Source of the DNA: Alphaproteobacteria bacterium
Lineage (GTDB): Bacteria > Pseudomonadota > Alphaproteobacteria > GCA-2731375
Length of the DNA: 35,681 bases
Assembly (NCBI GenBank): GCA_030747035.1
Contig: JASLLM010000014.1
Span: 1-35,681, forward strand
Direction of reading: 5' to 3'
Of the stretch, positions 1 through 35,681 are shown one piece after another (position 1 is the stretch's first letter; every line of letters starts with the position of its first letter). The notes under the pieces are model-generated. The model ran no database searches. It saw only the letters and a program-made list of their open reading frames with translations, and was not told where the DNA came from. The translations under genes and the position numbers were made by a program.

Positions 1-102
1 CTGCAGATCGTCGGCAGGCCGTTCGCCGAAGGCCGGGTGCTGGCCCTGGCCCAGGCCTACGAGCAAGCCACCGAATGGCACCTGAAGAGACCAAGTATCT
101 AG
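1..102 (+). CDS. Amidase, C-terminal fragment (runs in from left edge)
   Basis: The first 33 codons are an open frame ending in TAG. The peptide begins LQIVGRPFAEGRVL and continues through AYEQATEWH. This matches the conserved tail of amidase-signature enzymes (GatA or aryl/aliphatic amidase type), where a G-L-Q-I-V-G-x-x-F-x-E motif is followed by a helix ending in a W-H pair. The Ser-Ser-Lys catalytic core lies outside the window, so the substrate cannot be judged. Its stop shares the palindrome CTAG (99-102) with the stop of the convergent flavin oxidoreductase, so the two genes overlap by three bases. Confidence 0.8.
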   Translation: MQIVGRPFAEGRVLALAQAYEQATEWHLKRPSI

Positions 103-968
103 GTATCGGCGTATTTCTCCACCATATCGCGCCAGGCCAGGACCTCTTCCGGGCTGCCCAGTCTGGTCCGCAGACCGGCCATGGGCGTGACCGGAACCAG
201 CAGGCGGTCGACGCCGGCGGCAGCCAAGCTGGGAATTTCATCCAGGTCATCAGGCAGAGAGGTCGTGATCTCCAGGGCATCGGGGTCACGGCCATGTTCG
301 ACGGCGCTTTCCCTGGCGATGGCAATCAATTCCGCCGGCGCGCCACGGGCTGGAAAAAAGCCGTCGCCCAGCCGCCCCGCCCGCCGGGCGGCCGGTTTGG
401 AATGGCCGCCCACGATGATCGGTACACTGCCGTTGACGGGTTGCGGCCGGCAATAGACGTTGTCGAAGGAGGCAAACTCACCATGATAGGTGGGCTTGTC
501 CTGGCCCCATAGGGCCCGCATGGCGCCCACATAATCATCGGTGCGGGGGCCGCGGTCGTCGAACGGCGTGCCGATGGCGTCAAATTCCTCGCGCATCCAG
601 CCGACGCCGATGCCGAGGAGGATGCGGCCTCCCGACATATAGTCCAGGGTCGCGACCTGTTTCGCGGTAATGACCGGATTATGCTGGGGCAGGATCAGGA
701 TGCCCGTGGCCAGATTGATCCGCTTGGTCGCCGCCGCCACATAGGCCATCCAGATCAGCGGATCGGGCAGGGGAACATCGTCTTGGCCGCCGGCCATCTT
801 GCCATCGTCGGAATAGGGATAGGCGGATTGGTAACCCTCCGGCACCACTGTATGCTCCACCGTCCAGGCGGATTCGAAACCGGCCTCCTCGCCCGCCTGC
901 ACCAACTCGACCGCCTCGGCCGGGTCGATATAGCGGCCGGTGTTGCAATAGCGCAATCCGAATTTCAT
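99..968 (-). CDS. LLM-class F420-dependent oxidoreductase
   Basis: This 289-residue protein belongs to the luciferase-like monooxygenase superfamily, which uses F420 or FMN in a TIM barrel. Family marks are the N-terminal MKFGLRYCNTG strand, the central A-T-x-R-I-x-L-A-T-G-I segment, and the signature GIGVGWMREEF that precedes a D-D-R-G stretch. Length and motifs fit the probable F420-dependent subfamily (TIGR03619-like). The ATG at 968 is chosen because an AAGGGGAAGAG ribosome site lies just upstream; a longer frame to 1028 would overlap the permease. It is the last gene of a minus operon after the amidohydrolase and TSUP permease. The substrate is unknown; cytosolic two-electron oxidation or reduction is inferred from the family. 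Confidence 0.85.
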   Translation of the reverse strand: MKFGLRYCNTGRYIDPAEAVELVQAGEEAGFESAWTVEHTVVPEGYQSAYPYSDDGKMAGGQDDVPLPDPLIWMAYVAAATKRINLATGILILPQHNPVITAKQVATLDYMSGGRILLGIGVGWMREEFDAIGTPFDDRGPRTDDYVGAMRALWGQDKPTYHGEFASFDNVYCRPQPVNGSVPIIVGGHSKPAARRAGRLGDGFFPARGAPAELIAIARESAVEHGRDPDALEITTSLPDDLDEIPSLAAAGVDRLLVPVTPMAGLRTRLGSPEEVLAWRDMVEKYADT

Positions 969-1020
969 GGCTCTTCCCCTTCGTTGTCCGACGCCATCAT
1001 GAGCGCGAACGGGGAGGCGA

Positions 1021-1794
1021 TCAACCACCCTGCAGCAGGATCGAGCCTGACTGCCACAATAACCGCAGCCCCAGGACGGTCAGCAAAATGGTCAGGGCAA
1101 ATTGAAAACGACGGTCACCCATGCCGTGCAGCACCCTGCCCCCGACCAGCGTGCCGAGAATGCCGGTGATCATCATGCCGGCGACCAGGGGCAGATAGGG
1201 TGCATAGTTGAAACCCAACAATCCAAAGACGCCGATTTTCAGGCCATGTTGCAGCACCATGCAGCCGGCCTGGGTACCCACATGGGCCATGCGCTCTAAC
1301 TTCAGGGTCTTTAGAACCGCCGCCACCAACGGCCCGGTGCCACCGATGAACATGGTCAAAAAGCCCGAGGCAACGCCGCCCAGCAACAGCGCGGCCCGAC
1401 CGGATGTAACGGGTATCTTGCCCCAGGCGGACCACAACACGAACGAGCCCACGGCCAGGAATAAAAGCCAGTCAGGCAGGCGCACCGCGATCAGTCCGCC
1501 GATAATGGCGCCGACCACCCCTCCCAGGGTCAGGGGCAGCAGCCGTGACCAGCTGATATAACGCAACATGACCACGGAGCGGCCGATGTTGGAACCGAGC
1601 TGTATGACCCCGTGTATGGGCACCAAGGCGGTGGCCGGCATGATCGTCGCCATCACCGCGATAAGAACCATACCGCCGCCCAGCCCGAAGGCAGCCGAGA
1701 TGAACGAGGTCACGGCACTGATCGCCAGCAGCAACAGCCCGGCCCATGGCGCCAATTCGGCGGGCAGCAGGCCGGCCCATTCGATTGCGGTCAA
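1021..1794 (-). CDS. TSUP family permease (TauE/SafE sulfite exporter family)
   Basis: The 257-residue protein is almost entirely hydrophobic, with about eight predicted membrane helices. Two similar halves each carry a glycine-rich turn: F-G-L-G-G-G-M near residue 38 and F-I-G-G-T-G-P near residue 148. That is the internal duplication of TauE/SafE/TSUP exporters, which move sulfite, sulfoacetate or related organic anions across the inner membrane. The start is TTG at 1794, because no ATG is near and a TAAGGCGA ribosome site overlaps the stop of the preceding amidohydrolase 9 bases away. The tight spacing implies translational coupling. The substrate is unknown; the enzyme neighbours suggest an organic acid rather than inorganic sulfite, but that is inference. 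Confidence 0.85.
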   Translation of the reverse strand: MTAIEWAGLLPAELAPWAGLLLLAISAVTSFISAAFGLGGGMVLIAVMATIMPATALVPIHGVIQLGSNIGRSVVMLRYISWSRLLPLTLGGVVGAIIGGLIAVRLPDWLLFLAVGSFVLWSAWGKIPVTSGRAALLLGGVASGFLTMFIGGTGPLVAAVLKTLKLERMAHVGTQAGCMVLQHGLKIGVFGLLGFNYAPYLPLVAGMMITGILGTLVGGRVLHGMGDRRFQFALTILLTVLGLRLLWQSGSILLQGG

Positions 1795-1803
1795 GGGATC
1801 GCC

Positions 1804-2838
1804 TTACGCTGTATTATCGAGGCGATAGATCCGAGTCGCCGTGTCATGGAACAGCTTGGCCTTTTCGTCGGCTGAATAGTCCGCCGTCAAACGCTTGAAG
1901 CTGTTCCACAGAACGTTGTAGCTGCAAGAACACATATCGACCGGAAAGTTGGATTCGAACATGCACCGCCCGGCGCCAAACTGCTCGATCGTGTGTTCAT
2001 AATAAGGTTTGGTGGCGAGCATCAGCTCTTCCGAGGATGGCGGCCGGTCCCGTTCGTGCCAGCCGAAGCCATTCAATTCCATGTTGATGCCGCCCAGCTT
2101 GGCCACCACGTTCTCGCAGCGCGCCAGATCGCTAATGTCGCTCTGCCATTGGGCAAAATTCTCCTCCAGCTTGCCCTCGTAAGGCCCGATGCCCAGCGGA
2201 CCGCCGAAATGATCCAGAATGATGGTGGTGTCGGGAAAGGCTTGCGCCAATTCGGTCAGCTCGGCGATCTGGGTGTGATAGCACCAGCCTTCGAAGCTCA
2301 TGTCATGGCGCGCCAATTGGGCGAAACCGGCACGGAAATTTTCCTGTTGGTAGAGATGTTGCGGCGGCTCACAACGGGCATTGGGAACGTCCGGCGCGGC
2401 ATCCCAGGTGCAGGAATGGCGAATGCCGCGAAAGCGCCCGCCGCCCGCCAGAAGGTGGGCTTCCAGGACCCCGGCCACATCAGCGCCCAGACACAGGTCC
2501 GCATGCCCAACGATGCCGGCTGCAACGCGCGCCTTGCCATATTCACAGCTGGCGCTCATGGCCGCGATACCATTGACGAATTCAGTCTCGCCCACCATGC
2601 GCAGGGGCACCGGACCATGGGCCCTGATCATAGCGCCGCATTCGATAAAGACCGTGGAGACAACGTTATGGCCGCTGTTCAGGTCTTCCAGGATCTCGTC
2701 AAGCAGATAACGATGGGCGACGCGTTCGTATTTGAACTCCCAAAGATGATGATGCGGATCACAGATCGGCAGCTCCGGATCAATCGTCTCCTCCACCACC
2801 TGGGCCAGCCATTCAGCATTCGTAGACTTCGTTGCCAT
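1804..2838 (-). CDS. Amidohydrolase family 2 (COG3618-type, lactonase-like)
   Basis: This 344-residue TIM-barrel metal hydrolase has the N-terminal metal motif C-D-P-H-H-H-L-W-E (His29 and His31), a strand ending ILDHFGGP, and a C-terminal FESNFPVD. COG3618 enzymes, related to 2-pyrone-4,6-dicarboxylate lactonase and fuconolactonase, commonly carry Asn-Phe-Pro-x-Asp at that last site, so the Asn is not a defect. The ATG at 2838 follows a strong AGGAGGAG site at ideal spacing; an upstream extension to 2955 would have none. It is first in the minus operon with the TSUP permease and LLM oxidoreductase. It probably hydrolyses a lactone, ester or amide of a cyclic carboxylate; the exact substrate cannot be read. 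Confidence 0.85.
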   Translation of the reverse strand: MATKSTNAEWLAQVVEETIDPELPICDPHHHLWEFKYERVAHRYLLDEILEDLNSGHNVVSTVFIECGAMIRAHGPVPLRMVGETEFVNGIAAMSASCEYGKARVAAGIVGHADLCLGADVAGVLEAHLLAGGGRFRGIRHSCTWDAAPDVPNARCEPPQHLYQQENFRAGFAQLARHDMSFEGWCYHTQIAELTELAQAFPDTTIILDHFGGPLGIGPYEGKLEENFAQWQSDISDLARCENVVAKLGGINMELNGFGWHERDRPPSSEELMLATKPYYEHTIEQFGAGRCMFESNFPVDMCSCSYNVLWNSFKRLTADYSADEKAKLFHDTATRIYRLDNTA

Positions 2839-2975
2839 TGTAGTTCTCCTCCTGCGCCAATTTTGTTGCCGTAAGTTTGGCCAGCGGACCGGTTTGGTCA
2901 AGCGCTTTGACGATGCCGCGATGTCAGCCGGGGGGAAAGCATGATATGTATGCATGGCAAATGATAGGAAGTCTT

Positions 2976-4085
2976 ATGCCGGATGACGCCAAAACCAATG
3001 GTGACAGCGACGCGTTGATCGATGCCATAACCAACCTGCTCTCTCCGTTGCTGAATGCCATGGAGGCATTGGGCTATGTGGCGCGGCATCTGCATCCGCC
3101 ACGGCTCGCCGAACTGGTGGCCAGCGTGGCGGAAGTCGACCCGCCCCTGCGCCAAGGCCTGGAAGAGTTCCGTGCCATGGCCTGGCCGGAACATCTGACC
3201 AGCTTCGCCGAGCGCATGGAGACGGCGGCGGTGGCCGTCTGCCATGGTTTTGACAATCTGCGCGCCGCGGTCGAGATGCCCGACGGCACCTTCCAGGCCT
3301 ACCGGGGCATTCGGCAGAACAGCAAGGCCTTCGCCGCACTCTACCCCATTGCGACCATGCTGCCGCCGATCAACCGCTTTTTCCTCGATGATGCGGGCCG
3401 GGCGGACGAAGCCCTGGTGGACAAACTGGCCGGGGCGGATGGCGGCCGCGAAGACGTCGGGCTGATGCACGCCAACAATGAAAAAGGCAGCCGGGGCGGC
3501 TTTTCCATCTATGTGCCGGAATACTACGACCCGGATATCTCCTATCCCGTGATCATGGCCCTGCACGGCGGCAGTGGCCATGGCCGCGAGTTCCTATGGT
3601 CCTGGTTGCGGGCGGCACGTAGCCGCGGCGCCATCTTGATTTCCCCAACCTCCCGCGAAGCCACCTGGTCGTTGATGGAGCCTGAAGCCGACAGCAAGAA
3701 TATCGAAGGCATCCTGAACTTCGCCAAGGAACACTGGAATGTGGACGCGACCCGGCTGCTGATGACGGGTATGAGCGACGGCGGCACTTTCAGCTATGTC
3801 TCGGGCCTGCAAAACACCTCGCCATTCACCCATCTGGCACCCATGTGCGCTTCGTTTCATCCCATGCTATTGGAAATGATGGACGCGGACCGGATCAGGG
3901 ACCTGCCGGTCTATCTGACCCACGGCGCGCTGGATTGGATGTTTCCCATTGATGTCGCCCGAACCGCCAAGCAGGCGCTGACGGCGGCCGGCGCCGATCT
4001 GCAGTACCGTGAAATTGCCGATCTGTCACACACCTATCCCAGTGACGAAAACCAGCACATCATGGATTGGCTGCTGCGGGCATGA
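2976..4085 (+). CDS. Alpha/beta hydrolase (esterase, dienelactone-hydrolase-like)
   Basis: The 369-residue protein has two parts. Residues 1 to about 180 are helical and match no family I recognise. The C-terminal half is an alpha/beta hydrolase. It has an oxyanion segment MALHGGSGHG, the nucleophile elbow G-M-S-D-G-G with Ser267, Asp320 in THGALDWMF and His352 in DLSHTYP, so the triad is complete. The start at 2976 follows AGGAAG; ATGs at 2946 and 2958 are alternatives, the first with a GGGGGAAAG site. It diverges from the amidohydrolase operon across about 137 bases. No signal peptide is seen, so it is probably a cytosolic esterase. The helical N-terminal half is unusual for short esterases. 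Confidence 0.8.
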   Translation: MPDDAKTNGDSDALIDAITNLLSPLLNAMEALGYVARHLHPPRLAELVASVAEVDPPLRQGLEEFRAMAWPEHLTSFAERMETAAVAVCHGFDNLRAAVEMPDGTFQAYRGIRQNSKAFAALYPIATMLPPINRFFLDDAGRADEALVDKLAGADGGREDVGLMHANNEKGSRGGFSIYVPEYYDPDISYPVIMALHGGSGHGREFLWSWLRAARSRGAILISPTSREATWSLMEPEADSKNIEGILNFAKEHWNVDATRLLMTGMSDGGTFSYVSGLQNTSPFTHLAPMCASFHPMLLEMMDADRIRDLPVYLTHGALDWMFPIDVARTAKQALTAAGADLQYREIADLSHTYPSDENQHIMDWLLRA

Positions 4086-4246
4086 AGCCAGTGACGGCGC
4101 CGGCAACAGGGCAAAATTGTTGCGCCGCCCAGGTCAAATGCCCGTGATGCTCACAGGGAATATGACAAACCAACTATCGCGGCCTGAATAGATTCTCTAT
4201 TATCGGCACTTCCAGGATGTTCGATCCATATCGGCAGGAGCAAGAC

Positions 4247-5029
4247 ATGACCGTTGGCCCGCGATTGCCCGGAAAAGTTGCGTTAATAACAGGTGGCGCG
4301 TCAGGTATTGGCGCCGCGACCGCGACGGCCTTCGCCCAGCATGGCGCCGCCGTCGCGGTGACTGATATGAACGACAATCTGGGCCGGGAGGTAGCCGCCA
4401 ACATTACCGCCAACGGCGGCAAGGCGATCTATCTGCATCTGGACACCACCAACGAGGAACATTGGACCGAGGCCATGGTCGAAGTCCTGGCCAAATTTGG
4501 CGCGCTGCATGTACTGGTGAACAACGCCGGCATCGCTGACCGCCGCCCGGACAACAAGACCACGGTGAAGATCGAAGACACCACTGTCGAGGGCTGGGAG
4601 AGGGTTTTCGCCGTCAACTCCACCGGTGTCTTCCTGGGTGTCAAGCACGCCATCGCGCCGATGCGGGCGGCGGGCGGCGGCTCCATCATCAATATTTCGT
4701 CGATCTATGGCGTTGTGGGCTCCGGTGCCGGTTCAGCCTACCATTCATCAAAGGGCGCTGTGCGCACCTTCAGCAAATCCGCCGCCATTCAATACGCCGG
4801 CGATCAAATCCGGGTAAACTCGGTACACCCGGGCTTTGTTGATACGCCATTGACCGCCAATACCCACGCCGATCCGGAACTGATGGCACCGCGCCTGAAC
4901 GCGACACCCCTGGGCCGCTTTGGCACGCCCCAGGATATCGCCATGGGCTGTCTATTCCTGGCCTCGGACGAGAGCGCCTGGATGACGGGCAGCGAACTGG
5001 TCATAGACGGTGGTATGCTGGCACAATAA
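4247..5029 (+). CDS. Short-chain dehydrogenase/reductase (SDR), classical type
   Basis: The 260-residue enzyme has the full classical SDR set: TGGASGIG (residues 15-22) for the dinucleotide, Asp40 after the second strand (indicating NAD over NADP), NNAG (92-95), a catalytic serine in N-I-S-S near residue 152, and Tyr165 with Lys169 in Y-H-S-S-K. The C-terminal IDGGM motif is also present. The ATG at 4247 has AGGAG at 4236-4240. It sits 161 bases after the esterase and 28 bases before the NIPSNAP gene, which it probably shares a transcript with. The role is NAD-linked oxidation of a secondary alcohol or the reverse reaction; the substrate is unknown. SDRs of this subfamily are often called 3-oxoacyl-ACP reductases, but that specific role is not supported here. 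Confidence 0.9.
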   Translation: MTVGPRLPGKVALITGGASGIGAATATAFAQHGAAVAVTDMNDNLGREVAANITANGGKAIYLHLDTTNEEHWTEAMVEVLAKFGALHVLVNNAGIADRRPDNKTTVKIEDTTVEGWERVFAVNSTGVFLGVKHAIAPMRAAGGGSIINISSIYGVVGSGAGSAYHSSKGAVRTFSKSAAIQYAGDQIRVNSVHPGFVDTPLTANTHADPELMAPRLNATPLGRFGTPQDIAMGCLFLASDESAWMTGSELVIDGGMLAQ

Positions 5030-5057
5030 ATTTTCGGGCATTTGGGAGTTTCAGCGG

Positions 5058-5384
5058 ATGATCTATGAATTGCGGATTTACCATTGCGTACCGGGCCGTT
5101 TGCCGGACCTGCTAATACGGTTCGAGACCATTACCTTGCCGATCTGGGAACGTCTTGGCATCCGCCAGGCCGGTTTCTGGACCACGATGATCGGTGAATC
5201 GAACCAGGATCTGACCTACCTTCTGGCCTGGGACTCCCTGGCCGAGCGGGAAGAAAAGATGGGCGTCTTCGCCGCTGATCCCGAATGGCTGAGCAAGCGC
5301 GCCGAAACCGAGGCCAATGGTCCGATCGTCGCCTCGTTGAGCAGTCAGTTCCTGACCCCAACCAGCTTCTCCTCCGTCCAGTAG
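5058..5384 (+). CDS. NIPSNAP family protein
   Basis: This small 108-residue protein begins MIYELRIYHCVPGRL, the typical opening strand of NIPSNAP/dimeric alpha-beta barrel proteins. Further marks are a G-F-W-T segment, the Y-L-L-A-W-D-S-L motif and a repeated Trp-containing helix (DPEWLSKRAE). Family members are ferredoxin-like dimers often found beside SDRs and degradation genes; no reaction is securely known. The ATG at 5058 is preceded by GGGAG. The gene follows the SDR by 28 bases and its stop abuts, without a gap, the stop of the convergent methyltransferase. It is a complete, ordinary copy. Confidence 0.85.
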   Translation: MIYELRIYHCVPGRLPDLLIRFETITLPIWERLGIRQAGFWTTMIGESNQDLTYLLAWDSLAEREEKMGVFAADPEWLSKRAETEANGPIVASLSSQFLTPTSFSSVQ

Positions 5385-5879
5385 TCAGCGCCGGGCCTGC
5401 AAGGCGGCGTTCTCGACCCGGATTCGGTGGCTGAGCAAAAGGGCGTTGAGGATCGAAAAGGTAATGGCAATGCCGTAAGCGGAAAACGCCAGGGGCAGCA
5501 CGGCGATTTCAACGATCACCACAAGATAATTGGGGTGGCGCAGCCAGCGGTAAGGGCCGGCCGTGACCAGCGGTGCCTCGTCCAGGGTGATAATGCGGGT
5601 GCACCAGTAACGGCCCAGAACGGCCAAAATCCAGACGCGGGCGGCTTGCAAAAGGACGAAAACCGCCAGCCACCACCAGTTCACGACGGTGTCCGGGCCA
5701 ATGGACAATGCCAAGGCCGCCAACCAGCCGCCGTGCACCAGGAAGAACAATGGGAAATGACCGGCGCCGACCTCGACACCACCGCGCGCGCGCAGCCAGG
5801 CCTCGTTACGGTGGCTTAGGACCAGCTCGCCCAGGCGCTGGGCCACGACCAGGGCCAGGACGATCCAGGCGGCGGTCAA
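5385..5879 (-). CDS. Isoprenylcysteine carboxyl methyltransferase family membrane protein
   Basis: This 164-residue membrane protein has four or five hydrophobic segments. The C-terminal ICMT-like signature is clear: G-P-Y-R-W-L-R-H-P-N-Y near residues 107-117, followed by a hydrophobic helix and R-I-R-x-E-x-A-A-L. The R-H-P-x-Y motif binds S-adenosylmethionine in this family. The start is TTG at 5879, inside the TTGA that also holds the polyketide synthase stop, so translation is coupled. Pairing of a type III polyketide synthase with this methyltransferase is well known (for example the Bacillus bpsA-bpsB pair, which makes alkylpyrone methyl ethers). I infer O-methylation of the polyketide product at the membrane. 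It ends exactly where the NIPSNAP gene ends. Confidence 0.88.
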   Translation of the reverse strand: MTAAWIVLALVVAQRLGELVLSHRNEAWLRARGGVEVGAGHFPLFFLVHGGWLAALALSIGPDTVVNWWWLAVFVLLQAARVWILAVLGRYWCTRIITLDEAPLVTAGPYRWLRHPNYLVVIVEIAVLPLAFSAYGIAITFSILNALLLSHRIRVENAALQARR

Positions 5880-6934
5880 TCCGCCTCCATCAGCGTGAAG
5901 GCGGCCGTGAAGCCGGGGCCCATGCTGCTTAACAATAGGCGCTGTTGCGGTTCCAGACCCGCCCGGCGCATTTCCTGCAAGACGAATAATACGGTGACGG
6001 CGGACATGTTGCCGTATCGGCGCATGACCTCGCGCGAGGCACCCAGGCCGCCATGGGGCAGGCCGAACACGGCTTCCAGGGCATCCAGAACCTTGGCCCC
6101 GCCCGGATGGGCAACGAAATGATCGATCCGGTCGCAGGCCAGGCCCTGACGGTCAAGAAAACTATCCAACGCCGCCTGAAAGTCCTGCTCGATGATGGTC
6201 GGAATATCCCGCGAAAAGATTACCTTCAGGCCATCGCCCCCGGCATCCCAGCCCATGACATCCAGGGTATCGGGCCAGGTATGCTCGCCCCAGGCGGTGA
6301 TCGCCGAGCCCGCGCCTGCGGTCGATATGACGGCGCCCGCCGCGCCGTCACCGAACAGGGCGGTGGCGATGATGTTGCTTTTGCTGCGGTCGCCATGGCG
6401 CAGGGTCAGACTGCACAACTCCACCACTAGCAACAATACCTTCGATCCAGGTTGCGCGCGGGCCATGGCGGCGGCCCGGGCGACGCCCTGCACACCGCCG
6501 GCGCAGCCCGGGCCAAAGACCGGTAGCCGCTGCACATCCCTGCTGAACGGCATGCTCTCCACCAGCAGGGCATCCAGGCTGGGTGTGGCGATACCCGTGG
6601 AGGACACGGTGATAATCAAGTCGATATCGCCCGGCGTCAGGTCCGCCTCGGCAATCGCATCTTCCGCCGCCCGCTGTAGCAGAACCGCGGCATATTTCAG
6701 ATACAGCCCGTTTCGTTCGGAAAAGTCATGCGACTGCAGGTACCAATCCAAAGGCTCGCAGGTATTTCGGGTCTCGATTGCCGTGTTACCGAATATGCGG
6801 GCGAGGCGTTGCGGGCTCATTTCCGCCGCCTGTTGCGAGAACAACCGCGCCGCCGCCGGCAGGGCGTCCGACTGCAGCAGCACATGCTCGGGCACCGCCG
6901 TTGCCAGCGCATTCAACCGAGCCGGTCCATCCAT
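5876..6934 (-). CDS. Type III polyketide synthase (chalcone/stilbene synthase-like)
   Basis: The 352-residue enzyme has a thiolase-fold catalytic triad in the expected places: Cys144 in V-F-G-P-G-C-A-G-G, His276 in H-F-V-A-H-P-G-G and Asn309 in Y-G-N-M-S-A. The tail MGPGFTAAFTL matches the G-F-G-P-G-like loop of the family. Type III synthases extend an acyl-CoA starter with malonyl-CoA and cyclise it to pyrones or resorcinols. The ATG at 6934 is chosen because GGGGGAA lies just upstream; TTG at 6952 lacks a ribosome site. It is followed at once by the methyltransferase in a TTGA overlap. With no plant-like phenylpropanoid genes nearby, a fatty-acyl starter and an alkylpyrone or alkylresorcinol product are more likely than a chalcone; that is inference. 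Confidence 0.92.
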   Translation of the reverse strand: MDGPARLNALATAVPEHVLLQSDALPAAARLFSQQAAEMSPQRLARIFGNTAIETRNTCEPLDWYLQSHDFSERNGLYLKYAAVLLQRAAEDAIAEADLTPGDIDLIITVSSTGIATPSLDALLVESMPFSRDVQRLPVFGPGCAGGVQGVARAAAMARAQPGSKVLLLVVELCSLTLRHGDRSKSNIIATALFGDGAAGAVISTAGAGSAITAWGEHTWPDTLDVMGWDAGGDGLKVIFSRDIPTIIEQDFQAALDSFLDRQGLACDRIDHFVAHPGGAKVLDALEAVFGLPHGGLGASREVMRRYGNMSAVTVLFVLQEMRRAGLEPQQRLLLSSMGPGFTAAFTLMEAD

Positions 6935-7264
6935 CCAAATTCCCCCAATCAATTGTCATAGCTAACGACGTGAACTGGCGGGACGCAAGTAAATTGCACG
7001 GCAAGTGGTTCATGAGCCATCAAGCCTTCGGGCCGCTTTTGTATTTTGCCGAAAATTGCGTATCCTTGGATGGCAAAAGCGCGCTTGGGGAGAAAACGGT
7101 ATTGTTCAACAGGTCGATCGTATTGCCGGGGAATGGCAGCGGGCCGGAGCTCAAGGTCATGGCAATTCGGGTCGTGGGTTCCCTCCGCGAACAACACGGC
7201 CTGAACATCTCCAGGCGCCACGAACTTCATGCCGCATAACATGGAACTGGGAAAGGGGAGCGCA
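6935..7264 (+). other. 330-base divergent intergenic region
   Basis: This gap separates the minus-strand polyketide synthase from the plus-strand amidohydrolase operon, so it must hold the promoters of both. It is visibly less GC-rich than the flanking genes. I found no convincing -35/-10 pair, no terminator and no clear inverted repeat. A minus-strand open frame (7230 to 6949) crosses it but lacks a ribosome site and has weak third-position GC bias, so I do not call it a gene. Confidence 0.6.
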
Positions 7265-8410
7265 ATGACCACAGGCGTAATTTCCGCCGATTGCCATATC
7301 GACCTGATCTGGCTGCCGCCCGATTTGTTCACCGGCAATGCGCCGGCAGAGATGAAGGATCGTATGCCCTATGTCACCGATGGCCCCAAAGGCCCGGTCT
7401 GGGTGTCAAAAAATGGCGGCCAGTTCGGCCTGCAGAACGGCATGGGTTCGGCGGGCCGGGAATATGTCCCCGGCGTCATTCACCGCTCCGACCGCATGGC
7501 GGAGCAGGGCCTGTACGAGGACGGCAAGAACGGCATCCGCCGCCTGACCGAACCAGACCTGCGCATCAAGGATCAGGACCTGGACGGTGTTTCAGGCGAA
7601 GTGTTGTACGGCATTCTGGGCGGCGCGGCGCGCCTGAACGACCCGGATGCCTCTATCGTGATGATGCAGATCTACAATGACTGGTTGGCGGATTTTTGCT
7701 CGGCCCATCCCGACCGTCTGGCCGGTCTCGCCTCGATCCCCGGCCATGATATCGAGGCGGCGGTGGCGGAAATCGAGCGCGTGGCCAAGCGCGGCGCCGT
7801 CAAGGGATTGGAAATACCCTCCATTCCGGACGGCAAGCCGCTCTACCACAAACACTGGGACCCGGTGTTCGCCGCCGCCGCGGCCTCGAAACTGCCGCTG
7901 CATTTCCATACCGGCGGGGCCAAGGCGCCGGATTTTGAATCAATGGAACCGCTGGAAGCGCGGCAGGCCTTTGCCGTCTTCATCACCGCATTCCAGATGT
8001 ATATGTCCAACAAGCTGATGGAGATCATCTTCGGCGGCAAGCTGGAGACCCATCCCGAGCTGAAAGTGGTCATCGCGGAAAGCGGCATCGGTTGGATTCC
8101 ATATATTCTGGAGCATATGGATTTGGAGTGGGAGGATCAGTTCAAGGATCTGACATTGAAGATGAAACCGTCGGAATATTGGTACCGGCAATGCTACGCC
8201 ACCTTCCAAAGCGATCCGGTGGGCATGCAGCTTGTCGACAATCTGGGCGCGGACAATATCATGTGGGGCTCGGACTTTCCCCATCCCGATGGCATCTGGC
8301 CCGATAGCCAGGAGTTTATCGAGCGCGAGATGGGACATTTATCGGCTGACATCCGGCGCAAGGTGACCCATGACAATGCCGCCGAATTGTACGGTTTTCC
8401 AACCTCGTGA
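7265..8410 (+). CDS. Amidohydrolase family 2 (ACMSD superfamily metal enzyme)
   Basis: The 381-residue TIM-barrel enzyme carries the metal-site pattern of the amidohydrolase-2/decarboxylase group: D-C-H-I-D with His11, L-H-F-H with His213 and His215, and M-W-G-S-D-F-P-H-P with Asp337 and His340. A glycine-rich IAESGIGW segment lies before the last strand. Such enzymes decarboxylate or hydrolyse aromatic and enol acids. Length is about 40 residues above ACMSD itself, so it is a distinct subgroup. The ATG at 7265 follows GGAAAGGGGAG. The gene overlaps the CoA ligase by GTGA, and the operon continues through the DapA-like lyase and dioxygenase. A role in processing an aromatic acid or its ring-cleavage product is inferred. 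Confidence 0.85.
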   Translation: MTTGVISADCHIDLIWLPPDLFTGNAPAEMKDRMPYVTDGPKGPVWVSKNGGQFGLQNGMGSAGREYVPGVIHRSDRMAEQGLYEDGKNGIRRLTEPDLRIKDQDLDGVSGEVLYGILGGAARLNDPDASIVMMQIYNDWLADFCSAHPDRLAGLASIPGHDIEAAVAEIERVAKRGAVKGLEIPSIPDGKPLYHKHWDPVFAAAAASKLPLHFHTGGAKAPDFESMEPLEARQAFAVFITAFQMYMSNKLMEIIFGGKLETHPELKVVIAESGIGWIPYILEHMDLEWEDQFKDLTLKMKPSEYWYRQCYATFQSDPVGMQLVDNLGADNIMWGSDFPHPDGIWPDSQEFIEREMGHLSADIRRKVTHDNAAELYGFPTS

Positions 8411-10071
8411 AGCCGACACCCTGGAACAGCGCCACCACCCTGGCGGACCTGCCCGCGCTCGCCGCCGCGCGCTGGGGTGCGCGCTGTGCCGTGACTTTCA
8501 AGGATCAAAGCGAAACCTTTGCCGAGTTGGCGCAGAAGGCCGATCGCCTGGCGCGCGGCCTGATCGCCGCCGGCGTTCGTCCGGGCGACCGGGTCGGTGT
8601 CTGGCTGAACAACTGCCCGGAATGGCAACATCTGGTGTTTGCCATCGCGCGGATCGGCGCCACGCAGGTGCCCATCAATACGCGTTTTAGAACCGCCGAT
8701 ACGGCCTATATTGTCGGCCAGGCGGAATGCAGCACCCTGATCACCCACGACATCTCCGGCCCTATCGACTATTGGGCCATGGTGCGGGACATGGTGCCGG
8801 ATCATCAACGGCGCGACGACGGCGCAATTAATGCTGAAAACTTTCCCTACCTGGAAAGGATCATCATCAAGACCGCCGACCCGAACGCCGATGCTCCGCC
8901 CGGCACCCTGCATTGGCGCGATCTGATAAGCGCGGACAGACCTGAACTGGAGGCAGAGTTGCAGGCCCGCGCAGCGGCCGTGCGCGTCGAAGATCCCGCT
9001 TTCATCATGTACACCTCCGGCACCACCGGCTTTCCCAAGGGGGTGGTGCGCAGCCATGGCTTTCTGCGCAATCAGGTCGACCGGGTGCGCTGCCTGGGTA
9101 CCACGGAAGCGGACGTGATCTATAACTACCTGCCCCTGTTCCATATCTTCGGCTATCTGGACGGGCCGATGCTGTCCATGGCCACCGGCAACCGGCAGAT
9201 CATGGCCGAGACCTTCGATCCCGAAGCCTGCCTTGATGCGGTCGAGGCCGAAGGGGTGACCCAGTTCTCCGGCTTTGAAGCCCACGTCAAGGGTCTGGTC
9301 GAGGCGCAGCTGCGCAAGCCACGGGATCTTTCGTCGCTGCGGGCGGGCATTTTCGGCGCCGGCACCAACAGCGCCATACCCATCATGCGCCAGGCTTTGG
9401 AGGTATTGGCGCCGATGATACCGATCTCCGCCTACGGCATGACCGAGATCGGCGGCAATGCCTGCCTGTCGTTCCTGGACTCGACGGCGGAACAGATGTG
9501 CGAGACCTCGGGCCACCCTTGCCCCGATTTTCATTTTCGCGTCGTCGATCCTGAAACCGGTCTGGACCAGCCGCTGGAAACGCCCGGCGAGATCGTCCTG
9601 AAGTCCTATAACGTCATGACCTGTTACTACAAGAAGCCGGAGGAGACGGCGAAATCCTACAATGCGGATGGCTGGTTCCTCACCGGCGACATGGGCTACC
9701 TGCGGGCGGACGGCTACCTGCGTTTTCTGGGCCGCTACAAGGATATGCTGAAAATTGGCGGCGAGAATGTGGACCCCATGGAAGTGGAAGCCTATTTGCA
9801 AGGTCATGACGATGTCCTGGAAGCGGCCGTGGTCGGCTATCCCGACGAACGCCTGACCGAAGTCGCCGTCGCCTTCGTCGCACCGCGAGAAGGGCGAAAT
9901 CCGTCCGAGGCGGACATCCTGGCCCATTGCAGGGGCCGGATCGCCTCCTTCAAGATCCCCCGGCATATTCTGTTCATCCCCCAACTGCCCATGACCCCAA
10001 CCGGCAAGGTGCGCAAGGTGGAACTGCGGGCCCAAGCCTTGGAAGACCTGGCCGAAGCCAGGAAAGCCTGA
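8407..10071 (+). CDS. AMP-forming acyl-CoA ligase (class I adenylate-forming)
   Basis: The 554-residue enzyme shows all ANL superfamily motifs: the P-loop Y-T-S-G-T-T-G-F-P-K-G (from residue 202), Y-G-M-T-E (343-347), the hinge region G-R-Y-K-D-M-L-K-I-G-G-E-N (from residue 442), and the C-terminal catalytic lysine in P-T-G-K (Lys534). It converts a carboxylic acid to its acyl-CoA through an acyl-adenylate. The start is GTG at 8407, overlapping the stop of the amidohydrolase as GTGA, so the two are coupled. The fold resembles medium-chain or aromatic acyl-CoA synthetases; the acid is not identifiable. A DapA-family gene follows after 22 bases. Confidence 0.92.
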   Translation: MKPTPWNSATTLADLPALAAARWGARCAVTFKDQSETFAELAQKADRLARGLIAAGVRPGDRVGVWLNNCPEWQHLVFAIARIGATQVPINTRFRTADTAYIVGQAECSTLITHDISGPIDYWAMVRDMVPDHQRRDDGAINAENFPYLERIIIKTADPNADAPPGTLHWRDLISADRPELEAELQARAAAVRVEDPAFIMYTSGTTGFPKGVVRSHGFLRNQVDRVRCLGTTEADVIYNYLPLFHIFGYLDGPMLSMATGNRQIMAETFDPEACLDAVEAEGVTQFSGFEAHVKGLVEAQLRKPRDLSSLRAGIFGAGTNSAIPIMRQALEVLAPMIPISAYGMTEIGGNACLSFLDSTAEQMCETSGHPCPDFHFRVVDPETGLDQPLETPGEIVLKSYNVMTCYYKKPEETAKSYNADGWFLTGDMGYLRADGYLRFLGRYKDMLKIGGENVDPMEVEAYLQGHDDVLEAAVVGYPDERLTEVAVAFVAPREGRNPSEADILAHCRGRIASFKIPRHILFIPQLPMTPTGKVRKVELRAQALEDLAEARKA

Positions 10072-10093
10072 ACGGACGGGGAGAATCGTAGGG

Positions 10094-11056
10094 ATGAAAT
10101 ATCGAAAAAACGAGGCCAAGGATTATGCCCGCGAAAACATGCGCGGCATCTGGGCCGCCGCGCTGACCCCGTTCAGCGACGATTTGCGCATTAATGAAGC
10201 CGGCTTCCGGGCAAACATCCGCCATTGGGTCGATGACCTGGGCATCGAAGGCCTGTTTATCGCCGGCAAGCAGGGCGAATTCTTTTCCATGTCCGTGGCC
10301 GAACGCAAGCAAGCATTTGAAATCGCCGTGGCGGCAACGGAAGCTGCCGGCGCAACGATCATGTCCTGTTCGGATCAGAATATGGATGTGGTTCTGGAGC
10401 TTGCCCGCCATGCCCAGAACATCGGCGCCGACTACATCGTGGTGCACGCACCCGTTTTGCATTTCGTCACCGACCGGGATGAAACCCTGCGGCAGTATTA
10501 CCGCCATATTTCCGAGCAGGTGGATATCGGCATCGCCATGTGGAGCCATCCCGACAGCGGCTATTTGATGAGTCCGGAGCTTTGCGCGGAAATCGCCGAA
10601 CTGCCGAACATCGTCGCCATCAAATACAGCGTCCCGCGGGAGATGTATGCCAGGCTCACCGAACTGGCCAGCGACAAGCCATTAGTCAGCACGGCATCGG
10701 AAGAAGAATGGCTGGACAATATTCTCGAACTCGGCTGGCAGCTCTATCTTTGTTCCTCGCCGCCCTATCTGTTACAGACAGCGGCGGATCGGCGCATGCA
10801 TGACTATACTCAGGCCGCCTTTGCCGGCGACGCGGAGGGTGCGCGGGCAATCTGGCAAAGCCTGGAGCCGGTACGCCAGGCACTAAAAACAACCCGGCCC
10901 GCCGGCAAACCCCAGGCGCAGCAAAAATTCTGGCAGGAACTGCTGGGACAGGCCGGTGGCCCGGTGCGCCGGCCCATGCTGCAATTGAACGACGCGGAGA
11001 AAGCCGCGACGAAAGCGGCGTTTGAAAGCTGCGGCCTCGGCGGCAATGGAGCTTGA
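10094..11056 (+). CDS. DapA/NAL family aldolase or lyase
   Basis: The 320-residue protein belongs to the dihydrodipicolinate synthase/N-acetylneuraminate lyase family. Lys177 in V-A-I-K-Y is the Schiff-base lysine, and GKQGEF (58-63) replaces the usual G-T-T-G-E loop. The catalytic Tyr of the Y-N-x-P motif is replaced by Trp150 in W-S-H-P, so it is unlikely to be lysine-pathway DapA. Family relatives in catabolic operons include hydratase-aldolases that cleave pyruvate from aromatic side chains or ring-cleavage products. The ATG at 10094 has GGGGAG upstream. It is 3 bases from the dioxygenase gene, which strongly suggests the same pathway. The product is inferred to be a carbonyl compound plus pyruvate or another 2-oxo acid. 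Confidence 0.87.
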   Translation: MKYRKNEAKDYARENMRGIWAAALTPFSDDLRINEAGFRANIRHWVDDLGIEGLFIAGKQGEFFSMSVAERKQAFEIAVAATEAAGATIMSCSDQNMDVVLELARHAQNIGADYIVVHAPVLHFVTDRDETLRQYYRHISEQVDIGIAMWSHPDSGYLMSPELCAEIAELPNIVAIKYSVPREMYARLTELASDKPLVSTASEEEWLDNILELGWQLYLCSSPPYLLQTAADRRMHDYTQAAFAGDAEGARAIWQSLEPVRQALKTTRPAGKPQAQQKFWQELLGQAGGPVRRPMLQLNDAEKAATKAAFESCGLGGNGA

Positions 11057-11059
11057 GCG

Positions 11060-11623
11060 ATGAACACCCACCCAAAATTCAGGGCCTTCAACTTCGAGAA
11101 GTGGATCGACGACAATCAGCATCTGTTACAACCGCCCGTGGGCAACAAGATGCTGCACGAAGATACCGGTATGATCGTGATGGTCGTCGGCGGCCCCAAC
11201 AGCCGGGTGGATTTTCACGATGATCCGGTGGAGGAATGGTTCTTCCAGTACCGCGGCAACATGGTCCTGAAGATCGCCGAAGGCGGCAAGATCTACGATG
11301 TGCCGATCCGCGAGGGTGAGGTCTTCTTCCTGCCGCCGCACGTTCGCCATGCCCCGCAACGGCCGGAGGCCGGCTCCATCGGCCTGGTGGTGGAAAGCCC
11401 GCGCATGTTCGGCATGAAGGAAGCCTTCGAATGGTATTGCTTCGACTGCGAGGGCCTGGTCTATCGGGCCGAGGCGGCCCTGACCTCGGCCTCCGGCATC
11501 GTCAGCCAGCTACCTGGCATCTACGAGGCGTTTCACGGGGACGAGGTGGCGCGGACCTGCCCCCATTGCGGCACGATACATCCCGGCAAGGGCGCGCCAC
11601 CGGAAGGCTGGGTGGTTACTTAG
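11060..11623 (+). CDS. nbaC: 3-hydroxyanthranilate 3,4-dioxygenase
   Basis: The 187-residue cupin matches bacterial 3-hydroxyanthranilate dioxygenase residue by residue. Iron ligands are His53, Glu59 and His97. Substrate residues are Arg49, Arg101 and Glu112. A rubredoxin-like second metal site has Cys127, Cys130, Cys167 and Cys170. These align with His51/Glu57/His95, Arg47/Arg99/Glu110 and four cysteines of the Cupriavidus enzyme, offset by two at the first sites (as I recall its numbering). The enzyme opens 3-hydroxyanthranilate to 2-amino-3-carboxymuconate semialdehyde with O2. It is last in the plus operon; its end overlaps the convergent lipoprotein gene by 8 bases. An ACMSD-like decarboxylase that would use the product lies at 12284-13258. 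A related ortho-amino or hydroxy aromatic acid remains possible. Confidence 0.88.
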   Translation: MNTHPKFRAFNFEKWIDDNQHLLQPPVGNKMLHEDTGMIVMVVGGPNSRVDFHDDPVEEWFFQYRGNMVLKIAEGGKIYDVPIREGEVFFLPPHVRHAPQRPEAGSIGLVVESPRMFGMKEAFEWYCFDCEGLVYRAEAALTSASGIVSQLPGIYEAFHGDEVARTCPHCGTIHPGKGAPPEGWVVT

Positions 11624-12278
11624 GCCGCCTTGGCCGAATGCCGGCGGGTTCGTTTGATCCGGCCAGGGCGCGCACCTGTTGCATTAGGGCCTCCGCCTGG
11701 GCCGTTCCCGGCGGTTCGATGTCGAAACCGGCCGCGGCAAGGGCCCGGCCGGTCCAGGAATTGCAGGTGTTGAGCAGATGAAAGCTGCCGTGCGCGGGAT
11801 AGAAGTGGCTGGAGGCATATAGCCCCGGCGCGGAGGCGGCGGCACGCGGGGCGCCGGAACGGTTGAAGCTGGCATCAATGAAATCGATCAACGCATGCAG
11901 GTTTTTCGTGCTGACCTTGAGGGGGACGATCTCGGCCTTGGGGAAATAGCGCGCCGGCTCCGTCCATAGGCTAACCATATGGATCACCGTGGGCGTCGGC
12001 ACCAACAAAGCGTTCATGCTCATGCCGATGGTCACATCCTTGGAGGGATAAAACCTGGCATCGCCCCAGCCAAATTCGAAAAACAGCGCCTCGGGAAAAT
12101 CCGCGGTCTCGGGAATCCGGCCCGATGGAATATCTTCCTTGGCAACAACGATGCCGCTGTGCCAGCCGTTGGAGGTGACATGGATAACCACACCGTCATC
12201 CTGGTCAGCCTGTCCCGGCGGCGCGTTGGCGGCTGTGCAGCCCACCATTAACAACATTAGCGCAATCAGGTACCGCAT
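11616..12278 (-). CDS. DUF2459 (TIGR02117-like) lipoprotein
   Basis: The 220-residue protein begins with a short hydrophobic signal ending L-M-V-G-C, which fits a lipobox with Cys15 as the lipidated residue. The body contains SNGWHSGIVV near residue 36, an F-F-E-F-G-W-G-D segment, and N-T-C-N-S-W-T near residue 170. This is the pattern of DUF2459 proteins, once called urease-region conserved proteins. The conserved His and Cys suggest a papain-like or NlpC/P60-like fold, but no activity is established. The ATG at 12278 lies 5 bases after the decarboxylase stop, so it is the last gene of the molybdenum-hydroxylase operon, possibly by chance of position. Location is probably the periplasmic face of a membrane. 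Confidence 0.8.
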   Translation of the reverse strand: MRYLIALMLLMVGCTAANAPPGQADQDDGVVIHVTSNGWHSGIVVAKEDIPSGRIPETADFPEALFFEFGWGDARFYPSKDVTIGMSMNALLVPTPTVIHMVSLWTEPARYFPKAEIVPLKVSTKNLHALIDFIDASFNRSGAPRAAASAPGLYASSHFYPAHGSFHLLNTCNSWTGRALAAAGFDIEPPGTAQAEALMQQVRALAGSNEPAGIRPRRPK

Positions 12279-12283
12279 CGCAG

Positions 12284-13258
12284 CTATCGAAACAGCTTGG
12301 CCGCCGTCTCGCCCAGGATCATCTGTTTCTGCTCTGCTGTTAGGTTCGCGGCCTCGACAACTTTGGTGGGTTCGCCATCACCGATAGGAAAGGGATAGTC
12401 GGAGCCCAGCATGACTTTGTCATGGCCGCAGCAGGAGCAGAGATAATCAAGGGCGTTGGGCGCAAAGAGGACGCTGTCGAAATACAGTTTCCTGAAGCCC
12501 TCTACGGGATCGGCGTACTTGCCGGGATGAATTTCATGGTTCCGGGCCAGGCGTCCCAGCATATAGGGAATACCGCCGCCGCCGTGGGAAAGGATGAAGT
12601 TCATCTTTGGATATTTGATGAAATGCCCGGCGAACAGCATGCGCGCCACCGCCGTGGTCGTATCCGTGCCCCGGCCCACCGCGTTGATCATGTCGTAATC
12701 CAGCAAACGCGGATCGCCGCAGCCGAACATGGGATGCAGATAAACCGTCGCACCCAGGCCATCGGCGGCTTCCCAGAACGGATCAAGGTCGGGATCGTCC
12801 AGGTTACCCGTACTGCCGTGCGGCTGGGTGCCGATCATCACGCCCTTGAAACCGCCGGCCAGGGCCTCTTCCAGCACCTTTGCCGCCCGATTGCCGTCCT
12901 GCAACGGAACCGTGGCCAATGGCGTCAGGCGGTCCAGTCCGTCGGTGCCCGTCATCTGGAATTCGTTCAGAAAGCGGCTCCACGCCTCGCCTTCCTCCGC
13001 CGGCAGCTCATAACCAAAACTGTCCAGCCAGCCGCCAACGATCTGGGCATCGATGGACTGCTCATCCATCCACGAGAGGCGCATTTCGGTATCGCGCAAT
13101 TTCGGCGACAGGGGCCGGGTCGGCGCCAGGCCCGTGAAGACCAGTTGATAGCTGTCGTCCTGGTGCAGCAGTTCCACGTTGGGAAACCGCCCGATCTTGT
13201 TCTGCAGGGCGCCCAGCATGCTCTGGGGCGTGTAGTGGGCGTGGGTGTCGATAATCAT
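12284..13258 (-). CDS. ACMSD-like amidohydrolase (2-amino-3-carboxymuconate semialdehyde decarboxylase family)
   Basis: The 324-residue protein has the zinc set of ACMSD at nearly identical positions: His6 and His8 in D-T-H-A-H, His175 in V-Y-L-H-P, His225 in I-L-S-H-G-G-G and Asp287 in M-L-G-S-D-Y-P-F-P. Pseudomonas ACMSD uses His9, His11, His177, His228 and Asp294 from memory. ACMSD removes CO2 from 2-amino-3-carboxymuconate semialdehyde, the product of 3-hydroxyanthranilate dioxygenase, whose gene lies 660 bases away on the other strand. The ATG at 13258 directly follows the stop of the molybdopterin subunit with no gap. Other family members decarboxylate related aromatic acids, so the assignment to this exact substrate is likely but not certain. 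Confidence 0.82.
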   Translation of the reverse strand: MIIDTHAHYTPQSMLGALQNKIGRFPNVELLHQDDSYQLVFTGLAPTRPLSPKLRDTEMRLSWMDEQSIDAQIVGGWLDSFGYELPAEEGEAWSRFLNEFQMTGTDGLDRLTPLATVPLQDGNRAAKVLEEALAGGFKGVMIGTQPHGSTGNLDDPDLDPFWEAADGLGATVYLHPMFGCGDPRLLDYDMINAVGRGTDTTTAVARMLFAGHFIKYPKMNFILSHGGGGIPYMLGRLARNHEIHPGKYADPVEGFRKLYFDSVLFAPNALDYLCSCCGHDKVMLGSDYPFPIGDGEPTKVVEAANLTAEQKQMILGETAAKLFR

Positions 13259-15649
13259 CTAGCTGTTTCCGTCATTGATAAGCGCTTCAATCTTGCTCAT
13301 GCGCATGGGCAGTTCCGACAGGTTCAGACCCAATGGATGCAGGGCATCGTTGACGGCCGAGGCGATGGCCGCCGGCGCGCCAAGATAGCCGCCCTCGCCG
13401 GAGCCCTTTTGGCCGTGAGATGTGAGCGGAGAGGGCGTGCAATGCTCAATATCCTTCACATCCGGGATTTCATGCACCGATGGCATCAGGTAATCGGCGA
13501 AGGTGGCGGAGAGGAACTGCCCCTCCTCGTCATAAGCGAACTTCTCATACAACGCCGCGCCGATGCCATGGGCCAGGCCGCCGATCACCATGCCGCGCAC
13601 GATATCGGGATTGATCACCGTGCCGCAGTCGTGAGCGATGGCATAATCCAGCACCGATACGCGGCCCGTGCCGGGGTCGATCTCCACATAGGGCACATGG
13701 GCCTGGAAGGAAAAACAGGGATAGACCTGCACCCGGTTGTTCTCGTCCGGCAGTTGGCCGCCGCCGGGCACCTGCATGATGTACTGCGCCTGAAAGCCTG
13801 GCTCCATGCCGTCGGGCAGTTTGTGATAGGCGCGATAGGCGATGAAGCAGATCTCGGCCCAGGTCAGTTTGCGGCTGGGATCGTTGCGGTCCGATATGGT
13901 ACCGCCGGCATATTCCAACTGCTCTAACGGTCGATCGAGATTGTGGGCCGCGATGGCCATGGCCCGGTCCTTGATCTTGCCCGCCGCCCCCGCCGCCGCG
14001 CTGCCCAGCATGATCGCCATGCGGGAGGCGATGGGACTGCGGGTGGGCAGGGCGTTCAGGCTGTCGGAATGCACGATGCGGATGTCATCCGGGTCGACCT
14101 GCAATTCCTCGCCCAATATGGTCGCCATCATGGTTTCGTGGCCCTGTCCGGAGGTCGTCGTGCCCATGATGCCGGTGATGTTGCCTTGCGGATCGACCCG
14201 GACTTCGCAGCCCTCCATGAAGGTGGTGATTTCCGCCGAAGGGTCCATCAGGTATTCAAAGATGTTGTTGCCGCCGCCCGGCTCCAGCACTGTGGCGATG
14301 CCGATGCCGGCCAGGCGGCCTTCGGACCGTGCCTTGTCGCGCCGCGCCAGTAGTTCGTCATAGCGGGCCAGATCCAGGCCTTTTTGCAACACCGTTGGAT
14401 AGTCGCCGCTGTCGTATTTGCTGCCCGGCGGAATTTGATAGGGAAACTCGCCCGCCTGGATCAGGTTGCGGCGGCGGACTTCCAGGCGGTCCAGGCCCAG
14501 ATGCCGGGCCACATTGTCCACCGCCGTTTCGATCATGAAGTTGGTGGGCGCCTGGCCGAAACCGCGCACGGGCACCTGGCCGGATTTGTTGGTGCAAACG
14601 GAAATCGCCTCGTATTTCACCGAATTGATTTTGTAGGGTCCGACGATGGCGCTGATCGGCTTGGCCAACTGGAACGGCGCCCGGCCCGGATAGGCGCCAG
14701 CGTCATCCAGAGCGCGGATCTTGATGGACTTGATCACGCCATCCCTGGTGAAGGCCACATCCATATCGAAAATCCGGTCCGGGCCGTGGGCGTCACTGCC
14801 CGCCATGTTGGCCAGGCGGTCCTCGATAAAACGCACGGGCAGGCGCAGCTTGCGGGAGAGGTAACCCACCAGGACGCTCTGCTTGATGCCCCGTTTGACA
14901 CCGTAACTACCGCCCACGTCCACATCCTGATGCAGGCGGATGCAATTCAGGGGATAGCCCAATGTGGCCGCCATCAACTCGACGAAATTCGGCATCTGGA
15001 TGGAGGCCCAGATATCCAGGATCTCCGTGCCCTCGTCCCAGCGGGCCAGGGCGCCGAAGGTTTCGATGGGCACGGTGGAACTGCGCCCCCAACGGGCCCG
15101 GAATCTCAAGCTATCGTCAGTCTTGGCAAAATCGCCGTCCACGTCACCCCAGAGGAAATTGCCGTGGTAGAGCACATTGCTGCCATGGCCGGGATGCACC
15201 AGCAGTTCCTTGTCCTCAAAGGCCTGTTCCGGATCGACGATGGCATCAAGTGGCTCGTAATCCACCTCGATCAGGTCCAGAGCATCCTCGGCGATGTAGG
15301 CATCGTCCGCGACCACAATGGCGACCCATTCGCCCACATAGCGGGTCATGCCCACGGCCAGGGCGTACCACTTCACCTCCGGCAGTTTCAGGCCCAAACG
15401 AATGGGGTTGCAGTCCTCCGCCAGTTGCGCCCCGGTCAGCACCATGTGCACACCGTCCAGAGCCTCCGCCGCCGCCGTATCGATGGACAGAATGCGGGCG
15501 CGGGGATAGGGCGAGGGCAGCACGGCGGCATGCTTGGTGTCGGGCAGGTTGACGTCCTGGACATACTTGCCCTGGCCGGTGACGAAGCGTTTATCCTCCC
15601 GCACCCGGCGCTTGGTGGCCACGTAATGGAGGTTTCTGTCCACGTTCAT
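13259..15649 (-). CDS. Molybdenum hydroxylase, large molybdopterin-binding subunit (xanthine dehydrogenase family)
   Basis: The 796-residue subunit shows the aldehyde oxidase/xanthine dehydrogenase hammerhead domain (about 20-130) and molybdopterin domains beyond. Visible motifs are GGSYGVKRG near residue 247, V-R-G-F-G-Q-A-P at 361-368, T-S-G-Q-G-H-E and the catalytic glutamate Glu752 in K-G-S-G-E-G-G. The active-site loop of true CO dehydrogenase (A-Y-x-C-S-F-R) is absent; R-G-F-G-Q-A-P stands in its place, so CO oxidation is rejected. Enzymes of this type hydroxylate N-heteroaromatics, purines or aldehydes with water as oxygen donor. The ATG at 15649 overlaps the small-subunit stop in TGATG. 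It is third to be translated in the minus operon. Confidence 0.92.
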   Translation of the reverse strand: MNVDRNLHYVATKRRVREDKRFVTGQGKYVQDVNLPDTKHAAVLPSPYPRARILSIDTAAAEALDGVHMVLTGAQLAEDCNPIRLGLKLPEVKWYALAVGMTRYVGEWVAIVVADDAYIAEDALDLIEVDYEPLDAIVDPEQAFEDKELLVHPGHGSNVLYHGNFLWGDVDGDFAKTDDSLRFRARWGRSSTVPIETFGALARWDEGTEILDIWASIQMPNFVELMAATLGYPLNCIRLHQDVDVGGSYGVKRGIKQSVLVGYLSRKLRLPVRFIEDRLANMAGSDAHGPDRIFDMDVAFTRDGVIKSIKIRALDDAGAYPGRAPFQLAKPISAIVGPYKINSVKYEAISVCTNKSGQVPVRGFGQAPTNFMIETAVDNVARHLGLDRLEVRRRNLIQAGEFPYQIPPGSKYDSGDYPTVLQKGLDLARYDELLARRDKARSEGRLAGIGIATVLEPGGGNNIFEYLMDPSAEITTFMEGCEVRVDPQGNITGIMGTTTSGQGHETMMATILGEELQVDPDDIRIVHSDSLNALPTRSPIASRMAIMLGSAAAGAAGKIKDRAMAIAAHNLDRPLEQLEYAGGTISDRNDPSRKLTWAEICFIAYRAYHKLPDGMEPGFQAQYIMQVPGGGQLPDENNRVQVYPCFSFQAHVPYVEIDPGTGRVSVLDYAIAHDCGTVINPDIVRGMVIGGLAHGIGAALYEKFAYDEEGQFLSATFADYLMPSVHEIPDVKDIEHCTPSPLTSHGQKGSGEGGYLGAPAAIASAVNDALHPLGLNLSELPMRMSKIEALINDGNS

Positions 15650-16131
15650 CAGCCGGCCTCCCGCAGACGGCTGGCCGCCAGTTGGATCGACTCGATGATC
15701 TGGGTGTAGCCCGTGCAGCGGCACAGATTGCCGCCAATGGCATCCTTGATCTCTTCAAGGCTGGGATCGGCGTTCGCCGTCAACAGGGCCTGGGCCGAGA
15801 TCAGCATGCCCGGCGTGCAATAGCCGCATTGCATGCCATGGGCATCCTGAAACGCCTCCTGCAGGATGCCGGGCGACCGATCCTCGTTGGATAGGCCTTC
15901 GACGGTGGTGATTTCATGGCCGTCCGCCTGTACTGCCAGCATCAGGCAGGAGCGGACGGGTACGCCGTCCAGCAGGATGGAGCAGGCGCCACAGACACCA
16001 TGCTCGCAGCCGATATGGGTGCCGCTCAACCGCAGCTCATCACGCAGCATGTCTGATAGCGACAGGCGCGGTTCCACCGCCAATTCATGCACCTTGCCGT
16101 TGACGGTCAGGGAAATCTCACGCTTATGCAT
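15649..16131 (-). CDS. Molybdenum hydroxylase, small [2Fe-2S] subunit
   Basis: The 160-residue subunit holds two [2Fe-2S] clusters. The plant-ferredoxin-type site has Cys42, Cys47, Cys50 and Cys62 (G-C-E-H-G-V-C-G-A-C). The second site has Cys102, Cys105, Cys137 and Cys139 (C-G-Y-C-T-P-G and L-C-R-C-T-G-Y). All eight are present, so it should carry electrons from the molybdenum site to the FAD subunit. The ATG at 16131 lies inside the end of the FAD gene (8-base overlap), and its stop overlaps the large-subunit start by one base. Length is normal for CoxS/NdhS/QorS-type subunits. No export signal is visible, so the enzyme is cytoplasmic. Confidence 0.95.
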   Translation of the reverse strand: MHKREISLTVNGKVHELAVEPRLSLSDMLRDELRLSGTHIGCEHGVCGACSILLDGVPVRSCLMLAVQADGHEITTVEGLSNEDRSPGILQEAFQDAHGMQCGYCTPGMLISAQALLTANADPSLEEIKDAIGGNLCRCTGYTQIIESIQLAASRLREAG

Positions 16132-17002
16132 TTTCCGCCTCCGAAAGGGCTTCCATCAGGGCCCGTTCAGCCAGCACCGCCGCGACCCGGCGGCGGTAGG
16201 CGGCGGAGGCATGCTGGTCATCCCCCGGCGTCAGAGCATCGTCGATTTCACCGAGCGCGGATTGGATTTTGTCCCGATCCACCTTGCTGCCGCACAGCGC
16301 CTCTTCAACCGCCGCCATGCGCAGGGGCACGCTATCCGCGCCGCCGATGGCAAGTGCGGCATGGCCGCAAATGCCATCCCCGTCCAATTGAACCAACGCC
16401 GCCGCCGCGACCACGGCGAAATCGCCGCGCCGTTCGCTGACTTCATGAAAGCCGGTGCCAATCCGGCTATCCGGCCCCGGCAGGGGGAAATGCACGCTCA
16501 ACAGAACCTCGTTATCGGCCCGCGCCGTCATCATGGGGCCGAGGAAATAGTCGGCCATGGCAACCCGGCGGGTGCCGGATGCGCCGCGCAGGCTGACCCA
16601 GGCATCCATCGCCAGGGCGGCCAGGGGAATCTCCGAGGCCGGATCGGCATGGGAGAGGCTGCCGCCCACGGTGCCGCGATTGCGGGTCTGTTGATGCCCC
16701 ACATAGGCAATGGCCTTGGCCAGCAGGGGCAGCCGCGTCTGAACCTCCGCCGAGGCCAGGGCAGCGGCCTGACGTGTACAGGCCTTAATGACGATCTCGT
16801 CGCCGGCAACATCAATGCCTGACAACTCCGCGATCTTGTTGATATCAACCACCGTCGCGGGCCGGGCCAGACGCATGGACAGCATCGGCATCAGGGTCTG
16901 ACCGCCCGCGATGACGATGGCATCGCCGTCTCCCCTGTCCAGAATATCCACGACCTGATCGATACTCTCAGCCAGGACATAGTCGAATTTTGCCGCCTTC
17001 AC
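16124..17002 (-). CDS. Molybdenum hydroxylase, medium FAD-binding subunit
   Basis: The 292-residue protein has the FAD-binding motifs of CoxM-type subunits: A-G-G-Q-T-L-M-P-M-L near residue 32 and T-R-N-R-G-T-V-G-G-S-L-S-H-A-D-P near residue 105, followed by a C-terminal CO-dehydrogenase-flavoprotein domain. It passes electrons from the iron-sulfur subunit to an acceptor. The start is GTG at 17002, with only a weak CAGGTG ribosome site. The frame overlaps the small subunit by 8 bases. This is the first gene of the minus operon FAD, FeS, Mo, ACMSD-like, lipoprotein. No dedicated chaperone of the CoxD or XdhC type is seen next to it, which is unusual but not rare. Confidence 0.93.
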   Translation of the reverse strand: MKAAKFDYVLAESIDQVVDILDRGDGDAIVIAGGQTLMPMLSMRLARPATVVDINKIAELSGIDVAGDEIVIKACTRQAAALASAEVQTRLPLLAKAIAYVGHQQTRNRGTVGGSLSHADPASEIPLAALAMDAWVSLRGASGTRRVAMADYFLGPMMTARADNEVLLSVHFPLPGPDSRIGTGFHEVSERRGDFAVVAAAALVQLDGDGICGHAALAIGGADSVPLRMAAVEEALCGSKVDRDKIQSALGEIDDALTPGDDQHASAAYRRRVAAVLAERALMEALSEAENA

Positions 17003-17103
17003 TGAAACACCTGCTGGTCCCCTTCGCCATCAATTGGGTATACAGTAACCATCGGGGACAGCCTGCCAAGGGATGAATGGCATCAGATTAGGGAAAGATC
17101 AGT
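17003..17103. promoter_or_regulatory. Divergent promoter region between Mo-hydroxylase and M20/PaaK operons
   Basis: These 101 bases must contain both promoters. On the minus strand TTGGCA (close to the -35 consensus) is followed after 16 bases by TACTGT, a weak -10. No equally good pair is seen on the plus strand. The M20 gene has an AGGGAAAG ribosome site at about 17091-17098. No strong palindrome for a shared regulator is visible, and no regulator gene lies in the island. Confidence 0.35.
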
Positions 17104-18393
17104 ATGCTTGAGGACGATATTGCCACGGCCATTCAGAATGCGGTCTACCGCCGCTTCGAAGATCAGGTGGATTTTACGGCCCAACTGGTTGGTTTTCCCT
17201 CCACCAGGGGCAACGAGGCCACGGCCCAGGACTTCATGGCGGACGCCATGGCGGCACGCGGCCTGACGGTGGACCGCTGGAAGCTGGACATTGACGATTT
17301 CAAGCACCTGCCGGGCTTCTCCCCCGTCTCCATCGACTATGACAACAGCTACAACGTGGTTGGCGCCTGGCGCCCGGAAACACCTAAGGGCAAAAGCCTG
17401 ATATTGAACGGCCACATCGACGTGGTGCCGGAAGGCCCCCTGGATATGTGGGATTCGTCCCCCTACGAGGCGCGCCGGGACGGCGACCGCCTGTACGGCC
17501 GGGGCGCGGGCGACATGAAAGCCGGCTTGGTCAGTTGCCTGTTCGCCTACGATGCCGTGGTCGAGGCCGGCTACCGCCCCGCCGCCAATGTCTTCGTGCA
17601 GTCGGTGATCGAGGAGGAATGCACCGGCAACGGCGCCCTGGCCTGTCTGGCACGGGGTTACCGGGCCGATGCCGCGATCATCCCCGAGCCCTCGGGCGAC
17701 ACCCTGTTCAATGCCCAGACCGGCACCATTTGGCAGCAGATCACCGTCAAGGGTCACCCCGTGCATGCTTCCCGCGCCACCGAAGGTTTCAACGCCATCA
17801 AGGCGGCCTACGTCCTGATCCAGGCACTGGAGGAGTTGGAGGCGAAATGGAACGCCGAAAAGGACCAGCACAAGCATCATTGCGGTCACCATCACCCGAT
17901 CAATTTCAATATCGGCAAGATCGCCGGCGGCGACTGGCCGGCCTCGGTTCCCGCCTGGTGTACTTTCGACCTGCGCGCCGCGATCTTCGCCGACGACGAC
18001 ATCCAGGCCCGCGCCCGGGAGTTGGAGGATTGCATCCGGGAAGCCGCCGCCAAGGACCCCCATATGAGCAACCGGCCGCCGGACATCGTCTACCAGGGTT
18101 TCATGGCCGAAGGCTTTGCACTGGAAGACATGGAAAACGCGGCCGAGCCGGTTTCACTGCTGGGCAATTGCCACCAGGCGGTCTATGGCGAAGCGCTGAA
18201 ACGCAGCGTGATTACGGGCACCACGGACGCCCGTTTTTTTGGCCTTTATGCCAATACGCCGGGTCTGGTCTACGGCCCCCGGTCGGTGGATGTGCATGGC
18301 TTCAACGAGTGGGTCGATCTGGAAAGCGTGCGCAAATCCACTCAGGCCATCGCCCTGTTCATGGCAAACTGGTGCGGCTTGGAAAAGATTTGA
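17104..18393 (+). CDS. M20 family metallohydrolase (ArgE/DapE/acylase type)
   Basis: The 429-residue protein carries the two-zinc site of M20 enzymes: N-G-H-I-D-V-V-P with His104 and Asp106, Y-G-R-G-A-G-D-M-K-A-G with Asp137, and V-I-E-E-E-C-T-G-N-G with the base Glu170 and ligand Glu171. A C-terminal histidine lies in D-V-H-G-F-N-E-W. Residues about 257-267 hold a His-rich stretch (H-K-H-H-C-G-H-H-H) in the lid domain that is unusual. The family hydrolyses amides such as N-acyl amino acids; some members deaminate or deacylate aromatic amines. It is followed 13 bases later by a PaaK-like ligase and diverges from the molybdenum-hydroxylase operon, so cleavage of an amide in the same pathway is inferred. 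No signal peptide. Confidence 0.88.
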   Translation: MLEDDIATAIQNAVYRRFEDQVDFTAQLVGFPSTRGNEATAQDFMADAMAARGLTVDRWKLDIDDFKHLPGFSPVSIDYDNSYNVVGAWRPETPKGKSLILNGHIDVVPEGPLDMWDSSPYEARRDGDRLYGRGAGDMKAGLVSCLFAYDAVVEAGYRPAANVFVQSVIEEECTGNGALACLARGYRADAAIIPEPSGDTLFNAQTGTIWQQITVKGHPVHASRATEGFNAIKAAYVLIQALEELEAKWNAEKDQHKHHCGHHHPINFNIGKIAGGDWPASVPAWCTFDLRAAIFADDDIQARARELEDCIREAAAKDPHMSNRPPDIVYQGFMAEGFALEDMENAAEPVSLLGNCHQAVYGEALKRSVITGTTDARFFGLYANTPGLVYGPRSVDVHGFNEWVDLESVRKSTQAIALFMANWCGLEKI

Positions 18394-18406
18394 GACGAAC
18401 GCTTCC

Positions 18407-19801
18407 ATGACCGGACAGCCCAACTATTTCAACCGGTTCGACATGGCGGGCCTAGCCAGGGAATTTCCCATCGGGCCCGATTTTCTGCGCCGGTTCGAGG
18501 CTATCAGCCGAGATGAACTGCGCGCCTTGCAGGAGGACCGGTTTGCGGACCTGATGTCCCAGGCCTGGAAGATCCCGTTCTATCAGCGCCATTGGGGCGC
18601 CCAGGGCCTGGAAGCGGGGGACATCGGCGGCTTGGATGATATCACCAAGCTGCCGACATTCGATAAATCGGACATCATGGCGTCCATCGCGGCGCAGCCG
18701 CCGTTCGGTGATTTCCACGGCATGGAAACCTACCCGGACGGCGAACGCCCGCCGGTTATCGTGCATACCACCTCCGGCACCACTGGGCGCCCACAGGTGC
18801 TGATGTACGGGCCGCGCAGCCGGGAAATTCAGAATTTGTTGGTTGCCCGCATCTATCTGCTACAGGGCCTGCGCACGGAAGACGTGGTGCAGTCGGTCTA
18901 TGGCCACGGCATGGTCAATGGCGGCCACTATATCCGCGAGGCCGTGGTGCATTGGACCAATTCGATCTTCCTGCCCGCCGGCACGGGGGTGGAAACCCGC
19001 TCCGTACAGCAGGTCAATTTAATGAAGGATTTTGGCGTCACCACGCTGGTGGGCTTCGCCGATTACATCAAGCGCCTGGCGGACGTGGCCCGCGAAGAAG
19101 GCCTGGAGCCGGGGCAGGATATCAAGATCCGCATGATCTCGGGCCATATGGGGCGGGAAGACAACATCACCCTGTCGGAGGCCTGGGGCAGGGCGGGTAT
19201 CTATGACTGGTATGGCGTCGGCGATACCGGCCTGATCGCCGGCGAAGGACCGGAGAAGCGCGGCCTGTACATCATGGAAGACGCCCAGTACCTGGAGATT
19301 TGCGATATCGATACCGGCCAGCCCGTAGCCGACGGCGCCACGGGGGACATGGTCAACACGGTACTGTTCAAGGACGATATTTACCCCATCATCCGTTTCA
19401 ACACTCATGACGTCTCCGCCCTGCGCACGGACGCCGCACCCTCGGCCCTGAACCTGCGCCGGATCGAAGGCTTCCTGGGCCGCAGCGACAACATGGTCAA
19501 GCTGCGCGGCATCAACGTCTTCCCCCAGGCCATTGGCGCCATGCTGGCGGAGCGGCCGGAGTTCAACGGCGAGTTTATCTGCCAGGTGAGCCGGGATGCT
19601 GAAGGCCGGGACGAAATGACGGTACGGGTGGAAATCAGCGGGCAGGGCGGCGGCGATCTGGCCGATATCTACCGCGATATCCTGCGCCGCAAGGCCGGCG
19701 TGGCGGTCGCCGTTGCCTTCGCCGAACCCGGCGCCCTGGCCGAGTTGACAGGTATCGAAAGCCGGCAGAAACCGTTGCGCCTGATCGACGAGCGTTTCTG
19801 A
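18407..19801 (+). CDS. Phenylacetate-CoA ligase family (PaaK-like) adenylate-forming enzyme
   Basis: The 464-residue protein has the PaaK-type P-loop H-T-T-S-G-T-T-G-R-P (120-129), a D-W-Y-G-V-G-D-T segment in place of the usual Y-G-x-T-E, a R-F-N-T-H-D-V adenylate motif, and G-F-L-G-R-S-D-N-M-V-K-L-R-G-I-N-V-F-P near the C-terminal hinge. Length and motifs fit PaaK rather than the longer ligase at 8407. The start ATG at 18407 is 13 bases after the M20 gene; the ribosome site is poor (GAGACGAACG), so coupling is likely. It should activate an aryl or aryl-alkyl carboxylate to its CoA ester. The substrate is unknown. It ends just before a hairpin at 19813-19848. Confidence 0.9.
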   Translation: MTGQPNYFNRFDMAGLAREFPIGPDFLRRFEAISRDELRALQEDRFADLMSQAWKIPFYQRHWGAQGLEAGDIGGLDDITKLPTFDKSDIMASIAAQPPFGDFHGMETYPDGERPPVIVHTTSGTTGRPQVLMYGPRSREIQNLLVARIYLLQGLRTEDVVQSVYGHGMVNGGHYIREAVVHWTNSIFLPAGTGVETRSVQQVNLMKDFGVTTLVGFADYIKRLADVAREEGLEPGQDIKIRMISGHMGREDNITLSEAWGRAGIYDWYGVGDTGLIAGEGPEKRGLYIMEDAQYLEICDIDTGQPVADGATGDMVNTVLFKDDIYPIIRFNTHDVSALRTDAAPSALNLRRIEGFLGRSDNMVKLRGINVFPQAIGAMLAERPEFNGEFICQVSRDAEGRDEMTVRVEISGQGGGDLADIYRDILRRKAGVAVAVAFAEPGALAELTGIESRQKPLRLIDERF

Positions 19802-19812
19802 TTCAACGGAGG

Positions 19813-19848
19813 AAAAAGGCGGCGGGCTCGATCTGAGCACCGCCGCCT
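19813..19848 (-). terminator. Rho-independent terminator of the binding-protein transcript
   Basis: Arms AGGCGGCGG (19817-19825) and CCGCCGCCT (19840-19848) pair perfectly over 9 bases. An inner GCTC/GAGC stem closes a 5-base loop with one bulged A. On the minus strand the stem is followed by five T residues (19817-19813), the normal layout of an intrinsic terminator. It lies 23 bases after the end of the binding-protein gene. The opposite side has no T-run, so plus-strand termination for the PaaK-like gene would be weaker. Confidence 0.85.
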
Positions 19849-19871
19849 GAAGTCTAGCCGCTAGGGTTGGA

Positions 19872-21359
19872 TTATTTCCAATACACCGAGCGCATATCGT
19901 TGACGAACATGGGCGAGGATGTCCAAACGCCCATCAGGCCCTTTTTCCGCACCGTGGTCTTGGCCAGTTGGAACAGGAAGCCGTTGACCGCGTCCGCGGC
20001 CAATTTCTTCTGGGCCATTTTCAGATATTTCGAACGCATGGCGGGATCACGGGCGCCATCAGCCTTCGACATGATGTCCTGAAAATCCTTGTTGTCATAT
20101 TGGAAGTAGTAGCCGGGACGGGCATAGATGCCGATATCCATGGGCTCCACGTGACTGACGATGGACAGATCATAGGTCTTTTGTTTGTAGACCTGTTTCA
20201 GCCAGACCGCCCATTCCACGTTCTCGATGGAAATCTTGAAGCCGGCCTTGTTCAACTGCTGCGCCACGATCTGACCGCCGTCGCGGGCATAGCCCGTTGG
20301 CGGTAGTTTCAACGACAGGGCCAAACCATCCCCATAGCCGGCCTCGGCCAGCAGGGCCTTGGATTTCGCCCGGTCCAGGGGATAGGTCCCGGTCAAATCC
20401 AGATAATCGGGATTATGCGGGGCAAAATGGCTGCCGATGGGGATGCCAGCGCCAAACATAGCACCATCGATGATCTCCTTGCGGTCGATGGCGTGGGCGA
20501 TGGCCTGACGCACTTTCAACTTGGACAGCGCCGGATGCTTGTTATTGGTGGACAGAATGGTTTCGCCTTCCGTGGTGCCGAATGAAACCACGAATTTCGG
20601 GTTGTTCTTCAAGGCGTTCAGGCCTTCGGCGGCGCGGGAGAACGGGATCAAATCCAGATCGCCCGACAAGACAGCCGCGATTTGCGCCGATTGGTCGTTG
20701 ATAAAGCGGAACTTGACCCTGTTGAGTTTGACCGAGGCCGCACTCCGGTGCGCCGCATTCTTTTCCATCTGAACACTGTCGCCCTTGACCCAGCGAATGA
20801 ATTTGAAGGGCCCGGTGCCGACAGGCTTGGTCGCGTTGGTCGCCGCGGATGCTTCATCCACGATCACGGCGGTGCTTTCACCCATCCAGAACAGGAACAT
20901 CGGCCGGGCTTTTTTCAGGGTTATCCGCACCGTGTGCGCATCGGGCGTCTCGATCTTGGCCATGTTCACGAAACGCTTTTTGCGCTTGATCTTGCTGTTC
21001 TCGCCGGCATTGGCCTCGAAGGTATATTTCACGTCGGCGGAGGTGAAATCGGAGCCGTCGTGGAATTTGACGCCCTGCTCCAGCTTGAAGGTATAGACCA
21101 AGCCGTCATCGGATACCGTCCAGCTTTTCGCCAGCATGGGGCTGACCGTGGCGTCCTGATTGATGCGGGTCAGGTTCTCGTAAATATTATACAGCGCGAT
21201 CTGGCCGATCGCGGCCGCGGCATTGGCGCGCGGGTCAAGCCCCGGCGGCTCCAACGTCATGGCGATATTGACGGAATCCTTTGCCGCCTGCGCCCCAAAC
21301 GGCAGCGCCGCGACCGCGGCCACGGCAAATGCGTAGCCAATTCTTCGAGCAATAGTCAT
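19872..21359 (-). CDS. ABC transporter substrate-binding protein, family 5 (oligopeptide/dipeptide type)
   Basis: The 495-residue protein begins with a Sec signal (R-R, a hydrophobic core, then A-Q-A at 23-25 as the probable cleavage site). The mature part has the family-5 marks: L-E-P-P-G-L-D-P near the start, K-S-W-T-V-S-D-D-G-L-V-Y-T-F-K-L, the V-K-F-H-D-G motif and F-T-S-A-D-V. These proteins bind peptides, nickel or other small molecules in the periplasm and hand them to a permease. The ATG at 21359 follows GGGGAGG. No permease or ATPase gene is in the window, so the binding protein is separated from its transporter. It probably shares a transcript with the P1 peptidase 56 bases upstream and ends at a terminator. 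Confidence 0.93.
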   Translation of the reverse strand: MTIARRIGYAFAVAAVAALPFGAQAAKDSVNIAMTLEPPGLDPRANAAAAIGQIALYNIYENLTRINQDATVSPMLAKSWTVSDDGLVYTFKLEQGVKFHDGSDFTSADVKYTFEANAGENSKIKRKKRFVNMAKIETPDAHTVRITLKKARPMFLFWMGESTAVIVDEASAATNATKPVGTGPFKFIRWVKGDSVQMEKNAAHRSAASVKLNRVKFRFINDQSAQIAAVLSGDLDLIPFSRAAEGLNALKNNPKFVVSFGTTEGETILSTNNKHPALSKLKVRQAIAHAIDRKEIIDGAMFGAGIPIGSHFAPHNPDYLDLTGTYPLDRAKSKALLAEAGYGDGLALSLKLPPTGYARDGGQIVAQQLNKAGFKISIENVEWAVWLKQVYKQKTYDLSIVSHVEPMDIGIYARPGYYFQYDNKDFQDIMSKADGARDPAMRSKYLKMAQKKLAADAVNGFLFQLAKTTVRKKGLMGVWTSSPMFVNDMRSVYWK

Positions 21360-21415
21360 TCTTATGCCTCCCCGTCGAGAAGTTTTAATCATATGGATCA
21401 ATCCATCCATCCTTT

Positions 21416-22441
21416 TTAACCTGTCTTGGCGCCGTCGGCAAAGGCATCCGGGTAGGATTGCCGATAACTGGGCGCATCCCCCAATGGTTCCGCCGCAAAC
21501 ACCGCCCGCCCGATGGCCCGTGCCAGACAGTCGGCGGCAATGGCACCGATGCGCGCGATCGACATCGCACTAGGTTCAGGCAAGGCCATCCGCGTGGTCG
21601 AAAGGGCAAAAACCGTATCGCCATCGAAGGGCGTATGCAGCGGCCGGATGGCCCGGGCCATGCCGTCGTGCGCCATCATGGCGATGCGTTGGGCCTGGGC
21701 TTTGTCAAGCGTGGCATTGGTGGCGACCACGGCCAGGGTGGTGTTGCCGCCGATCCGGGCCTCCACGGGCAAATCTTCGTCCAGGGCTGCGATGGGACCG
21801 GGCGGTTTTTGCCGGCCCATTTCGCCATTCCGCTCCAAGGCCCAAGCCCACAAAGTGCCGCAACCGGGCATGACGGTGGAACCTACCGGATTCGCCACCG
21901 CAAGGGCGGCGACCTGCAAACCATCGCCCGACACCACCGAGGCGCTGCCCAGGCCGCCCTTCAGGCGGCCGGCGCGGGCGCCCATGCCGGCACCGATATT
22001 ACCCAGCGGAAACGCCTCGCCCGCCGTTTCGCACGCCACGCGGGCCAGATCACCATAACCTGGATAACGGCCCCGATTTTCCGTCCCGCCAAGACCGAGA
22101 TCAAAAATTATGGCACCCGGCACAATGGGCAAACTCCAGGCGCCGAGGGCAAATCCCTGATGCTGCTCGTGCAGCCAGCCAACCACCGCGTCGCCGGCGC
22201 CCAGACCATGTACCGATCCGCCCGACAGACAGATGCCGTCGATCCGCTCAACCAGACAGGACGGGTCCAGCAGGTCAATCTCGCGCGTGCCCGGCCCGCC
22301 GCCGCGCACATCGGCGGCAGCCACCGCTCCATCCTGTGGCAGAACGACGGTCACGCCGGTGCACGCACCCTCGTCGGCGGCGTTGCCGATGGCAATGCCA
22401 TCGACATCGGTAATCAGGTTACGGGGTCCGGGCCTACTCAT
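21416..22441 (-). CDS. P1 (DmpA/S58) family peptidase, N-terminal nucleophile type
   Basis: The 341-residue protein belongs to the DmpA/beta-aminopeptidase family. Typical segments are N-L-I-T-D-V-D-G-I-A-I-G-N at the start, CLSGGSVHGLGAGDAVVGWL, and I-G-G-N-T-T-L-A-V-V-A-T-N-A at 230-243. In DmpA the chain self-cleaves before a serine at this last place; here it is Asn233-Thr234, so Thr would be the nucleophile. The enzymes release N-terminal residues or beta-amino acids from peptides or amides. No signal peptide is seen. The ATG is at 22441. It lies upstream of an oligopeptide-type binding protein, which suggests use of imported peptides or amides, and diverges from the Rrf2 regulator gene. 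Confidence 0.88.
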   Translation of the reverse strand: MSRPGPRNLITDVDGIAIGNAADEGACTGVTVVLPQDGAVAAADVRGGGPGTREIDLLDPSCLVERIDGICLSGGSVHGLGAGDAVVGWLHEQHQGFALGAWSLPIVPGAIIFDLGLGGTENRGRYPGYGDLARVACETAGEAFPLGNIGAGMGARAGRLKGGLGSASVVSGDGLQVAALAVANPVGSTVMPGCGTLWAWALERNGEMGRQKPPGPIAALDEDLPVEARIGGNTTLAVVATNATLDKAQAQRIAMMAHDGMARAIRPLHTPFDGDTVFALSTTRMALPEPSAMSIARIGAIAADCLARAIGRAVFAAEPLGDAPSYRQSYPDAFADGAKTG

Positions 22442-22476
22442 CCCGTCAACAGATCAAAGTTACCCGGGCCGGTCAA

Positions 22477-22504
22477 TTGACAATCCCGGCGGATAGCATA
22501 TATA
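22477..22504 (+). promoter_or_regulatory. Sigma-70-type promoter of the Rrf2-flavoprotein operon
   Basis: A perfect TTGACA (22477-22482) is followed after 16 bases by TATATA (22499-22504); a second TATATA register at 22501 gives 18 bases. The -35 overlaps a perfect 10-base palindrome, GTCAATTGAC (22472-22481). Expected transcription would begin at about 22510-22512, inside the inverted repeat at 22506-22530. Confidence 0.7.
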
Positions 22505-22505
22505 T

Positions 22506-22530
22506 AACTACGACTAATAACGTCGGAGTT
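22506..22530 (+). promoter_or_regulatory. Probable Rrf2 autoregulatory operator
   Basis: Arms AACTACGAC (22506-22514) and GTCGGAGTT (22522-22530) are inverted repeats matching at 8 of 9 positions around a 7-base AT-rich centre. The size (25 bases) and centre resemble sites bound by Rrf2-family dimers. It lies just downstream of the -10 and includes the GGAG ribosome site of the regulator gene, so binding would block both transcription start and, in the transcript, could mask translation. Binding by the adjacent gene product is inferred. Confidence 0.65.
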
Positions 22531-22534
22531 TAGA

Positions 22535-23065
22535 ATGAGCCAGTATGGCAGCGCCGTCGAATACGCCTTGCATTGCCTTTTGTACCTGGTCGGGTCCGAT
22601 CGGGACACGGCCCGCAGCACGCGCGACATCGCTGAATTCCAGGAATTGTCCACGGACTACGTGGCGAAGCTGTTCACGCGCCTGCAAAAAGCGGGTCTGG
22701 TCACCGCGATTGAAGGCGCGCGGGGCGGCTTTCATTTGGCCCGGGCAGCCGATGACATCTCGGTACTGGACGTCGTCGATGCGGTCGAGGGCCATAAGCC
22801 ATTGTTCGAATGCCGTGAAGTGCGGGCCAAATGCGCCCTGTTCGATGACGACCCGCCGGCCTGGAGCGGCCGGGGCGTCTGTGGCATTCACGCGGTCATG
22901 CTGAAGGCGGAGGCAGCCATGCGCGAAAGCCTGGGGCAAAGCACCTTGGCGCAACTGGCCGGCCATGTTGGCAAGGTGGTGCCGGAGGCGCACCAGAGGG
23001 CGGCCCGAACCTGGTTCGAAGAGCGTCAGGCAACCCGTGGCCGGCGGGCGCGAAAAGGGAGTTAG
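22535..23065 (+). CDS. Rrf2 family transcriptional regulator
   Basis: The 176-residue protein has the Rrf2 winged-helix N-terminus: Y-G-S-A-V-E-Y-A-L-H, then S-T-R-D-I-A with an HTH, and the wing G-A-R-G-G-F-H-L-A-R (61-70). Three cysteines follow at 93, 100 and 116. Rrf2 sensors such as NsrR and IscR bind a [2Fe-2S] or [4Fe-4S] cluster with three cysteines in this region, but the usual spacing is tighter, so cluster binding is plausible and unproven. The ATG at 22535 uses the GGAG inside the operator. It is 3 bases from the NDH-2-like gene, so it probably controls that gene and itself in answer to redox, iron or nitric oxide. Confidence 0.92.
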   Translation: MSQYGSAVEYALHCLLYLVGSDRDTARSTRDIAEFQELSTDYVAKLFTRLQKAGLVTAIEGARGGFHLARAADDISVLDVVDAVEGHKPLFECREVRAKCALFDDDPPAWSGRGVCGIHAVMLKAEAAMRESLGQSTLAQLAGHVGKVVPEAHQRAARTWFEERQATRGRRARKGS

Positions 23066-23068
23066 GTT

Positions 23069-24253
23069 ATGCCGAATTTACTGATCATTGGTGGTGGCTA
23101 TGCCGGCCTATGGGCGGCGATGGCAGCGGCGCGAAGGGCGGATGAGAATGGCAGTGAACTGCACATTCGCCTGTTGTCGAAGGACGCCTATCTGACCCAT
23201 CGCCCGCGCCTGTACGAGCGCAATCCACAAGACATGCGCACGCCCCTGGGCCCGGTTCTGGAACCCATCGGCGTCGACCTGGCGTTGGGCGAGGTCACGG
23301 CCATTGAGCCGGCGGCGAGAACGGCCCGCGCCACCGATGCCGAAGGCAACAGCACCGAATATATCTATGACGGCCTTGTCCTGGCGGCGGGCAGTATTCT
23401 CAGGCCGCCGCCGCTGGACATCGTCGATGGCCGGACCTGGAGCGTGGATGACTACCAATCCGCCGTCGCCCTTGACCAGCACCTGCAAGCCCGCATGGCG
23501 GAGCCCGCTGAAGATGCGGAGACAGTCGTGATCATTGGCGCCGGCTTCACCGGTATTGAACTGGCGGCGGAGATGCGAACCCGTCTGGCCGCGCACGGCG
23601 GCACGGCGCGCGCCGAAAAGGCGCGGGTAATCCTGCTGGATGCGGCCGCCACGGTCAGTGAGGATCTGGGCCCCGGCCCCCGCCCGCATATTTTGGAGGC
23701 CCTGCAGGCCGCCAGGGTCGAGGTGCGCCTGAATACGACGGTGCGCCGCATCAAAGGCGATCAAGTCATGCTGGATGACGGCGGCCGGATCACCTGCCAA
23801 ACGGTGATTGTCACCACCGGCGCCCAGGCCAATCCCCTGGCCGCCGGTTTCGGCCTGGCGACCGATCCTGCGGGACGGCTTTTCGTGGATGAGTTCCTGC
23901 GCGTCAAGGGACTGGCGAACATCCATGCCGCCGGCGACATCGCCCACGCCATGACCGACGACAGCCATGCCTCCCTGATGTCCTGTCAGCATGCCATGCC
24001 CATGGGCAAGGCGGCCGGCTACAACGCCGCCTCCGACCTGTTGGACCTGCCGCCCCTGCCCTATCAACAGACACGCTATGTCACCTGTTTGGATTTGGGG
24101 CCATGGGGGGCGGTGTTTTCCAATGGTTGGGAGCGCCAGGTAGAAATGATCAAGGACGAAGCCAAGGCGCGTAAACAGTTCGTCATGACCCAGGTGATCT
24201 ACCCACCCACAAAGGACCGCGCCGCCATATTGGAAGCCGGCGCCCTGGGCTAA
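23069..24253 (+). CDS. NAD(P)/FAD-dependent oxidoreductase, NDH-2-like
   Basis: The 394-residue flavoprotein has two Rossmann sites: I-I-G-G-G-Y-A-G-L at residues 5-13 for FAD and V-I-I-G-A-G-F-T-G-I-E-L-A near residue 155 for NAD(P)H. The motif I-H-A-A-G-D-I-A-H near residue 288 closes the FAD pocket. This is the layout of type II NADH dehydrogenases and related disulfide-reductase-fold enzymes; no redox Cys-x4-Cys pair is present. It should oxidise NADH and reduce quinone or another acceptor at the membrane surface. The ATG at 23069 follows GGGAG. It is coupled to the Rrf2 gene and its stop overlaps the convergent SAM-hydrolase stop within CTAA (24250-24253). Confidence 0.87.
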   Translation: MPNLLIIGGGYAGLWAAMAAARRADENGSELHIRLLSKDAYLTHRPRLYERNPQDMRTPLGPVLEPIGVDLALGEVTAIEPAARTARATDAEGNSTEYIYDGLVLAAGSILRPPPLDIVDGRTWSVDDYQSAVALDQHLQARMAEPAEDAETVVIIGAGFTGIELAAEMRTRLAAHGGTARAEKARVILLDAAATVSEDLGPGPRPHILEALQAARVEVRLNTTVRRIKGDQVMLDDGGRITCQTVIVTTGAQANPLAAGFGLATDPAGRLFVDEFLRVKGLANIHAAGDIAHAMTDDSHASLMSCQHAMPMGKAAGYNAASDLLDLPPLPYQQTRYVTCLDLGPWGAVFSNGWERQVEMIKDEAKARKQFVMTQVIYPPTKDRAAILEAGALG

Positions 24254-24999
24254 AGCAAGGCCACGGGGCTGCCCTCGGCCAGGGCCAATTGCCGCCCGGC
24301 ACTGCCCTGATTGACGGCGATTTCCACCAGGCCGTTGGCATTTTCGTACCAGAAAGCCCCGCCAAGTGGCGCTTCGCTGAATGTCCGGGCGCCCGCAAGG
24401 ACGGCCCCTCCAGCCTGGATTTTCACATCATCGCCCAGGCAGGCGGCACGCAGGCCGGTAATGGCATTGCCGAAATGATCCAGATAAATCACCTGGGCCA
24501 GATCGTCCGGCCAATCGGGCTGCCGCCAGGCGCTATCGGCAATCGGCGCCAGGGCGATGGCATCGCCGCGCGCGAGGGCCGCTGCCGCAGGGGCAAACAG
24601 ATCGCGGCCATGAAACGATGGCGACAGGCGCTCCGGGCGCCAGGTAATCATCCGTGCCTCGAAGGTGCGAGACCGCCGCGCGATGATTTCGAACAGGCCA
24701 TTTCCCGGCCCAACATATACATGGCCGTCGGCATGCAGCACCATCGCCGGCCGGTCGCCGCCGACACCGGGATCAACCACACAGACGAAGACCGTGCCGG
24801 CCGGAAATTCCAGCGCGTGGGCGGCCAGCAGATAGCCCGCCGCCCTGGCGTCAAACGTTGGTGCGTCAGCGAACAGGTCGACGACAGCCGCGCCTGGCGC
24901 CTCGCGATGCAGAACGGCGCGCATCTGGCCCATGTAGGGGCTGCCAATGCCGAAATCCGTGAACAATACGATCATCGGCCCGATGGACGTGTTGGTCAT
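24250..24999 (-). CDS. S-adenosyl-L-methionine hydrolase (adenosine-forming), DUF62 family
   Basis: The 249-residue protein matches the SAM hydroxide adenosyltransferase family. It starts with I-V-L-F-T-D-F-G (10-17), then V-V-D-P-G-V-G-G-D-R (Asp76, Arg83) and S-F-H-G-R-D-L-F-A-P (His130). Asp, Arg and His form the known triad that activates water to split SAM into adenosine and methionine. The halogenase (SalL/FlA) insert is not evident. The ATG at 24999 lies in the ATGA shared with the kinase stop, so it is translated with the kinase. Why SAM hydrolysis is coupled to a sensor kinase is unclear. It is the last gene of the minus group. Confidence 0.9.
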   Translation of the reverse strand: MTNTSIGPMIVLFTDFGIGSPYMGQMRAVLHREAPGAAVVDLFADAPTFDARAAGYLLAAHALEFPAGTVFVCVVDPGVGGDRPAMVLHADGHVYVGPGNGLFEIIARRSRTFEARMITWRPERLSPSFHGRDLFAPAAAALARGDAIALAPIADSAWRQPDWPDDLAQVIYLDHFGNAITGLRAACLGDDVKIQAGGAVLAGARTFSEAPLGGAFWYENANGLVEIAVNQGSAGRQLALAEGSPVALL

Positions 25000-26408
25000 T
25001 GGGGACCGCCGGGCAGATCAATACGAAAAACCGTGCCGTGGCTGTCGCTGCGCAACAGCATCAGTTCACCGCCATGCGCCTCCACCAGCTCCTTGGCTAT
25101 GGCCAGGCCCAGCCCCGTGCCCCCGGTCCGGGCCGAACCGGTGAAGGGCTCGAACAAATGCTCACGCGCCTTTTCGGGCAAACCCGGTCCATTGTCGCTG
25201 AATTCGATAATGACTCCGGCGCCGCCCCAATTCGCCGTCACGGCGATCTCGCCGCCCTGGCTCATGGCCTGAATGGCATTGCGCGCAAGATTCATGAAGA
25301 CACGGAAGATCTGCTCCCGGTCCGCCTCCAGGATCAGATTGCCACCAACCTCGTTGCGCCAGACAATCCGGCCATCGCTGGGCAGGCCGGCGAAGGCGGC
25401 GACATCCTCCACCAGATCCCGCAAGGCAAAGGATGTGGGATTGGGCGCCGCTTCATCCGCCCGGCCGAAGCTGAGGGTTTGGCTGCACAGCTCTATGGCC
25501 CGGTCAATGGATTGCATCAGACGCGGCGCGACCCGGCGGACGGTCGGATCCTCCACCTCGCCCAAACCGTCGGAGACCAGTTGCGCCGTGGCCAGGATAT
25601 TGCGCAGATCATGGTTGATCTTGCTGACCGCCACGCCCAGTGCCGCCAGATGGGCCTGTTGCGTCAGCGAGGCGCGCAGGCCGTCCTGCATATGGCGCAA
25701 TTCCCGCTGCGCCGTCCCAATCTCGTCACCCCGGCTACTGTCGGCGATCATGGATTGGGCATTCTCCGGCGCCTTGCGGAAGGCCACCATGGAGGCGGTC
25801 AGGCGGCGCATGGGCAGAACCATCAGCAAACGCAGCGAGAGGAAAACCAGACCGGCGGTCAGCAGAGAAATCACCAGGGACAGTTTCATGATGTTGGTGG
25901 AATAGTCGATCATCGCAGCGTAGAGCTGTCTTTCGTCTACGATCACTTCCAGGCTGCCCTCGGACTGATCAGGAAAACCGCCGACAATGCGCAATGTGCG
26001 GTCCCCTTCGGCCAGGGTGGCAAAGGCATCGGCGATCAAGGGCAGCGCGGAGGCACCGCGCAGATCATAGCTGGCATCAACCTGCGGCGGCATGTCCTCC
26101 ATCAACACCATGATCCGCGCTTCCCGCCGCTTCAGGACGATGCCCCGCACCATGGCGTTCGACAGTAATTCCAGCTCCAACGGCTTGCTCAGGACGTTGT
26201 CCGGGGTCGCCTTCAGGGCCAGAGAGGCCAAATGAGCATCGGCGATGCGGTTCTCCAGGAAAGTCAGACGAAAACGGGCGATGGACGGCACATAGATCAA
26301 TACCTCGCTGATCATGACGAAAAACATCGTCAGGACCAGCAGGCGGGCCGACAGGCCGCGCAGCCAGCGCGGCAGAGATTTCCGTTGTGATTTTTCCCGC
26401 TTCTGCAT
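24996..26408 (-). CDS. Membrane sensor histidine kinase
   Basis: The 470-residue protein has a membrane helix at about 21-43, a periplasmic sensor loop to about 170, a second helix at about 172-200, and a HAMP-like linker. The kinase core includes the H-box S-K-I-N-H-D-L-R-N with His266, the N-box F-M-N-L-A-R-N-A-I-Q (Asn377), the G1 box F-S-D-N-G-P-G-L-P at 403-411, and the G2 box T-G-L-G-L-A-I-A-K near residue 431. All catalytic parts are present. No response-regulator gene is adjacent, so it is an orphan kinase. It starts at ATG 26408, 59 bases after the MFS gene, and overlaps the SAM hydrolase by ATGA. Confidence 0.93.
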   Translation of the reverse strand: MQKREKSQRKSLPRWLRGLSARLLVLTMFFVMISEVLIYVPSIARFRLTFLENRIADAHLASLALKATPDNVLSKPLELELLSNAMVRGIVLKRREARIMVLMEDMPPQVDASYDLRGASALPLIADAFATLAEGDRTLRIVGGFPDQSEGSLEVIVDERQLYAAMIDYSTNIMKLSLVISLLTAGLVFLSLRLLMVLPMRRLTASMVAFRKAPENAQSMIADSSRGDEIGTAQRELRHMQDGLRASLTQQAHLAALGVAVSKINHDLRNILATAQLVSDGLGEVEDPTVRRVAPRLMQSIDRAIELCSQTLSFGRADEAAPNPTSFALRDLVEDVAAFAGLPSDGRIVWRNEVGGNLILEADREQIFRVFMNLARNAIQAMSQGGEIAVTANWGGAGVIIEFSDNGPGLPEKAREHLFEPFTGSARTGGTGLGLAIAKELVEAHGGELMLLRSDSHGTVFRIDLPGGPQ

Positions 26409-26467
26409 CAGGTAGAGAAGTTAAACTATTTCCCGCCGACCGCCACCCACTGCTTCTCCACCGGTCC

Positions 26468-27739
26468 TCAATCTCGGTGCGCGAGCCGCCCCTTGGTTGG
26501 CCAAACAAACCAGACGAAGGCCAGGACCTGGGTCGCCGTGGTCGCCAGAAAAGCCCAAAGATAGGCGACTTTCGGGTAGCTGCCATCCGCCCCCACGGGC
26601 CATAGTTCGATCACCCAGCCAATGCCCCACTGATAGCCAAAGGCCATGATGAAGACCAAGACGTTGGCGGCCGTGTTGGCGCGGGCCGCCTGGCTGACGG
26701 GAAAATGATGCGCCAGGGCGGCGAAAACCAACGACGTCAGAACGATGACAAGGCCCAGAAAACTCCACAGGATATAACTTGAAGGGACAACATCGGTAAC
26801 CAGAAGCAACATGGGGATAATCGAGAAAAACGCGGCATAACCGCATACGCCCGCCATGCTATACCCCATGCGCTGCAATCCGGCGGCGAACAAGCCGCTG
26901 CCCATGACCCCGACAGTCATGCCCACCGCCATGATGGTCAGATGTGTCGCCGTATCGGCCTGGCTAAACTCATCCACTTCCAGCAGCCATGGCCCGGCCC
27001 ACAGGCCCTGAATGGCCATGTATGCCGCCGAGCAGGTGAACATCAAAGGCGTCAGGCGCCAAAAGTACGGATCGCTGAAAATTCGGCCGATTTCTCTGAT
27101 CTGCTCTCCAAGGCTGCCCGTGGCGGCACTGTCAGGCTTTTCCGGCGCCACCAGCAGGATCAATGCCGCGACCACCAGATTGACAGCGGCCAGCAGCATG
27201 AACATCTGCCGCCAATCCATGATTTGCATGGCGAAATCAACCGGTCCCGTTGCCGCCAGGGCGCCCACGCCGCCGGCGGCAAAATACCAGCCGTTGACCA
27301 TGGCGACACGGTTCAGGGGAAACCACATGACGATGGCCTTCAGCGCCGCCATCAGACCGCCCGAAACGCCGAAACCAATCATCGCCCGGGCCAGGACCAA
27401 TGTCGTGACGCTGTCTCCCTTGGCGAACAGCAGGGCGCCAAGGGCAGCGATACAATACAACGTCCCCTGCACCCGGCGCGGCCCATAGCGGTCCAGCAAC
27501 AAACCGAGGGGGATCTGGCATGCCGCGAAGGTCAGGAAGTATGCCGCCGACATCAGACCCAGATCCGCCGGGCCCAGGCCAATATCCTGCCGCAGGTAGG
27601 GCGCCACCACCGCATTGACCGTGCGGTAGAAGTAGGAGAAGAAATAGCCACAGGCAAACGGCATAAAGACCAGTATCATGGCGCTCGCCATGCTGACCGT
27701 GGGCGTTGGTTTTTCTTTTTCTGTCTCGATGGCCGTCAC
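26468..27739 (-). CDS. MFS transporter
   Basis: The 423-residue protein has about 12 hydrophobic segments in two halves. The family motif between helices 2 and 3 is visible as G-L-L-L-D-R-Y-G-P-R-R near residue 70, and a second G-x-x-x-D/R region lies in the C half. Members of this group carry organic anions or sugars with protons. The best start is GTG at 27739 (V-T-A-I-E-T-E-K), though its ribosome site is weak; ATG at 27691 is an alternative that shortens the cytoplasmic lead by 16 residues. It is divergent from the psuG gene and may be first in a transcript with the kinase and SAM hydrolase. The substrate is unknown. Confidence 0.88.
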   Translation of the reverse strand: MTAIETEKEKPTPTVSMASAMILVFMPFACGYFFSYFYRTVNAVVAPYLRQDIGLGPADLGLMSAAYFLTFAACQIPLGLLLDRYGPRRVQGTLYCIAALGALLFAKGDSVTTLVLARAMIGFGVSGGLMAALKAIVMWFPLNRVAMVNGWYFAAGGVGALAATGPVDFAMQIMDWRQMFMLLAAVNLVVAALILLVAPEKPDSAATGSLGEQIREIGRIFSDPYFWRLTPLMFTCSAAYMAIQGLWAGPWLLEVDEFSQADTATHLTIMAVGMTVGVMGSGLFAAGLQRMGYSMAGVCGYAAFFSIIPMLLLVTDVVPSSYILWSFLGLVIVLTSLVFAALAHHFPVSQAARANTAANVLVFIMAFGYQWGIGWVIELWPVGADGSYPKVAYLWAFLATTATQVLAFVWFVWPTKGRLAHRD

Positions 27740-27792
27740 GGTACCATGACTAGTGCATGAGGACGGCCGGCGCAATTGCGGGACCAATTCAA

Positions 27793-28734
27793 ATGAATGA
27801 AAAACTTCTGCTGACGGATGAGGTCGCCGCCGCCCTGGCTGACGGCCAGGCGGTGGCCGCGCTGGAAAGCAGTATCGTGGCCCAAGGGCTGCCTGAGCCC
27901 GATAACCTGGAAGTCGGCCAAGCCATGCAGGATGCGGTGCGCCGACAGGGCGCGATACCGGCCATGACGGCGGTACTTGATGGCCGCTTGCGGGTCGGCC
28001 TGACGGCGGAAAATATGGCCCGTTTGGCGGCCGCACCCGATGGCCAAAAGTGTGGTGCCCGCGATCTGGGTCCCGCCCTGGCCCTCAGCCTGCCGGGCGC
28101 CACCACGGTTTCGGCCACGGTTACGATCGCGGCGGAGGCGGGCATTTCGGTCTTCGGCACGGGGGGCATCGGCGGCGTCCACCGCGTGACGGCGGCAGCC
28201 AAGGGTGGGGCCCGGGCGGACATCTCCGCCGACCTTCTGGCGATGTCCCGCGTGCCCGTGGCCGTGGTCAGCAGCGGTGCGAAATCCCTGTTGGATCTGC
28301 CCACAACGCTGGAAGCCCTGGAAGCCCTGGGCGTGCCCGTACTTGGCTATTGCAGCGATGACTTTCCTGCCTTCTATAGCGGCGAAAGCGGGTTGTCGGT
28401 GAGTTACCGTATTGACGATCTGACAGTGCTGGCCCAGGCCTTGCGGGCCCATTGGTCCCTGCCCGGTTCGGGCGGCATTCTGGTCTGCAACCCCCCGCCC
28501 GCGGACATTGCCATGGGGCGGGACGAGGTCGAGGCTTTGGTCCAGGACGCCACGGCCGCCGCCAATGCGGCGGAAATCTCGGGCGGCGCGCTGACACCGT
28601 TTATCCTCTCGCACATGCGCCGGGCATCCAACAATCAGACGCTGCGGGTCAATACCGCCCTGGCCGTTGCCAACGCCGCCCTGGCGGGCCGCCTGGCGGT
28701 TAAGCTGGCGGCATTGTCTGTATCCGAAAGGTGA
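27793..28734 (+). CDS. psuG: Pseudouridine-5'-phosphate glycosidase
   Basis: The 313-residue enzyme cleaves the C-C glycosidic bond of pseudouridine 5'-phosphate to uracil and ribose 5-phosphate. Family marks include A-L-E-S-S-I-V-A-Q-G-L-P with Glu25, G-Q-K-C-G-A-R-D-L with Lys86, G-T-G-G-I-G-G-V-H-R-V, A-D-I-S-A-D-L, the Schiff-base Lys164 in S-G-A-K-S-L-L-D-L-P, and P-F-I-L-S-H near the C-terminus. These agree with E. coli YeiN (Glu31, Lys93, Lys166, numbering from memory). The ATG at 27793 is chosen over an upstream GTG. The kinase partner psuK is not in the window. The glutathione-transferase gene starts 5 bases after its stop. Confidence 0.93.
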   Translation: MNEKLLLTDEVAAALADGQAVAALESSIVAQGLPEPDNLEVGQAMQDAVRRQGAIPAMTAVLDGRLRVGLTAENMARLAAAPDGQKCGARDLGPALALSLPGATTVSATVTIAAEAGISVFGTGGIGGVHRVTAAAKGGARADISADLLAMSRVPVAVVSSGAKSLLDLPTTLEALEALGVPVLGYCSDDFPAFYSGESGLSVSYRIDDLTVLAQALRAHWSLPGSGGILVCNPPPADIAMGRDEVEALVQDATAAANAAEISGGALTPFILSHMRRASNNQTLRVNTALAVANAALAGRLAVKLAALSVSER

Positions 28735-28739
28735 ATGCG

Positions 28740-29369
28740 ATGACGATCACCCTGCACGGCTACACATACAGCGTCTACAGCCGCATACCGCGCATGGTCT
28801 GCCACGAAAAAGGCATCGCGTTTGATTGGCGGGAAGTCGATCCTTTCGATGATGCAACACCGGAAAGCTATGGCGAATTGCATCCCTTTCGCCGGGTGCC
28901 GGTTCTTCAGCATGACGGCTTCACCCTGTACGAAACCGGCGCCATCAGCCGCTATCTGGACGAGGCGTTTCCCGGTCCGTCCCTACAGCCGGCTGACATT
29001 GGGCAACGGGCCCGCATGGCGCAGATCATTTCCATTGTCGATGCCTATGTCTATTGGCCCCTGGTGCGCCAGGTATTTTCGCACCGGGTTTTCAGGCCGA
29101 AATTTGGCGATTCCTGGGATGAGGACACAATCGCGGCTGGACTGGAGACGTCAAAAGTTGTTCTGGCCGCCCTCGAAAGCCTGGTGTCGGAGCACCATCA
29201 TATTATCTCGCCCGAAGTCTCCCTGGCGGATTTTCACCTTGCCACCATGATCGACTATTTCGCCATGGCCGATGAAGGCGCCACCATGCTGGCGCAATAT
29301 GAAAAATCGTCGGCCTGGTGGGCCAATATGCGGCTACGGGACAGCGTCACCGCGACCGCGCCGCTTTAG
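28740..29369 (+). CDS. Glutathione S-transferase family protein
   Basis: The 209-residue protein has an N-terminal thioredoxin fold with a Y-T-Y-S-V-Y-S-R segment near residue 8, F-R-R-V-P-V-L (cis-Pro) near residue 53 and the glutathione-contact motif L-Y-E-T-G-A-I-S-R-Y-L. An all-helical C-terminal domain with L-A-D-F-H-L-A follows. This is a normal-length cytosolic GST. The ATG at 28740 is preceded by AAAGGTGA; a GTG at 28731 is possible but has no site. It is probably cotranscribed with psuG. Its stop codon TAG lies within the left arm of a 19-base inverted repeat. The substrate is unknown. Confidence 0.9.
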   Translation: MTITLHGYTYSVYSRIPRMVCHEKGIAFDWREVDPFDDATPESYGELHPFRRVPVLQHDGFTLYETGAISRYLDEAFPGPSLQPADIGQRARMAQIISIVDAYVYWPLVRQVFSHRVFRPKFGDSWDEDTIAAGLETSKVVLAALESLVSEHHHIISPEVSLADFHLATMIDYFAMADEGATMLAQYEKSSAWWANMRLRDSVTATAPL

Positions 29370-29405
29370 AGCAACCTGCGTTCACTTGAACGCAGGTTGC
29401 TCTAA
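29366..29405. repeat. Perfect 19-base inverted repeat (palindromic element)
   Basis: The left arm 29366-29384 and right arm 29387-29405 are exact reverse complements separated by two bases. The arm begins TTAGAGCAACCTGC. The GST stop codon TAG is inside the left arm. No T-run follows on either strand, so a classic terminator is not proven, though such a stem would stop or stabilise transcripts. The shape resembles alphaproteobacterial dispersed palindromic elements that start or end in TTAGAGC; whether this copy belongs to such a family needs a genome-wide comparison. Confidence 0.9.
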
Positions 29406-29415
29406 CTCTTAGAAT

Positions 29416-29467
29416 TAGATCAAATTATCAGCCCAAAAATGATTCCATTTTTGGGCTGTTTGATCTA
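29416..29467. terminator. Nested hairpin between convergent genes, probable bidirectional terminator
   Basis: An inner stem pairs CAGCCCAAAAATG (29429-29441) with CATTTTTGGGCTG (29446-29458) around a 4-base loop ATTC. An outer stem pairs AGATCAAA (29417-29424) with TTTGATCT (29459-29466), extended by one further base pair, with a 4-base bulge TTAT on the left. The spermidine-synthase stop codon (29465-29467 on the minus strand) lies in the outer arm. The T-rich and A-rich arms and the position between converging genes favour termination in both directions. Confidence 0.7.
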
Positions 29468-30313
29468 GGGCATCAAGGCCTGTAAATAGGGCGGCATGGC
29501 GAAGGCGCCCAGATGGATATCCGCATTGTAGTAACGTAAATCCAGGGCCAGTCGTTGCTGCCGCGCCTGCAACAGTTCCAGGGGAACCGCGCCCGCATCG
29601 GTGCCATCCGAGGCGCAGCCAAAGGCCATGGCGCCGCCCACATACATGGGCACGGCGGCAAAACAAAAGCGTGGATACCGGAACAGCTGCTTGAAGGCTT
29701 TCGCCGACGAGGCCAGTTCTTCGGCCTGAATAAAGGGCACGCCGTTCTGGGTCACCAGAATGCCTTTCGGCCGCAGACAGCGGCGGCAATTGGCGTAAAA
29801 CGCGGGACTGAACAGGACTTCGCCAGGTCCGATCGGGTCGGTGGAATCGATGATGATCACGTCGAACCGCCGATCGGTCCCGGCCAGGAATTTGGCGCCA
29901 TCCTCAATCCGCAATTCCGTGCGCGGATCGGCGAAGGCCTCGCCGCAGATCATGCCCAGGTGTTGCTGCGCCAGATCTACCACCTGCCGGTCCAGTTCGA
30001 TCATGGTCACCCGCTCCACCGGATGCTTCAGCACCTCTTCCAGGCAACCGCCGTCACCGCCGCCGATGATCAGGACCTCGGCCGGATTGTCCAGGCTGAA
30101 CAAAGGCACATGGGCCAGCATCTCGTGATAGATGAATTCATCCCTGGCGGTGGTCTGCACCACATCGTCCAGAACCAGAACCCGTCCCAGAAATTCGTTG
30201 TCGAAAATCAGCACCGATTGGAATTCGGTTCGACCGCGATGGATCAGACGGTCCATGCGGATGCCCGCCTGCAACTCCGGATGCAGGGTTTCGCGAAACC
30301 ATTCTTCCGCCAT
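29465..30313 (-). CDS. speE: Spermidine synthase (polyamine aminopropyltransferase)
   Basis: The 282-residue enzyme moves an aminopropyl group from decarboxylated SAM to putrescine. Motifs are an N-terminal beta domain with L-D-D-V-V-Q-T-T (48-55) and Y-H-E-M-L-A-H, the nucleotide loop I-G-G-G-D-G-G (83-89), the acidic E-L-D after the next strand, and I-D-S-T-D-P-I-G-P (155-163) with catalytic Asp156 and Asp159. Spacing is as in E. coli SpeE. The start ATG at 30313 has a GGGGTGAG site. It is cytosolic and lacks the N-terminal membrane domain of longer SpeE forms. SAM decarboxylase (speD) is not in the window. Its upstream DUF2336 gene is 112 bases away, with room for its own promoter. Confidence 0.95.
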   Translation of the reverse strand: MAEEWFRETLHPELQAGIRMDRLIHRGRTEFQSVLIFDNEFLGRVLVLDDVVQTTARDEFIYHEMLAHVPLFSLDNPAEVLIIGGGDGGCLEEVLKHPVERVTMIELDRQVVDLAQQHLGMICGEAFADPRTELRIEDGAKFLAGTDRRFDVIIIDSTDPIGPGEVLFSPAFYANCRRCLRPKGILVTQNGVPFIQAEELASSAKAFKQLFRYPRFCFAAVPMYVGGAMAFGCASDGTDAGAVPLELLQARQQRLALDLRYYNADIHLGAFAMPPYLQALMP

Positions 30314-30425
30314 TGTTGACTCACCCCAAATTTCTGGAACTTCGCCCAATGCAAAGACGCCAACATAGGCAAATCATCGATCGGAGCAAGCGGAACGCAA
30401 AAGTAGGTTGGTGGCGGCGGCAGGC

Positions 30426-31559
30426 TTATCCGGCGGTCTCGGCGTCCTCCTGGGACTTCTGCCGAATGGCCCAAAAACGCATGGCGCGCTTGGCGGTTTC
30501 GACGGGAATTTCCTTGTACAATTCCAGCAACTCGGCCACTTCCTCCGGCCGGCGCAGTTGTTTTTCCACTTCCCCGGAACCGGAATCAGCGGCGCCGTCC
30601 AAAAGCAGCACGATGGTGGAAAACGTCGAAAGATCAAAGCCCTTGGCCCGGCACGCCACGGCTACGGCCTCGTGACCGGGGGTAAATACGATACGCCGCG
30701 CGGTCTTTTGATCAACATCGGTCAAATAGCCCAGCCCGGCGATAAATTCGGGCACTTGGCCACGGCGCGAATATTGCACCAGGGCATCCTGGTTCAACTG
30801 GCCCAGGCGCATGCGCCGGCGCACCGCCCGTTCGACGCGGCCCAGCTTGTCCTCTTCCTCCTCCGCCTCGCGCACCATGCCCTGCTCGGCTTCCGCCAGC
30901 ATGCGGTCGACGGTCTCTTCATCGACTTCCGCTTCGGTCAGAATATGTTTCTTCAGGGCGGAACTGACCCACCAGAACATGTTGTGCATCAGATCGGGGG
31001 GCAGATCCTTGCGGTTCAACAGCGGCTCGTGCAATTGCTCGCTGGTCTCGGAACGGTCAACAATGGCTTCCATGGTGCCACGGGAGATTTCCGCGCCGGC
31101 ATTGTTGATCAGCGACAGCACCACCTCGTCATCGCCCCTGGCGACCAGCGCGTCGGAAACACCTTCGCTGACACTGCCGCGAAGCGAAACCGAAAGCTGA
31201 TGCTCTTTGCCCTGGTTGTTGATGACATCGATCAGATCCTGATCGCTCAAAACGCCGCTGCGTTCGAGCAGGGGACGCGCCACCTGGATTTCGTCGGACG
31301 CCAACTGCCGGATAAGATCAGCCGGCGCATCGTCCAGACCCGCCAGCCGGTGGCTCAAACGGGCCCGTACCTCGCGCTCAACCTCGGTGACAACCTTACC
31401 CAGAATATCGGCGGCGATGACCTGTTCCTGATCGTTTAGGCCCGGCCCGTCGTCCATGAACAAGTCGGTCACGCCTTCCAAGAGCTCGCGCCGCTTGTCG
31501 GAGGAAGCCTCGTGGGCCACCTCGATCAGATTTTCAAGTTTGCTCGTATGTGCCGACAT
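30426..31559 (-). CDS. DUF2336 domain protein, helical, unknown function
   Basis: The 377-residue protein is nearly all helix and strongly acidic, with HEAT-like repeats (segments such as L-A-S-D-E-I-Q-V-A-R-P-L-L-E at about 86-100 and repeats of this shape). It matches DUF2336, an alphaproteobacterial family without an assigned role; some members sit near cell-cycle or flagellar genes. There is a run of Glu near residue 236 followed by basic residues. No signal peptide or membrane segment is seen. The start is ATG at 31559. A 231-base gap upstream, with no gene I can support, should hold its promoter; it contains a single TTAACC half-site, which is not enough to claim CtrA control. Confidence 0.82.
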   Translation of the reverse strand: MSAHTSKLENLIEVAHEASSDKRRELLEGVTDLFMDDGPGLNDQEQVIAADILGKVVTEVEREVRARLSHRLAGLDDAPADLIRQLASDEIQVARPLLERSGVLSDQDLIDVINNQGKEHQLSVSLRGSVSEGVSDALVARGDDEVVLSLINNAGAEISRGTMEAIVDRSETSEQLHEPLLNRKDLPPDLMHNMFWWVSSALKKHILTEAEVDEETVDRMLAEAEQGMVREAEEEEDKLGRVERAVRRRMRLGQLNQDALVQYSRRGQVPEFIAGLGYLTDVDQKTARRIVFTPGHEAVAVACRAKGFDLSTFSTIVLLLDGAADSGSGEVEKQLRRPEEVAELLELYKEIPVETAKRAMRFWAIRQKSQEDAETAG

Positions 31560-31790
31560 ACCTATATCAGGGCCGCCAAGTTATTTTACGCACGGATCTA
31601 GAGATTGGGTCGAATTGGTTAATAAACAGTGATTCTCGTCACCCCGACGAAGACAATTTTCACATTAGTTCACGGCATCAAAAGCATTCACAATACGTCC
31701 GCATTTCCCTCAAAGCGACGGCGGCCGGCTCTGCCTGGAAAGCCAGACCGGCACCGGTATCATCAGGAAAAGCCTTGTGATTACAGCAGC

Positions 31791-32570
31791 TTATGCATTT
31801 TTTATGGTCAAGCCGCCGTCGACGGGCAGCACCGCGCCGTTGATGTAACCGGCGGCCGGCAGGACCAGGCTCAAGGTTCCGTGGGCAACTTCCTCCGGCT
31901 CGGCGTAGCGGGCCAGGGGGACGCGGCGCTTGGCGAAAATCTGTTTGTGTTCTTCCTTGATATTCTTGGTCATGCCGGTGCGGATGGCACCGGGACAAAT
32001 GCAATTAACTGTAACGCCCTGTCGCCCCAGTTCAACCGCAAGCGAGCGGGTCAGACCGATCACGCCATGTTTGGCGGCGGTATAGGGGCTGGTCTCGGGC
32101 GTCGCGCCCAGACCTTCGGTCGAGGCGATATTGACGATGCGCCCGGCTCCGCCGGCGCGCAAATGCGGCAGGGCAGCGCGGATCGTCCGGGTATGGGCCC
32201 GCAGAAGAATATCAAGATGGCGGTCCCAGATCTCCTCGTAATCGTCGGCGTCGATCAAGGTGTGCTGGGAAATACCGGCATTATTGATCAGGATGTCCAG
32301 GCCGCCGAAACGGTCAGCGACCTCGGCAACAACGGTCTTGATACGGTCGGGATCGGCCAGGTCCAAGGTCCAGCCCTCGGCGTTGAGGCCGGCTTCCTTG
32401 ATCTCGGCAACCACCTCGGCGACCCCATCGCCATTGATGTCGGTCACCGCCACATGGGCGCCTTCGTCGGCAAACAAGTGCGCAGTGGCCCGGCCCATGC
32501 CGCTGGCAGCGCCGGTAACAAGGGCGACCTTGCCCTCGATCGAACGGCTGAGTTTTGACAATCTGGTCAT
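31791..32570 (-). CDS. Short-chain dehydrogenase/reductase (SDR)
   Basis: The 259-residue enzyme has T-G-A-A-S-G-M-G (19-26), Asp44 after the second strand (NAD preference), N-N-A-G (96-99), catalytic Ser150, and Tyr163 and Lys167 in Y-T-A-A-K. The C-terminal P-V-D-G-G-L is normal. It should oxidise an alcohol or reduce a ketone with NAD(H); the substrate is unknown. The ATG at 32570 follows a strong AGGAGGAAA site. It diverges from the selenoprotein gene across 238 bases, so both may answer to one signal. It is not closely similar to the SDR at 4247, and the two share only family motifs. Confidence 0.9.
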   Translation of the reverse strand: MTRLSKLSRSIEGKVALVTGAASGMGRATAHLFADEGAHVAVTDINGDGVAEVVAEIKEAGLNAEGWTLDLADPDRIKTVVAEVADRFGGLDILINNAGISQHTLIDADDYEEIWDRHLDILLRAHTRTIRAALPHLRAGGAGRIVNIASTEGLGATPETSPYTAAKHGVIGLTRSLAVELGRQGVTVNCICPGAIRTGMTKNIKEEHKQIFAKRRVPLARYAEPEEVAHGTLSLVLPAAGYINGAVLPVDGGLTIKNA

Positions 32571-32808
32571 CCAATTTCCTCCTCGACTGATTTTTCACAG
32601 GTAACCATGAAATCGGCGGCCGGCCTACTCAAAACGGAAGAATTCTCCGGCCAGGCGGCTGGACAAAGGGGGCCAGTGTGCGGTCGAGCCATGGGCCATA
32701 TCGAGGCTCTGGGGAAACCATTGTTTCGGGACGAGACTGGCGACATACTGAACGGCCCGGCGCCGCGCCGCATGAAAAGAGTTAACACATTCACGCCAGG
32801 AGCATGAG

Positions 32809-34440
32809 ATGACCGACCGCCTTACCGTTCACGACCCCCGAGGTTACCCACCGAAGGTGACCGGCAAGCGCCTGGCGCCGCGGCTGGAAAGCCTGGACGG
32901 CAAGGTGGTCTATCTGGTCGATTGTTTGTTCGATAATTCGGCGGCCTTCATGGACCAGATGCAGGACTGGTTCTCGCACAACCTGCCGGCGGTCGAGACC
33001 CGGATCATCAGACCGCGCGAAAGCTGGGTCGACGATCCGGACATGCGTACGGCGATCAGTAAATCCGGTGACGCGGCGATCCTTGGGGTGGGCTTGTGAA
33101 GCAGCTGTAGCCCGACGGTCGTCGGGCTGGCCTCATCCCTCGAAGAAGGCGGCGTTCCCACCATCGCCCTGCATACCTCCACCTTTGCCGAGTTGTGCCG
33201 CTCCACGGCGCTGGCCAACGGCACGCCGACCCAGCGCCAGGCCTTCGTGCCGCAGCCGGTGGTTGGCCGGACGCCGGCGCAATTGCGCGGCTATATCGAA
33301 GGCCTGGATCCAATCTCCAACCGCCCCGTCATGCAGGAGATAATCGAAGGCCTGGCCAACCCCCTGAACGACAACGACCTGAAGGACATGAGCTTCGAGC
33401 GCTCCACGCCACGCCTGCTCCCGCCCAGCGGCGAGGCCGATCTGGAGCAACTTTTCATGGACAATCGCTGGACCGATTTCCAGCCGATCGTGCTGCCGAT
33501 CGAGGCGCGGGTGGCGGCGATGCTGGCAGGCACCAGCCATGGGCCGGATGAAACGGTGGGACAATTGCGCCCGACCTTTTTCCGTGAAGCCTGGGAGTCC
33601 ACTGTCGAGAAAGTCGCCGTCAACGCGGTCATGGCCGGCGCCCGGCCGGAATATTTCCCCGTCATCCTGGCGCTAGCGGCCAGCGGTATCACGGCGCGCC
33701 AGAGCAGCACGAATTCTTTTGGCATGATCTCCGTCGTCAACGGCCCGATCCGCCACGAGATCGGCATGAATTGCGGCATCGGTGCCATGGGCCCATACAA
33801 TCACGCCAACGCGGCCATAGGGCGGGCCTACGGGCTATTGTCGCAGAACCTGCAGGGCGGCTCGGTCCCGGGCGATACCTATATGGGCTCGCTCGGCAAC
33901 TGGTATGCCCAGGGCGCCACCTTCGCCGAGAACGAGGAAGCCAGTCCCTGGACGCCATTGCATGTGCAAAAGGGCTTCAAGCCGGAGGACAGCACCGTCA
34001 GTATCTTCGTCGGGGGCTGGTATACCCAGGCCGGATACGGCCCGCGCGAGACCTGGCGGGAGAAACTGCGCCGGACCTTCCGGGCCTGCGAGCCTTATCA
34101 GCCGCCGGTCTTCGTGATGGATCCGTTGTCCGCGCGCGGCTTCGTGGCGGAAGGTTTCGACAGCAAGGAAAAGCTGATCGAATGGTGTGCCGAGAACGCG
34201 GAAATGCCGGCGCGGGAATATTGGGACGATCTATGGGTGCAGACCCTGTTGCGGCCGCACGCGGTGGCCGGCGTCGAGCCCTATGCTTCCAGGCTGAAGG
34301 CGGCGCCGGACGAGTTGGTCAAGCTGTGGCAGCCGGAACAGATCAATATCGTCGTCACGGGGGGTGAAACGCAGCCGGCCTGGAAGATGTTCGGCGGCGC
34401 CTGGCGCAATTCCACCTTTTCCGTCGATAGCTGGCGCTGA
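32809..34440 (+). CDS. UGSC-family selenoprotein with in-frame UGA (Sec97)
   Basis: The frame is open from ATG 32809 (AGGAG at 32798-32802) to TGA 34438-34440, apart from one TGA at 33097-33099. Read as selenocysteine this gives 543 residues with the motif Sec97-Ser-Ser-Cys100 after A-I-L-G-V-G-L. This context, with L-D-G-K-V-V-Y-L-V-D upstream and E-G-G-V-P-T-I-A-L-H downstream, matches the UGSC (seleno)protein family, where Sec or Cys begins a redox U-x-x-C. Family patterns continue past the TGA in the same frame, so a stop or pseudogene is unlikely. The C-terminal part (T-V-E-K-V-A-V-N-A-V-M-A-G and G-P-I-R-H-E-I-G-M-N) is a second conserved domain of unknown role. No signal peptide. The host must have selA, selB, selC and selD elsewhere. 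The reaction is unknown; reductive thiol chemistry is inferred. Confidence 0.88.
33097..33128 (+). promoter_or_regulatory. Bacterial SECIS hairpin following the Sec UGA
   Basis: After the TGA (33097-33099), 17 bases lead to the tetraloop GGTC (33117-33120). The loop is closed by a perfect 8-base stem, AGCCCGAC (33109-33116) with GTCGGGCT (33121-33128). Bacterial SECIS elements need a short stem-loop about 16-37 bases after the UGA with G in the first two loop positions; both rules are met. The E. coli fdhF element has the same GGUC loop 18 bases after its UGA (from memory). The hairpin lies inside the coding sequence, as is normal for bacteria. Confidence 0.85.
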
Positions 34441-34446
34441 CCCGGA

Positions 34447-35613
34447 TCAGACGGCGACGCCGGCCTTGAGGCCCTCCAGCACGGCCTCCTCCACCGTGCG
34501 CGCCGCCAGGCAGTCGCCAACCGTGAACACATCGCCGCTGAAATCAGCCAGCCGCTGGCCAAGTTCGTCGGCCGGTTCGTGGCCCAGCGCCAGCACCACC
34601 GTGTCGACCTGGTCACAGACGATCGCCTCGCCCGAGGACAAATGCCGCAGATAGGCGCTGTCGGCATCGACGCCATGCAGGCCGGCATAGGGGATCACTT
34701 CAACACCGAGTGAGCGCAGCAGGCCGTTGGCATGATCGCGCATATAGTTCTGCATGCGCTGGCCCGCGACCGGACCGTTCAGGCAAAGCCGCACGCGGCA
34801 TCCGTCGCGCGCCAGCTTTTCCGCCAAACCAGTACCGATCCAGTCGCACCGCCAATCGGCGATCAGCACGCTGTTGCCACATTGGCCTCGCCCCGGATCA
34901 CCTGCCAGGCATCGATGACATGGCCTTCCGCCATCCCTTCTATGGCCGGCACATACGGCCGCGCGCCGGTCGCCAGAATGATAGCCTCGGGCGCTTGCTC
35001 CGCCACCAACTCGGGCGTCACTTCGGTCCGTTTGATCACTTCGACCCCGGCGAGTTCGATCTCGCGTTCGAAATTGGTGACCAACCCGCCGAACTCGGCC
35101 CGCCCCGGCAACAACTGCGCCAACAGAACCTGCCCGCCCAGGCGCGCGGATTTCTCATACAGCGTGACCTGGTGACCGCGCCGGGACGCGACCATCGCCG
35201 CCTTCATGCCGCCCGGTCCACCGCCGACAACCATCACGCGGCGCGGATGTTCCGCCGGTGTGATGTCACCGTAGATAAGCTCCCGTCCGGTCTCGGGATG
35301 CTGAATGCACGAAATCGAATAGCCGGCTTGCATGCGGCCGATACAGGCCTGATTGCAGGCGATGCAGGCGCGGATATCGTCGCCGTGGCCCGTGCGCGCC
35401 TTGTTCGCCATTTCGGGGTCGGCGATCATCGCCCGGGTCATGCCGCACATATCGGCCTGGCCCGAGGCGAGAATTTGCTCGGCGGTCTGGGGTTGATTGA
35501 TGCGGCCGGCCACGAATACGGGTTTCGAAACCCTGGCCTTGACCGCCGCGGCGAAAGGCGCGACGTAGCCTGTCTCCACCAGCATCGGCGGCACGATGTG
35601 ATAGGCGCTGGAT
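34447..35613 (-). pseudogene. Broken NADH:flavin oxidoreductase (2,4-dienoyl-CoA reductase/TMADH type), 5' lost and frameshifted
   Basis: Two minus-strand pieces make the C-terminal part of one Fe-S flavoenzyme. The upstream piece starts mid-barrel (Y-H-I-V-P-P-M), has a four-cysteine cluster C-I-A-C-N-Q-A-C followed by C after 11 residues, and the FAD motif V-V-G-G-G-P-G-G-M. It ends early near 34863. The downstream piece (34447-34869) continues in another frame with V-L-I-A-D-W. Adding one G at about 34876 joins them smoothly as V-G-N-S-V-L-I-A-D. So either a base was lost or this is a sequencing error. The first 230-250 residues are missing at the point where a transposase end begins. The intact enzyme would use FMN, FAD and [4Fe-4S] to reduce enoyl or amine substrates. 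Confidence 0.85.
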
Positions 35614-35681
35614 TCACATCTCAAGTGCAATTCTGAGGTTTTCGATGAAAGCTTCGGCGGGCGTTTGATATCCGAGGCATT
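35614..35681 (-). mobile_element. C-terminal end of an IS transposase (IS30- or IS3-like), runs off right edge
   Basis: On the minus strand an open frame enters from the right edge and ends at TGA 35614-35616. The last 21 residues include C-L-G-Y-Q-T-P-A-E-A-F and N-L-R. The L-G-Y-x-T-P-x-E motif is typical of the tail of DDE integrase-core transposases of IS30 and IS3/IS481 families; the preceding Cys favours IS30. The terminal inverted repeat should lie within a few tens of bases of the stop, close to the break in the flavin oxidoreductase. Exact boundaries and any target duplication cannot be set without the other end. Confidence 0.75.

Follow-up and report, generated by a model that had tools for sequence, protein, structure and literature searches.

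An intact two-domain UGSC gene with an in-frame TGA that is very likely read as selenocysteine

Does the in-frame TGA at 33097-33099 end a short gene, or is it read as selenocysteine (Sec) within a longer one? The question arises in a window of 35,681 nucleotides, which is a contig (C55) of a 4.3-Mb alphaproteobacterial draft genome (G000) assembled in 351 contigs. Mechanical ORF calling yields two pieces in the same frame, 32809-33099 (96 residues) and 33193-34440 (415 residues), and thus splits the region at the TGA, as the initial annotation had remarked. The frame from the ATG at 32809 to the TGA stop at 34438-34440 contains this single in-frame TGA, at codon 97, and reading it as Sec gives a protein of 543 residues. 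The initial annotation had further claimed one intact gene with conserved family sequence on either side of the TGA. Both points were borne out, by a Pfam UGSC match (PF24696; residues 7-160) that runs across the TGA and by 28 relatives that align over nearly the whole length. That 32809-34440 is a real and intact gene is well supported, and its features are collected in Table 1.

Table 1. Features of the selenoprotein gene, in window coordinates
Feature	Position	Strand	Basis
Complete selenoprotein gene, UGSC/C-domain fusion, Sec very likely at codon 97	32809..34440	+	Frame, Pfam, 28 relatives, dN/dS
Putative ribosome-binding site: CCAGGAG, rich in purines, shortly 5' of the ATG	32797..32803	+	Inferred from sequence inspection
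UGSC domain at the N terminus (residues 7-160); three layers, Rossmann-like in the model	32827..33288	+	PF24696, predicted structure
In-frame TGA, very likely read as selenocysteine 97	33097..33099	+	TGA in 12/28 and Cys codon in 16/28 relatives
Cys100 of the U-S-S-C motif, invariant	33106..33108	+	Aligned relatives
bSECIS-like hairpin, 8-bp stem, GGUC apical loop	33109..33128 (loop 33117-33120)	+	Folding, comparison with Cys forms
C-terminal domain, residues 201-543	33409..34437	+	Pfam: no match; PDB: no clear fold

The relatives came from a scan in which each species was represented by one genome; it returned 28 full-length sequences at 41-85% identity. When these were aligned, position 97 was occupied solely by Sec or Cys, and in all 29 sequences (the window gene included) this residue is accompanied by Cys100, in a UxxC arrangement. 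The Pfam match scored 81.7 bits against a cut-off of 25 (E = 9.3e-23), and NCBIfam NF041046, named "UGSC family (seleno)protein," scored 57.2 bits (E = 1.9e-15), below its curated cut-off of 125. Judged by these scores, the window protein is a relative of NF041046, not an equivalog. The initial annotation had also described a U-S-S-C variant of the family motif. The motif itself stands and is shared with three relatives (L027, L028, and L047), but its status as a variant is weaker, because Ser is the rule in the fused clade: the majority of the other relatives carry [U/C]-S-T-C, with U-D-G-C in the Firmicutes forms, which makes Ser in place of Gly after the Sec/Cys a property of the clade.

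Selection was assessed against the closest relative, L027 (84% identical). Upstream of the TGA dN/dS was 0.06, downstream it was 0.10, and the 31 codons that separate the TGA from the next potential start gave 0.21. Low values on both sides and across these 31 codons argue against a pseudogene, as well as against separate translation of the halves, which the initial annotation had named as a result that would overturn its reading. A nonsense mutation, or a miscalled base in a Cys codon, might be suspected at the TGA from the fragmented draft assembly and from an adjoining gene (34447-35681) that looks frameshifted, but we regard this as scarcely credible, since the TGA lies at the identical codon in 12 relatives from other genomes, where neither chance nor sequencing error can explain it, and since the frame has no further stop, dN/dS is low throughout, and the genome encodes Sec machinery.

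The region could also hold two genes, one encoding 96 residues up to the TGA and the other 415 residues from the TTG at 33193, as this is the result of standard ORF calling, and separate C-domain genes do exist in related loci. Where other organisms have two genes, however, the boundary lies between the UGSC and C domains and not within the UGSC domain, as it would here. Moreover, the codons from the TGA to the TTG are conserved family sequence that includes Cys100, inspection by eye found no convincing ribosome-binding site 5' of 33193, and the Cys-encoding relatives are single ORFs across the same span. Split-gene and dead-gene readings are both unlikely, and a gene pair is very improbable.

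A hairpin noted by the initial annotation 3' of the TGA proved to be real. It reads AGCCCGAC-GGTC-GTCGGGCT (33109-33128), with an apical loop that begins 18 nt past the TGA. By itself, the window hairpin is moderately unusual (z = -1.7 against dinucleotide shuffles) and not decisive, as 42 of 1000 synonymous recodings fold equally well; it becomes convincing through comparison with the Cys forms. The strongest downstream hairpin averages -13.5 kcal/mol in 13 TGA forms, versus -5.9 kcal/mol in 16 Cys forms (Mann-Whitney p = 9e-6, uncorrected for relatedness). In the TGA forms, the apical loop starts at +16 to +22, mostly at +18, and is typically GGUC. In one relative (L042), two silent changes at third codon positions have turned the stem pair at columns 18/27 from G-C into C-G, and covariation across 8 sequences, with a score that was reached in 31 of 500 shuffles, is weak and merely suggestive. 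An Rfam search returned nothing at the hairpin.

The host genome encodes the complete SelA/SelB/SelC/SelD set. The tRNA-Sec gene selC has the anticodon tca (UCA), as confirmed by ARAGORN; selB and selA lie side by side on contig C295; and selD (L073, on C33) has an in-frame TGA of its own, within the motif GGGUGCK. SelD is thus itself likely to be a selenoprotein. The genome has a further five UGSC genes that contain an in-frame TGA (L074-L078, on contigs C323, C331, C44, C341, and C80), all with the canonical UGSC motif; some are fused to the C domain, and others stand apart from it. Matches to the protein were also present in all 14 family relatives searched. Taken together, (i) the Sec machinery, (ii) the Sec/Cys exchange at position 97, (iii) the TGA-linked hairpin, and (iv) the purifying selection support what the initial annotation had inferred, and Sec decoding of codon 97 is, on this sequence evidence, very likely. 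The three checks on which the initial annotation could have fallen, of the Sec machinery, of the residue in homologs at position 97, and of separate translation, all spoke for it. SelA, SelB, SelC, and SelD would decode the TGA, aided by the hairpin directly downstream.

We considered misbinning but dismissed it at the level of the whole contig. That the window belongs to this genome is shown by its DUF2336 gene, for which 8 of 10 congeners have full-length orthologs (73-89% identity), and by about 12 kb (19813-32618) that is syntenic with another genome, G005. The synteny stops at 32618/32619, and the selenoprotein gene, which lies beyond this breakpoint, is absent from that place in G005 together with the part downstream. 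Among the congeners there is no close ortholog, the best matches being about 38-44% identical over partial length, and a sample of 239 further genomes of the class gave no match at 1e-100. Horizontal gain of the gene is likely, though not proven.

The protein comprises two domains, as had been claimed: the UGSC domain (residues 7-160) and a long C-terminal domain (residues 201-543). A full-length structure model was confident (pLDDT 87, pTM 0.86). Its N-terminal domain is Rossmann-like, with a best match to an MCR activation complex component (Z = 11.1 over 138 residues, rmsd 4.8) and many matches at Z 8-9 to receiver-like and B12-binding-like folds. The Sec domain is therefore predicted to differ from the Trx-like fold proposed in 2008. 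A profile-based sequence search of the PDB gave nothing significant. In hhalign comparisons, the UGSC domain aligned with GrdB/PrdB-like selenoproteins with a probability of 91% (P = 1e-6), whereas unrelated controls reached 19% and 0.7%. This profile-level similarity to GrdB/PrdB (PF07355) surrounds the Sec motif and places Sec on Sec, but it covers only about 78 columns, and hmmscan of the window protein against Pfam gave no PF07355 match. Moreover, no GrdA, GrdC/D, or pyruvoyl proprotein occurs among the annotated neighbours of the window gene and its relatives, and the partner domain of the UGSC fusion has, as far as tested, no relation to known Grd/Prd subunits. Glycine reductase receives its electrons from the thioredoxin system.

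Neither Pfam nor NCBIfam names a family for the C domain. Structural comparison with Foldseek and VIA-align gave a fumarate hydratase as the best match (E = 0.026), which is unconvincing and carries no weight for function; a match to barbiturase/cyanuric-acid hydrolase (E about 0.08) was likewise unconvincing and was not used, and Z stayed below 6. Additional or tandem copies of the domain are found in L047, L049, L050, and L051, and in Halalkalicoccus jeotgali a separate gene adjoins the UGSC gene at the place of the C domain.

The neighbourhoods of the relatives point to a reductant. Twelve of the 28 loci have a thioredoxin-reductase-like (TrxR-like) gene in the same orientation no more than 200 nt away (L027, L030, L032, L034, L035, L037, L039, L040, L042, L044, L046, and L048), several loci ending at contig ends, and the closest relative of the window gene is among the twelve. 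These proteins keep a CASC/CATC disulphide and match solved thioredoxin reductases (best E = 3e-69 for the copy in L034); to judge by these matches, they are genuine thioredoxin reductases. The cluster in Neorhizobium galegae, L039, and L040 comprises the gene, a malonyl-CoA synthase-type ligase, a TrxR, and a GntR regulator, and in N. galegae and L040 it also includes malonyl-CoA decarboxylase; SDR and solute-binding proteins are further metabolic neighbours. The window gene has no TrxR neighbour and would therefore need a reductant encoded at another place. It sits between an SDR gene and a flavin oxidoreductase gene, both on the opposite strand. The latter (34447-35681, minus strand; Oxidored_FMN plus Pyr_redox_2, a flavin/NADH oxidoreductase) runs off the window end, and its coding sequence is divided between two overlapping frames at about 34863-34869, in what looks like a frameshift or assembly error.

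We propose, with a probability of roughly 0.7, that the gene encodes a working selenoprotein, a two-domain Sec enzyme whose substrate is reduced or attacked and which is reset by a TrxR-type flavoprotein; the catalytic cycle, reductant, and substrate class are inferred. In the model, Sec97 and Cys100 would form a redox or nucleophilic pair at the start of the helix after the central β strand of the Rossmann-like UGSC domain, and the C-terminal domain probably supplies the substrate pocket. The selenol of Sec97 would most likely attack or reduce a small organic substrate of carboxylic type, and Sec97 would then form a selenenyl-sulphide with Cys100, to be reset by the thioredoxin-reductase-type flavoprotein. 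The window protein is accordingly a likely TrxR-fed Sec reductase. A broader proposal is more tentative and less likely than not, namely that the UGSC/C-domain fusion and a dedicated TrxR constitute an uncharacterised reductase system in Proteobacteria and others, an analogue of glycine/proline reductase with interchangeable Sec and Cys forms, that reductively cleaves a small carboxylic substrate, in some genomes one that feeds malonate/malonyl-CoA catabolism.

The UxxC motif and the TrxR neighbours would also suit a Trx- or Prx-like protein, in which the Sec pair performs general thiol-disulphide exchange or peroxide reduction and there is no substrate-specific reductase; the 2008 survey of the Global Ocean Sampling selenoproteome (PMC2398784) likewise judges UGSC "likely" Trx-like. 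Against this, the N domain of the model has a Rossmann-like α/β fold, and both the large, conserved second domain and the metabolic neighbours (malonyl-CoA synthase and decarboxylase, SDR, and solute-binding proteins) point to a specific metabolite. We consider such a general role rather unlikely, at perhaps one chance in five.

UGSC selenoproteins, as well as a fusion of one to a domain termed "Unknown_1," are described in the same survey (PMC2398784), so the window gene is not new in kind: the family and a fusion of this sort were already known, and the gene adds a member. It resembles the family (PF24696/NF041046) in its Pfam match across the Sec position, in having Sec/Cys first and an invariant Cys three residues on, and in a Sec-rich distribution; it differs in U-S-S-C (against U-G-S-C), in falling below the NCBIfam cut-off, and in its fused C-terminal domain of about 340 residues. 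Like the UGSC/Unknown_1 fusion, it joins a UGSC selenoprotein and a conserved, function-unassigned domain in one chain. The survey (PMC2398784) stresses a conserved Cys in the fused domains, however, whereas Cys322 in the C domain of the window protein is not conserved, Unknown_1 being compared here by its description.

UGSC ranks with the most abundant selenoprotein families in the environment. Recent reviews include it without a function, and our literature search for a characterised one found none. The present analysis adds the association with TrxR, the malonyl-CoA-type surroundings of some relatives, the connection to GrdB/PrdB, and a fold assignment for the Sec domain. The TrxR and malonyl-CoA/GntR neighbourhood and the GrdB/PrdB profile link make UGSC a directly testable reductase.

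Automated annotation cuts UGSC selenoprotein genes at the TGA. On the Acidovorax sp. T1 plasmid p2-T1 (L092, NZ_CP021650.1), an IncP conjugative plasmid, a UGSC gene at 7001-8197 near IS1071 has an in-frame TGA within GDUGSC and is annotated merely as a short hypothetical protein, 7001-7291, that ends at the TGA. On the Neorhizobium galegae plasmid pNgVX (L091), the Cys-form fused gene at 6962-8630 has been entered as a pair of overlapping hypothetical proteins, and the listed annotation omits the TrxR-like gene next to it (8621-9545). In the host genome of the window, a GrdB/PrdB-like gene (L082, on C292 around nt 1864; VPVUPNC) also contains an in-frame TGA. Along with L079, L081, L083, L085, L086, L088, and L089, this is one of several small GrdB/PrdB-like proteins that stop at a TGA beyond which conserved coding sequence continues, with the motif VPVUPNCTRAVG or AAUPVCHQ; judged from their sequences, these are likely further selenoproteins that standard calling truncates.
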